Shown one piece after another: positions 1-64,000 of a stretch of 64,000 bases of DNA (its first letter is position 1; each line of letters opens with the position of its first letter). The position numbers and the translations under genes are program-made. The DNA lies in NCBI GenBank assembly GCA_963921825.1, contig OY997588.1:83829043-83893042 (forward strand), in the 5' to 3' direction. This stretch comes from Erodium maritimum (taxonomy: Eukaryota > Streptophyta > Magnoliopsida > Geraniales > Geraniaceae). The notes under the pieces are model-generated. The model was not told the DNA's origin, searched no databases, and was given only the letters and a program-made list of their open reading frames with translations.

Positions 1-1
1 C

Positions 2-3000
2 CGATATGGCAAAGACGAAGTGGTTTTTAATGTTTTCAGATCCCTTAAACATGCTATAATTGATGATACTTATTATAGAATTGATTTGGTTGATTCTATA
101 GTGCAGGAAAATTTTGTTCCTGATGATCCTTTACTGGTGTGTTTAATTAATGAGGATACAACCACTTGCGATCTTATGCAGGACAAGGAAGCAGAGATGG
201 TCAATCTCTTGGAGGCATGCCCTCCAAGAAAGAGGGATAGACCCCACACTCGTCTCACCTTGGAGGCGAGGCAAGGGCCTATGCTAAAACCCTCTGTTGA
301 GCAATCCCCGGAGCTTGAATTAAAACCCCTCCCAGATAATTTAAAATATATGTTTTTAAATGAAGACAATACTTTACCTGTAATAATTTCTTCTGAATTG
401 TCTTCTCTACAGAAGGAAAAGCTAATGAGGGTGCTCAAGGAACATAAAAAGGCCTTTGGATGGACAGTAGCTGACATTAGAGGAATCAGCCCGTCAACAT
501 GTATGCACAAGATTTTAATGGAAGATACCTACAAACCAACTGTGCAACCACAAAGGAGGCTCAACCCATTAATGCAAGAGGTAGTAAAAAAGGAAATTAT
601 TAAGCTACTCGATGCAGGTATTATCTATCCCCTCTCTGATAGTGCTTGGGTTAGTCCTATTCAATGTGTTCCTAAGAAAGGGGGAATGACGGTAGTAACA
701 AACGATAAGAATGAACTAATTCCTACTAGAACTGTTACAGGGTGGAGAGTATGTATAGACTATAGAAAATTAAATGATGCCACCCGAAAAGACCATTTTC
801 CCTTGCCTTTTATTGATCAAATGTTAGAAAAATTAGCTGGTCATGAATATTATTGCTTTCTAGATGGATATAGTGGGTATAATCAAATAGCTATAGCTCC
901 CGAGGATCAAGAGAAAACAACTTTAACTTGCCCTTATGGAACATTTGCATATAGGAGAATGCCGTTTGGTTTGTGTAATGCACCTGCTACATTATAAAGA
1001 TGCATGACTGCTATTTTTCATGATATGATTGGTGATTACCTTGAAGTATTTATGGATGATTTCTCTATGTTTGGTTCTTCATTTGATGACTGTTTAAATA
1101 ATCTGCATAAAGTATTGACTAGATGTGAAGAAACAAACCTTGTTTTAAATTGGGAAAAATGTCATCTTATGGTACAACAGGGAATTGTTTTAGGCCATAA
1201 AATCTCATCTAAAGGGATTGAGGTAGATAAGACCAATGTAGATGTAATAGGTAAATTACCTCCACCTATTAATATAAAAGGAATTAGAAGTTTCTTAGGA
1301 CATGCAGGGTTTTATAGGAGATTTATAAAGGGATTTTCTGAAATCTCTAAACCATTATGTAATTTGCTAGTAAAAGATGTCCCTTTTAATTTTGATGACG
1401 CATGTTTGAAAAGCTTCTTAACCTTAAAAGAAAAATTGGTAAATGCACCTGTAATGGTCAGTCCCGACTGGTCTCTACCCTTTGAATTGATGTGTGATGC
1501 TAGTGATATAGCGGTAGGAGCAGTTTTAGGACAAAGGAAAGATAAGGTTTTTCATACCATATACTATGCTAGTAGAGTTCTTAATGAGGCTCAATTAAAT
1601 TATGCTACTACTGAAAAAGAACTTTTAGCTGTGGTATTTGCATGTGACAAATTTCAGTCCTATCTTGTTTTATCCAAGGTTATAGTATACACTGACCATG
1701 CAGCTCTTAAGTACATGTTTAGCAAGAAGGATGCTAAGCCTAGATTGCTAAGGTGGATCTTACTTCTACAAGAATTTGATTTGGAAATACGGGATAAGAA
1801 AGGAGTAGAGAATGTGATAGCAGACCACCTGTCTAGGATTGAGAATCCATATGAAGAGCTTAGTAAGCCTATAAATGAGGAGTTTCCAGATGAGCACCTA
1901 TTCCAGGCAAAGCACATCGAAGCCCCGTGGTTTGCAAGTTTTGCAAACTACTTGGCAACTGGTGCTCTAATTCCTGACATGAAACCCTACCAGAAGAACA
2001 AATTCTTACATGATGTAAAAAATTATTTTTGGGATGACCCTTTTCTGTTTAAAATTTGTGCAGATCAAATGGTGAGAAGATGTGTCCCCGAAGAGGAGCA
2101 AGAAGCTATTTTGCATCAATGCCACGGGGGTGATGTAGGAGGTCATTTTGGACCACAGAGGATAGCTCAAAAGGTACTTCAATCAGGTTTTTATTGGCCT
2201 AGCTTATTTCATCATGCTATTCGGTTTGTTGAGCAATGTGATAGGTGCCAAAGAACATGAAATATATCAAAGAAGCATGAGATGCCTCTGAATGTCACCA
2301 TAGAGGTAGAGTTGTTCGATGTGTGGAACATCGATTTCATGGGTCCATTCCCTAGATCTAACGGTATGGAATATGTACTAGTTGCAGTAGATTATGTGTC
2401 TAAATGGGTAGAGGCGATAGCCTTACCCACTAATGATGCCAAGCCGGTGGTAGCTTTCCTTAAGAAGCACATTTTTTCCCGGTTTGGCACACCCAGGGCA
2501 ATAGTAAGCGATGGTGGGAAACACTTTTGCAATAAAATATTTTGGAAACTTCTAAATCAGTATGGAGTCACCCATCGCTTAGCTACACCCTACCATCCCC
2601 AAACTTGCGGGCAGGTGGAAGTTACCAATAGGGAATTAAAAAGTATTTTAGAAAAGACTATTGATATGTCTAGAAAAAATTGCGCACAAAAGTTAGATGA
2701 TGCACTTTGGGCGTATAGAATAGCATATAAAACCCCTATTGGAATGTCACCGTATAAGATGGTATATGGGAAGTCATGTCACTTACCGTTAGAGTTACAA
2801 CATAAAGCATATTGGGCGCTTAAGTTTTTAAATTTTGATGCTAATCTTTGTGCTGAGAAGAGGTTGATGCAGATTAATGAGTTGGACGAGTTTAGGTCCC
2901 TTTCTTACTTCAGCACTGAGCTATACAAGGAGCGCACCAAGATCGCCCATGATAAGAAAATTGTGCAAAGAGAGTTTAGGGAGGGAGATATGGTCCTTCT

Positions 3001-3229
3001 CTATAACTCTCGGTTGAAGATCTTCTCTGGAAAGCTTGTTTCGAAGTGGAGCGGGCCCTATAAAGTTACTCGAGTCCTGTCAAAAGGGGCGGTAGAAATT
3101 TGTGATGGAACACGGCCCCCATTTTTAGTCAATGGACATCGAATTAAGCATTATTATGGGGGATCGTTGGGACCAGAGGAGTGCCTATACCTGGAGGAGC
3201 CAGACTATAAGGATGAAGAGGCGGCCTAA
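2..3229 (+). pseudogene. pol: Athila pol polyprotein (protease end, RT, RNase H, integrase), two nonsense codons
   Basis: One reading frame is open from the window edge except for stops at 995-997 (TAA) and 2258-2260 (TGA), both explained by single base changes. The first segment is the C-terminal protease linker (VFNVFRSLKH). RT begins near 500 and keeps its FMDD catalytic box at 1049-1060; the first stop falls just after MPFGLCNAPAT. RNase H runs about 1480-1860 with the CDASD, KELLA, YTDHAAL and IADHLSR landmarks. The integrase HHCC zinc finger is at about 2110-2256 and the second stop follows its CDRCQRT. The integrase core keeps D (2333), D (2510) and E (2618) with D-x35-E spacing. A GPY-type module ([12 protein letters not shown]) lies near 3045-3090. 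It would make the reverse-transcription and integration enzymes of a virus-like particle. Codons outside the two stops look intact, so decay is recent. Confidence 0.93.
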
Positions 3230-3244
3230 AGCCGCCTTTGAGTC

Positions 3245-3291
3245 GAGCTAACGACGTTAAACAAAAGCGCTTCTCGGGAGGCAACCCGAGG
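3245..3291 (+). promoter_or_regulatory. Post-stop module copy 1: AACGACGTTAAACAAA box plus GGGAGGCAA hairpin
   Basis: It starts 15 nt after the pol stop. The sequence shows GAGCT, then AACGACGTTAAACAAA, then GCGCTT, then a perfect hairpin: stem CTCGGG (3273-3278), loop AGGCAA, stem CCCGAG (3285-3290). Related copies at 13547 and 48787 keep the box and loop but change the stem. Function is unknown; an RNA structure acting on termination, re-initiation, splicing or packaging is inference. Confidence 0.75.
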
Positions 3292-3401
3292 TTATTTTGT
3301 GTTTATTTTCTTTGTTTTTCGTGAATTAAAGGATGCATTTGTGTGCAGGACTGCCAGAGGAAGGAAAGGAGAATGTGAGCAGTGAAAAGGGATGCTATAG
3401 T

Positions 3402-3535
3402 GGAACGGATCCGTGAGGACAACCGTCACGGAGGCCATCACGGCTCCGTGATGAAACAGAGCGAAATTGAAAAATCGGAACTTGATCACGGCTCCGGGAA
3501 GGGTGCCGTCACGGTTTGAGGCACGGCTCCGTAAC
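3402..3535 (+). repeat. CACGG..CCGTG palindrome cluster, site 1
   Basis: Several short self-complementary units are built on CACGG and CCGTG, for example TCACGGCTCCGTGA at 3438-3451. The same motif recurs upstream of the env-like ORF and in the 3' LTR of this element. Confidence 0.7.
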
Positions 3536-3597
3536 CTAGCGAAGAGAAGAAAAAAAAAATTGAACAGGTCGGGCAGCCCACTCGAGCAGGCCCATCC

Positions 3598-3640
3598 CGA
3601 GGCCCAATCCGAGGCCCAATCCGAGGCCTACTCATCCAAG
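3598..3640 (+). repeat. Short tandem repeat of GAGGCCCAATCC type
   Basis: About three consecutive 12-bp units (GAGGCCCAATCC) lie in the Pro/Ser-rich frame; they would encode a repeated Glu-Ala-Gln-Ser peptide if translated. Low-complexity expansion is the simplest reading. Confidence 0.6.
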
Positions 3641-3810
3641 CCCAGTCCGAGTCCAGGCCGAAGCCCATTTTCCCCCCAAACCCTATCTAACTCATCTTCT
3701 TCCCTTCCCCTTTACACGCCTCCATCCTCCCCACTCCTACTTCAACCTCAAACCACACACCAACGAATCTCCACTCATTCTTCGACCTCAGACCTTGGTC
3801 TTCAACCCAA

Positions 3811-5498
3811 TGTTGGGTCTCGAGGTAGGGTTGGAGATGAACCAACTCGCAGCGGAAAATCAAGGAAAACCAAGAGACGATTAAAACCATGAAACAACTA
3901 ACAAAGAATGGATTCACAAGAGAAAAATTCAGCACTAGTTCTTACCAAAACAAGAACACCGGGTAACGAATGATTGGCTTGAGTCTCCAAGACGCCTACG
4001 TATCCACATGGGAATCAAAGCCACGTAGTTCTTCTCTTTGAGGACTCAAGAACACAAAAATGGAGGTGGGAGCTTGCCAAACCCGAAATTGCAAGGGAAG
4101 GGAGAGAGAAGTTGTGTTTCCTATTCTTGTCTTGTGTTTGTTATGTTGAAAAAAGATGACTTAAACATAACAAAACCCATACTTGTCCAACTAAAGGCAT
4201 GGGACAAGTATGGTGTCAAGTAAGGTGTAAATAGGACAAAGTATGGCAAGACAAGATTGGGTTAGGTGGTGAATCACCAACACCTTAATCCTTGTCTTGC
4301 TTGCTTAGTACTAATTAATCAAGAATTGATTAATTAGTTCCATGGGCCTTGGTTGCATGGGCCTTTCATGGGCCTCTTGGAACATGGCCCGTGGCCATTT
4401 CCAACGAGGTCCCGTGATTCGCTCATCGCCTCCAAGCCTTCCATACCGGAAATGTCCAACATTATCCGACGCAATCAATCCCAAGACTCCAAGCCTTGTC
4501 TCGATCCGTAAAGTCCTATTCACTTACGGGCACATGACCCAAAACCCAGTTTTGGTCATGTCCCGAGACAACTCCCTTTTGGCCATTCTCCATAAATGTG
4601 TCAATGAGTTTCATCCTCCGGTGTGACCCTTAGGTCTATGCATGTCAATAGATCAACGTAAAATCCCATTTTACTTGATCCTATTTAAGTGGCAACTAAC
4701 GAGACTTTAGTATTGCCTGACACTGCATAACGAATCGACCCTGTCGATTCTAACCTTTCCGTCATCCCTGTCATTATCCTTTTATCTCCGATATCCTGAT
4801 TGAGATAAGGCATAGAGCCGTCATCCTTATTATTCTCAATCAATGTTCCTTGATATGTGAGATGACTAAAGATATGATACCCAGTATCATGTGCATGGCC
4901 ATGCTATTCTTTCAGTCACTCTCGATCAAGCGGCCGAGAACCTATATCTTTCTCATACCTCAGTATGAGGGATAAATCCCTTAGCCGTCTTTCGTGTCAC
5001 TCATGTAGCCCGTCCCCAAGCCAATCCTGGCCGTTATGGAAGCCCTGTTACGGACAACGTTAGGCTCAGGTCAAACTCAGTTGTTGACTACATAGCGATC
5101 ACAAAGACTCCTTGGTCTAAGGATACATGACAAGCTACGACACTGAATATGTTCATGACTTAATCTATGGCACATATTCAGGGCTGGTCGTCCAATATCA
5201 TGTCCCACATGATATCTATGATCAGACTCCGGAATCTCATTCCAATGACTAACAGAACGTAAGCCGTAAAGAGCCATCTTTCATACTAGTCGCTTCTAAT
5301 GAAGCTTTGTTGACTAGGGACCCATCGAGTATGATCTATCTAAATCTATGGTTCTATTCGCATGGTGGGCATAGATCAGAGCACACATCGATATATTACT
5401 CCAACACATAAGTAATATAAAGCCGTTTTGATTTTATTGCTAACGATGATATATACATTTGGACATTTAGGATTGAACTATGGGCACTAAGACTAACA
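3811..5498 (-). repeat. Copia-1 3' LTR (lies at the low-coordinate end)
   Basis: It matches 10580-12267 almost base for base, with terminal TG/CA. Small ORFs inside it are not coding. The PPT is immediately next to it at 5499-5513. Confidence 0.95.
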
Positions 5499-5513
5499 AT
5501 CTCCCACTTGCCC
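5499..5513 (-). other. Copia-1 polypurine tract
   Basis: On minus the bases read GGGCAAGTGGGAGAT, directly upstream of the 3' LTR. The same tract precedes the right LTR of copia-2 (37029-37043) and, slightly changed, of copia-3. It primes plus-strand DNA synthesis in LTR elements. Confidence 0.9.
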
Positions 5514-5639
5514 TAGTTCCAATCTAAACTCCAATATGTCCCCATCGACTTTACATGTCTAACATGTTCAGGCAGCGACACCGCCTTAGTCAAAGGGTTG
5601 GCTATGTTATCATCTGTTGCAATATAGGTTATCTTCACT

Positions 5640-5945
5640 TCACCTCAATTCAGTATTTCTATGATTAGATGGATACGCCGTAGTACATGTTTGGATTTGT
5701 TATGCGATCTGGGCTTTTAGCTTGCGCAATGGCCCTTGTGCTGTCGCAAAATGGATTCACCGGGCTGGATGGGTTTTTAATTACATCCAACCCTGCCGTG
5801 AATTTCCAAATCCACATAGCCTCCTTAGCTGCCTCTGCAGCATCCATGTACTTGGCCTCTGTTGTAGATTCGGCAATGGTATCTTGCTTTACGCTCTCCC
5901 AGCTAAAGCTCTGCCATTCAGCATAAACACATATCCTGACTGACT
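5640..5945 (-). pseudogene. Copia-1 RNase H fragment
   Basis: A minus-strand frame gives AAEAAKEAMWIWKFTAGL and CDSTRAIAQAKSP, the typical centre of copia RNase H. The flanking parts (5945-6083) need frame changes to read through. It is the 3' end of pol and is followed by the PPT and 3' LTR. The corresponding blocks of copia-2 and copia-3 decay in the same way. Confidence 0.8.
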
Positions 5946-6083
5946 TCTAAAGTCATCTGGATTTGTCTTGGAAAACTAACGTCTACTCATCCTTCGACGA
6001 CTAGTTCAACATCATCTTTCCTGGGTTAGACTAATGTCTACTGGTACAACATAAGGCTTACGAGACATCCGGTCTCATACATG

Positions 6084-7071
6084 TCATGGCATATATGATC
6101 GATCCTGCCCCCAGGCGCATAGGATTCTCATCATCCTTTTCAGCTCATCAGGTGTCTTAGGACACTGAGTCTTGCTGAGATGAATGCCATGACTAGTGGG
6201 TAAGAGTCCTTTCTTTGAATCGAGCATTAAGAACCTACTCAATGCCTTGTTCACATAGGTTCCCTGACTTAAATCCAAGACCCTCTTGGTGCGATCTCTA
6301 CATATCTTAATCCTAAAGATATAAGAAGCATCGCCTAAGTCCTTTATTGAAAAACACTTCCTCAACCAAGCTTTAGTCTCGTGCAAGGTTGTGATGTCGT
6401 TTTCAATGAGAACCAGAAAGGTAATCTTGCTCCCACTAGCCTTCTTATAAACGCAAGATTCATCCTCATTCTTGATTAAGCCAAATCCAATTACAACTTC
6501 ATCAAAACGAAGGATCCAACTCCGAGAAGTTCGTTTCAATCCATAAATGGATTTCAACGACTTATAAATCTTTCCCGTATTCTTCGGATCGTCAAAACCT
6601 TTGGGCTGAGACATACAAACGTACTCAGTCAAATTTCTATTTAGGAAAGCGGTTTTGACATCCACTTGCCATATCTCGTAATTATGATACGCAAATATGT
6701 CAAGAAGAATTTGGATCGATTTTGACCATAGCCACTAGGGAGAAGGTGTCCTCATAGTCAATCCATTGGATCTGCCTATATCCTTTCGCCACCAGTTGAG
6801 CTTTGTAGGTCAGAGGGTTGTTGTCCATGTCCATCTTCACCTTGAAGATCCATTTGCATCCGATGGTCCTCACACCATTGATGGGATCAACCGGTTCCCA
6901 GACTCGGTTGTCCGACATGGATTGCATTTCCTCCCTCATGGCTCCCAGCCATAACTCGGAGTCGGGCCCATCCACGACTTCTTGAAAGGTGGCTGGATCA
7001 TCGTGATCCACCATGACTTCATTGTCACCTCCGGATACCATATCTTGGTGGTGGAAGATTGACCCTTTCAA
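6084..7071 (-). pseudogene. Copia-1 reverse transcriptase in two frames, YVDD box missing
   Basis: On minus, 7071-6700 gives the RT N-terminal half (SELWLGAMREEMQSM, GCKWIFKVKMD, AQLVAKGYRQ) and 6665-6084 gives the second half (MDVKTAFLN, KSIYGLKRTSRSW, LPTSHGIHLSKTQCPKTPDE). They are in different frames. Where the family carries the YVDD catalytic box (after FLVL), this copy reads FLVLIENDI (about 6403-6430), so about seven residues including both aspartates are gone. The enzyme could not polymerise. Copia-2 and copia-3 have the same gap, so the lesion predates their spread. Confidence 0.9.
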
Positions 7072-7159
7072 ATCGCCTTGGACCTTCCGGAATTGTAACA
7101 GGAATTGGTTCTCACTCTACGACAATCTCTGGCTCCTTTCTACTGGGTTTTCAATTGGT

Positions 7160-7600
7160 TTAGACAGATCTGTACCATCCTGAATTTCTTCGAGATGCAC
7201 AGTCCTCCCAATGACGTCTTTGGAAACAAAACTTCTTTTCCATAAAGACCCCACCCCAAGCGACGAACACCATGTTCTCACTGGGATTGTAGAAATAGTA
7301 TCCCCTTGTTGCTTTGGGAAACCACACGAAGGTGCATATCTCAGATCTTGGTTCGAGCTTAGTCGAAACCAAATGTTTCACATAAGCCTCGCAACCACAA
7401 ATCTTTAGGAAGGACAAAGCGGGCATCATCCCGTACCATTTTAAAATGGTGTCCCTTCCACACCATTCGTCGAAGCCCGATTCACTATGAATGCGGTCGT
7501 CTCTAGAGCAAAACCCCTAAAAGAGATTGGGAGACCAGTCCAACTAATCATGGAACAGACCATTGTCTAACAATGTCCGATTTCTCCGTTTGGCTACACC
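7160..7600 (-). pseudogene. Copia-1 integrase C-terminal part
   Basis: The minus frame 7429-7160 contains LSFLKICGCEAYVKHL and RGYYFYNPSENMVFVAWGGVF, the usual copia integrase C-terminal segment. The stretch 7430-7600 holds the remains around the third catalytic residue, where the frame reads GVAKRRNR: lysine occupies the position of the DDE glutamate. The N-terminal half is at 7607-8395 in another frame. Confidence 0.8.
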
Positions 7601-7606
7601 TTTCAA

Positions 7607-8395
7607 CTACAGTGACCTAGGAGGAGTCCATTCCAAAAGGATCTCATTCTCTTTTAGATGATCTAATAACTCTGTGGTCAAGTATTTTCCACCTCGATCC
7701 AATCGAAGTGTCTTAATACCTTTGTCGAGCTGGTTTTCTACTATAGTCTTAAACTCTTTGAATTTATCAAAAGCTTCAGACTTATGTCTCACCGAATAGA
7801 CATAACCATATTTACTATAATCATCAGTAAATGTGATAAAGTAGCTAAAACCCCTCCTGGCAAGTGAACTTATTGGTCTACACACATTCGAGTGTATCAG
7901 CCCTAATAATTCACCCGCCCTTTCATCGCGATCGATAAAGGGCACTTTAGTCATTTTGCCCATCAAACAAACCTTGCACCTATCGATCGAATGGAATTTG
8001 AATGAACCTGAAAGCCCGCACTTCTGAAGTGCTGATAGGCGCTTCTTGTTTATGCGACCCAAATGACAGTACCATAACAGAGTTAGGTTTAAATCGTTGG
8101 ATTTAGACCTCTTGGTATTAACGGAATATATAGAACTTGAGGCATTGTTACTCATATCTAATATGTACAATCCTCCAACCATGTCAGTACTGGTATAAAA
8201 CATACCACTGCATAGAACATTGAAAACTCCATTTCCAATATTAACATTATATCCTTCCTTGTCAAACACGGATACATATATAATATTCCTACTAAAAGTA
8301 GGTATGCAATATACATTATACAATACTAAGACAAGGCCTCTTGGCAAAGCAAGACTCATGGATCCTACAGCAGTTGCCACAACTCTGAGGTCCAT
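7607..8395 (-). pseudogene. Copia-1 protease end, GAG-pre-integrase domain and integrase core
   Basis: This is a 262-codon minus-strand frame. Its start (VLYNVYCIPTFSRNII) is the protease-integrase linker; LLWYCHLGRINKKRL and CKVCLMGK are the HHCC-like GAG-pre-integrase domain; LIHSNVCRPISS to LRLDRGGKYL is the integrase core. The first catalytic aspartate is replaced by asparagine (HSN); the second aspartate (LDRGG) is kept. It ends at a stop just before the position of the third catalytic residue. Copia-2 and copia-3 share the HSN change. Confidence 0.88.
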
Positions 8396-8439
8396 TTCGT
8401 GCTTTCCAAATCTCTCATACTTTCAGCCACCATATATTA

Positions 8440-8790
8440 GTGCATGTGTGAGATTCAGTCATGGTATCTAATACCCATGAATCTTTGGAAGTAGAGAGAT
8501 GTAGCTCTATAGAGTTAATACCGAATGAAGGCACGGTCCCACCGCCCTTCCTTAGATCATCCAGGTTTCCTGATGAAGGCGCAGTCCTACTGCCCTTCTT
8601 CAGATCATCCAGGCTATTTGATGAAGGCGCGGTCCCACTGCCCTTCTTCAGATCAGCCGTGAACTTCCTGTAATCCCGGTTCCAATGACCAGGCTGTTGG
8701 CAGTAGAAGCATACATTCTCAGGTGTCTCATCTTTCCTGCCAAGTGCGCATGGGCCCAGCCCTTGCCACTTCCAATTCCCTTGTTGACCA
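8440..8790 (-). pseudogene. Copia-1 gag zinc knuckle, 48-bp repeats and protease active-site region
   Basis: Read on minus, this block holds a CCHC-like knuckle (CFYCQQPGHWNRDYR) whose last cysteine is lost, then three copies of a 16-codon repeat (DLKKGSGTAPSS-type), then the protease site. The site reads WVLDTMTESHT where an active aspartic protease has D-T/S-G, so the glycine is missing. A frame change separates it from the gag start at 8791-9024. Confidence 0.75.
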
Positions 8791-9024
8791 TCAGAATATC
8801 CTTGGATCCCAGATCCATGAGATATTCTTCTCAGCAGTTAATGACACTTCATGTAACTCTGATATGGTCTTAGAGACAGCCTTGTCAAGGACATATTCTT
8901 TGCGTTCAGACTTGAGGACTATCCTCAAAATTCTGTACCAGTCCAAATAGTTTGTCCCATTTAGCTTGACCCTGTCAAGAATGGTTTTTAATGACAAACT
9001 ATTAATGTTCGCTGAATTTGCCAT
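8791..9024 (-). pseudogene. gag: Copia-1 gag N-terminal remnant
   Basis: A 77-codon frame begins MANSANINSLSLKTILDRVK, followed by LNGTNYLDWYRILRIVLKSE, which is the conserved start of plant copia gag. After about 60 residues it jumps to a short tail and stops; most of the usual capsid region is deleted, as in copia-2 and copia-3. The ATG lies about 1.5 kb from the PBS, leaving a very long leader. Confidence 0.88.
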
Positions 9025-10566
9025 TTGATCTACAACAGATAAAATTCAATCAGTAAACTGAATAAATTTTATGAAGATCAAGCTTAAACACCAACAATCA
9101 ATTCTAAACCTTTAGAATCTGAAACCAAGATCCTTGATTCACTCGATTAAGCTGAACTAATGCTCACCACTTAATCGAGCTATGTAGGTAGGACTCCATC
9201 CAATCACATCCAATGTGACTCTTGGCTAGGGTATGCACTTATGTACACGGCTTACCCTATCTGTTACCCTAGTTCAACCTCAGGCTGAGAATCGTAGTCG
9301 GGTCCACCAATTTTCAACTATGGCCCGTCACTATGTAGGTGCTCCGCTAATGCGCACGACACCCACATATGTCGTCCAAACCTACTACCCCGCTTTCCCA
9401 TGGATGCTCCGCTAATGCGCACGACACCCATAGGACGGGGAGGTAGTAAGGTGTTGATAATTGGGAGGTATCGGACATGACCCGTTTTTACTTGTCCGGT
9501 TGTGTTTAAAACTTTGACACATCCTAGATGCGATGAGCACATCAACTACATTCCAAATGCAATGATGCCTCAAATTACATCCAATGTAATTCTTCCTTCG
9601 AACCCGTCAACTACATCCAATGTAATGACGATTCTAAGGGCTCACACACAAGGATTAAAATTCCAATTTTATCTTTGCATGTGAGGTGATATGCTCGGTA
9701 AATAAAGTTAAGCATGCAATTCTAAAACACAGAATTAATCATGCATAAACTAAACCAAGCATAAAGCGATAAATATGCACATAATAGCCCCCCTAAACTA
9801 ACTCCCACTAGCTTCTTGAGCTCCACCGACTCCAAGCCGATGCCAACAGCCGAAAAGCCACCAAATGACCTTTTCGCCCTTTCTTCATCTTGAGTAAAAT
9901 ATTACAATTTAATACACGACTCGCAGGTCGGGAATAAATAAATATTACAAACAAGTGGTTCGACGACCACACCTTGAAAGAATAATTACACGCTAACACT
10001 AACGGCTCGCAGGCCGTGAAAAGCGATAAATAATTAAATTGAGCTCGGGGCTATTATGTACACCATGCCAACATCACATCACACATCCTGTTATCAAACA
10101 AGCATGTTATCAAACATCATGTGATTTTCCGGTTTTAATTAATAGCCAAGTTTCGAAATTTTTTGATGCTCGGTTTATCGAAACCGTTCAAAAATGAAAC
10201 TTTTGAACATTTGATCTTCGAGTTCGTCATGATGGTTCCAAACTCGTCATAACTAACAAAACGGTTTAGCCTTGGCATATCAACCATCCAATGGTCATGC
10301 TTGGCCTAGCTCCGTCCAATGGAGCCCCGTTCGGTCCCGGTTTCGGCTCCCCGAGAGTCCCGCTCCCGAGACCCGAAAAATCAAATTTTTTTCAAAATTT
10401 CCAGATTTGAAATAATTTTCAAAAATTCATTTTACATGCATTAAATCCATAAACAAGTATTTAAAACATGTTATCAAACAATTTAGCAAAACAACACGCC
10501 AAAAACGAAACTTTCAAGCAAAACCGAAACTTTGAACACCGTCTTGTGAATCCCGAAGTTAGCACG
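9025..10566 (-). other. Copia-1 untranslated leader (PBS to gag)
   Basis: About 1.54 kb without a credible gene. It carries mini-hairpins of the form ACAT-CCA-ATGT on + (TGG loop on minus, for example 9204-9218 and about 9577-9593) and two copies of a roughly 29-bp unit containing CGCTAATGCGCACGACACCC (9348-9430). The equivalents in copia-2 are at 32940-33205. Packaging or dimerisation signals would be expected in such a leader, but that is inference. Confidence 0.7.
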
Positions 10567-10578
10567 ACTCTGATACCA
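10567..10578 (-). other. Copia-1 primer binding site (initiator tRNA-Met type)
   Basis: On minus it reads TGGTATCAGAGT, one base after the end of the 5' LTR. The last base departs from the TGGTATCAGAGC of copia-2 and copia-3. Initiator tRNA-Met is the usual primer for this sequence. Confidence 0.9.
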
Positions 10579-10579
10579 C

Positions 10580-12267
10580 TGTTGGGTCTCGAGGTAGGGT
10601 TGGAGATGAACCAACTCGCAGCGGAAAATCAAGGAAAACCAAGAGACGATTAAAACCATGAAACAACTAACAAAGAATGGATTCACAAGAGAAAAATTCA
10701 GCACTAGTTCTTACCAAAACAAGAACACCGGGTAACGAATGATTGGCTTGAGTCTCCAAGACGCCTACGTATCCACATGGGAATCAAAGCCACGTAGTTC
10801 TTCTCTTTGAGGACTCAAGAACACAAAAATGGAGGTGGGAGCTTGCCAAACCCGAAATTGCAAGGGAAGGGAGAGAGAAGTTGTGTTTCCTATTCTTGTC
10901 TTGTGTTTGTTATGTTGAAAAAAGATGACTTAAACATAACAAAACCCATACTTGTCCAACTAAAGGCATGGGACAAGTATGGTGTCAAGTAAGGTGTAAA
11001 TAGGACAAAGTATGGCAAGACAAGATTGGGTTAGGTGGTGAATCACCAACACCTTAATCCTTGTCTTGCTTGCTTAGTACTAATTAATCAAGAATTGATT
11101 AATTAGTTCCATGGGCCTTGGTTGCATGGGCCTTTCATGGGCCTCTTGGAACATGGCCCGTGGCCATTTCCAACGAGGTCCCGTGATTCGCTCATCGCCT
11201 CCAAGCCTTCCATACCGGAAATGTCCAACATTATCCGACGCAATCAATCCCAAGACTCCAAGCCTTGTCTCGATCCGTAAAGTCCTATTCACTTACGGGC
11301 ACATGACCCAAAACCCAGTTTTGGTCATGTCCCGAGACAACTCCCTTTTGGCCATTCTCCATAAATGTGTCAATGAGTTTCATCCTCCGGTGTGACCCTT
11401 AGGTCTATGCATGTCAATAGATCAACGTAAAATCCCATTTTACTTGATCCTATTTAAGTGGCAACTAACGAGACTTTAGTATTGCCTGACACTGCATAAC
11501 GAATCGACCCTGTCGATTCTAACCTTTCCGTCATCCTTGTCATTATCCTTTTATCTCCGATATCCTGATTGAGATAAGGCATAGAGCCGTCATCCTTATT
11601 ATTCTCAATCAATGTTCCTTGATATGTGAGATGACTAAAGATATGATACCCAGTATCATGTGCATGGCCATGCTATTCTTTCAGTCACTCTCAATCAAGC
11701 GGCCGAGAACCTATATCTTTCTCATACCTCAGTATGAGGGATAAATCCCTTAGCCGTCTTTCGTGTCACTCATGTAGCCCATCCCCAAGCCAATCCTGGC
11801 CGTTATGGAAGCCCTGTTACGGACAACGTTAGGCTCAGGTCAAACTCAGTTGTTGACTACATAGCGATCACAAAGACTCCTTGGTCTAAGGATACATGAC
11901 AAGCTACGACACTGAATATGTTCATGACTTAATCTATGGCACATATTCAGGGCTGGTCGTCCAATATCATGTCCCACATGATATCTATGATCAGACTCCG
12001 GAATCTCATTCCAATGACTAACAGAACGTAAGCCGTAAAGAGCCATCTTTCATACTAGTCGCTTCTAATGAAGCTTTGTTGACTAGGGACCCATCGAGTA
12101 TGATCTATCTAAATCTATGGTTCTATTCGCATGGTGGGCATAGATCAGAGCACACATCGATATATTACTCCAACACATAAGTAATATAAAGCCGTTTTGA
12201 TTTTATTGCTAACGATGATATATACATTTGGACATTTAGGATTGAACTATGGGCACTAAGACTAACA
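10580..12267 (-). repeat. Copia-1 5' LTR (lies at the high-coordinate end)
   Basis: 1688 bp, nearly identical to 3811-5498, with TG/CA ends; followed by the CCCAA duplication at 12268-12272. It would hold the promoter of the minus-strand element, firing away from the env-like ORF of the host Athila. Confidence 0.95.
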
Positions 12268-12689
12268 CCCAAACCTCATCCCCTTCCTCAATCTCCCTAG
12301 CTCTATTTATCCACAAACCACTTACCCCAAATCTCTACCATTAACGAACCTTAAGCTCCATCCTCCATCCTTCTCACCACGAGCTTCGGGTGGACCTCGT
12401 CGCTGGCGCTCAAGGACGAACCAGCCGGATTTTCTGTCGTCGGAAAGCTTCACAGCTCCGGCATGTTCGCTGTCACGGACGACCTCACGGCTCCGACCTG
12501 CGACCCGTGACGGACCCTCTCGTGGCTCCGACCTGCAACCCGTGACGGAACCTCTCACGGATCCGGCCTGAAAACCGTGACAGAGCTCCTCACGGATCCG
12601 TGATCACATCCGTGGCTGGGCAGTAAGGGTTGCTTTTGAGCGAAATTTTTATTTGTCTACTTTGATCTTTCCCTTGTTATTTTGTTCAG
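12268..12689 (+). other. Athila region upstream of the env-like ORF, with palindromes and splice-acceptor-like end
   Basis: The host Athila resumes after copia-1. CACGG/CCGTG-type repeats occupy about 12470-12615, with a perfect TCACGGATCCGTGA at 12590-12603. Directly before the ORF start is a pyrimidine-rich run ending TTTTGTTCAG, then ATG. Env-like ORFs of such elements are known to be expressed from spliced RNA, and this fits a 3' splice site, but the matching donor lies elsewhere and is not identified. Confidence 0.6.
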
Positions 12690-13295
12690 ATGACACCTGC
12701 TAAGAAGCGGAAGCAGTCACAGGGAGGGGCATCGGGATCACAGCCTCAACCGTTGCAAATCCGTCATCCGGACCCGAGCTCTGATTCGGACGAGGCGGAC
12801 CAGCGACCTCTTAACCCTCCACACTCGGACATAGGTACTCCAAATCAACCTTGCCTGATTTTTAGACATGAATTGCACATTAAGCTGCTCAAGCAAAACA
12901 AGAAACGAGGCACTATGCAAAATCGTTTCTTGGATACCAAGTTTGTCACACAAACTCTGGGTTTTGCGGATGAGCTGAGGGCAAAACTGGAGGCCTTTGG
13001 GTGGCCTAGACTTTGGGGATGGGAGCCCCGACATTATGAGAAACTCACTCTTGAGTTTCTCACGTCGTATTGTCGGTTACACGTGTGTGACGAACCGGTT
13101 GAATTTAGACTATGTGGGCGAGTGTTTAAACCCTCCCTATCTGAATTTCGAGAAGCCTGCGGGTTTGCTCCTATGGAGGGGGGTGAACCCGATTATTGTC
13201 TGATCGAGGATGCTTGGGCAGAAATTAGTGAGCCCGGCATAGCCCTGACCTCGAGTCCCCAACCCTCTGACCTCCCTCCTAGCAACCCGCAGTGA
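12690..13295 (+). CDS. Athila env-like / ORF1-family protein, short version
   Basis: 201 codons after pol. The start is basic and Ser/Gln-rich (MTPAKKRKQSQGG), then an acidic/proline stretch to about residue 55. From about 65 the protein follows the Athila ORF family pattern: FLDTKFVTQTLGFADEL, then HYEKLTLEFLTSYC, then EFRLCGRVFKPSLSEFREACGF. That family (Pfam ATHILA ORF-1) is of unknown biochemical function; it occupies the env position but no signal peptide or transmembrane segment is visible here. The family is usually much longer, so this copy may be C-terminally truncated at the TGA at 13293. The ATG directly abuts a splice-acceptor-like tract. The conserved post-ORF module lies 251 nt downstream, which may mark where a longer ORF once ended. 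Confidence 0.75.
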   Translation: MTPAKKRKQSQGGASGSQPQPLQIRHPDPSSDSDEADQRPLNPPHSDIGTPNQPCLIFRHELHIKLLKQNKKRGTMQNRFLDTKFVTQTLGFADELRAKLEAFGWPRLWGWEPRHYEKLTLEFLTSYCRLHVCDEPVEFRLCGRVFKPSLSEFREACGFAPMEGGEPDYCLIEDAWAEISEPGIALTSSPQPSDLPPSNPQ

Positions 13296-13546
13296 GCGGG
13301 TGCATGTGCATCTTGTATATATGTGTTTTACGCTTTCCCATCATTTATTTTATGCATGCTGCGTGGTTTCTGAGCTTTATCTGATTTCAGCATCGCTAGG
13401 GCTTGATGGATTTGGGAAAGCGTAATTTGTGTTTTTATTTCCCATGCATTTTATGTTTTTTGTTTGAGTCTGTGTCAGCATTAGCTCTGCCGATCAGTGG
13501 CTTCTGGAGCAGTGCTTGGGTGGCTTCTGTGGCCACCCCTTTCGTC

Positions 13547-13592
13547 GAGCTAACGACGTTAAACAAAGGCGCTGGTTGGGAGGCAACCCAAC
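13547..13592 (+). promoter_or_regulatory. Post-stop module copy 2 (AACGACGTTAAACAAA box plus hairpin)
   Basis: It has GAGCT, then AACGACGTTAAACAAA, then GGCGCT, then stem GTTGGG (13575-13580), loop AGGCAA, stem CCCAAC (13587-13592). Compared with copy 1, the outer pairs change from CTC/GAG to GTT/AAC, so pairing is preserved while bases differ. Confidence 0.75.
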
Positions 13593-15538
13593 ACATGGCA
13601 TGGCGAGCGAGATGAGTTCCGCGGAGCAGATTATGGCGCCGAGCCTCTTGGAGGTTCTCTCGGGCGAAGAGCTTTCCATCCATACATGCACGAGGGTCTC
13701 CACAGTCAGTACAGTTCACGTAGCGGTTCTTCGAGGGGCAGTATCTCTACCCTTCCTATTTTACATTGTTATCGCTATTTACTGCCTTTATGTTATTTGG
13801 TGGGCCATGAGTGCCCGAATTTCCGTGCTGATAGACTATGCATATAGGGTTGTATGAACTGTATACCTGCTGACTTTAAGTGTGGGGTGCTTCATTGTTA
13901 TCATTTATCATATGCATGCGTATATATGGGTTTAGATTGTAAATATGTGTTTAGAGTCGCACTGGGGACAGTGCTCAGTTTTAAAGTGTGGGGTGGGGTA
14001 TGCCTTGCATTGCATTGCATTGTGTTTTCTTTTGTGTGCTCATGCATCATTTCGGGTTATAAACTTTTTGAAAAATCCAAAAAAATTGAAAAGAATTGAA
14101 AAATCAAAAAAATATTTTTTGGTGATATGCGAGTTTAGTGTTTATGTTCCTAAGGTTTCGATGATTGAATTGTCGTTATTGCTTATTTCTTGCATAAATC
14201 AAGGTTGTATATGGGCATTAGTGAATCAAATAATTAGTGAAAGTACATGCATTAGGATTAACCCTTCCACTTGGTTTTGAGTATTTGCTATAACCCGTGT
14301 TGTTTGCCTTTGATTCTCATGTATGGTAATTTGAGTCTAGAACTACATGTACGACCCAATCGAGGCGAAATAAGAATAAGGAACATGGTTGTTTAGGAAA
14401 ATGATTTTAGGCCATCTATGGATCGTTTGAGCTAAAATTTGCCTACCCTTGCATGATTGAATCTCTTAGTCACCCATTTGAGCCTGAGCTTTTCGTTTCT
14501 AAACCCGACATTACAATCCTATGTGCCTTTTTGTTTCATTTATATACCCACAGTATTGTTTGAACCCATATCTCTAGGCTTAGTTGCTTCATTGAGAGTG
14601 GTTATTTTTGGGAAAATAAGTGAGCAAAATAGAGAAAAAGTGATGAAAAGATAATTTTCCATTGGTTTGTATTGAGAACAAATTTTATATAGCCTTACCC
14701 CAAAGGAAAAGGAAAAAAAAAGAAGGGATTAAGAAAAAAAAAGAAGAAGAAAAAAAATCCCTAAGAAAAGAATAAGTGTGGGGTAATGCTTGATAGTGGT
14801 TCAGAAAGATGGCTAACTTATGGGTAGCTATGACAAGTCATTGTTGTCATTAGTTATTCAATGAAAAAAAAAATGGTATTAGAGATTGCAAGAGTTGAAT
14901 GTTAAACATGGGGTTTGGGATGTGTGACATGCTTTATGGGTGTGAGAATGAAGCAACTTTGTCTTGAGATATTTATTGAGCTTCTTCTGATTATCCTTCC
15001 CTACCCTGTGCCTAACCTTACATTACAAGCTGAATTAAAGACCTTTCTGATTCTTGAATAACCATTATTCCTTAAAATTAGTGGAGATGGGTCTAACATG
15101 ATAGCGTATGAATCTCTAAACTCCATGTATGGGGAAATAAGGAAACACACAGTTATGGTGAATGAGTGAATGCAAGTTTAAAAGGAAAGGGTTAAGTCTT
15201 TAATGTGAGTAGCGTCCTGCTTAACTGTATTCACTAGTTCATATGCTTCTTTGATGAGTGTAAGATTGTTAGCATGTGGCGACTCTGAGAAAACCATGTG
15301 ATCCTCTATGCACGGCTTTGAATATCACCTACTTTTCGTGTCTTTTTCATGCATCATATAGAGTGTTGTAGGAATGCATTAGAGTTAGGATTCATGCATT
15401 GCACGTGCATCTTTATATTTAATGTTTTGAATAAAGGAGTACCGGACTCCTCCTATCGGGGTGAACCTCGGGGTTTAACCGGTTCTATCTTAGTAATGAT
15501 GTCTTCTTGTGTTGATTTTCTCGGGGCGAGAAAAAGTC
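13593..15538 (+). other. Athila 3' non-coding tract
   Basis: About 1.95 kb with no believable gene; small ORFs lack any domain. It matches 48831-50114 plus 54963-55637 of the other Athila closely in order and wording, so it is conserved between elements with different coding content. It contains three extra copies of the PPT-like motif (A/T)AAGTGTGGGGT at 13877, 13983 and 14773, and a G/A-rich block near 14700-14760. The spot at about 14855-14885 is the uninterrupted counterpart of the MULE insertion site in the second element. Confidence 0.75.
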
Positions 15539-15552
15539 TAAGTGTGGGGTGT
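15539..15552 (+). other. Athila polypurine tract
   Basis: TAAGTGTGGGGTGT directly precedes the LTR start TGATGCGG. The same sequence precedes the 3' LTR of the second Athila (55638-55651). Confidence 0.8.
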
Positions 15553-16909
15553 TGATGCGGACGCATCTTGGCATTAAAAATGCCACATTTAGAGGGACTT
15601 TATCGTTGATTTTAGCCCATTATTGTCTCATTCTCTCGTATTTTACTCGTTTCCAGCACTTCTCATGTTTCACAGGTTATAGCATGGAATACGAGCAAAA
15701 ACATGTCAAAAAGGGGACAAATTCGAAGTTGTAAACTCGAGGAGCAGCTGAAGGACAGCCATCACGGATCCGTGACCGACCCGTCACGGGTAGGGTCACG
15801 GAGCCGTGACGAAGATCGAGAATTGGCCAAGACGTTCTGATCCGTCACGGATCCGTGATGGTGTCCGTGACGGATGCCATCACGGAGCCGTGACGCGCGC
15901 GCAGAGTTGTTTCCCAAACTCGCTTCAGACTTGACTTTTACCCTTTTTAAACCTAAAATTAGCCTCCAATAGATCTAACTTGTAATTTTGAGAGCTAAGA
16001 AGAGGGGAGAGTTGAGAGCAAGCTAGAGGAGAGGATTTGCACTTGAAGAACATCATTGTAATCAAATATTGGGTATTGTATTTCTCTACTTTGGTCAATT
16101 ATGAAGCTTTGTTCATGTTCATCAATGGTGTTTTCTTCTTCCTTGCTCATGAGTAACTAAAACCCCATAATCTAGGGTTATGGGGGATTAGAGATGTGTT
16201 TTCCAATGTGTTGATTGTATGAATGAGGATTGTGTAGAATGATTTGATTTAGGGTTTGTATTTAATTTAATCTTAATGCTCTATCTCCCGGGTAGGCCTG
16301 ATAGAAGGTGTGAATTACAATCTGACACTCGTGAGAGGTGGGTTGCAATTAGGTCAGAGATCTTATACAAATTGGGTTTAAATCTAGACTAGTGATAGCT
16401 AGGTTAACACGATTGCAATAACCATAGGGTTCAAACCGAAAGTTAGAAATTATCAAAGAACGTAATGCTTTGGGTCTCCCTACATCCTGATTCGTGAGAG
16501 CTGGGTGGTTAGATTCCATTAGGGTCCGAAACAACGTGAGGAGTTAGGACTAGTTTGAGAGATAATTCGTTGCCCCTAAAATCAGAACAACTTCACAATG
16601 TTCATCGTCAGTTAAATGCATTGGAAACGGTCTCTATGAACCCACAACCTTAGATTACTTTTTCTCTGAATTAAAACTCTTCTAAGCTTTGTGATTACTG
16701 GTTCATTGTCATTTCGATTACTATTTACTTTTCATGTTTTGAAACAAAACCATCTTTTAATCGAGATAGCGTGACAACAACCTTGAGATAGAACGTGCTT
16801 GACTCGTGCTCCCTTGGGTACGATAATCCGGAACTTAAATTCTAAAAATACTACTTGACGACCGGTACGCTTGCCGTGTCCTTTTCTGTGTTAAAACCGC
16901 AGGGCGTCA
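15553..16909 (+). repeat. Athila-1 3' LTR
   Basis: It begins TGATGCGGAC and ends GGGCGTCA. The last two thirds match the LTRs at 46026-47460 and 55652-57086 and, in reverse, 26533-28213 (for example CTATCTCCCGGGTAGGCCTG, and the end CGGTACGCTTGCCGTGTCC). The 5' third is unlike them and holds the palindrome cluster. The start is placed at TGATG rather than TGTTGATG because the solo LTR at 26533 shows a perfect duplication with that boundary. Confidence 0.88.
15762..15893 (+). repeat. TCACGGATCCGTGA palindrome cluster in the 3' LTR
   Basis: Perfect 14-bp palindromes lie at 15762-15775 and 15845-15858; near-perfect TCACGGAGCCGTGA copies lie at 15796-15809 and 15880-15893, with half-sites between. 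The cluster occupies the upstream (U3-like) part of the LTR. Confidence 0.85.
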
Positions 16910-18316
16910 GTGGCGTACTAAAGAAAGGGATTGACAAACACCGGTCAGGATATCTTGAGAACTGGAGCAATGACATAGGGATGGACTGAATGACAAGACA
17001 GGGCAACGCGGCAATCGACGGCTCTTCAAATGTGTTGTAAGGTGGGAATGCTATTAGCTTTCCCTCTCACACAAAGATTTATAAGTATAGGATGATTTAG
17101 ATATCATTCTCGGTCAGGGAAACATCTTATTGTATGTGTAAGGTCGCCTCTAAGAGAAGAATATGATGCTCATAAGTTCATACATGAACGCTCAGTCAAC
17201 ACTTCAACAGACAAAATAACGGTCTAGTATCAATCGATCCCACATGAAACCAGTGGGTACCCCAAATCTAGAAATGTTCTACCTTAAAGCTATCAGTACC
17301 CTAGGTTAGCTTTTCTTTATTCCTTTTATTACCCTATATAATTTTTGCTCACAAACCTGTTCCTCCAACTGTCGTTTATCGAACAAGAGCTAAGACTAAC
17401 ACTGATAGAGGAGGCAAATCGGTGAGCTTTACTGTTGATATTGCTAAAAAGGATAGCTCAAGTGATTGAAGTTTTAGCAAGAAAGTGGGAAAAAAGGCAT
17501 TTAACCTTGTTCCATTGATGCTCGATCAATCCAAAGACGTCCAACAACGTGTTGAGGAGGACGTCGAGTATAGTGAGGGTGAGGATCTGATTTTCCCTAT
17601 TTCGGTTTCTAACTAGTTTCTTTGCTTGACCTCGGGTAGGACGTAGGCATTGAGGAAGGCTTCGATGGCGGCTTTCTCTCACGTTTTTCTTGCTTTTGCT
17701 ATCTGTTTTTGCTCTTGTAGTTGAAACCGTTTGAGGAAATAGTCCTTTTTAAGGATCGTTTTCTTGCTTTGTTCTACTCTCTTGTAGAATAAATGCTTAA
17801 TAAAATTTCGCTTATTAATTTTTTTTGTTTTCCTCACAAAAGCTGTCTAGTGAGTGAAATTGGGGGTTGGAGCAACTACGACCACTAGAGGGATTACAAC
17901 GAGGTGACAGAGAGGAATCATCACTAATTAGGAGGAGCATGAATCAAATACAAAGAAACAAGAGTGCATGTATTGAAATGTGAATCATACATATGAGATA
18001 TGAGATCAAGTAATGAAAGGTGAATCATGCATATAAGATAAGAATATATGTGTGCGTGAAATTGGTGTGATTTGATTTCCATGGTGGTTTAACAACTCAA
18101 TTTGATATGCATTGAACATCAAGAAACAAGTATCCACCACCTTAGAAAATTTCCAAATGTGAACTTAAATACAACTACTAATGAGGGCCATCCCATCAAC
18201 TTTCCTCGATCCTAACAATTGGCTATTTCATGAATGCTAAACATCTCTAAGATTACACTCAAAGTGGAACGAGGGACACAATCATAAGTTAGCGACATAT
18301 CCCAAACTTAGATAAG
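16910..18316. other. Unassigned region right of Athila-1, with a possible LINE tail
   Basis: No gene is supported. At about 17735-17830 a tail (GATCGTTTTCTTGCTTTGTTC, then CTTGTAGAATAAATGC, then AATAAAATTTCGC) resembles the end of the LINE-like unit at 26383-26460, so a 5'-truncated LINE copy may end here on +. The rest (16910-17440 and 17830-18316) shows nothing I can identify. Confidence 0.45.
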
Positions 18317-18324
18317 GGTAGAAG

Positions 18325-18537
18325 CAGTGGCGGAGCCACATGGGCACTAAGGGGGGGGGGGGGGGGGGGCACGTGCCCCCCTTCAAATTTTTTTTACATG
18401 TTTTCGATTTTTTTTTTCAAAAATACTCCTTAAATTCTTTTAATTTTGTAGTTGTGCCCCCTCAAATTTTTTTACAGTCACATATTGTCACTAAAAAATT
18501 TCGGTGCCCCACACTGAGAAACCTAGCTCTGCCACTG
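18325..18537. mobile_element. hAT-type MITE, 213 bp, with 8-bp target duplication
   Basis: The ends are inverted: CAGTGGCGGAGC on the left and GCTCTGCCACTG on the right. The 8-bp duplication GGTAGAAG is perfect at 18317-18324 and 18538-18545, which is the hAT signature. Inside are a run of 19 G (18351-18369) followed by CACGTGCCCCCC, and T-rich stretches. It has no coding capacity and would depend on a hAT transposase elsewhere. Confidence 0.93.
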
Positions 18538-18545
18538 GGTAGAAG

Positions 18546-21500
18546 GTCTTCCCATTTTAAAAGGCTTGTTCGTTCTAAAACATTGGTGTTGATCGTAGAA
18601 TTTTGATAATCGCCTATCCGGCGGTAAAGGAAATTAATTACCCCCTCCCCCCGATACGGGATAACCTCTTTCAGTCCCCAAGCTGCAATTAAGACACATT
18701 CCAGCTCTACATCTTCGTTTATGGTGTCACCCCAAACTATACCTCGCCTTCCCATAGTGACTACTCCAGGGAGCCTATTGAATGAATAGTTACAATATTG
18801 GTTGACAAGGCGGCTCGTTACCTGACCCGGTCTCGGGTTGACTTAGAGATTGAAATGATAATTTCAACTATCAATCGACTAGGTAGGTCAAGATCGTAGT
18901 CAACCACTTAGATCTCCCTATCTAAGCTTTCCATAATAAAAATAGTTTAAGTTTATGCTTTAGATGGGTCCTCAGATCAACCAATTACCCTAAAATTAGC
19001 TCATTTCCTTAATCCACGTTATCGAATTTGCAATCGAGCTATTATTGACTATACTATATGAACAATAGTCCGACCCCAAACTAAACTGAACCATGAATTC
19101 GACCTAGTCGAAATTGAAAGGAAATGAAAAGAACGAAAATTTGAATCATCACCAGAGATCACATCACCAGAAGATCGGGGAGGATGGGTTGGAAGGAGTG
19201 TAGGCGAGTGTTGGTAAACAGCTCCGCTGGGAGCCATGAGAACATCCGTGATGAGGAGCCTTGTAGGATTGTCAGTCTACCTTATTCTGAGGCCCCTCCA
19301 CCATGTCATGTGATCCCTCCCCACACCAAGCGTATCCCCTAGTAGTTTAGAGGTCCCTTATGGAGGATCCACAAGTTTCCATACTATTATGGTTGACCTC
19401 AGGTTGAGCTGGTTATGGTTTTCTCTTCAGGTATAGTTAAGTTTTTTAGTTTTAGTTGTACGTGTCTTACTTTTATGTTCGTTTGAATTATTTGGTTTAG
19501 TTTCATAGCCACTTGGTTCAGGTTGTGGGATATTCCAAAACCTGTATACTACTATCCTGCTATTTTCTTTGTTCTAATTCCTATAAATTAATAAAAGTTT
19601 CTTCTTACGTTCAATTTAGCCACTTGGTAAATTAATAATAGTTTTAGAAATATCTATATTAGCGGAAAATCGGATAACCAGCTTTATGTCAGGGTAGAGG
19701 AATTTTATGCACAACATGAAACACCTTCCTAATTAGTTCAAAGGCATTGGTAGGAAACGATCAGGAAGGATCCCAAATTTATATAAGAGTATGAGTATCA
19801 ATACAAAAAGTATAAGGTTGGACATATCCGGTTCATATAGTTCACCCTAACGAACTGATCCACATATCATGAATATTCTCATCTTGAATAGGCCGTAGAA
19901 ACCCACTGCCGACCCATCCCATCAACAAGAGTCCATCAACAAGGGAATAAAATGAGGAAAATAAAAGAAAAATATTAAATAGTTTATGCATCAACGAAAT
20001 TTGTCTAGATAAACATACATGCATTTTTTATTAGCAAAAGAAAGTTTATTAATCATGCTCTTTAAAATAAAGAAACAGGACAAGAGTATTACCTCTCAGG
20101 ATAACAGAGTATGAGCATTCCGGCATGAAAACTCAACTAACAAGTAAACAAGAGGTCTGAGACATGCCTTAGCCTCGAACCAGAGGGTCAAAACCCACAT
20201 TTTCCTAAATTGAAGCTCGTACGGGAGAAAACCCATACAAGGGGAACATACATCAAGAGAATTCGTATGAAAAGAACCTCGACAATCCAACAAGAGGTGC
20301 ACAACAGACTACTGAGGCCTTACAACAATATTTCTCAACCATTAAGCACTAAACAAGAATAAAAGGAAAAGACATGGTTTAGAACCCAAATTTTACAACC
20401 ATGAAGCACACATAAACAAAGGTAGGCCCGCAACATGGATTTTCCAACCATTAAGCCTAAAGGTTAGACGAGCGCCCACCAACAAAACAACCAACCACCA
20501 CTCTCATTAGTCCAATAAACCACCCAAACTTGTGGGAAGTCGTTGAATCATATGGGCCTCCTTCTCCTTACAATATAGAGGAGGGAAACAACTAACACGC
20601 CGGTAACCAACACCATATAAACGAAAAATACAGGTCCAGTGTTCAAAACACCACCAGCACACCCAACCCCTTGGAACGGAAACCCACCTATGTCTTCAAA
20701 GTAAGCCATAAGGCTAAGACAACTCTTCGTAGGCCAACAACTAACAAATAGACGAGGCTCCGAACGACAAGCGCATGGGAGAGGAAAAAACCAAACGTGG
20801 ATTCGATTCTAAAAAGAGGTAGGGACTCCACAGGGAAATAAGAAATAAAAAGACGATATGAGTCTCACCTCGAAAAACAACAGGCTCCTTAGTCTCCAGA
20901 ATAAAAAAATCCAACTCTGACCAAAAATAGTTGGAAAAGTCCATGCCAAACAAGTAGGTGACCGCCAACCTCGTGAGCCCATTGCCCTCACAACTGGAGC
21001 AGATTTAGAAAACTCATGCTCCATAGCGAGTGGTCAAAGACGAAGAAAATATCCAACCAACCACGAGCACCAACCGAAAAGCTAAGGATCGGAGAAGGGA
21101 TCACCCCGAGAGCCCACTACCACCAAGACTATAGCAGATCTGAAAAAACTCCGGATGTAGCTCTATAGTGGGCGGCCAGAGACGCGAAAACAACTAAACC
21201 ATGAACCACGTCCACCTGTCGGAAAGCTGAGCACCGATGCATGAAGCACCGAGGAGAAGCTAGCTCTGGAAGCCCCAGATCTAGCTCTAAGGATGTCAGA
21301 ACCTGAAGAGAAGGACACAGAGAGGTTGAACGGCCGAGAAGTACACATGTTAACAAGATAAGGATAATAGAACTCTTTCTATAGCGGCCGAACTAGAAAA
21401 GAAGGCCAAAGAAAAGACCAGATGGGTGGGGGTGGTGGTGGAAGAAGAGAGAGGGGGAAGAACATTTGTCATCGATGACAATCACGATAGAATCATAACC

Positions 21501-22184
21501 ATCACGGACAAAAAAATGGGAAATGACGACTGTTTGAAGTTACATAATATAAGACTTAGTCGAGAGAGTTTCAAATGTGAATTGACTAACAAGAAAAATA
21601 TGCTATATACCATGCGCGCATTAACCCTCATAATTACTTTTAAATTTTAGATGGCTAGATTTTCACCCCACTTTAAAGACACTCTTATCCATGCATTTAG
21701 ATGGTTATATGAAGTAGTATTAAAATCACTAGACATAAATTTAAAAGCATACGTTGTTTGCTTTAATTGAAGTTGTACATTAGTTTAGGTTTTTTCAAAT
21801 GAGGTGTCAATGCTGTACATCATAGAAAAAGACCTTCCACCTTAGGATAGTCCTTTGAAGGATGAAATTTCTTTGTTAGATTTTATGTATATGATATGCA
21901 CATGAGAGTGAAGTCTTCTAGAAGCCCATGGCCATTTGTCACTCTCATTCATACTAAAGATCCTGATAGAAATAGGGTTTCCACTTTTGTCTTCACAAAA
22001 GGAGGGTTTACAACACGCCATGTGGGAAGTTTTCTAGAAGGCTTTCCTTGTCGGCAACATCAATATCGTACCAAAGTGATTAACAAACTAAACGGCCTTC
22101 CTAATCTCATCTCAGTTTAATTTAATTTAATTTAATCACCTTTTGAGTGTGGCTAAGAGCTATGACATATAATTACACTGGTAG
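18546..22184. other. Unassigned region, no supported gene
   Basis: All frames here are short and lack recognisable domains or splice structure. Visible structure: three loosely similar 65-70-bp units around 20325-20455 (each with ...CAACCATTAAGC-type wording); an approximate duplication in 20950-21360 read on minus (GGCAATGGGCTCACGAGG against GGTAGTGGGCTCTCGGGG); and a TTTAA microsatellite at 22117-22136. The 20950-21480 part resembles a GC-rich 5' leader of a retroposon on minus, but this is a guess. Confidence 0.4.
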
Positions 22185-22588
22185 GGGAGAACCTTGTCGA
22201 CAGTTGGTGGAACCGTTGCCACCTTACGTTTAGGGAGACGGTGTTGTCGACCGACCCCTCCCTAGACCATACTCCCGCGTTCAGGAGCCCTACAGTTATA
22301 AGTCAAGGGAGGACGACGCACGCTGACTCTCCGGGGGAGATATCGGTCCACCAATGCACTTTCCTCACTCGGTTTGCTCGACCAGTGCCTTATGGTTGGC
22401 GTATGCCGTATGGGTGTCTTCGGATGCTACCGTAGTACCCCCCTCCGACCGCCCTTATGCCTAGAGCAACGTTTAATTTTCAGTCGTTTTTTTCCAATAT
22501 TATTATAGTTTTTGGTTGTATGGTGAAAGCAAATTTGCGATCACCTGAACGTTTTAATTAATAATATTTTCATTCCTTCTAAAAAAAA
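22185..22588 (+). mobile_element. LINE-like 3' tail, copy 1
   Basis: It contains the shared tail wording (CCCTACAGTTAT, then GGGAGGACGACGCACGCTGAC, then GTAGTACCCCCCTCCGACC) also seen at 24805-25150 and 26160-26370, and ends in a run of A at 22581-22588. It is probably a 5'-truncated copy on +; no ORF remains. Confidence 0.6.
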
Positions 22589-22832
22589 CATATAATGACA
22601 ATATTAGAAACACCGTTCGATGATAGTCTACTCTTATATCAGAGACGTGCAGTAGTTAATACTGTTGAGTTCGTACTTATCAATATGTATGCAATAACAT
22701 GCATGAATAATTGTAAAAAAAATGTATATCGAGGGATTCACTTTTTATGGCTGACAATTATCTCTTTCATTACGGTGCGGAAAAAAAACCCTACGCAGCT
22801 TCTCTCTCACACCGAAGTTGGCTTTGCGATCC

Positions 22833-24823
22833 ATGGAGGCGACGGTAAGGAATAGTTCCTTAGATTTCGACAACACCCATGCCTCGAGCGGTAATGATGA
22901 ACTTCGGACGGTGAGCTCTCTCGTCTGTAATCCCCGCTCTCGCCATCTCGTGAAATCTTGAGGTCACCTGTCTCTCTATCACCGGTGCATGATAATGAAG
23001 AGATTCAGGGAGGGCGCCGACGATGATTTTCTTTGCAAGTAAAAGGGCGGAGAAGGAAGTTATGAAGATAGAAAGGATGACAGGAGGTCGGAGACCGAAG
23101 GGGGTCCTACTCGAGAAAACGTACGACACTGTGAGGAGAACCCCGACGATGGGACCACTGCCTCGTCCGAGGAAAGGGTCGATGGAACCGGAGGGGTTTG
23201 GTCGGGGAGATAACATCCCATCCTCTCCGATCACACTGCAAGAGTTGGCATCCTTTTGGACAGAAAAAGATCTGATGAAAAGGAGGCCGGAGGAGGAAAT
23301 GGAACCGCAGGACGAGGGAGCCACAGACCTCGTAATGGGGGTCGGTGGTCGCTTGCAAGAATTAATGGCAGTTCAGGAGTCGATTTTGGTCGGCGAACCT
23401 CAGGCGGACCACACGAGGGCCAAGACCTAAAGGCAGCGCAAGGGAAAGGAACCCATGAGGGTTCCGAGCGACAATGAAAGCGAGGAGACGGGTCGGGATG
23501 TACCAGTGGGCCCAGATCGTCCACATCTTGGGCCAAGAATGGGGAAATGGGCCGCATGTCGTAGCCCGCGCTGGTTGGACAGGAACATGTCTGGCTTTCC
23601 TCAAGCTGCATGTTTGGGTCAGGGTCGGTCTTCCTTTGGGCCTCAACACGAGATAGATGTGGGTCAGTGTTTGCACAGTATGGACATACCTGTTACAGGG
23701 ATGACCCAGGGAGATTCCTCAAACCAACGGTCCACGAATCTATGGGCAGATAGAGATCGAACCAGAGGAGGAAATTTCTCAAACCCGTTTGCCAAATTTG
23801 GATATCTTGCGGGGGTGGGAGCTTTGGGATCCCAGATGGGGTCCTTATCTATTAAGGAGGTAGTGGTTCCTCCATCGGAAGTATGTGGGAGAGGGCCGAA
23901 CTTTTCCTTTGCCTTAACAGTGAAAGTCCTCTCCAACCAAGCTTTATTTTGGAAGACACTGTTGGACTGGCTCGAGGATAAGTGGGAAATCAGAAATGTG
24001 GAGGCCAGACCATTGGAGGAGGGTGTGGTGGCCTTTTTCTTTGGGAATGCTAGAGAACATGCACAGGTCTTGGTAGAGGAGCCGTGGGAATCCTGGAACT
24101 CTCTTGTTCTGTTTGCAGGTCTTAGGCCACATATGCGTCCAGGAGACATGGAATTTACTCATTTCTCGGTCTGGGTGAGAACTCAATCTTCCTGTCGAAG
24201 CTTGTAACAAAGGAGTTGGCTTCAGATTGGGAAGCGCCTTGGGTATTTTTTAGGTTGTAGATGATGATGCAGAAGAGATGTGCTGGGGGACTTCATGAGG
24301 ATCCGGGACATAATCGACATTATTCCCCTGCAGAGCTATCTATGGTTCAAACCTTCGGAGTCTCAAGTACGTACGATGCTTCACATTTCGTATGAGAGAA
24401 TGCCCAACCACTATTTTGGTTGTAGTTGTGCTGGCCACCTATTTACAGTATGCCCAATTGACTGGGGGTCGGGGCCCATCGCTGAGATCACCAACAGACC
24501 CTCGACCGACCTTGATATGATCAAAACATGGGAAGCCTATACCGAGGACAAATTGAGATTATCTAGGGGATCCTCGGGACACCAAACCCAAGGTTCGCCC
24601 CGTAGGCTCCTAGAAGGACAACAAGGCAGAATAGGAACACAAGGGGACCAAGGCCGGTCTTCCCGAAAGCTCCGCTAGGTTTCAGACCCAGTGCCTCACT
24701 TTCGGCTGGTAGGAAGACGCCGATGAGCGAGGATGGGGAGGCGGATTCTGAAGGATCCACCAAGACAGGAGAGGCAACAAGTGCATCGGAGGAGGGCTTT
24801 AAGTACCCTCGCCTCACCGAATG
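22833..24823 (+). pseudogene. LINE ORF1 (DUF4283 plus zinc knuckle), frame-broken
   Basis: Successive frames on +: 22833 (MEATVRNSSLDFDN, short), 23023-23430, 23455-24207 and 24280-24678, then an acidic tail ending at TGA 24821-24823. The 23455 frame carries a DUF4283-like region (about 23890-24190: FWKTLLDWLEDKWEIRNV, VAFFFGNAREHAQVLVEEPW, then HFSVWVRT). The next has the nucleic-acid-binding knuckle in the order YERMPNHYFGCSCAGHLFTVC, with spacing altered from a standard CCHC. Such proteins bind the element RNA in plant L1-type LINEs. At least three frameshifts inactivate it. No ORF2 (endonuclease/RT) follows; a 3' tail comes immediately instead. Confidence 0.78.
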
Positions 24824-25279
24824 AGTCTGAGGTGGTCCAGTGGGTTTTTTTTGTTGATTTCACCGCCCCATTGGACGTATGGTGGAGGATGTTTCATCAA
24901 GATCCGACACGATACCCCTCTACCTTCTCGGGGCAAGCAATTCCGCGTTTAGGTGCCCTACTTCTATCATTACAGGGAGGACGACACACACTAGCATCTT
25001 GGAGGAGTATCCAGCCCATTGTAGTCCCAATCCGGAAAGGGGTCCCCTCTATCCTAGCTTCCAGGTCAGATTAGTTGTGTTGGTGTCATAGGACACTACT
25101 GTAGTACCCCTTTCTGACCGTCTTAGCGAAGCGGTTCGGTCAATGAGTCAGATTTATGGTCATCACAGATTACTATTTATCAGTTTTTATTTTTTAGTAC
25201 TTATATTTTGAAGATGTATAGTGTATGTACTTTTCATCTTTTGTTTTATATAATACCACTCGTTTATCTGTAACAAAAA
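24824..25279 (+). mobile_element. LINE-like 3' tail, copy 2
   Basis: It follows the ORF1 stop directly. Shared wording includes GTGCCCTACTTCTATCATTA, CAGGGAGGACGACACACAC and CTGTAGTACCCCTTTCTGACC, and it ends near a short A-run at 25273-25279. This makes 22833-25279 look like one ORF1-only unit. Confidence 0.6.
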
Positions 25280-25319
25280 ATCAATATGTATGCGGCTTTT
25301 TAGATTTTTCTCTGAAACC

Positions 25320-26460
25320 CTAGAAGATTAAGCGATATGATGGTGACGACGAGTTCCATGGGTTCTAGCAACCATCAGACGTCGAGCGGCAAGGAGACGG
25401 GCATAGGCTCGACGGGACTCTCCCGATCGACTTCCCTTTCCTTGTAGTCTCTTGAAGCACGATCTCTGACGACATCTCTTCTGGGTTGGGGTGGGGCGGC
25501 GACGGGTGATCGTCACCATATTTTATCCACCAGTAGGACGGTAGAAGAGCCTCCGGTGATCTCTAGAGGAAAGGGAGGACGATGGTCACATTGTCGTATC
25601 CTTGAGCAACCGAGGGGATTGGTGTGGCACACTCTAGTCGGGGGTCCGAGACCACGCCAACAACGTCCAGAACTGACGAGGCCGTTGTCTCCGGTGACGG
25701 CTCATGAAAGTGGTGATTCAAGAAGATTCCGATTGGGTAGGGCTTTGACCGAGGAGCTAGGATCGGAGGAACATGACGTTCAAGTCATGGGTATCTATGG
25801 GGGACGACTGCCGGTAAGCCGTATTGCTCCGGTGCTGGACGACTAGCGGGAACGAGTACAGTGGAACTGGCTAAGGCTTCGTGGGGCGGGCCGTAGGTGT
25901 TGGACCTCTAGGCTTTGTTTTTGGGTCGGGGTGTTTTAAAGATGGGCTGCCTGCTAGGGAGCCGGCGTGGACCAGGGCTACTCTGGGCTAGGTGGGTGGG
26001 CCTCCGGGCTTTCTTGCTACTACCGGGCCTGGTCCAACTACTCGGGTCGGATCTACGGGTCTCCCTACTATTTTTGGGTCGGGTCCTTTCAAGGGGTAGG
26101 AAGGTTTGGAGGAATCAGAGGACTCCACTCACTCAGTGGGAGAATCACATACAACGGTGGGGGGCTCTAAGCACCCTCGCCTCGCAGAATGAAGCTGAGG
26201 TGGTCTAGAGGGGGGTTGGCAGGTTTTACCGCCCCTCTGGATGTAGGGTGATAGAGGTTCTACCAAGAACTGACAAGGTATTCCCCTAACTACTCGGAGG
26301 TCAGCAATCCCGCCTTTTGAAGCCCTACCATTATCAGTTCAGGGAGGACGATGCACACTGACAACCCGGGGGAGAAAAGGTCCTTACTTTGATGATCGTT
26401 GTCTTGCATCGTTCTATTTCCTTGTAGAACGTTTGCTCAATAAAATTCACCGATAAAAAA
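25320..26460 (+). mobile_element. LINE-like unit, copy 3 (degenerate ORF1 remnants plus tail)
   Basis: A third same-direction unit: a GC-rich 5' part with short frames (25556-25846, 25915-26208), then the ORF1-end wording (CTCTAAGCACCCTCGCCTCG at about 26163) and the shared tail (GCCCTACCATTATCAGTTC, then AGGGAGGACGATGCACACTG). It ends with CTTGTAGAACGTTTGC, then AATAAAATTCACCG and an A/T run. No complete protein domain can be read. Confidence 0.55.
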
Positions 26461-26532
26461 TTATTATTTTAATAAAATTGGTTTATGATTGATCATAAAA
26501 AATCAATTGAATCAAAGATTGAAGAAGGTATC

Positions 26533-28213
26533 TGACGCCCTATGGTTTTAGCATAGAGAACGGGCACAACAAGCGTACCGATCATCAAGTAGTATTTGGA
26601 ATGTAAGTCCCGGTTTTATCGTACCCAAGGGAGCACAAGATAAGAAATTTATATTTGAAGTTTGTTATTAGGCTATTTCGTTAAAATGATGGTTCTGGTT
26701 TTAAAACATGTACTGTAAACAATAACGAAAATCTGAATAAGTATTCAGGTAAATCAGAAGAGATGAGAATCAATGAAAAAACAATCAAGGGTATGAGTTC
26801 ATAGTCTTCATTTCCACATATTTAATCAACGATAATTATTGTGAAGTTGACTATTATAGGGGCAATGGATTATCTCTCAAACTAGTCCTAACTTCTCTCG
26901 AATTTTTCGGACCCTAATGGAATCTAACCACCTAGTTCTCCCGAATCAAGGTGTAGGAAGACCCAAAGCACTATGTTCTTTGATAATTTCTAACTTTCGA
27001 AATAATTCTATAGTTATTTTAATTGTGTTAACCTAGCTATCCCTAGTCTAGATTTAAACCCAACTTACTATTGAGTTTAAACTAATTATGATTCTCATCT
27101 CTCGAGTGTTAGATCATGATTCACATCATCTATCAAGCCAACACGGGAGACAGAGTATTAAGAGTAAATCAATAATAAAACCTAAACTAGATTCAACCTT
27201 TAGAACATTATGCATTCAATACATGCCAATTCAAATCTCTAATCACCTATAATCCTAGATTATGGAGTTTAGCTACTCATGGAGAAATCATAAGAAGAAG
27301 ATGAAGAAACACAATAATGAGCAATCATTATATCGAAGAGTTGTAGAAATAAATATCAATGTAAGATTACAATGGATGAATTGAAGCTCTAACTTTCTAT
27401 TCTAACACTCCCTTCTCACAATATTCTTGTCCAAGTTGGTCCTCCTTCTTCAAGCTTCAAAGATCTCAACTCTTTACCTTCTAGCTCTCTAAGATTATGC
27501 CAAGAACAAGTTTTTTTAGCCTCAGCCCCGAAATCCCATCCCAAAGTTGCTCTTTTTCTTCTTCAAATCGGATTTGAAAATTTTCCTCTTATCCAAATAG
27601 GCTTTGGAAAATTTCCCCTTCTTGTACTTGAAATTGGATTTAGAAATGGCTGAAATGCGTCACCGAGCGAGTCCTAGAGGGCGGGCGGTTGGGTGGCGTA
27701 GCGGGTCGCAGAGAACGATCAGTTGGTTCACCGAGCGTGTTGCGTAGAGCGAACGGTTAGGCCACCAAGAGGGTGGCGAAGAGAAAATGGTTGGGTCACC
27801 AAGCGGGGCATGGAGAGCAAACGGTTGGGTCATCGGGCGGGGCGCAGAGGGCGACCGGGAGAGCGGCGAAGCTGGTCACAGACCCGTGCTGGTTCGTTGG
27901 CCGGATCGGTCGTAACCCCTTTACGAAAGTTGTAGATCTCTGAATTTTGTTTGATTTGTCATATAATATGAGGCAATTGGTATTCGGATGACGAAGTTAT
28001 GCCCTTCAAAAGATCAGCCAACCTCTAAAGCTTCTTAAACCAATTTTTCCTCCATCTCAACCCTTTTTTCGATCAAAGAAACCACAAAACACAATTTGAG
28101 AAAAAGTACGAGTAAAAGTAGGAAAGTGGACCAAATTATACAACCCTAAGACTAAAAAGCTCAACAATGTGGGATACAAACATCCAAAACCGATACTTTT
28201 TACGTCCACATTA
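26533..28213 (-). repeat. Athila solo LTR, minus strand
   Basis: On minus it begins TAATGTGGACG and ends GGGCGTCA, matching the other Athila LTRs in its downstream part (GGTACGATAA, the CTATCTCCCG-type block, the ...CTAGATTATGG wording). The 5-bp sequence GTATC flanks it exactly on both sides (26528-26532 and 28214-28218), the target duplication expected after LTR-LTR recombination removed the internal part. Its first dinucleotide is TA instead of TG, a likely point change. Confidence 0.88.
27661..27864 (+). repeat. 34-bp minisatellite, about six copies, inside the solo LTR
   Basis: Consecutive 34-bp units begin CACCGAGCG or CACCAAGCG and end ACGGTTGGGT, diverged from each other. They lie in the U3-like third of the LTR, the same zone where Athila-1 has its palindromes. 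Confidence 0.8.
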
Positions 28214-28218
28214 GTATC

Positions 28219-28848
28219 CAACAAATTTTCAACACCACTAACTGAAATGTTCTAACCCAAACGACGCTCTTCTCATAAAAATAGGGTCTTGACCAAAACT
28301 ACAAGATCCAAACGAAAGATAGAAGTTTTTCAATGCAAAAAAAATAGACTTTTTGAGGTTTAGTAGATTTGGTTACACTCTCCAAACAATGGCGCGTCTT
28401 CATTATAAATTTACAATATTTATTTTATTTTTGAATTTTGATGAGTTTAAGATACTCTCAAGCAAAATTAAAATTACACGATGATCTTACGATCACAGGC
28501 TCACTAAGGCCCCACATAAAACTTTAGAGCTATTTTCTAACCTTCTTTGTCTCCAATGATGTCGTCCCTCTCAACAATTACCGCATCTGCTCTTGCCACT
28601 ACTCTATCAGTTTCTCTTGACCAGTCACCCGTGACTCATCCTACCGCAGCCTTCCGGCCTCCCGTGACTCATCCTACAACTTTTTATGTTGGAACACCCT
28701 TCGCATGAGGTGGTATGTCCTAAACGGGAACCTAGGGATATAAAGGCCAATCCCTCGTTGATGCCTTGGCAAACCAATTCTTCAAGCTATTCCCCATATT
28801 CCCTACTATTAGAATGTCCTCGTCCGATTTCACAATGGTTCCAGACAT
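28219..28848. other. Unassigned region left of copia-3, with an interrupted frame
   Basis: AT-rich to about 28500, then more balanced. A + frame open from 28736 reads into the target duplication GACAT (28844-28848) and stays open after copia-3 from 45486 to a stop at 45688-45690. No domain was recognised. Confidence 0.45.
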
Positions 28849-30269
28849 TGTTAGTCTTAGTGCCCGTAGTTCAATCCTAAATGTCCAAATGTATATATCA
28901 TCGTTAGCAATAAAATTAAAACGGCTTTATATTACTTTTGTGTTGGAGTAATATATCGATGTGTGCTCTGATCTATGCCCACAATGCGAATAGAACCGTA
29001 GATCGAGATAGATCACACTCGATGGGTCCCTAGTCAACAAAGCTTCACTAGAAGCGACTAGTATGAAAGATGGCTCTTTATGGATTACGTTCTTTTAGTC
29101 ATTGGAATGTGATTCTGGAGTCTGATCATAGATATCATGTGGGACATGATATTGGACGACCCGACATGAATATGTGCCATAGATCAAGTCATGAACATAT
29201 TCATTGTCGTAGCTTGTCATGTATCCTAAGACCAAGGAGTCTTACTGAGTTTGACCTGAGCCTAATGTTGTCCGTAACAGGGCTTCCATAACGGCCAAGA
29301 TTGGCTTGGGGACGGAATGCATGAGTGACACGAAAGACGGCTAAGGGATTTATCCCTCATACTGCGGTATGGGAAAGATATCGGTTCTCGGCCGCTTGCT
29401 CGAGAGTGACTGAAAGAATAGCATGGCCATGCACATGACACTAAGTATCATATATTCAGTCATCTCACATATCAAGGAACAATGATTGAGAATAATAAGG
29501 ATGACGACTCTATGCCTTATCTCAATCAGGATATCAGAGATAAAAGGATAATGACAGGGACGACGGAAATGTTAGAATCGACAAGGTCGATTCGTTATGC
29601 AGTGTCAGGCAATACTAAAGTCTCGTTATTTTCCACTTAAATAGGATCAAGTAAAATGATATTTTACGTTGATCTATTGACATGCGTAAACCTAAGGGTC
29701 ACACGAGAGGATGAAACTCATTAACACATTTATGGAGAATGACCAAAAGGGAGTTGTCTCGGGACATGACAAAAACTGGGTTTTGGGTCATGTGCCCGTA
29801 AGTGAATAGGACTTTACGAATCGAGACAAGGCTTGGAGTCTTGGATTGATCACGTCGGATAATGTTGGACATTTCCGGTTTGGAAGGCTTGGAGGCGATG
29901 AGCACGTCAAGGGACCTCGTTGGGAATGGCTACGAGCCATGTTCTAAGAGGCCCATGAGAGGCCCATGGAAATAATTAATCAAGGTCTTGTTTAATTAGC
30001 ACTAAGTATGGAAGACATGGATTAAAGTGTTAGTGATTCATCACCTAACCACATCATGTCCACCCATATTTAGAACCATACTTGTCCTATTTACACCATG
30101 CTTCTCTACACCTTACTTGTCCTTGTTGTTGTTGTTGGATTAAGTAATCTTATTCACATAACAAAACACAAGACAAAAGGAAGAACACAATTTTATCTTC
30201 TTCCTCTCTCTCTAGGTTTTGGCCAATACTTTTTCCTCTCCAAGATTTGTGTTCTTTTGTTCTAAATAC
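28849..30269 (+). repeat. Copia-3 left LTR, first part
   Basis: It starts TGTTAGTCTTAGTGCCCG. It is interrupted at ...TCTAAATAC by copia-2 and resumes at 38731 with the duplicated AATAC followed by AAGAACTACGTGG. Confidence 0.92.
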
Positions 30270-31956
30270 TGTTAGTCTTAGTGCTCGTAGTTCAATACTA
30301 AATGTCCAAATGTATATATCATCGTTAGCAATAAAATTAAAGCGGCTTTATATTACTTATGTGTTGGAGTAATATATCGATGTGTGCTCTGATCTATGCC
30401 CACCATGCGAATAGAACCATAGATCGAGATAGATCACACTCGATGGGTCCCTAGTCAACAAAGCTTCACTAGAAGCGACTAGTATGAAAGATGGCTCTTT
30501 ATGGCTTACGTTCTGTTAGTCATTGGAATGGGATTCCGGAGTCTGATCATAGATATCATGTGGGACATGATATTGGACGACCCGCCCTGAATATGTGCCA
30601 TAGATTAAGTCATGAACATATTCAGTGTCGTAGCTTGTCATGTATCCTTAGACCAAGGAGTCTTTGTGATTGCTATGTAGTCAACAACTGAGTTTGACCT
30701 GAGCCTAACGTTGTCCGTAACAGGGCTTCCATAACGGCCAGGATTGGCTTGGGGACGGGCTACATGAGTGACACGAAAGGCGGCTAAGGGATTTATCCCT
30801 CATACTGAGGTATGAGAAAGATATCGGTTCTCGGCCGCTTGATCGAGAGTGACTGAAAGAATAGCATGGCCATGCACATGATACTGGGTATCATATCTTC
30901 AGTCATCTCACATATCAAGGAACGGTGATTGAGAATAATAAGGATGACGGCTCTATGCCTTATCTCAATCAGGATATCGGAGATAAAAGGATAATGACAG
31001 GGACGACGGAAAGGTTAGAATCGACAGGGTCGATTCGCTATGCAGTGTCAGGCAATACTAAAGTCTCGTTAGTTGCCACTTAAATAGGATCAAGTAAAAT
31101 GGGATTTTACGTTGATCTATTGACATGCATAAACCTAAGGGTCACACCGGAGGATGAAACTCATTGACACATTTATGGAGAATGACCAAAAGGGAGTTGT
31201 CTCGGGACATGACCAAAACTGGGTTTTGGGTCATGTGCCCGTAAGTGAATAGGACTTTACGGATCGAGACAAGGCTTGGAGTCTTGGGATTGATCGCGTC
31301 GGATAATGTTGGACATTTCCGGTATGGAAGGCATGGAGGCGATGAGCGAATCACGGGACCTCGTTGGAAATGGTCACGGGCCATGTTCCAAGAGGCCCAT
31401 GAAAGGCCCATGCAACCAAGGCCCATGGAACTAATTAATCAAGTCTTGATTAATTAGTACTAAGTAAGCAAGACAAGGATTAAGGTGTTGGTGATTCACC
31501 ACCTAACCCAATCTTGTCTTGCCATACTTTGTCCTATTTACACCTTACTTGACACCATACTTGTCCCATGCCTTTAGTTGGACAAGTATGGGTTTTGTTA
31601 TGTTTAAGTCATCTTTTTTCAACATAACAAACACAAGACAAGAATAGGAAACACATTTTCTCTCCCTCTTCCATGGCCATTTCGGGTTTGGCTAGTTTCC
31701 ACCTCCATTTTTGTGTTCTTGAGTCCTCAAATAGAAGAACTACGTGGCTTTGATTCCCATGTGGATACGTAGGCGTCTTGGAGACTCAAGCCAATCATTC
31801 GTTAACCGGTGTTCTTGTTTTGGTAAGAAATAGTGCTGAATTTTTCTCTTGTGAATCCATTTTTTGTTAGTTGTTTCATGGTTTAATCGTCTCTTGGTTT
31901 TCATTGATTTTCCGCTGCGAGTTGGTTCATCTCCAACCCTACCTCGAGACCCAACA
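30270..31956 (+). repeat. Copia-2 left (5') LTR
   Basis: TGTTAGTCTT to GAGACCCAACA, followed after one base by the PBS. The 66- and 94-codon ORFs within it recur in every LTR of the family and are not genes. Confidence 0.95.
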
Positions 31957-31957
31957 G

Positions 31958-31969
31958 TGGTATCAGAGC
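31958..31969 (+). other. Copia-2 primer binding site
   Basis: TGGTATCAGAGC, complementary to the 3' end of initiator tRNA-Met, one base after the LTR. Confidence 0.93.
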
Positions 31970-33512
31970 CGTGCTACCTTCGGGATTCACAAGACGGTGT
32001 TCAAAGTTTCGGTTTTGCTTGAAAGTTTCGTTTTTGGCATGTTGTTTTGCTAAATTGTTTGATAACATGTTTTAAATTCTTGTTTATGGATTTAATGCAT
32101 GTAAAATGAATTTTTGAAAATTATTTCAAATCTGGAAATTTTGAAAAAAATTTGATTTTTCGGGTCTCGGGAGCGGGACTCTCGGGGAGCCGAAACCGGG
32201 ACCGAACGGGGCTCCGTTGGACGGAGCTAGGCCAAGCATGACCATTGGATGGTTGATATGCCAAGGCTAAACCGTTTTGTTAGTTATGACGAGTTTGGAA
32301 CCGTCATGACGAACTCGAAGATCAAATGTTCAAAAGTTTCATTTTTGAACGGTTTCGATAAACCGAGCATCAGAAAATTTCGAAACTTGGCTATTAATTA
32401 AAACCGGAAAATCACATGATGTTTGATAACATGCTTGTTTGATAACACGATGTGTGATGTGATGTTGGCATGGTGTACATAATAGCCCCGAGCTCGATTT
32501 AATTATTTATCGCTTTTCACGGCCTGCGAGCCGTTAGAGTTAGCGTGTAATTATTCTTTCAAGGTGTGGTCGTCGAACCACTTGTTTGTAATATTTATTT
32601 ATTCCCGACCTGCGAGTCGTCTATTAAATTGTAATATTTTACTCAAGACGAAGAAAGGGCGAAAAGGTCATTTGGTGGCTTTTCGGGTGTTGGCATCGGC
32701 TTGGAGTCGGTGGAGCTCAAGAAGCTAGTGGGAGTTAGTTTAGGGGGCTATTATGTGCACATTTATCGCTTTATGCTTGGTTTAGTTTATGCATGATTAA
32801 TTCTATGTGTTTTAGAATTGCATGCTTAACTTTATTTACCGAGCATATCACCTCACATGCAAAGATAAAATTGGAATTTTAATCCTTGTGTGTGAACCCT
32901 TAGAACCGTCATTGCATTGGATGTAGTTGACGGGTTCAAAGGAAGAATTACATTGGATGTAATTTGAGGCATCATTGCATTTGGAATGTAGTTGATGTGC
33001 TCATCGCATCTAGGATGTGCCAAAGTTTTGAACACAACTGGACAAGTAAAAGCGGGTCATGTCTGATACCTCCCAATCATCAACACCTTACTACCTCCCC
33101 GTCCTATGGGTGTCGTGCGCATTAGCGGAGCATCCATGGGGAAGCGGGGTAGTAGGTTTGGACGACATATGTGGGTGTCGTGCGCATTAGCGGAGCACCT
33201 ACATAGTGACGAGCCATAGTTGAAAATTGGTGGACCCGACTACGATTCTCAGCCTGAGGTTGAGCTAGGGTAACAGATAGGGTAAGTCGTGTACATAAGT
33301 ACATACCCTAGCCAAGAGTCACATTGGATGTGATTGGATGGAGTCCTACCTACATAGCTCGATTAAGTGGTGAGCATTAGTTCAGCTTAATCGAGTGAAT
33401 CAAGGATCTTGGTTTCAGATTCTAAAGGTTTAGAATCGATTGTTGGTGTTTAAGCTTGATCTTCATAAAATTTATTCAGTTTACTGATTGAATTTTATCT
33501 GTTGTAGATCAA
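31970..33512 (+). other. Copia-2 untranslated leader
   Basis: A 1.54-kb leader before the gag ATG. Mini-hairpins with a TGG loop lie at 32947-32963 (ATTACAT/ATGTAAT) and 33319-33333 (TCACAT/ATGTGA). A roughly 29-bp unit containing GTCGTGCGCATTAGCGGAGC is present twice (about 33107-33135 and 33175-33203). It has no gene. Confidence 0.75.
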
Positions 33513-33746
33513 ATGGCAAATTCAGCGAACACTAATAGTTTGTCATTAAAAACCATTCTTGACAGGGTCAAGCTAAATGGGACAAACTATTTGGACTGGT
33601 ACAGAATTTTGAGGATAGTCCTCAAGTCTGAACGCAAAGAATATGTCCTTGACAAGGCTGTCTCTAAGACCATATCAGAGTTACATGAAGTGTTATTAAT
33701 TGCTGAGAAGAATATATCAGGGATCTGGGATCCAAGGATATTCTGA
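33513..33746 (+). pseudogene. gag: Copia-2 gag N-terminal remnant
   Basis: A 77-codon frame, MANSANTNSLSLKTILDRVK then LNGTNYLDWYRILRIVLKSE: the start of a plant copia gag. It ends soon after KTISELHEVLL, with the bulk of capsid deleted, and the zinc-knuckle portion continues in another frame. The same truncation exists in copia-1 (8791-9024) and copia-3 (40708-40941), so it was inherited. Confidence 0.88.
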
Positions 33747-34135
33747 TGGTCAACAAGGGAATTGGAAGTGGCAAGGGCGGGGCCCATGCGCACTTGGCAG
33801 GAAAGATGAGACACATGAGAATGTCTGCTTCTACTGCCAACAGCCTGGTCATTGGAACCGGGATTATAGGAAGTTCACGGCTGATCTGAAGAAGGGCAGT
33901 GGGACTGCGCCTTCATCAAATAGCCTGGATGATCTGAAGAAGGACAGTAGGACTGCGCCTTCATCAGGAAACCTGGATGATCTAAGGAAGGGCGGTGGGA
34001 CCGTGCCTTTATCCGGTATTAACTCTATAGAGCTACATCTCTCTACTTCCAAAGATTCATGGGTATTAGATACCAGGACTGAATCTCACACATGCACTTA
34101 TATATGGTGGCTGAAAGTAGGAGAGGTTTGGAAAG
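33747..34135 (+). pseudogene. Copia-2 gag zinc knuckle, 16-codon repeats and protease site
   Basis: In the frame running to 34221: CFYCQQPGHWNRDYR is a CCHC knuckle with the last cysteine changed to tyrosine. It is followed by three 48-bp repeats at 33883-34017 (DLKKGSGTAPSS-type), then SWVLDTRTESHTCT. The last matches the aspartic protease site, but D-T-R replaces D-T-G, so it should be inactive. The frame is then lost before the integrase region. Confidence 0.82.
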
Positions 34136-34141
34136 CACGAA

Positions 34142-34615
34142 GTGGACCTCAGAGTTGTGGCAACTGCTGTAGGATCCATGAGTCTTGCTTTGCCAAGAGG
34201 CCTTGTCTTAGTACTGTATAATGTATATTGCATACCTACTTTTAGTAGGAATATTATATCTGTATCCGTGTTTGACAAGGAAGGATATAATGTTAATATT
34301 GGAAATGGAGTTTTCAATGTTCTATGCAATGATATGTTTTATACCAGTACTGACATGGTTGGAGGATTGTACATATTAGATATGGGTAACAATGCCTCAA
34401 GTTCTATATATTCCGTTAATACCAAGAGGTCTAAATCCAACGATTTAAACCTAACTCTGTTATGGTACTGTCATTTGGGTCGCATAAACAAGAAGCGCCT
34501 ATCAGCACTTCAGAAGTGCGGGCTTTCAGGTTCATTCGAATTCCATTCGATAGATAGGTGCAAGGTTTGTTTGATGGGCAAAATGACTAAAGTGCCCTTT
34601 TATCGATCGCGATGA
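34142..34615 (+). pseudogene. Copia-2 protease end and GAG-pre-integrase domain
   Basis: This 157-codon frame runs from the protease-integrase linker (LYNVYCIPTFSRNIISV) through LLWYCHLGRINKKRLSAL to CKVCLMGKMTK, the HHCC-type zinc-binding part of integrase. A one-base change near 34600 (PFYRSR, then stop) breaks it from the core at 34632. Confidence 0.85.
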
Positions 34616-34631
34616 AAGGGCGGGTGAATTA

Positions 34632-34931
34632 TTGGGGCTGATACACTCGAATGTGTGTAGACCAATAAGTTCACTTGCCAGGAGGGGTTTTAGCTACTTT
34701 ATCACATTTACTGATGATTACAGCAAATATGGTTATGTCTATTCGCTGAGACATAAGTCTGAAGCTTTTGATAAATTCAAAGAGTTTAAGACTAAAGTAG
34801 AAAACCAGCTCGACAAAGGTATTAAGGCACTTCGATTGGATCGAGGTGGACTATACTTGACCACAGAGTTATTAGATCATCTAAAAGAGAATGGGATCCT
34901 TTTGGAATGGACTCCTCCTGGGACACTGTAG
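34632..34931 (+). pseudogene. Copia-2 integrase core
   Basis: This 99-codon frame contains LIHSNVCRPISSLARRG: asparagine stands where the first DDE aspartate belongs. YFITFTDDYSKYGYVY and LRLDRGG (second aspartate kept) follow. It stops at 34929; just beyond, GVAKRRNR shows lysine in place of the glutamate. Two of three catalytic residues are thus altered. Confidence 0.85.
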
Positions 34932-35109
34932 ATGAAAGGTGTAGCCAAACGGAGAAATCGGACATTGTTAGACAATGATCCGTTCCATTATTAGTTGGAC
35001 TGATCTCCCAATCTCTTTCTGGGATTATGCTCTAGAGACGACCGCATTCATAGTGAATCGGGCTTCGACGAAGGGTGTGGAAGGGACACCATTTTAAAAA
35101 TGGTACGGG

Positions 35110-35379
35110 ATGATGCCCGCTTTGTCCTTCCTAAAGATTTGTGGTTGCGAGGCTTATGTGAAACATTTGGTTTCGACTAAGCTCGAACCAAGATCTGAGA
35201 TATGCACCTTCATATGGTGTCCCAAAGCAACAAGGGGATACTATTTCTACAATCCCAGTGAGAACATGGTGTTCGTCGCTTGGGGTGGGGTCTTTATGGA
35301 AAAGAAGTTTTGTTTCCAAAGACGTCATTGGAAGGACTGTGCATCTCGAAGAAATTCAGGATGGTACAGATCTGTCTAA
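35110..35379 (+). pseudogene. Copia-2 integrase C-terminal segment
   Basis: LSFLKICGCEAYVKHL, then RGYYFYNPSENMVFVAWGGV and FMEKKF, match the copia integrase C-terminus. It is in a different frame from the core. The gap 34932-35109 holds degraded coding remnants. Confidence 0.82.
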
Positions 35380-35467
35380 ACCAGTTGACAACCCAGTAGA
35401 AAGGAGCCAGAGATTTTCGTAGAGTGAGAACCAATTCCTGTTATAATTCCGGAAGGTCCAAGGCGAT

Positions 35468-36455
35468 TTGAAAGGGTCAATCTTCCACCTCCAAGATATG
35501 GTATCCGGAGGTGACAATGAAGTCATGGTGGATCACGATGATCTAGCCACCTTTCAGGAAGTCGTGGATGGGCCCGACTCTGAGTTATGGCTGGGAGCCA
35601 TGAGGGAGGAAATGCAATCCATGTCGGACAACCGAGTCTGGGAACCGGTTGATCCCATCAATGGTGTGAGGACCATCGGATGCAAATGGATCTTCAAGGT
35701 GAAGATGGACATGGACGGCAACCCTCTGACCTACAAAGCTCAACTGGTGGCGAAAGGTTATAGGCAGATCCAATGGATTGACTATGAGGAAACCTTCTCC
35801 CTAGTGGCTATGGTCAAAATCGATCCAAGTTCTTCTTGACATAACTGCGTATCATAATTACGAGATATGGCAAGTGGATGTCAAAACCGCTTTCCTAAAT
35901 GGAAATTTGACTGAGTACGTTTGTATGTCTCGGCCCAAAGGTTTTGACGATCCGAAGAATAAGGGAAAGATTTATAAGTTGTTGAAATCCATTTATGGAT
36001 TGAAACGAACTTCTCGGAGTTGGATCCTTCGTTTTGATGAAGCTGTAATTGGATTTGGCTTAATCAAGAACGAGGATGAATCTTGCGTTTATAAGAAGGC
36101 TAGTGGGAGCAAGATTACCTTTCTGGTTCTCATTGAAAACAATATCTCAACCTTGCACGAGACTAAAGCTTGGTTGAGGAAGTGTTTTTCAATAAAGGAC
36201 TTAGGCGATGCTTCTTATATCTTATGGATTAAGATATGTAGATATCGCACCAAGAGGGTCTTGGATTTAAGTCAGGGAACCTATGTGAACAAGGCATTGA
36301 GTAGGTTCTTAATGCTCGATTCAAAGAAAGGACTCTTACCCACTAGTCATGGCATTCATCTCAGCAAGACTCAGTGTCCTAAGACACCTGATGAGCTGAA
36401 AAGGATGATGAGAATCTTGTGTGCCTGGGGGCAGGATCAATCATATATGTCATGA
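35468..36455 (+). pseudogene. Copia-2 reverse transcriptase, two frames, YVDD box missing
   Basis: 35468-35839 (frame 2) has SELWLGAMREEMQSM, GCKWIFKVKMDMDG and AQLVAKGYRQ; 35874-36455 (frame 3) has MDVKTAFLNGNL, KSIYGLKRTSRSW, KCFSIKDLGDASYI and LPTSHGIHLSKTQCP. Between KITFLVL and NNISTLHE the frame reads only IE (about 36121-36145), so the YVDD-containing stretch of roughly seven codons is absent. The frame is otherwise intact there, so the loss is a clean in-frame deletion of about 21 nt. Copia-1 and copia-3 share it. Confidence 0.9.
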
Positions 36456-36599
36456 CATGTATGAGACTGGACGTCTCGTAAGCCTTATGTTGTACCAGTA
36501 GACATCAGTCTAACCCGGTGGAAAGATGATGTTGAACTAGTCGTCGAAGGATGAGTAGACGGTAGTTTTCCAAGACAAATCCAGATGACTTTAGAAGTC

Positions 36600-37000
36600 A
36601 GTCAGGATATGTGTTTATGCTTAATGGCAGAGCTTTAGCTGGGAGAGCGTAAAGCAAGATACCATTGCCGAATCTACGACAGGGGCCAAGTACATGGATG
36701 CTATAGAGGCAGCTAAGGAGGCTATGTGGATTTGGAAATTCACGGCAGGGTTGGGTGTAATTAAAAACACGTCCAGCCCGGTGAATCCATTTTGCGACAA
36801 CACAAGGGCCATTGCGCAAGCTAAAAGCCCAGATCGCATAACAAATCCAAACATGTACTACGGCGTATCCACCTAATCAGAGAAATACTGAACTGAGGTG
36901 AAGTGAAGATAACCTATATTGCAATAGATGATAACATAGCCAACCCATTGACTAAGGCAGTGTCGCTGCCTAAACATGTTAGACATGTAAAGTCGATAGG
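36600..37000 (+). pseudogene. Copia-2 RNase H remnant
   Basis: DAIEAAKEAMWIWKF and CDNTRAIAQAKSPDR (in the frame from 36694) mark the RNase H domain; upstream GYVFMLNGRALAG lies in another frame, and an in-frame stop follows YYGVST. Traces of the C-terminal NPLTKA-type motif lie near 36940. The PPT follows. Confidence 0.8.
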
Positions 37001-37028
37001 GGACATATTGGAGTTTAGATTGGAACTA

Positions 37029-37043
37029 GGGCAAGTGGGAGAT
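37029..37043 (+). other. Copia-2 polypurine tract
   Basis: GGGCAAGTGGGAGAT directly before the right LTR. Confidence 0.9.
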
Positions 37044-38730
37044 TGTTAGTCTTAGTGCTCGTAGTTCAATACTAAATGTCCAAATGTATATATCATCGTT
37101 AGCAATAAAATTAAAGCGGCTTTATATTACTTATGTGTTGGAGTAATATATCGATGTGTGCTCTGATCTATGCCCACCATGCGAATAGAACCATAGATCG
37201 AGATAGATCACACTCGATGGGTCCCTAGTCAACAAAGCTTCACTAGAAGCGACTAGTATGAAAGATGGCTCTTTATGGCTTACGTTCTGTTAGTCATTGG
37301 AATGGGATTCCGGAGTCTGATCATAGATATCATGTGGGACATGATATTGGACGACCCGCCCTGAATATGTGCCATAGATTAAGTCATGAACATATTCAGT
37401 GTCGTAGCTTGTCATGTATCCTTAGACCAAGGAGTCTTTGTGATTGCTATGTAGTCAACAACTGAGTTTGACCTGAGCCTAACGTTGTCCGTAACAGGGC
37501 TTCCATAACGGCCAGGATTGGCTTGGGGACGGGCTACATGAGTGACACGAAAGGCGGCTAAGGGATTTATCCCTCATACTGAGGTATGAGAAAGATATCG
37601 GTTCTCGGCCGCTTGATCGAGAGTGACTGAAAGAATAGCATGGCCATGCACATGATACTGGGTATCATATCTTCAGTCATCTCACATATCAAGGAACGGT
37701 GATTGAGAATAATAAGGATGACGGCTCTATGCCTTATCTCAATCAGGATATCGGAGATAAAAGGATAATGACAGGGACGACGGAAAGGTTAGAATCGACA
37801 GGGTCGATTCGCTATGCAGTGTCAGGCAATACTAAAGTCTCGTTAGTTGCCACTTAAATAGGATCAAGTAAAATGGGATTTTACGTTGATCTATTGACAT
37901 GCATAAACCTAAGGGTCACACCGGAGGATGAAACTCATTGACACATTTATGGAGAATGACCAAAAGGGAGTTGTCTCGGGACATGACCAAAACTGGGTTT
38001 TGGGTCATGTGCCCGTAAGTGAATAGGACTTTACGGATCGAGACAAGGCTTGGAGTCTTGGGATTGATCGCGTCGGATAATGTTGGACATTTCCGGTATG
38101 GAAGGCATGGAGGCGATGAGCGAATCACGGGACCTCGTTGGAAATGGTCACGGGCCATGTTCCAAGAGGCCCATGAAAGGCCCATGCAACCAAGGCCCAT
38201 GGAACTAATTAATCAAGTCTTGATTAATTAGTACTAAGTAAGCAAGACAAGGATTAAGGTGTTGGTGATTCACCACCTAACCCAATCTTGTCTTGCCATA
38301 CTTTGTCCTATTTACACCTTACTTGACACCATACTTGTCCCATGCCTTTAGTTGGACAAGTATGGGTTTTGTTATGTTTAAGTCATCTTTTTTCAACATA
38401 ACAAACACAAGACAAGAATAGGAAACACATTTTCTCTCCCTCTTCCATGGCCATTTCGGGTTTGGCTAGTTTCCACCTCCATTTTTGTGTTCTTGAGTCC
38501 TCAAATAGAAGAACTACGTGGCTTTGATTCCCATGTGGATACGTAGGCGTCTTGGAGACTCAAGCCAATCATTCGTTAACCGGTGTTCTTGTTTTGGTAA
38601 GAAATAGTGCTGAATTTTTCTCTTGTGAATCCATTTTTTGTTAGTTGTTTCATGGTTTAATCGTCTCTTGGTTTTCATTGATTTTCCGCTGCGAGTTGGT
38701 TCATCTCCAACCCTACCTCGAGACCCAACA
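37044..38730 (+). repeat. Copia-2 right (3') LTR
   Basis: 1687 bp, no difference from 30270-31956 seen by eye; followed by AATAC, the target duplication. Confidence 0.95.
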
Positions 38731-39148
38731 AATACAAGAACTACGTGGCTTTGATTCCTGTGGTGGATACGTAGGCGTCTTGGAGACTCAAGCCGGTCAT
38801 CTTTTCTTGGTGTTCTTGAACAAATAGAGAAGAAAAGGTGCAGAATTTTCTGCACTGTTTCGTGTCCGACCAGCCATCTTCATGAGCTCGATCGGAGGTT
38901 CATCCAAGGTCCGATGAAGCTTATTTTTGGAGTTAATGTTCTCCACATATTGGTCTTCAAAGGGAACGGTGGAATTTGGATTTCAACGGTTCGTTATTCA
39001 GATAAACGAGCTGAAAGTTGAGTCACTTCATTTATTTCGTTTTGGTCTTGTGTATCTAATCTTTGATAGTTTTTCCTTCCATGGTCTCGGGTTTTATTTG
39101 CTTTCGCTGCGAGTTGGTTCATCTCCAACCCTACCTCGAGACCCTATA
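38731..39148 (+). repeat. Copia-3 left LTR, second part
   Basis: The interrupted LTR resumes with the second AATAC, then AAGAACTACGTGG. It ends GAGACCCTATA, degraded from CCCAACA. The copia-3 PBS TGGTATCAGAGC follows at 39150-39161. Confidence 0.9.
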
Positions 39149-39161
39149 GTGGTATCAGAGC

Positions 39162-40707
39162 CGTGCTAACTTCGGAATGCACAAGACGATGTTCAAAGTT
39201 TCGGTTTTGCTTGAAAGTTTCGCTTTTGGCATGTTGTTTTTCTAAATTGTTTGATAACATGTTTTAAATTCTTGTTTATGGATTTAATGCATGTAAAATG
39301 AATTTTTGAAAATTATTTCATATCTGGAAATTTTGAAAAAAGTTTGATTTTTCGGGTCTCGCGAGCGGCACTCTCAGGGAGCCGAAACCGGGACCGAACG
39401 GGGCTCCGTTGGACGGAGCTAGGCCAAGCATGACCATTAGCTGGTCGATATTCCAAGTCTAAACCGTTTTGTTAGTTATGACGAGTTTGGAACCATCATG
39501 ACGAACTCGAAAATCAAATGCTCAAAAGTTTCATTTTTGAACGGTTTCGATAAACCGAGCATCAAAAAAATTCGAAACTTGGCAATTAATTAAAACCGGA
39601 AAATCACATGATGTTTGATAACATGCTAGTTTGATAACACGATGTGTGATGTGATGTTGGCATGATGTACATAATAGCCCCGAGCTCGATTTAATTATTT
39701 ATCGCTTTTCACGGCCTGCGAGCCGTTAAAGTTAGCGTGTAACTATTATTTCAAGGTGTGGTCGTCGAACCACTTGTTTGTAATATTTATTTATTCCTGA
39801 CCTACGAGTCGTGTATTAAATTGTAATATTTTGCTCAAGACAAAGAAAGGGCGAAAAGGTCATTTGGTGTCTTTTCGGGTGTTGGCATCGGCTTGGAGTC
39901 GATGGAGCTCAGGAAGCTAGTGGGAGTTAGTTTAGGGGGGCTATTATGTGCACATTTATCGCTTTATGCTTGTTTTAGTTTATGCATGATTAATTCTATG
40001 TGTTGTCTTAGAATTGCATGCTTAACTTTATTTACCGAGCATATCACCTCACATGCAAAGATAAAATTGGAATTTTAATCCTTGTTTGTGAGCCCTTAGA
40101 ACCTTCATTACATTAGATGTAGTTGACGGGTTCGAAGGAAGAATTGCATTGGATGTAATTGGAGGCATCAATATATTTGGAATGTATTTGATGTGCTCAT
40201 CGCATCTAGGATGTACCCAAAGTTTTAAACACAACCAGACAAGTAAAAACGGGTCATGTCCGATACCTCCCAATTATCAACACTTTACTACCTCCCCGCC
40301 CTATGGGTGTCGTGCGCCTTAGCGGAGCATCTATGGGAAAGCGGGGTAGTAGGTTGGGACGACATATGTGGGGGTCGTGCGCCTTAGCGGATCACCTACA
40401 TATTGGCGGGTCATAGTTGAAAATTGGTGGACCCGACTACGATTCTCAGCTAGGGTTGAGCTAGGGTATCAGATAGGGTAAGCCGTGTACTTAAGTACAT
40501 ACCCTAGCCAAGATTCACATTGAATGTGATTGGACGGGGTCCTACCTACATAGCTCGATTGAGTGGTGAGCCTTCGTTCAGCTTGATCGAGCGAATCAAG
40601 GATCTTGTTTTAGATTCTAAAGGTATAGAATCAATTGTTGGTGTTAAAGCTTGATCTTCATAAAATTTATTCAGTTTACTGATTGAATTTTATCTGTTGT
40701 AGATCAA
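39162..40707 (+). other. Copia-3 untranslated leader
   Basis: It parallels the copia-2 leader, including the doubled unit with GTCGTGCGCCTTAGCGGA (about 40307 and 40375) and the degraded mini-hairpins near 40143 and 40512. No gene. Confidence 0.75.
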
Positions 40708-40941
40708 ATGACAAATTCAGCGAACATTAATAGTTTGTCATTAAAAACCATTATTGACAGGGTCAAGCTAAATGGGACAAACTATTTAGACTGGTACAGA
40801 ATTTTAAGGTTAGTCCTCAAGTCTGAACGCAAAGAATATGTCCTTGACAAGGCTGTATCTAAGACCATATCAGAGTTACATGAAGTGTCATTAACTGCTG
40901 AGAAGAATATATCAGGGATCTGGGATCCAAGGATATTCTGA
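40708..40941 (+). pseudogene. gag: Copia-3 gag N-terminal remnant
   Basis: 77 codons, MTNSANINSLSLKTIIDRVK, the same truncated gag as in the other two copies. The knuckle region (CFYCQQPGHWNRDY), the 48-bp repeats and the protease site (DTR in place of DTG) follow at about 41020-41285 in other frames. Confidence 0.87.
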
Positions 40942-41336
40942 TGGTCGACAAGGGAATTGCAAGTGGCAAGGGCGGGGCCCATGCGCACTTGGCGGGAAAG
41001 ATGAGACACATAAGAATGTCTGCTTCTACTGCCAACAACCTGGTCATTGGAACCGGGATTACAAGAAGTTCACGGCTGATCTGAAGAAGGGCAATGGGAC
41101 TGCGCCTTCATCAAATAGCCTGGATGATCTAAAGAAGGGCAGTAGGACTGTGCCTTCATCAGGAAACCTCGATGATCTAAGTAAGGGTGGTGAGACCGTG
41201 CCTTCATCCGGTATTAACTCTATATAACTACATCTCCCTACTTCCAAAGATTCATGGGTATTAGATACCAGGACTGAATCTCACACATGCACTAACATAT
41301 AGTGGCTGAAAGTAGGAGAGGTTTGGAAAGCACGAA

Positions 41337-42069
41337 GTGGACCTCAGAGTTGTGGAAACTGCTGTAGGATCCATGAGTCTTGCTTTGCCAAGTGGCCTTG
41401 TCTTTGTATTGTATAATGTATATTGCATACCTACTTTTAGTAGGAATATTATATTTGTATCCGTGTTCGACAAGGAAGGATATAATGTTAATATTGTAAA
41501 TAGAGTTTTCAATGCTGTATGCAATGATATGTTTTATACCAGTACTAACTTGGTTGGAGGATTGTACATATTAGATATGGGTAACAATGCCTCAAGTTCT
41601 ATATATTATGTTAATACCAAGATGTCTAAATCCAACGATTTAAACCTAACTCTGTTATGGCACTGTCATTTGGGCCGCATAAACAAGAAGTGAATATCAG
41701 CACTTCAGAAGTGCGGGCTTTCAGGTCCATTCGAATTCCATTCGATCGATAGGTGCAAGGTTTGTTTGATGGGAAAAATGACTAAAGCGCCCTTTATCGA
41801 TCGCGGTGAAAGGGCGGGTGAATTATTGGGGCTGATACACTCGAATGTGTGTAGACCAATAAGTTCACTTGCTAGGAGGGGTTTTAGCTACTTTATCACA
41901 TTTACTGATGATTACAGTAAATATGGTTATGTCTATTCGGTGAGACATAAGTATGAAGCTTTTGATAAATTCAAAGAGTTTAAGACTAAAGTAGAAAACC
42001 AGCTCAACAAAGGTATTAAGGCACTTCGATTGGATCGAGGTGGAAAATACTTGACCATAGAGTTATGGT
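41337..42069 (+). pseudogene. Copia-3 pre-integrase and integrase core, truncated
   Basis: 41337-41693 covers linker and GAG-pre-integrase to HCHLGRINKK, then a stop. 41766-42069 continues with GKMTKAPFIDRG, LIHSNVCRPI (first catalytic Asp changed to Asn) and LRLDRGGKYLTIEL. At about 42066 the sequence jumps directly to the RT-upstream segment, so the integrase C-terminus and third catalytic residue are deleted (roughly 640 bp missing compared with copia-2). Confidence 0.85.
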
Positions 42070-42995
42070 ATCCGGAGGTGACAATGAAGTCATGGTGGAT
42101 CACGATGATCCAGCCGCCTTTCAAGAAGTCGTGGATGGGCCCGACTCCGAGTTATGGCTGGGAGCCATAAGGGAGGAAATGCAATCCATGTCGGAAAGCC
42201 GAGTCTAGGAACTGGTTGATCCCATCAATGGCGTGAGGACCATCGGATGCAAATGGATCTTCAAGGTGAAGATTGACATGGACGGAAACCCTCTAACCTA
42301 CAAAGCTCAACTGGTGGCGTAAGGTTATAGGCAGATCCAATGAATTGACTAAAAGGAAACCTTCTCCCTAGTGGCTATGGTCAAAATCGATCCGAATTCT
42401 TCTTGACATAACTGCGTATCATAATTACGAGATATGGCAAGTGGATGTCAAAACCGCTTTCGTAAATGGAAATTTGACTGAGTACGTTTGTATGTCTCAG
42501 CCCAAAGGTTTTGACGATCCGAAGAATAAGGGAAAGATTTATAAGTTGTTGAAATCCATTTATGGATTGAAATGAACTTCTCGGAGTTGGAACCTTCGTT
42601 TTGATGAAGCTGTAATTGGATTTGGCTTAATCAAGAACGAGGATGAATCTTGCGTTTATAAGAAGGCTAATGGGAGCAAGATTACCTTTCTGTTTCTCAT
42701 TGAAAACGACATCCCAACCTAGCACGAGACTAAAGCTTGGTTGAGGAAGTGTTTTTCAATAAAGGACTTAGGCGATGCTTCTTATATCTTAGGGATTAAT
42801 ATATGTAGAGATCGCACCAAGAGGGTCTTGGATTTAAGTCAGGGAACCTATGTGAACAAGGCATTGAGTAGGTTCTCAATGCTCGATTCAAAGAAAGGAC
42901 TCTTACCCACTAGTCATGGCATTCATCTCAACAAGACTCAGTGTCCTAAGACACCTGATGAGCTAAAAGGAATGATGCGAATCTCATGCGGCTAG
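42070..42995 (+). pseudogene. Copia-3 reverse transcriptase, multiple stops, YVDD box missing
   Basis: It starts right after the deletion (GGTATCCGGAGGTGACAATG). It keeps WKWIFKV-type, AFVNGNL and KSIYGLK wording but has several stops. At about 42690-42712 it reads FLFLIENDI, with the same missing YVDD stretch. The last readable piece is 42741-42995 (KCFSIKDLGDASYILGI to SHGIHLNKTQCPKTPDE). Confidence 0.85.
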
Positions 42996-43164
42996 GGGCA
43001 GGATCGATCATATATGCCATGACATGTACGAGACCGGACATCTCGTAAGCCTTATGTTGTACCTGTAGACATTAGTCTAACCCGGGGGAAAGATGATGTT
43101 GAACTAGTCGTCGAAGGATGAGTAGACTCTAATTTTCCAAGACAAATCCAGATGACTTTAGAAG

Positions 43165-43465
43165 TCAGTCAGGATATGTGTTTACGCTGAATGATGGAGC
43201 TTTAGCTGGAAAAGCGTAAAGCAAGATACCGTCGTCGAATCTACGACAGAGGCCAAGTACATGGATGCTGCAGAGGCTGCTAAGGAGGCTATGTGGATTT
43301 GGAAATTCACGGCAGGGTTGGGTGTAATTAAAAACTCATCCAGCCCGGTGAATCCATTTTGCGACAACACAAGGGCCATTGCGCAAGCTAAAAGCCCAAA
43401 TCGCATAACAAATCCAAACATGTACTGCGGCATATCCACCTCATCAGAGAAATACTGAAACGAGG
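43165..43465 (+). pseudogene. Copia-3 RNase H remnant
   Basis: MDAAEAAKEAMWIWKFTAGL and CDNTRAIAQAKSPNR in the frame 43261-43458. It is followed by degraded pol end and the PPT. Confidence 0.8.
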
Positions 43466-43609
43466 TGAAGTGAAGATAACCTATATTGCAACAAATGATA
43501 ACATAGCAAACCCTTTGACTAAGGCACTATCGTTGCCTAAACATGTTATACATGTAAAGTCGATGAGGATATATTGGAGTTTAGATTGGAACTAAGGCAA
43601 GTGTGAGAT

Positions 43610-45480
43610 TGTTAGTCTTAGTGCCCGTAGTTCAATCCTAAATGTCCAAATGTATATATCATCGTTAGCAATAAAATTAAAATGACTTTATATTACTTAT
43701 GTGTTGGAGTAATATATCGATGTGTGCTCTCATCTATGCCCACAATGCGAATAGAACCGTAGATCGAGATAGATCACACTCGATGGGTCCCTAGTCAACA
43801 AAGCTTCACTAGAAGCGACTAGTATGAAAGATGGCTCTTTATGGCTTACGTTCTGTTAGTCATTGGAATGGGATTCCGGAGTTTGATCATAGATGTCATG
43901 TGGGACATGATATTGGACAACCCGACATGAATATGTGCCATAGATCAAGTCATGAACATATTCATTGTCGTAGCTTGTCATGTATCCTTAGACCAAGGAG
44001 TCTTTGTGATCGCTATGCAGTAAACAACTGAGTTTGACCTGAGCCTAACGTTGTCCGTAACAGGGCTTCCATAACGGCTAGAATTGGCTTGGGGACGGAC
44101 TGCATGAGTGACACGAAAGACGGCTAAGGGATTTATCCCTCATACTGCGGTATGGGAAAGATATCGGTTCTCGGCCGCTTGATCGAGAGTGACTGAAAGA
44201 ATAGCATGGCCATGCACATGATACTGGGTATCATATATTCAGTCATCTCACATATCAAGGATCAGTGATTGAAAATAATAAGGATGACGACTCTATGCCT
44301 TAACTCAATCAGGATATAAGAGATAAAAGGATAATGACAGGGACGACGGAAATGTTAGAGTCGACAGGGTCGATTCGTTATGCAGTGTCAGGAAATACTA
44401 AAGTCTCGTTAGTTTCCACTTAAATAGGATCAAGTAAAATGAGATTTTACATTGATCTATTGACATGCATAAACCTAAGGGTCACACCAGAGGATGGAAC
44501 TCATTAACACATTTATGGAGAATGGCCAAAAGGGAGTTGTCTCAGGACATGACAAAAACTGGGTTTTGGGTCATGTGCTCGTAAGTGAATAAGACTTTAC
44601 GGATCGAGACATGGAGTCTTGGATTGATCACGTCGGATAATGTTGGACATTTCCGATATAGAAGGCTTGGAGGCGATGAGCACGTCACGGGACCTCGTTG
44701 GGAATGGCTACGGGCCATGTTCTAAAAGGCCCATGAGAGGCCCATGCAACCAAGGCCCATGGAAATAATTAATCAAGGTCTTGATTAATTAGCACAAAGT
44801 ATGGAAGACATGGATTAAAGTGTTGGTGGTTCATCACCTAACCACATCATGTCCACCCATACTTAGAACCATACTTGTCCTATTTACACCATGCTTCTCT
44901 ACACCTTACTTGTCCTTGTTGTTGTTGTTGTTGGATTAAGTCATCTTATTCACATAACAAAACACAAGACAAAAGGAAGAACACAACTCCATCTTCTTCC
45001 TCTCTCTCTAGGTTTTGGCCAAGACTTTTTCCTCTCCAAGATTTGTGTTCTTGAGTTCTAAATACAAGAACTACGTGGCTTTGATTCCTGGGGTGGATAC
45101 GTAGGCGTCTTGGAGACTCAAGCCGATCATCTTTTCTTGGTGTTCTTGAAAAAATAGAGAAGAAAAGGTGCAGAATTTTCTGCACTGTTTCGTGTCCGAC
45201 CAGAGCCACCTTCATGAGCTCGATCGAAGGTTCATCCAAGGTCCGATGAAGCAGATTTTAGGAGTGAATGTTCTCCACATATTGGTCTTCAAAGTGAACG
45301 GTGGAATTTGGATGTCAACGGTTCCTTATTCAGATAAATGAGCTGAAAGTTGAGTCACTTCATTTATTTCGTTTTTGTCTTGTGTATCTAATCTTTGGTA
45401 TTTTTTCCTTGCATGGTCTCGGGTTTTATTTGCTTTCGCTGCGAGTTGTTTCATCTCTAACCCTACCTCGAGACACAACA
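43610..45480 (+). repeat. Copia-3 right (3') LTR
   Basis: 1871 bp from TGTTAGTC to GAGACACAACA, then the GACAT duplication. It contains a GTT microsatellite near 44919-44935 and the extra block after 45140 seen also in the left LTR. Confidence 0.92.
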
Positions 45481-45485
45481 GACAT

Positions 45486-46025
45486 GCCACCATCGTCGCC
45501 CACAACACATTTTGCTGCTCAGACTGCCCGTAAGCCAACCAAGCACAAGCCTCGTACTCTTGCCTCACCTTCCCTCTCTCCACCATACACGATAGAGATG
45601 ACACCGGGCACACCACCACTCAGTCCATCCCTCGTCACGACATCTTCTGAATCGTCTATCGAAGACATCCAAGAAAACCTCTTTGCATAATCCTTGGTCG
45701 CAGACGAGGACGCTATCATTGAGGTCACATACACACCGGTAGACCAAACCTCATCAGTTTGTAATTCTTTTGGGTTGGGTGGCTGCCTCCTCTCCAACTG
45801 GCCGTATAATCGGTAAATCACGTTATGAGTCATCACAAAGGGATGCGGTCCCTTGGTCAAGAGGTTGGTGGTAAAAGTCACGGCTCCAAATGTGTATGTC
45901 TTCTACTTCTCTTCGTAGGAAACTAGGGATAGGGTGAGACGGGGTGAACCATAGTTCTTTGATCCTTTCCAATCTTCCACTACAAAGAATGTCACCACCC
46001 TTGTTAGACCGTATTCGGTTGTGGG
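45486..46025. other. Region between copia-3 and the second Athila, unassigned ORFs on both strands
   Basis: On + the frame MPPSSPTTHFAAQTARKPTK continues from the left flank of copia-3 to a stop at 45690. On minus a 120-codon frame (45881-45519; LTKGPHPFVMTHNVIYRLYG, ELQTDEVWSTGVYV) is preceded in the same frame, after one stop, by a further open stretch (VVTFFVVEDWKGSKNYG) up to about 46015. I recognise neither. The minus frame looks more protein-like and may be a fragment of another element. Confidence 0.35.
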
Positions 46026-47460
46026 TGATGTGGACAAAAACTGCATCGATTCTAGATGTTTTTGGCCCACATTCTTGAGTATTTTAATCCCGGGATTATA
46101 TAATTTGGACCACTTTTTCTCGTTACTCGTATTGTGCCTCTCATTATGTTTTGTAGGTGATTTGATCGAAAAAATGGTTAAAATAGAGGAAAACCCGGTT
46201 TTTGGGAGTTTTGGAAGTTGACCGATCTTGCAAAGAGCATAAATTCTTCATAAAAACTCCGATTGCCTTGAATTGTATGTCAAATCGAAGGGAATTCAGA
46301 GATCTACAACTTTCGTCAAGGGCCCAAAGCCGTTCCGGCCCTATATCAGGCCGAGCGAGGCTTACAAACTTCCAGATGGGTTTTCTACTTAAAAAAAAAG
46401 GAAATTTTCCTATTCCAAATCCGAATTTGAGAAGGAAAAAAGGGTCTTCAAGTCCTATACATAGAAGAGCACGAATTTGGAGAAGGGGAACTTGTTTTTG
46501 GGACAATCCTAGAGAACTAGAAGGTGGGGATTGGTGAACTTTGAAGCTTGAAGGAAGAGAAGCAACTTGGGCAAGATTTGTATAAAAAGAGAGTGCTTGA
46601 ACTCAAACATTGTAATTCTACATTGGTATTGTATTTCCACTACTCTTTCAATATGATGATTGCTTATGAATGTTTTTCTTCATCTTCTTCTTCTTTCTCC
46701 ATGAGTAGCTAAACCCCATAATCTAGGGTTATGGGGGAGTAGAGATTTACTTTCCAATGTATTGAATGTATGAATGAGTATTGTGTTGGTTGATTTGATT
46801 TAGGGTTTGTATTAGATTTGAACTTAATGCTCTATCTCCCGGATAGGCCTGATAGAAGGTGGGAATTGCAATCTGATACTCGTGAGAGGTGGGTTGTAAT
46901 TAGGTCAGAAATCTTATACAAATTGGGTTTAAATCTAGACTAGTGATAGCTATGTTAACACGATTGCAATAACCATAGGATTCAAACCGAAAGTTAGAAA
47001 TTATCAAAGAACGTAATGCTTTGGGTCTCCCTACATCTTGATTCGTGAGAGCTGGGTGGTTAGATTCCATTAGGGTCCGAAACAACGTGAGGAGTTAGGA
47101 CTAGTTTGAGAGATAATTCGTTGCCCCTAAAATCAGATAACTACATATTGTTCATCGTCATTTAATGCATTGGAATTGGTCTCTATGAACCCAAAAACCT
47201 TAGATTATCTTTTTCTCTGATTCTAATCTCTTCTTATTTAACCAAATACTTGTTCACCTTTTAATTACTTGTTTACTTTTGCATCTTTCAAAACCAAAAA
47301 CCATCTTTTTAACGAAATAGCTTAAGTACAAACTTCAAATAGGAATTGTTTGTCTTGTGCTCCCTTGGGTACGATAATCCGGAACTAAAAATCTCGAAAT
47401 ACTACTTGACGACCGGTACGCTTGCCGTGTCCTTTTCTGTGCTAAAAACGCAACGCGTCA
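46026..47460 (+). repeat. Second Athila 5' LTR
   Basis: TGATGTGGAC to ACGCGTCA, the same length as 55652-57086. It is followed by AGTTAA and the PBS. Confidence 0.9.
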
Positions 47461-47466
47461 AGTTAA

Positions 47467-47484
47467 CGGCGCCGTTGCCGGGGA
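47467..47484 (+). other. Athila primer binding site (tRNA-Asp type)
   Basis: CGGCGCCGTTGCCGGGGA, six bases after the LTR end. This sequence matches the PBS usual in Athila elements and assigned to tRNA-Asp; the first base is C where T is common. Confidence 0.85.
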
Positions 47485-47581
47485 GCAATTAAGCCAAGCT
47501 AGTCTATATAGTTTGTGTTACGACTGTTTCATTTTTTTTTTGTATATATCGTTTAGTTGATTCTTTGCAACATAGTTTTTT

Positions 47582-48772
47582 ATGGAGAATTGGTTTTATA
47601 ATAATGTGTATTGTGATATATGTGGAGCTAATGATCATTTGAATTACAATTGTGAGTTTAATGTTCGTTCAAGTGCTTATAGTCAAAATTGGGGGGACGC
47701 TTCCTCTTTTGAGCAAAATTATCATGTTGAACCACAATTCCCTAATGACGAGTACTCAGAACGTCTCCGTTATTTGTGGAACCGACTTTTGGAGACAGAG
47801 AAACAACACGATGAGTATTTAAAGGAACGAGATGAGCGTTTTAAACAAAAAGAGGAGAGTAACAAGTTGATATGGAAAATGTTTAGGGAACAAGAGGAGG
47901 AAACAGCCGCGTTCCAAGAACGTCAAAATCAATTGATTAATAAGACAAACTTCAATGATCAAGCAGTACACATTGAGGATGACCATTCTAAACTCTTATG
48001 TGACACAACAGAGCAAAAAAATCCTGATTCAACCATGAGTTTAGAGGTAAGTGCGGAATGTGAGGTATTAAGTTCTTATCCCTCTTGTATTATGCCCATT
48101 CCATCTCCATATAGTTTTGATGCATTGAATTCTATAGATGTAAATAATAATTGTACAGTTGAAGAAAAGAGTTCACAAATTCTTGTTGAGCCAAATCTTC
48201 CCATAGTATCCATAGAGTTGGCTGACAGATCTATTAGATATCCAAGGGGTACTATGGAAGATGCTCTCAAGAAAGGGGTTGTTCTTGAATCTCCCATTGA
48301 TTTTATTTTGCTAGACATCGAGCATGATGTCGAAATTCCTTTTAGTGTGGGAGATTCATATTTAGATTCTAGCAAATCAACTCTATATGTTCAACCTATA
48401 CCATTGGTTTTTAAATTTAATATTGAGCATAGAGTTGTTAATATTAATTATGAATTTTTGGACTCATTTGCTAGTCTTCAGTCCCTGTTTGTGAATCATT
48501 ATTCTATTTTGGTGGATGCTACTAACCCTTGTGGACAGGTGCATTTTCCAATTCATGGGATTCATATCCCTATCAAGTTATGCCAAGATGAACTTGATCA
48601 TAATTATTCTATTAAGGCAAGCTTGATGATGTTGGCCTTGAGTTTGGAGTTCTTACAAAACTCAAGGAGATTGTTCTTATGCTACATTGTGTTCCGTCTC
48701 CCGAATTTTTGTCTACACTTGAAGAGGAGGACGCAATGGAAGTATGAGACGTTTGGGAGGCCTCCTGATTGA
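47582..48772 (+). CDS. Chimeric gag-protease-derived ORF of the non-autonomous Athila
   Basis: 396 codons, uninterrupted, starting 98 nt after the PBS. Residues 11-24 form a CCHC knuckle with CX2CX4HX4C spacing (CDICGANDHLNYNC). Residues about 58-125 are strongly charged and heptad-like (LLETEKQHDEYLKERDERF...), a probable coiled coil. Residues about 208-255 match the segment after the protease active site (IELADRSIRYPRGTMEDAL, then IDFILLDIEHDVEIPF). The active-site D-T/S-G part itself is not present. The C-terminus is not recognised. The capsid part of gag, RT and integrase are missing. It may be an RNA-binding or accessory protein kept by a parasite element; that is inference. The post-stop module begins 14 nt after its stop. 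Confidence 0.8.
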   Translation: MENWFYNNVYCDICGANDHLNYNCEFNVRSSAYSQNWGDASSFEQNYHVEPQFPNDEYSERLRYLWNRLLETEKQHDEYLKERDERFKQKEESNKLIWKMFREQEEETAAFQERQNQLINKTNFNDQAVHIEDDHSKLLCDTTEQKNPDSTMSLEVSAECEVLSSYPSCIMPIPSPYSFDALNSIDVNNNCTVEEKSSQILVEPNLPIVSIELADRSIRYPRGTMEDALKKGVVLESPIDFILLDIEHDVEIPFSVGDSYLDSSKSTLYVQPIPLVFKFNIEHRVVNINYEFLDSFASLQSLFVNHYSILVDATNPCGQVHFPIHGIHIPIKLCQDELDHNYSIKASLMMLALSLEFLQNSRRLFLCYIVFRLPNFCLHLKRRTQWKYETFGRPPD

Positions 48773-48786
48773 GCCTCCTACCCGTT

Positions 48787-48830
48787 GAGCAAACGACGCT
48801 AAACAAATGCGCTTGTTGGGAGGCAATCCC
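48787..48830 (+). promoter_or_regulatory. Post-stop module copy 3
   Basis: GAGC, AAACGACGCTAAACAAA, then GCGCTTGTTGGGAGGCAA and TCCC. The hairpin is weaker: GGGA (48818-48821) can pair with TCCC (48827-48830). It starts 14 nt after the ORF stop, nearly the same distance as after pol in Athila-1 (15 nt). Confidence 0.7.
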
Positions 48831-50114
48831 TACCCCTCTTTGTTTGTATATGTTATGTCTTGCTCTTATTTTCTGACTATTTGTGCAAGTTGGTGATACA
48901 GAATGGAACCATGAGAATTATAATTGTATTAGTTGGCGTCGAGTTCTTGAGAACTCACTTGGGCGAAATACCTCTTCATCCATCCATGCACAAGGATTCC
49001 CACAGTCAGTGCACTTCGCATAATGGTTCTTCGAGGGGCAGTATCTCTTCTCTTCCTATTTTTATTGTATACCACTATTGTATTTCCTTTATGCTATCTG
49101 GTGGGCGTTGAGCTCCCAAATTTCCGTGCTGATAGCACATACATATAGGATTTTGTGAACTGTGTATATGTTGATTATAAGTATGGGGTTGTTAGTTATG
49201 AGGCTAGGGGTATGTGTAGGCTTGAGTCGCATTGGGGGCAATGCTTAGTTTTAAAGTGTGGGGTGGGGTATGTCTTGCATTTTGTGTTTTCTTTTGTGTG
49301 CTCATGCATCATTTCGTGTTATAAATTTTTGAAAAATCCAAAAAAATTGAAAATTTTGAAAAAAATCAAAAAATATTTTCGGGCTATATGTTGAGTCTAG
49401 TGTGTATGATCTTAAGGTTTCAATGATTGAAATGTTACATATGCTTATTTCCTTGCATAAATCAAAGTTGTATATGAGCATTAATGAATCGAATGAGTAG
49501 TGAAAGCACATGCATTAGGAATAACTCTTCCACTTGTGTTTTGAGTATTTGCTAGAACTAGTGTTGAATTCCTTTGATTTCTATGCATGGTAACTTGAGT
49601 CTAGAACTATATGTACGACCCATTCGAGGCGAAATAAGAATAAGGAACATGGTTGTTTAGGAAAATGATTTTAGGCCATCTATGGATCATTTGAGCTAAA
49701 AATTGCCTACCCTTGCATGATTGAATCTCTTAGTCACCCATTTGAGCCTAAGCCTTTCATTTCTAAACCCGACATTACAATCCTATGTGCCTTTCGTTTC
49801 ATGTTTATATCCTCATTATTGTTTGAACCCATATCTCTAGGCTTAGGTGCTTCATTGAGAGTAGTTATTTTTGGGATAATGAGTGAGCGAAGGAAAAAAA
49901 ATGATGAAAGGATAATATGCCATTGGTTTGTATTGAGAACAAGTTTATCATCGCCTTACACCAAAGAAAAAGAAAAGAAAAGAAAAAAGGATAGAGAAAA
50001 ATAAATAATTAATATACCAAGTGAAAAATAAGTGTGGGGTAAGACGTGATAGTGGTTTAGAAATGTGGTGAATTTATGGATAGCTATGACACATTAGCTA
50101 TTCAATAAAAAAAA
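48831..50114 (+). other. Second Athila 3' non-coding tract, first part
   Basis: It matches Athila-1 13593-14870 in order (for example GGTTCTTCGAGGGGCAGTAT). PPT-like motifs lie at 49253 and 50029. Interrupted at an A-run by the MULE; resumes at 54963. No gene. Confidence 0.75.
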
Positions 50115-50415
50115 AGGGAAAATTTCAGTATAATACCCTGTCAAACATTTAATTTCAGTATAATACCCTGTCATAATTTTTTTGCACTTTCATACCTAAA
50201 CCAAACATTTAATTTCACTTTAGTACTCAACCGTTAACTTTCTGTTATTTTGGATGGAAAAAGTTAAAAAGACCATAATACCCCTAACTATTACTCAAAT
50301 TTTCAAACTCATGCCATAGGTTCAGAATTTGAAAATAAGTGAAATGACAATAATACCCTCCAATGTTAGGGTATTAAAATGAAAATTTCACTATTTTTAA
50401 AATAAAATCAGTTTT
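50115..50415 (+). repeat. MULE left terminal inverted repeat
   Basis: Inverted match to 54665-54962 with scattered changes. Within it, TTCAGTATAATACCCTGTCA occurs twice in tandem (50125 and 50154), as does its counterpart at the right end. Confidence 0.85.
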
Positions 50416-50679
50416 TTTTTATAAATTCAGTTTTTATTTAAGAAAATTATTTTTATTTTCAAAAATTCATATTTTTATTTAAAAAATACATAAAAATCAT
50501 TTTTTTTATATAAAATCAGTTTTTATTTATGAAATTTTTTTATTTTTATAAATTCGGTTTTTATTATAAAAAAATCATTTTTTTTGTTAAAAAAAATCAT
50601 TTTTTTGTTATAAAATCATTTTTGTTTTTTTTAAAATCAGTTTTTATTTTTTTAAAATCAAGACCCCACATATCCTATC

Positions 50680-51022
50680 CATCTGTTAGTCCGCATTAAT
50701 CATAATAGATCATTAGCTTTACTCTTTTGTTGATGAGAACACTCACAGCCACAATCTCAGAACCACACGTATCATCATCATCATCATGAGCACCTCTAGG
50801 GTTTGGGGGCCACAACTCTGCTCTTCCTCTAGCAGCAACATGTCAATGATTCTGATAAGCTTATCCCCTTTCTCCTTCCTCTCTTCATCTACGTCAAAGC
50901 CCTATTACTCACCAATCATCTTCAGTTATTCTCCCAACTCATTTTTCTAAGCCCTCTTCAGCTATGCGAGCTCCGTCTGGTCAAGCCCACCATTGTCGCT
51001 TGTCCCTAGAGCAGGCTCGCGG
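50680..51022. other. MULE cargo, left part
   Basis: Non-repetitive sequence with a CAT microsatellite (50767-50786) and a Ser-rich frame on + (MSTSRVWGPQLCSSSSSN). It could be captured from a gene, but nothing is recognised. Confidence 0.35.
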
Positions 51023-52808
51023 TGTAATAACCACTCCCGGTCAACGCCAGTCAAACCTGCGAAAAACAGGAAAATTTAAAAAATTTGGCTAGGTACTTAA
51101 ATGAAACTAAATTTGACCCCGAGGGTCATACCGGACTTAAGTTGACCCTGTTATCGACCAGAGTGAGTTCCGGGGGACTCAGGGCAACTTTCTGATCAGT
51201 TTGGGAAATGTTGACTTTTTGCTGGAAAAGTCAACCGAGCGACGTTTTGGTCCATTCGAGGACCATTTTGGATCCAAAAAGCTTAGCCGTCATCGCAACG
51301 GTCTTAGTTAAGCCGTTTCCTTGTAGCCCGTGAAGTTTCGTAATTTCTTGGAAAAAGAGTCTGTTCCGGGCCCGAAACGTTCGAATTTCGCGAATCTGAT
51401 TGGAAAATATCTAATAGATATTTTCCCTAAAAAGGTGTGGGACCCACCTTTCCACTTGTCAAACAAGTGTTGGTGTTAGGTTTTGGGACAAGACAAGACA
51501 AGACTTTGATGGTTAGTTTTGCTTTTAAAGTGTTAGTTGTTATTTTTTTTAATAAAACAAAAGGGAAGGAAGTAGACATACACGTCCATTTCAAAAAAAG
51601 AAGAAGAAGATGGTTAGTTTTAGAAAGAGAAAGAAGAGAGAAGAAAGGGAGAGAAGAAGAAGGAAAAGCTAGGGTTTTGCTACTATTCCCGCTCATCTAA
51701 CCTTTGGATCGTCTCAAAGTTCGAAGATTCAAGCTCACCTCGACATTCTCTACGGTGAGCAACTATCCGATCGTCGTTTTGCTTAATTTCAAAAATTAGG
51801 TTTGGTTTAAAACTATTAGTTTATGGTGGAAATGAGGTGTGAGGATAGTTGGAGACGTTTTGGGGTGAAGAGGCACGTTTTCCGGTGACCGGGAGCTCAG
51901 GAGGAGCTCCGGCCACCATGTGAGGTGGCTGGCCGGAGCTAGGGCCGGCCACCACCATGGTGGGCCGGGCCCACTTGAACCCTAGGACCCATGGCCAAGT
52001 TGGGCCGGGTGGGGCCCATGTGCTCGGGTTTTATGTTCGGGTGGTTAAGAACGTTCCCCGGACCATTTATCCACAACCGAATCGAAATTTGGAATTAAAA
52101 TGTGAAAGTTGTAATTGTCGGGTTTAGAAACTTTAAACATTAATTAAATGACTCGGAAGTCGGAATTCGATTCCGTCGAGTGCCTAGGAACCTTTGAATT
52201 ATTCTAAGACCGTAGGAACGAAAACGGGAATTTTCGGAGCTCCGGAAGGGCGTTTCCAAAACCCGGGCAGATTCGCCATGTCGGGCGAATCGGGCCTTTA
52301 CGGGTCCAATATCGACAATGTCTAGTAATTGGGGAGTTTGGGAGTGATCGACATTGTCGGGGTTACTTTTGGGCGTCAGGTTTATTAAAATTCAGCATTA
52401 TGCCTGCAATCTTAAAAGCGGTTGAAATTGTGTTCCTTTAGATCGTGCTGCAGACCGAGGGAAAGGAAAGCTAGGCGAGTGACTGAGATCACAGCGGAGC
52501 TTGTTGGTTGGCTTTTGGAGAACACGCACGAGGTAGGGAAAAGTAGCCGGATCTCGGCCCTGACTAGGGAAAGTTAACAGTAGAATTGCATGTGACACCG
52601 GGGTGTCGTGGGTTAAGTAGGTTTATCGAATATTAGAAAGGCTTGATACGGGAACGTAGCGAATATTAGAAAAGCATGTGACGCTTAGTAGTGTCGTAAG
52701 AGCAGTGAACTTATCGACATTAGGAATACTGGAGGCATATGACCATGCCCGGAGGTTGATTGTGAAACTGTTGATATTAGAACTGCTGGAGGCATTATTA
52801 TGCCCGGA

Positions 52809-53225
52809 GGTTGATTGTACTTTATTGTTTGTGTCTTGGGTGGCCATGAGTGCCCGTTGGGTTGTTGAACCTGTGTTACTTTATTGTTGGTGTCTTGGGT
52901 GGCCGTGAGTGCCGTTGGGTTGTTGAACCCGTGTTACTTTACTGTTGGTGTCTTGGGTGGCCATGAGTGCCCGTGGGGTTGTTGAGCCCGTGAGTTACTG
53001 TTTGGTGTATCTTGGGAGGCCGTGAGTGCCCGTGGGGTTGTTGAGCCCGTGAGTTACTGTTGGTGTGTCTTGGGAGGCCGTGAGTGCCCGTGGGGTTGTT
53101 GAGCCCGTGAGTTACTGTTGGTGTGTCTTGGGAGGCCGTGAGTGCCCGTGGGGTTGTTGAGTCCGTGTTTTACTGTTGGTGTCTTGTGTGGCCATGAGTG
53201 CATGTGGAGTGTTGAACCTGTGTTG
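52809..53225 (+). repeat. 57-60-bp tandem array, about seven copies
   Basis: Units carry TCTTGGGAGGCCGTGAGTGC followed by CCGTGGGGTTGTTGAGCCCG; the central copies are nearly identical and the outer ones diverged, a pattern of unequal crossing-over. Confidence 0.88.
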
Positions 53226-53267
53226 TTGCTGTTTGTTGAACTTGCTTGTGATTGTGATTGTGGTTAC

Positions 53268-53545
53268 CTGAGTGAGAGAGGTTACTGAGACATGTCGACT
53301 GACTGGCCCGACTTTGTGTCGGGGAAGCGCGTGAGTGAGAGAGGTTACTGAGACAGGTGGACCGCCTGGCCTGAGTGGTTCGACAAAGCGCGTGAGTGAG
53401 AGAGGTTACTGAGACAGGTCGACCGCCTGGCCTGAGTGGTTCGGCAAAGCGCGTGAGTGAGAGAGGTTACTGAGACAGGTCGACCGCCTGGCCTGAGTGG
53501 TTCGACAAAGCGCGTGAGTGAAGGAGGTTACTGAGCAGCTGGCGT
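53268..53545 (+). repeat. 60-bp tandem array, about 4.5 copies
   Basis: Units carry TGAGTGAGAGAGGTTACTGA then GACCGCCTGGCCTGAGTGG. A smaller GTGCGATCCTTTGTGATCTT doublet follows at about 53547-53590. Confidence 0.88.
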
Positions 53546-54036
53546 GCGATCCTTTGTGATCTTGTTTGGTGTGCGATCCTTTGTGATCTTGGGTGTTGCG
53601 TGGTGGTCTTTTGAGTCTTCGGAAGAGGTCGTGATCGTGGTGTTGGGTCTGCTTTACGTGTCAGAGTGTTGAGTCGGTCGAGGAAGGTAACAGTGGGTGT
53701 GTGTCAGTCGGAGTACTTGGGTTGGGGATAGTGTTCCCCGGTGTTGAGTTTGTTGTTGGTGTTAACGGCATTGTCTGCTAATTATGCCGTAGTCAGTCTG
53801 TTATCCGTGGTGGTGAGCGAACGCTCACCCCTAGCTGCTTTTCCTACAGGTACCGGTCGCAGGTTGGACTAGGTGAGCTTCTGAAGCTTGAAGAGCTAGG
53901 AGCGGGATTCTGGGTTTTATCTTTTGAGTCTAGTGACAGATACCTTGTTTTGTCCACTTGTTGAGACTTATTTTGAGTTGTAAATATTATTCTGTTGAAC
54001 AGTTGGTGATTTTAAAGTGATTTATGGAATAGGTTT

Positions 54037-54171
54037 TCAAATGGTTTGCCGGAGTCGCTTAAGTACTGCCGGAGTTTCCTGCTTGACTGACCAAGAGAGC
54101 CGACCATCGGCCTCAATCTCCCGTCGTTCGAGCTCGGCGGAGCTGTGCCGGAGTCGCTCAAGTACTGCCAT
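54037..54171 (-). CDS. Small ORF in MULE cargo, unrecognised
   Basis: 44 codons on minus, MAVLERLRHSSAELERREIE to VLKRLRQTI, with an internal repeat (AVLERLR/AVLKRLR). Pyrimidine-rich, 5'-UTR-like sequence lies upstream on minus (54180-54420). It could be the captured first exon of a gene. Nothing proves it is expressed. Confidence 0.25.
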   Translation of the reverse strand: MAVLERLRHSSAELERREIEADGRLSWSVKQETPAVLKRLRQTI

Positions 54172-54664
54172 AACCTCCAGAACTTAGATCGAGAGATTCA
54201 ACCCGAAATTTCCCAGGAAATTCGAACCTAGGGCTTGGGTCTTCTGGGCATTTTCAATTCCTCTCAATCCCCTTGCTAAAATCTCGATTCTTCTTCGATT
54301 CAAAGATGGTAAATGAATTTGAGGCTTAAGGTTCTGGAATCAATCGAAAACAGAGATGGGAGAGACAAAATTGATTTGGGCACAAGAGAGAGACGAAGCA
54401 CAGGAGATAGAAGGGGTAGAAAACTGAAAAAAAATTAAATTAAAAAAAAAAACTGATTTTATGTAGTTTTTTTTTTAAAAAAAATCTGATTTTTAATGTA
54501 TTTTTAAATTAACATCGGAATTTTTTTAAAATAAATATAATTTTTATAAATAAAAATTGAAATTATAAAAATAAATTGATTTTAATATATTTTTGAAAAT
54601 TAAAATTTTGAATTTTTGAAAATAAAAATAATTTTTATACATAAAACCTGAATTTATAAAAAAA

Positions 54665-54962
54665 TCTGATTTTATTTTAAAAATAGAGAAATTTTCATTT
54701 TCATACCCTAACAATGAAGGGTATTATTGTCATTTCACTTATTTTCAAATTCTGAACCAATGGCATGAGTTTGAAAATTTGAGTAATAGTTAAGGGTATT
54801 ATGGTGTTTTCAACTTTTTCCATCCAAACTAACAGAAAGTTAACGGTTGGGTACTAAAGTGAAATTAAATGTTTGGTTTAGTTATGAAAGTGCAAAAAAT
54901 TTATGCCAGGGTATTATACTGAAATTAAATATTTGACAGGGTATTATACTGAAATTTTCCCT
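54665..54962 (-). repeat. MULE right terminal inverted repeat
   Basis: Inverted partner of 50115-50415, ending CTGAAATTTTCCCT. Confidence 0.85.
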
Positions 54963-55637
54963 AAAAAAATGGTATTAGAGATTGGAAGAGTTGGATGGTA
55001 AACAAATGGGGTTTGGGATGTGTGACATACTTTGTGGGTGTGAGAATGAAGCAGCTTTGTCTTGAGATATTTATTTGAGCTTCTTTTGATTGTCCTTCCC
55101 TACCCTTTACCTAGCCTTACATTACAAGCCGAATTAAAGACATTTTTGATTCTTGAATAACCATGGTTCCTTATAATTAGTGGAGATGGGTCTAGCATGA
55201 TAGCATATGAATCTCTAAACTTCATGTATGAGGAAATGAGGATACACACGGTTAAGGTGAATGAGTGAATGCAAGTTTAAAAGGAAAGAGTTCACTCTTT
55301 AATGTGAGTAGCGTCCTATTTTAATGAATTCATTGGTTCATATGCTTCTTTGATGAGTGTAAGATTTTGGTGTGTGGCGACTCTGAGAAAACCCATGTGA
55401 TCCTCTATGCACGACTTTGAACATCACCTGTTTTTTGTGACCTTTTTGCATGCATTATATAGTATGTTTTAGGAATGCATTAGATTTAGGATTCATGCAT
55501 TGCACGTGCATCTTTACTTTTTGTTGTTTTGAATAAAGGAGGCCCGGACTCCTCCTATCGGGGTGAACCTCGGGGTTTAACAGGGACATATCTTTAAAAT
55601 GCTTTCTTAGTTTAGTTTTCTCTGGGCGAGAAAAGTT
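54963..55637 (+). other. Second Athila 3' non-coding tract, second part
   Basis: It resumes with AAAAAAATGGTATTAGAG, matching Athila-1 14868 onward, and runs to the PPT. No gene. Confidence 0.75.
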
Positions 55638-55651
55638 TAAGTGTGGGGTGT
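55638..55651 (+). other. Second Athila polypurine tract
   Basis: TAAGTGTGGGGTGT directly before the 3' LTR, identical to 15539-15552. Confidence 0.8.
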
Positions 55652-57086
55652 TGATGCGGACAACAACTGCCTCGATTCTAGATGTTTTTAGCCCACATTC
55701 TTGAGCATTTTAATCCCGGGATTGTATAGTTTGGACCACTTTTCTCTCGTTACTCGTATTGTGCCTCTCATTATGTTTTGTAGGTGATTTGATCGAAAAA
55801 AATGGTTAAAATAGAGGAAAACCCGGTTTTGGGGAGTTTTGGAAGTTGACCGATCTTGAAAAGAGCATAAATTCTTCATAAAAACTCCGATTGCCTTGAG
55901 TTTTATGTCAAATCGAAGGGAATTCAGAAATCTACAACTTTCATCAAGGGCCCAAAGCCGTTCCGGCCCTATATCAAGCCCGAGTGAGGCTTACAAACTT
56001 CCAAATGGGTTTTCTACTTAAAAAAGGAAATTTTCTTATTCCAAATCCGAATTTGAGAAGGAAAAAAGGGTCTTCAAGTCCTATATATAGAAGAGCACGA
56101 ATTTGGAGAAGGGGAACTTGTTTTTGGGACAATCCTAGAGAACTAGAAGGTGGGGATTGGTGAACTTTGAAGCTTGAAGGAAGAGAAGCAACTTGGGCAA
56201 GATTTGTATAAAAAGAGAGTGCTTGAACTCAAACATTGTAATTCTACATTGGTATTGTATTTCCACTACTCTTTCAATATGATGATTGCTTATGAATGTT
56301 TTTCTTCATCTTCTTCTTCTTTCTCCATGAGTAGCTAAACCCCATAATCTAGGGTTATGGGGGAGTAGAGATTTACTTTCCAATGTATTGAATGTATGAA
56401 TGAGTATTGTGTTGGTTGATTTGATTTAGGGTTTGTATTAGATTTGAACTTAATGCTCTATCTCCCGGATAGGCCTGATAGAAGGTGGGAATTGCAATCT
56501 GACACTCGTGAGAGGTGGGTTGTAATTAGGTCAGAAATCTTATACAAATTGGGTTTAAATCTAGACTAGTGATAGCTAGGTTAACACGATTGCAATAACC
56601 ATAGGATTCAAACCGAAAGTTAGAAATTATCAAAGAACGTAATGCTTTGGGTCTCCCTACATCCTGATTCGTGAGAGCTGGGTGGTTAGATTCCATTAGG
56701 GTCTGAAACAACGTGAGGAGTTAGGACTAGTTTGAGAGATAATTCGTTGCCCCTAAAATCAGATAACTACATACTGTTCATCGTGATTTAATGCATTGGA
56801 ATTGGTCTCTATGAACCCAAAAACCTTACATTATCTTTTTCTCTGATTCTAATCTCTTCTGATTTAACCAAATACTTGTTCACCTTTTAATTACTTGTTT
56901 ACTTTTACATCTTTCAAAACCAAAAACCATCTTTTTAACGAAATAGCTTAACTACAAACTTCAAATAGGAATGGTTTGTCTTGTGCTCCCTTGGGTACGA
57001 TAATCCGGAACTAAAAATCCCGAAATACTACTTGACGACCGGTACGCTTGTCGTGTCCTTTTCTGTGCTAAAAACGCAGGGCGTCA
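55652..57086 (+). repeat. Second Athila 3' LTR
   Basis: TGATGCGGAC to GGGCGTCA, 1435 bp, as the 5' LTR. The next six bases (AGTTAA) equal those after the 5' LTR, then comes a 34-bp piece of LTR interior (57093-57126, matching 46584-46617). The right edge is therefore probably a recombination or deletion joint rather than a clean insertion end. Confidence 0.88.
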
Positions 57087-58261
57087 AGTTAATGTATAAG
57101 AAGAGAGTGCTTGAACTCAAACATTGGCATAACCTCGGGGCCTCCCGTAATCAATGATGATGGAGGGAACATGTACTATAGTGGGAGTAAACGTTGGTGG
57201 CTGTGTGAAAGTCCATTGTGATTAATAGGCCCTATGTTGGAGAGTAAATACTAGGGTTCTTTCTAGATGGATTTTATAACCAACCCTATGGCGATTAGTG
57301 ATGCACTGATTCAACGAGTTTTATGCTTCGGTCGATTCAGTATAGTATATGAGCACCTACCTAGGACATGATCTCTCTTGTGTTGTAGATGATAAATCGA
57401 AACTAGGGAATAACTTCACTATGGATTAGAACCCGAAGAATAGTCGATTCTCGCTGATGGTTCCCCCAAGGTTTTTGACCATACCAACAAAAAAACCCAT
57501 GGCCTGTCATTGACAAACACGTCCTTCCTAATGCTCTAATACATTATAGGATCCACACAACCACTTATGCTCCTCAACCCATTAAAAGGGACATGTGAGG
57601 TTTTGGTTCGAGGAATCCTGCTAGATGTAACAACCAACGTCCTTCATAACCCACAACTAGGAATGATGGGTAACACCTGGCCCCTAGCTCCTTCACAGTT
57701 AGGATGGATGGGAAACATAAGGGGGCCCGAGGGGATTGCCCTCGAAAAGGATAGACTACATGAAGGCCTAGAAAGGGGTTGTCACCATCCCACCATCGGT
57801 TATTGAGCCGAAGAAGACCTCGGCCTAGAATAGAGCCCTAGGCACCACCACCACCATTATATTTGTTGAGGAGTCATATGAACATCATGACAGGTCTAGA
57901 AAACAACCTTGTCAAGACAAATGAAGTGTCCTTGGGGATATGGGTCGTTAGGGAGGAACAACATCCCAACCTCTATCTAGTTTCTTGCATAAATTATAGT
58001 GATCCCTGATCAAATCACACATTTTCTATAGAAATTTCAGAGTGTTCCACCAAGGACGAAGCAGTAGTTAGGCACCCATTTTTGCATCAGGTTGAATAAG
58101 GATTGGTTTCTTTTCTGTTAAGTTTTTTAAGTTATTGTGTCTCGACATTTAGCCCCATTTCCAAGACGATTATACCTCGCCTGGGACTCTAGGATTAGCT
58201 TGTAGGAATGTCTCCGACATACTCCCGCTCTCCCATTGATATAATTTTACATCTGTTTTTT
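57087..58261. other. Unassigned region
   Basis: Apart from the LTR fragment at 57093-57126, nothing is identified. The 79-codon frame at 57567-57806 has no recognisable domain. Confidence 0.4.
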
Positions 58262-58819
58262 TATACACGATGTTTTTATTGATGGAATGTTTTCCAAGGA
58301 GAAAAACAAGGGAAATGAGATACAACTCAAAACAGGATTTACCTGATCAACCTTAAAAAACAAAAAATAGGAATAAAACCTGAAAAGAAACCAATAAATT
58401 ACAAAAGGCACGAAGCAGCAGAGCTTCTCCACACCTCAAAAAGACACCTTGCAACCAAACTCCCTGCCATTTTGATAATATTGAAAGAATGAGTCTGAAT
58501 CTTGATACAAACTGAATCCAAAGGTTACACCTTGCTATTAAAAATAGCCTTATTCCGATGAAGCCAAATATGCTAAACAGTGAGGTAACAACCTTTTATC
58601 CAAACTGTCCAAAAATTGGAAGAAACTACTCATTTCCAAACCAAAAGAGTCCAAAAAAGCTCGTCGGCATCACCCTAACAAAACCCTACCAGCAACATAC
58701 TATGCTCCACAATTGCAATCATAAAAATAGTGTAATAGTAAATGATCCGAGTCCTCAAAGTGAAGCTTACAAAAACTATAGAGCATTGAGTTTAGAGATA
58801 CTCAAACTCCCCTAGCCTC

Positions 58820-59530
58820 CTAAATGGTCATCGTCGGGAGAGCTTTGTGAATAATCAATAATACCAACGTGCTATATTTGGGAGGAAGCCCCTTAAACCA
58901 AAGGAAAAAAGTCCAAGCCAACCTCTTTCTAGGGTAAAATAGTAAACCAAATAATTGAGTTGGAAAGAATCCACTTTTGTGTTTGTCCAAACTACATCTC
59001 TTACTAGACAAACGAACTGAACCTAAGAGGGATTTAAGTTCCTTCTCCTCTTCCTCTTTCTTATGCAATAAATCTCTCCTGTAGCCGAGTACCCATCTAT
59101 CGTTCCTCCATATCTCACTGGCTGAAAAATGTTTGGAAGATACAACATTAAAGAGCCTCCGAAAATGAAATCTCATAGATGAAGTACCAAGACAAACATT
59201 ATCCCAAAACTGAATCCTTGATCCATCTCCAACTTTCCAACGAATGCCTTGACCCCCAAACAAAGCCTTAAATCTCGGATCAGCAACTAGGCTCATACTA
59301 TGATCAAATAGAAAAGTGCTATGCGACTTGTCAAGCAAAGTAAGGTCCCATCCCAAAACGTTCCAGTGAAACTTTGCACAAATAATCTGCTTCCATAAAG
59401 GGGATTCATCCTCAGTAAACCTCCATAACCATATAGATAATAGGCTCACATTACCTTTCTCATGTTTACGAATGCTACGACCTTCTTCAGATTTGGGTTT
59501 GCAAATAGTATACCATTTGACTCGGTGCAA
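58820..59530 (-). pseudogene. LINE ORF2 C-terminal region (after RT, zinc-binding type)
   Basis: This 236-codon frame begins VKWYTICKPKSEEGRSIR, then LLSIWLWRFTEDESPLW and IRWKVGDGSRIQFWDNVCLG, and ends with FFLWFKGLPPKYSTLVLL. This is the conserved segment between RT and the terminal zinc-binding region of plant L1 ORF2. A frame break separates it from the RT part at 59655. Confidence 0.87.
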
Positions 59531-59654
59531 AACTCTCGTACAAACACTATGAGACCTTACAAAATGTCGTCGCCAGCTCTACAAATCCTTGATAACCGAT
59601 TTCGGAGCTCTAAATAAAGACATATAAAACATAGGCAAAGCATCCAAAGTCGAC

Positions 59655-60615
59655 TTAAGCAACACAATATGTCATACCAAATTGAGTGTTTTGGCCTTCC
59701 ACCAATTCAAAAAAAAGTTTGAATTTTTGCACCACTGGATCCCAAAAAATTACTCGACAAGTATTAATAACCAATTGAAACCCTAAATAAAGTAGAGGTA
59801 AAGAACGGATAGAGCAACCCAAAGTTTGTTCCACAATGTCCTTAGACAACAAACTCTCATTAAGTAGTACGGCCTTGGATTTTGAAAAATTTATCTTAAG
59901 TCCCGAAACGAACTAAAAAAACATCCAAAGTGTTTATGAGATTATGCAAAGCCCCTACATCACCCCTCACAAAAAGAATGGTGCCGTCAGCAAATTGGAG
60001 ATGAGATAAAATAATTTGTCTCATGCCCATCCAAACTCCACTAAAATCACCACATGAATACCAGCATCCAAGATTTGTTGTAAGCGTTCAACAACAATCA
60101 GGAAAAAAAAGAGATAAAAGGACATCCTTGTCTTAATTTACTCTCAAACTTAAAATCATCACTCAGGGAGCCATTAATCAATACTGAGAGATACACATCG
60201 AAGAAACTTTACATTCAACCTATCCACTTCGAATTAAAATCCATAGCAATCATGACATCATGTAAATAAAACCCAAAATCCTTGTCGTAGGATTTTTCAA
60301 AATCAAGTTTCAATATTATCGTCTAAATTTTTGAATTTTTTTTATGGAATGAATCACCTCAGAAACGATGAGCACCCAATCCACCAACTGCCTCCCCGCT
60401 GTAAACACACTTTAAGTGTCACTCATTAAGTCCGAGATCACTTCCTTGAGCCTATTAGCTAACAATTTAGCTAAGATCTTGTACAAACTTGAGATAAGGC
60501 TAGTAGGGAAAAAATATTCCAAATAACACGGGTTCACCACTTTGGATATTAAAAAAATAATTGTGGAACCAATACCTTTACCCAACTTTCCCGATGCAAA
60601 AAAAAGCAGCCACAA
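59655..60615 (-). pseudogene. LINE reverse transcriptase, fingers/palm part, FADD altered
   Basis: 60615-60412 contains IIFLISKVVNPCYLEYFFPT, then SLYKILAKLLANRLKEVISD, the start of LINE RT. Near 59983-59994 the catalytic box reads FADG: the second aspartate is glycine. 59852-59655 gives LGCSIRSLPLLYLGFQL and IFWDPVVQKFK. Frames differ between the three pieces and stops intervene. Confidence 0.85.
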
Positions 60616-60635
60616 AAACGAAGGACATCATCTTT

Positions 60636-61511
60636 TTTTTTGAAACGGGAAAGAAGTAGTATTACGATATCATTGTGCTTACAATATGGGACCTAACAGT
60701 CCCGGACACCAGTTTTTGTCCCGATCGGCCGTGGCCCATCGGGCACACATGGTTCCATACAAATAGTCCGCTTTGATTCGCAGATCCGAACTTAGGAATT
60801 CTTCGATCCAACGTTACAAAAAAATAATAAACCAAATGCCCAAACTTATTGAGCCACATGATTATTCGAACTAAAGCAGCGAAACCTACTGGAAAATTTG
60901 TCTTTAGTGCAGAATTCCCGAGATCTCCATGTTGTAAAAGCTTGGTCGAGGTTGAGAGTCCCGAATCCGGGTGCCGTTGAAATAGGCCCCAGCCGACCGT
61001 CCCTCCTCCCGGATCCTAGATCCACCGAGGGGGCGGACCCATGCCGGCGAGGGGTGACCCTAGGGCGGTATGCCGCTGCAGATGGGATACGACGCGTGAA
61101 GCCCGTAATCCAATGAACGACAGGGGGGGCACGGTGGCTACTGGCTCGAAGGCGGGGCCGGTCCGGCGATGCAGGATCGGTAGCGCGAGGCGAGGGGGAG
61201 ACCGTGGAGCAGCTTGAACGATGGGCAGCGACCTGTGGGGGTAGACCGGCTGCAAAACAAGACAAAAACAAAGAAAAAAAAACCGGCTCCGATCAATAGA
61301 ATCGCGACGGTAGAGTGGAACCTCATGGAGGTTGTGTGGAGAGCTTTGGAAGCAGGGACTTCGATTGGACCCCGGAGGGTAGTGGAGAGCTTTGGATCAG
61401 GGGCTTCAATGGTGGAGAATGGTGGTTGCCATGGAGGAGGGGGGTAGGGGAAGGGGCTGCGCGCAGAGAGAATTAGGGTTCTCTCTGCCAGTAATTAGAA
61501 ATCTATCCTTT
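60636..61511 (-). mobile_element. Retroposed unit of about 0.88 kb nested in the LINE
   Basis: It is flanked by an imperfect 15-bp repeat (AAGGACATCATCTTT at 60621-60635; AAGGATGTCATCTTT at 61512-61526) and ends, read on minus, with CTTTCCCGTTTCA and a poly-A. GC-rich part at 60950-61460, AT-richer at the 3' side. It has no recognisable protein domain; the frames in it look like chance ORFs. It may be a SINE-like element or a non-autonomous LINE derivative. Confidence 0.7.
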
Positions 61512-61526
61512 AAGGATGTCATCTTT

Positions 61527-61883
61527 AATAAATTACCAACAAGATTTATAGAACAAAAGAGAGAATCGATCCGAGCTTAGGGCCTTTTCACTACCACAAT
61601 CCCTTATTACCTTCGACACTTCATCAATTGAGAAGGCTCTTTCCAAAACTGCCGCTTGTGCCGTAGATAAACGTTGGAATGGAAAGATAGGAAGATGTAG
61701 ATTCTGAACTGAAGGTTCTGAAAATATCAACCGGATATGCAATGCAACATGCATTTTAATTTCACCCGTCTTAACCACTGCCACCCCATTGACATGAATT
61801 GCCGAAATTCGATTAATAGTTTCCATGTAATTCACAATTTTATGAAGAAAAAAAATTGAACATTGATCTCCCTCTTCGAACAA
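61527..61883 (-). pseudogene. LINE ORF2 linker between endonuclease and RT
   Basis: Minus frame MFEEGDQCSIFFLHKIVNYM, then NRISAIHVNGV, and at the end FSIDEVSKVIRDCGSEKALS and LLFYKSCW. This is the conserved stretch preceding the RT fingers. The frame continues after a stop to FIKDDILK, where the nested unit was inserted. Confidence 0.85.
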
Positions 61884-62320
61884 AGAAATTCTCTCTTTTT
61901 GACTCTAAATCTAAGCTAGGACTTTGTGTTTTTAAATCAACGAGACTTTCAACAAAGATCTCTTGATGCATTCTGCATCTGTCAAGTTCCTCTCCTCCAA
62001 CAAAAGATCGAACTAATCAATAGCCTCAACCAGCTCTTTTATTTCTAAGTCCACTCTCCTAAACACTTCAATATTCTAGGACTGAAAATCAGACCTGAGT
62101 TTCCGTGACTTGAACCAAAGAACATAAGAACCTGCTCCCTGAACATCATAACTCTCTCACTTTTCCTTAACGAAGGACAATAAATATTTGTGTTTAACCC
62201 ATGCATTTAGAAAGCAAAGAGGCTTGTGACCCCAATTTACCACTGTAGTCTCAAGTACAATAGGTTGGTGGCCCGACAACAAACGAGGTAAGCCTTTTTC
62301 CTAAGACTGGCCTAACTAAG

Positions 62321-62940
62321 CTAAAGCATCTCTAGACACAAGAAAATGGTCGAAACGAGACGCTTTTGACCCACCTCCATAACAAGTGTATTTCCCATCC
62401 ATAAGAGGTAGATCACAAACACCAAAATCAAAAAACATTCAGAGAAAAATGAACTATCCCTGGCCGAGTAGGAGCAATTTAATCTCTCCTCATGTAATAT
62501 CACTGAATTAAAATCACCACCAACGATTAACACATCATGAAAATAATATTTTTGTGCCAACACATCCAACCATAAACTAGCTCTAGCTTGCAAAGAAGTA
62601 GGACCATAAACATGTACAATGCTCAAGGGAGTTTGATAAGAGACATAAACCTTGTCATATCATCACATTGCCTACTGGAGTAGAAGATGATAAACTAAAA
62701 AGAGAATATCTCCAGGTAGAGAGAACACCACTTGATTCCCCCTCAGCTAGGATGCAAATATAAAGCTATCCCTTTGATAAACCACAACCTCTTAGAATGG
62801 TGGTTGTCCACACTTCAATTTTTGTTTCTTGTAACAACACAAAATCAAGACAATACTTTTGAATTACTGGCCTGATACATCGTCTCTTCTGGATGGAATT
62901 CACCCCCTTACATTATAGGAGATGAATTTCCCCATGGGAT
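62321..62940 (-). pseudogene. LINE endonuclease (EEP family)
   Basis: Near 62905-62936 MGKFISYNVRG marks the domain start; then FVLLQETKIE (about 62820-62850) with the catalytic E, and in the frame 62626-62321 VHVYGPTSLQARASLWLDVL and VLIVGGDFNSVILHEERLN, carrying the GDFN box. Stops break the frame in the first half. The enzyme nicks target DNA in LINE insertion; this copy is inactive. The stretch 61884-62320 carries further decayed ORF2. Confidence 0.82.
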
Positions 62941-63064
62941 ACACGATTCTGGTGTAAGGAGAAGATGAATAATCGTCCTCCTCACTGTAAAGGTCTCTAT
63001 TAGAATCCTCTACGTTTTGTCCCAATTCCAACCTATCAGAGAGCTCTTGATCTAGGTTTTCAAA

Positions 63065-64000
63065 TTCATTTTCACCATAAATTAATGCCTTCTACGTTTA
63101 GAATTGAATTACTATCCGACCCGTCCCTAGAGCTGGGACATTCTTCAAAGTCGTGCCAATAGCATATGCTTCAATGAGTAAGGGTAACCATATACCTTGA
63201 AGAACCCCATTTGAAACTAACTTAACCCCACCTCTATAAGCTCGAGCTATGATCCACTATGCTAATTGAGATGTGTCCTAGAATATCGCCTTGTCTACAT
63301 TTATGATAACTTGGCCAACTGGAGGAGAGATCCATCTACTAGGGTATCGTCTAGTTGGTGGAATAGGCATAATTGTATTATTCTTCGGTTCCCATCATGT
63401 CAGAAAAGACACTTTGGTAGTCGGTTCAACCTCCACGGCCAATGGGTGGAGTCCCCTTAGACTAAAGCATTACGTGCTTTCCATATCTCCCAGAGGAAAT
63501 AAAGCACTTCTGCTTTCCTGTCCGACGTCCCTTCAGTCTTGACTATCTCCCACCAGGCCAAAAATTGAGCCTTAGGGTCTGATAGAGGGAAGCCACCCAA
63601 TTGCTTCCAGCATTCTTTAGAGAACCCGCAATGGATAAATAGATGGGCAATAGTCTCCCTATGTTGGCCACAAATAACACATACAAGAGATATAGGGACA
63701 TATCATAGCTGAAGATTAGAGGCAACCTGTCGGTTATTCAAAAAACGCCTCCATAGGAAAATACGTAGTTGAGGCTGGGCAAGGATGTCCCAGATGTCCG
63801 CCCATGGTCGGAGGTCCCCATCAATGTGGTCATGTTGTCTAATATCTGCCAAGACCTGATACCCTGCTTTAGAATAATACATGCCATCCTTACCATCCAT
63901 CCAACACCATTCATCATGATGTCTCTCCGAAGACAAGGGAGCCCTTAGAATGCGCTCCTGGTCGACACACCTTCTCGATCCACCTTCTCGTTCCTGGTAT
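63065..64000 (-). pseudogene. Second LINE remnant: zinc-binding RVT region and RNase H
   Basis: On minus, 63936-63703 has DEWCWMDGKDGMYYSKAGYQ and LAQPQLRIFLWRRFLNN, the zf-RVT region of plant LINEs; 63725-63543 continues it. Near 63480-63500 FLWEIWKARNAL follows, and 63345-63060 holds an RNase H-like piece (SPPVGQVIINVDKA; LLIEAYAIGTTLKNV). It continues past the window end. Frames are broken throughout. Confidence 0.75.

Follow-up and report, generated by a model that had tools for sequence, protein, structure and literature searches.

The genome of Erodium maritimum harbors an intact copia family and also a full-size Ty1/copia family that is dead in its coding part and very likely depends on the intact one for mobilisation in trans. 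Three members of the dead family, copia-1, copia-2 and copia-3, lie in the window, that is the whole 64-kb stretch of DNA analysed here (Table 1). These elements are bounded by LTR pairs ending in TG..CA, are flanked by 5-bp target site duplications (TSDs), and contain a primer-binding site 3' of the 5' LTR and a purine tract 5' of the 3' LTR. A domain search returned RVT_2, rve and gag_pre-integrs matches, and by coordinates the integrase precedes the reverse transcriptase (RT), as in other Ty1/copia elements. We take the primer-binding site to match the initiator methionine tRNA and the elements to belong to the Angela/Tork lineage; among the relatives of the integrase, several are labelled as transposon TNT 1-94. 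Neither tRNA genes nor Rfam matches at the gathering threshold were found in the 64-kb window.

The two LTRs of copia-2, described as identical-looking in the sequence-only reading, have no mismatches in 1687 positions, and the element is flanked by the TSD AATAC (30265-30269 and 38731-38735). Those of copia-1 differ at 3 of 1688 positions, with CCCAA as TSD (3806-3810 and 12268-12272). For copia-3 the TSD is GACAT and the LTR pieces differ at 80 of 1829 positions; because its 5' LTR is split by copia-2, the latter must be nested in it. The span first proposed for the two, 28849-43465, does take in copia-2 and copia-3 but ends before copia-3 does.

Table 1. Positions of the copia elements and their parts in the window.
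Feature	Position	Strand	Remarks
copia-1, complete element	3811-12267	minus	LTRs 3811-5498 and 10580-12267; internal part 5499-10579
copia-1 RT stretch (search query)	6084-6665	minus	box deleted
copia-2, complete element	30270-38730	plus	LTRs 30270-31956 and 37044-38730; internal part 31957-37043
copia-2 primer-binding site and long untranslated leader	31957-33512	plus	about 95% identity with intact family
copia-2 gag N-terminal remains	33513-33743	plus	408-nt deletion at about 33670 (position approximate)
copia-2 protease site	34069-34077	plus	DTR replacing DTG
copia-2 integrase, first Asp position	34650-34652	plus	Asn
copia-2 integrase, Glu position	34947-34949	plus	Lys
copia-2 RT stretch (search query)	35874-36455	plus	box deletion at about 36132
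copia-2 polypurine tract region	37010-37043	plus	final 18 bases identical in 3 of 3 intact-family copies
copia-3, older, interrupted element	28849-45480	plus	5' LTR 28849-30269 and 38736-39148; internal part 39149-43609; 3' LTR 43610-45480
copia-3 RT stretch (search query)	42441-43022	plus	box deleted

Judged by its reading frames, the defective family is predicted to encode no working Gag, protease, integrase or RT. In the RT of all three copies FLVL or FLFL is joined straight to IEN(D/N)I, and seven residues including YVDD are absent; YVDD is kept in all 14 plant relatives that were aligned, out of at least 120 among the matches listed. Compared with the intact family, the loss is a 21-nt deletion in each copy. 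The protease site reads DTR in copia-2 and copia-3 and DTM in copia-1, the glycine being lost in all three. The first Asp of the integrase is replaced by Asn and the second retained in every copy, while the Glu is replaced by Lys in copia-1 and copia-2 and removed by a 627-nt deletion in copia-3. A 408-nt deletion in gag is found at the same aligned position in the three copies, and frameshifts are likewise common to them; 12 of the 13 indels in copia-2 pol are frameshifting. The missing YVDD box, the altered protease and integrase residues and the common large gag deletion had all been claimed from the letters of the window, and each was recovered here. An open gag-pol frame with the catalytic residues, as expected of an autonomous copia element, is thus found in none of the three. 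The codon-position counts among the parasite copies fit an absence of constraint, but the control with intact copia copies shows this test to have little power.

Three genome searches using the RT stretches of copia-2, copia-1 and copia-3 (the first, second and third list) gave at least 120 non-overlapping places, located on all nine large contigs. The listed places, window copies included, span 580-582 bases each, and therefore none has room for the missing 21-nt RT box. In the first list, 30 of 30 loci, copia-2 among them, have one and the same RT junction. Among copies covering the integrase site, the first Asp is lost in 45 of 45 and the Glu replaced by Lys in 45 of 45, and fetched copies from each of the three lists bear the integrase lesions; the protease Gly is lost in 18 of 18 copies covering that site. 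Left out of the counts were copy k4 and, because the sequence there is non-homologous, the apparent codons for Asp and Glu at locus L013 and for Asp at locus L018. Exact 5-bp TSDs, all different, flank 14 of the 16 testable copies of the first list, and the LTR pairs of these copies differ at 0-6 of about 912 positions; in the third list the pairs differ at 0-3 of 480 in six of six copies. Copies of the second list are on average older, and an exact TSD was present in only 2 of the 10 sampled, which counts against mobilisation in trans. The defective family seems to comprise at least three sub-families. A DNA search with the leader returned six places, but common words were skipped and this is not a copy count.

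Many copies of the defective family were made after its enzymes died. It could be argued that the family instead died after inserting, the identical LTR pairs being due to gene conversion and the common lesions to segmental or tandem duplication. Tandem arrays are indeed present, with two units each at C4:67165954/67172729 and C4:36005409/36011985 and six at C5:47834087-47867912, and not every copy is therefore a separate insertion; the parasite units measure 6765-6775 bp (one pair is spaced 6576), against 7264 bp in the intact family. However, duplication does not agree with the exact and different TSDs of the first list, with the spread over the nine large contigs or with integrase lesions common to all three lists, and this explanation is largely refuted and most improbable. 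The checks that the sequence-only reading had proposed, namely lesions common to copies throughout the genome and dating of LTR pairs together with TSDs, came out in its favor: the lesions recur in copies of the three lists, the pairs are young and the TSDs differ. Its proposal that the parasite spread after losing its enzymes is accordingly supported by common lesions and young independent insertions, while the step in trans is one that we infer.

That step would need a helper, which is probably the intact copia family that this genome also contains. At least 134 places of this family were scored, 104 of them with a 1350-codon frame; the matched stretch is free of stops in 133 of the 134, and DTG, the DDE motifs and YVDD are present in the pieces read. 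Its LTR pairs are identical over 500 bp in five of eight copies, and its TSDs are exact in seven of eight. The LTR-pair divergences of the sampled defective and intact copies overlap, as expected if both were active at the same time. LTR ends, primer-binding site and polypurine tract agree between the two families; with its leader about 95% identical, the intact family matches the autonomous relative that the earlier reading had suggested looking for. A first RVT_2 search, with the 28 RT regions taken from it, gave distant copia families only. At locus L143 (C8:34290900-34294200) a parasite body seemed to be joined to a helper LTR, but such a chimera was rejected; the intact-type LTR starts at position 163 inside the parasite 3' LTR, which is nesting, and the row "old_L143" of the LTR tree is not a parasite LTR.

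Mobilisation in trans might also have been provided by another or lost copia family, the intact family found being a sister only. Parasite and intact family are far apart in the last third of the LTR, with a difference of 23% over roughly its final 480 bp, which counts against this helper, and the search was aimed at one intact family near the parasite, among the matches listed. Against this stand the shared LTR ends, primer site and polypurine tract, the 95% leader identity and the similar young age, and the 28 other copia RT regions are only 28-38% identical in protein; a different helper is thus unlikely. With the intact family as helper, the RNA of the defective family would retain a primer-binding site, a leader, a polypurine tract and LTR ends usable by the Gag, RT and integrase of the helper, so that packaging, reverse transcription and insertion would be possible without enzymes of its own. 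Such packaging and copying by the intact family is what the sequences point to.

The control and coding regions of the two families differ when it comes to divergence. Between copia-2 and the intact family it amounts to 4.2% in U3, 5.25% in the leader, 13.0% in pol and 18.1% at third codon positions (leader against third positions, Fisher p 1e-23). Likewise, the first 900 bp of the copia-2 LTR are 95.5-96.2% identical with three intact copies, while the internal part from RT to LTR is 87.2-87.7% identical. In all three copies the divergence step is abrupt and lies at nt 1522 past the LTR, and gag starts at 1547, about 25 nt later. Since divergence is low in U3 and leader and high in pol, the common ancestor that the control region shares with the helper seems to be more recent than that of the coding region. 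This suggests an exchange of the control region between the defective and the intact family, which may have come about by recombination, for instance template switching between co-packaged RNAs.

U3 and leader presumably contain promoter and packaging signals, and the likeness could in principle reflect selection holding both families back, with no exchange. Between copia-1 and copia-2 the leader does differ less than pol (1.94% versus 3.03%, p 0.04), which would fit some constraint. Leader and dead pol are, on the other hand, equally different between copia-2 and copia-3 (5.53% and 5.34%) and between copia-1 and copia-3 (5.55% and 5.49%), the abrupt step in all three copies argues against constraint, and LTR and pol of the intact copies L146 and L147 differ alike (8/900 and 27/2844). 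Constraint without exchange is therefore rather unlikely. The exchange may even have been repeated: the copia-1 and copia-2 leaders differ from the helper (5.4% and 5.25%) by about as much as they do from copia-3 (about 5.5%), and sites common to copia-1 and copia-2 relate to copia-3-only sites as 8:58 in the leader, compared with 31:48 in pol (Fisher p 0.0003). On this basis we tentatively suggest, as a possibility short of even chance, that the dead family remains mobile because it repeatedly acquires fresh U3 and leader, to just before gag, from the living helper. The cis sequences would then be renewed while the coding part ages, and sub-families would differ in how recently they were refreshed.

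Parasites of these parasites, the retrotransposons, are already known in plants, and RLC_Angela of wheat is a published precedent. Its non-autonomous sub-populations are described as similar in size to the autonomous ones, with more than 85% DNA identity and coding regions full of frameshifts and stops; they were active alongside autonomous sub-families, and their LTRs group with the partner while the internal parts do not (PMC9744471). The Erodium family is likewise a degenerate full-size copia, close to its partner in size, with degenerate coding common to young copies, LTRs nearer to the partner than the internal parts and activity together with the partner. Compared with the account given for wheat, however, the likeness here covers the whole leader and stops just before gag, the LTR diverges in its last third, and the ages come from a sample of copies. 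BARE-2 of barley likewise parasitises a related copia family, but a working gag is said to be all that it lacks (PMC9744471; PMC3977881), while in the present family gag, protease, integrase and RT are each broken. Tos17 of rice is a mobile copia thought to depend on an autonomous relative, and is described as lacking gag but keeping pol (PMC3977881). With its deleted RT box and the frameshifting pol indels (12 of 13 in copia-2), the present family is not of this intact-pol type. The ATCOPIA57 element AT2TE84980 also transposed without intact ORFs, in Arabidopsis ddm1, but is short (about 2 kb), with a single insertion and, in the account cited, no coding-competent member known (PMC8704663). 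In non-autonomous endogenous pararetroviruses of grasses, region-specific recombination is reported to keep the regulatory sequences of defective and helper elements alike (PMC5491270), as may have happened here, although those are viruses and not LTR retrotransposons. Pairwise recombination among family members during bursts has been described for Onsen (PMC5668417) and is a possible route for the exchange proposed above, although Onsen, as presented there, is apparently not a dead family with a helper. TARE1 of tomato was set aside as a comparison; the cited text has its authors calling it autonomous (PMC3701649).

A parasite and its probable helper, with many young copies on both sides, are thus found in one assembled genome. 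The pair would open to direct testing which cis sequences are sufficient for trans-mobilisation, as well as the idea that dead families persist through renewal of their control region from a helper. For annotation it is a warning that identical LTRs and homology to RT and integrase do not make an element autonomous.

The window (C1:83829043-83893042) holds three mutually related Ty1/copia elements, whose LTRs measure about 1.69-1.87 kb; their database relatives come from plants. Copia-2 is inserted, with its own target site duplication (TSD), into the 5' LTR of copia-3, and both elements point the same way. The LTRs of copia-2 are identical (0/1687 differences), as noticed in the sequence-only reading, and those of copia-1 differ at 3/1688 positions. 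Since the copia-3 pair differs at 80/1829, this element is clearly older than the other two. The internal parts are 97.4% identical between copia-1 and copia-2, 94.5% between copia-1 and copia-3, and 94.7% between copia-2 and copia-3. Elsewhere in the window, long ORFs resemble by eye gypsy-type RT, RNase H and integrase. Two copies of a 1.44-kb sequence in direct orientation share 97.3% identity and could be the LTRs of another element, and a GC-richer stretch carries two minisatellite arrays (units of 58/117 bp and 61 bp).

The coding frames of all three elements are broken. Alignment with 14 plant relatives, among 120 listed, showed that their RT lacks seven residues including YVDD, a box kept in 14/14 relatives, which bears out its reported absence. 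The protease is without the Gly of DTG. The sequence-only reading of the integrase also holds: the first Asp is Asn in all three (the second is retained), and at the Glu position copia-1 and copia-2 have Lys, whereas copia-3 has a deletion. Loss of the first Asp is not unique to this defective family, since among 11 aligned integrase relatives the position is Asp in nine, Asn in P0121 and His in P0124. P0121, the best-scoring integrase relative elsewhere, has kept the Glu. Compared with an intact family of the same genome, all three copies share deletions of 408 nt in gag (the large deletion already noticed), 21 nt at the RT box and 77 nt further downstream in pol. Against the same family, the copia-2 pol piece has 13 indels, 12 of them not multiples of three, and its gag-protease piece has 11, six of them not multiples of three. 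Between the zinc knuckle and the protease, each copy carries about 2.7-2.8 repeats of a 48-bp unit. Judged from their sequence, the window elements cannot have used genes of their own to copy themselves.

The genome (763 Mb, nearly all of it in the nine largest contigs) was searched as DNA with the RT stretches of copia-2, copia-1 and copia-3, giving a first, second and third list with 673, 1205 and 2610 first-look candidates, respectively, and at least 40 scored places each. Together these make at least 120 non-overlapping places, three of them the window's own copies, spread over all nine large contigs; the matched span is 580-582 bases at every one of the 120 listed. Rounded identity to the query is 99-100% in the first and second lists. 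In the third it is 96-97% apart from copia-3 itself, with one common score in 28/40, which suggests a further young sub-family and not close copies of copia-3.

The lesions are common to the copies sampled across the genome. In the first list the RT junction is identical in 30/30 loci (copia-2 included), and where the sites are covered the codon of the first integrase Asp is AAT in 28/28 and that of the Glu AAA in 29/29. Ten second-list copies were fetched, and the nine covering the integrase sites agree (9/9), as do the third-list copies fetched (6/6). The first Asp is lost in 45/45 (the three list samples, copia-1 and copia-3), the Glu is Lys in 45/45 covering the site (the list samples and copia-1), and the protease Gly, whose loss had been claimed for the window copies, is missing in 18/18 covered (nine second-list, six third-list and the three window copies). 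Five of the six third-list copies (L175-L192) are 97.9-98.6% like copia-1 in the protease-integrase stretch, and their LTR starts differ from copia-2 by 0.8-2.1%. Four of the six have ATG as the protease codon and two have AGG. This mix of features hints at recombination among sub-families.

The 5' LTR and 3' end stretches were fetched for 20 first-list copies, and the 5' LTR was at the expected place in 16. Over about 912 bases these pairs have no mismatch in eight copies, one in five, three in one and six in two, and are young when dated by this divergence. Their TSDs are exact in 14/16, no two alike (of the other two, L020 is one of two tandem units and the flanks of L029 are unequal), which extends the argument for transposition drawn from the TSDs of the three window copies. 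Both LTR starts were obtained for five of the ten second-list copies; the TSD is exact in two and has one mismatch in one. Of the remaining two, one copy continues into a further unit 3', and the LTRs of the other fail to align with each other (133/453). The other four LTR pairs have 1, 6, 8 and 16 differences of about 500, and the second-list group is therefore older. Third-list pairs have 0-3 differences of 480 in 6/6. The insertions sharing the lesions are young and independent. Tandem arrays with shared LTRs also occur, of six and of two defective units.

The elements could not copy themselves, yet insertions carrying their lesions are recent and separate from one another; their spread would therefore need supply in trans. 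The intact family is the best candidate supplier. A search with protein P0001 gave at least 134 scored places; among those listed, a 1350-codon open frame is found in 104 and the matched stretch is stop-free in 133/134. Further intact families beyond the places listed could exist. One copy (L150) has a zinc knuckle and DTG, and YVDD and the integrase Asp motifs are present in 3/3 copies read. The word searched around the integrase Glu is found in 2/3, L147 differing there. Pfam domains of L145 are gag_pre-integrs, rve, SH3_retrovirus and RVT_2. Over 500 bp, LTR pairs are identical in 5/8, with 1, 2 and 13 differences in the rest, and TSDs are exact in 7/8, the eighth copy continuing into a further unit. 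The LTR of the intact family (1676 bp in L148) shares its end bases with that of the defective family, the primer-binding site after the LTR is the same, and so are the 18 bases that directly precede the 3' LTR. By sequence comparison, a candidate for the predicted autonomous partner with YVDD, matching LTR ends and primer-binding site and a similar leader is found in the same genome. At locus L143 an older defective copy, itself without the RT box, has an intact-type copy inserted in its 3' LTR. Of the proposal that the family is a trans-mobilised parasite, the young lesion-sharing copies and the candidate partner stand, and from these we infer the trans step itself.

Control and coding regions differ in their distance from the intact family. 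Over the first 1200 bp of the LTR, copia-2 differs from it by 4.2%; the figure rises to 5.25% for the leader (1.55 kb), 13.0% for pol and 18.1% for third codon positions. The corresponding values are 5.2, 5.4, 13.3 and 18.6% for copia-1, and 7.0, 7.9, 12.4 and 18.5% for copia-3. All three copies have their best breakpoint in the leader-gag piece at the same place, nt 1522 counted from the LTR (gag starts at 1547), and each exceeds the maximum of 300 permutations. Selective constraint as the cause of the leader likeness is not favoured, since leader and dead pol diverge equally between copia-2 and copia-3 (5.53/5.34%) and between copia-1 and copia-3 (5.55/5.49%); copia-1/copia-2 is an exception (1.94% against 3.03%, p 0.04). 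Because the leader differs less than third codon positions, contrary to what plain descent predicts, at least one exchange of control and coding regions between lineages, in one direction or the other, probably took place. A second breakpoint lies within the LTR at nt 1259-1295, and beyond it 26-33% of sites differ. In the last ~480 bp copia-2 differs by 23% from the intact family and 31% from copia-3, against only 4-6% outside; the last third of the LTR looks like a separately swapped module. Trees of internal parts set intact and defective copies apart with full support, and the LTR tree (first 900 bp) does not resolve how the LTRs of copia-1, of copia-2-like copies and of the intact family branch.

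Features and their coordinates (window positions, or contigs C4-C8 of the genome, G000).
Feature	Position	Remark
48-bp repeat, copia-1	8525-8655	
48-bp repeat, copia-2	33882-34013	
48-bp repeat, copia-3	41077-41208	
LTR last third compared, copia-2	31470-31956	
LTR last third compared, copia-3	45000-45480	
Gypsy-like ORFs	1-3229	
1.44-kb direct repeat	46026-47466 and 55652-57092	
Pieces related to 1.44-kb repeat	16133-16909; 26533-27400	second inverted
Minisatellite arrays	52816-53535	
Tandem array, six defective units	C5:47834087-47867912	spacing 6765
Tandem pair, defective units	C4:67165954-67172729	spacing 6775
Tandem array, three intact-family units sharing LTRs	C7:56512535-56527063	spacing 7264
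L143	C8:34290900-34294200	

Several related cases have been described. Tos17 is described as being without gag (PMC3977881), the gag of BARE-2 is described as disrupted (PMC9744471, PMC3977881), and a copia copy without intact ORFs is reported to have transposed in Arabidopsis ddm1 (PMC8704663). Recombination in bursts has been reported for Onsen (PMC5668417), and homogenisation of regulatory sequences between defective and helper elements for pararetroviruses (PMC5491270). For wheat RLC_Angela, non-autonomous sub-populations are described that are full-size but degenerate in their coding sequence; their LTRs, not their internal parts, group with those of autonomous partners (PMC9744471). The defective family resembles RLC_Angela, as so described, in its full-size elements, its degenerate coding sequence and LTRs (first 900 bp) nearer to the putative autonomous partner than the internal parts are. 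Full-size non-autonomous copia elements are thus already known, and the defective family of E. maritimum is a clear further case.
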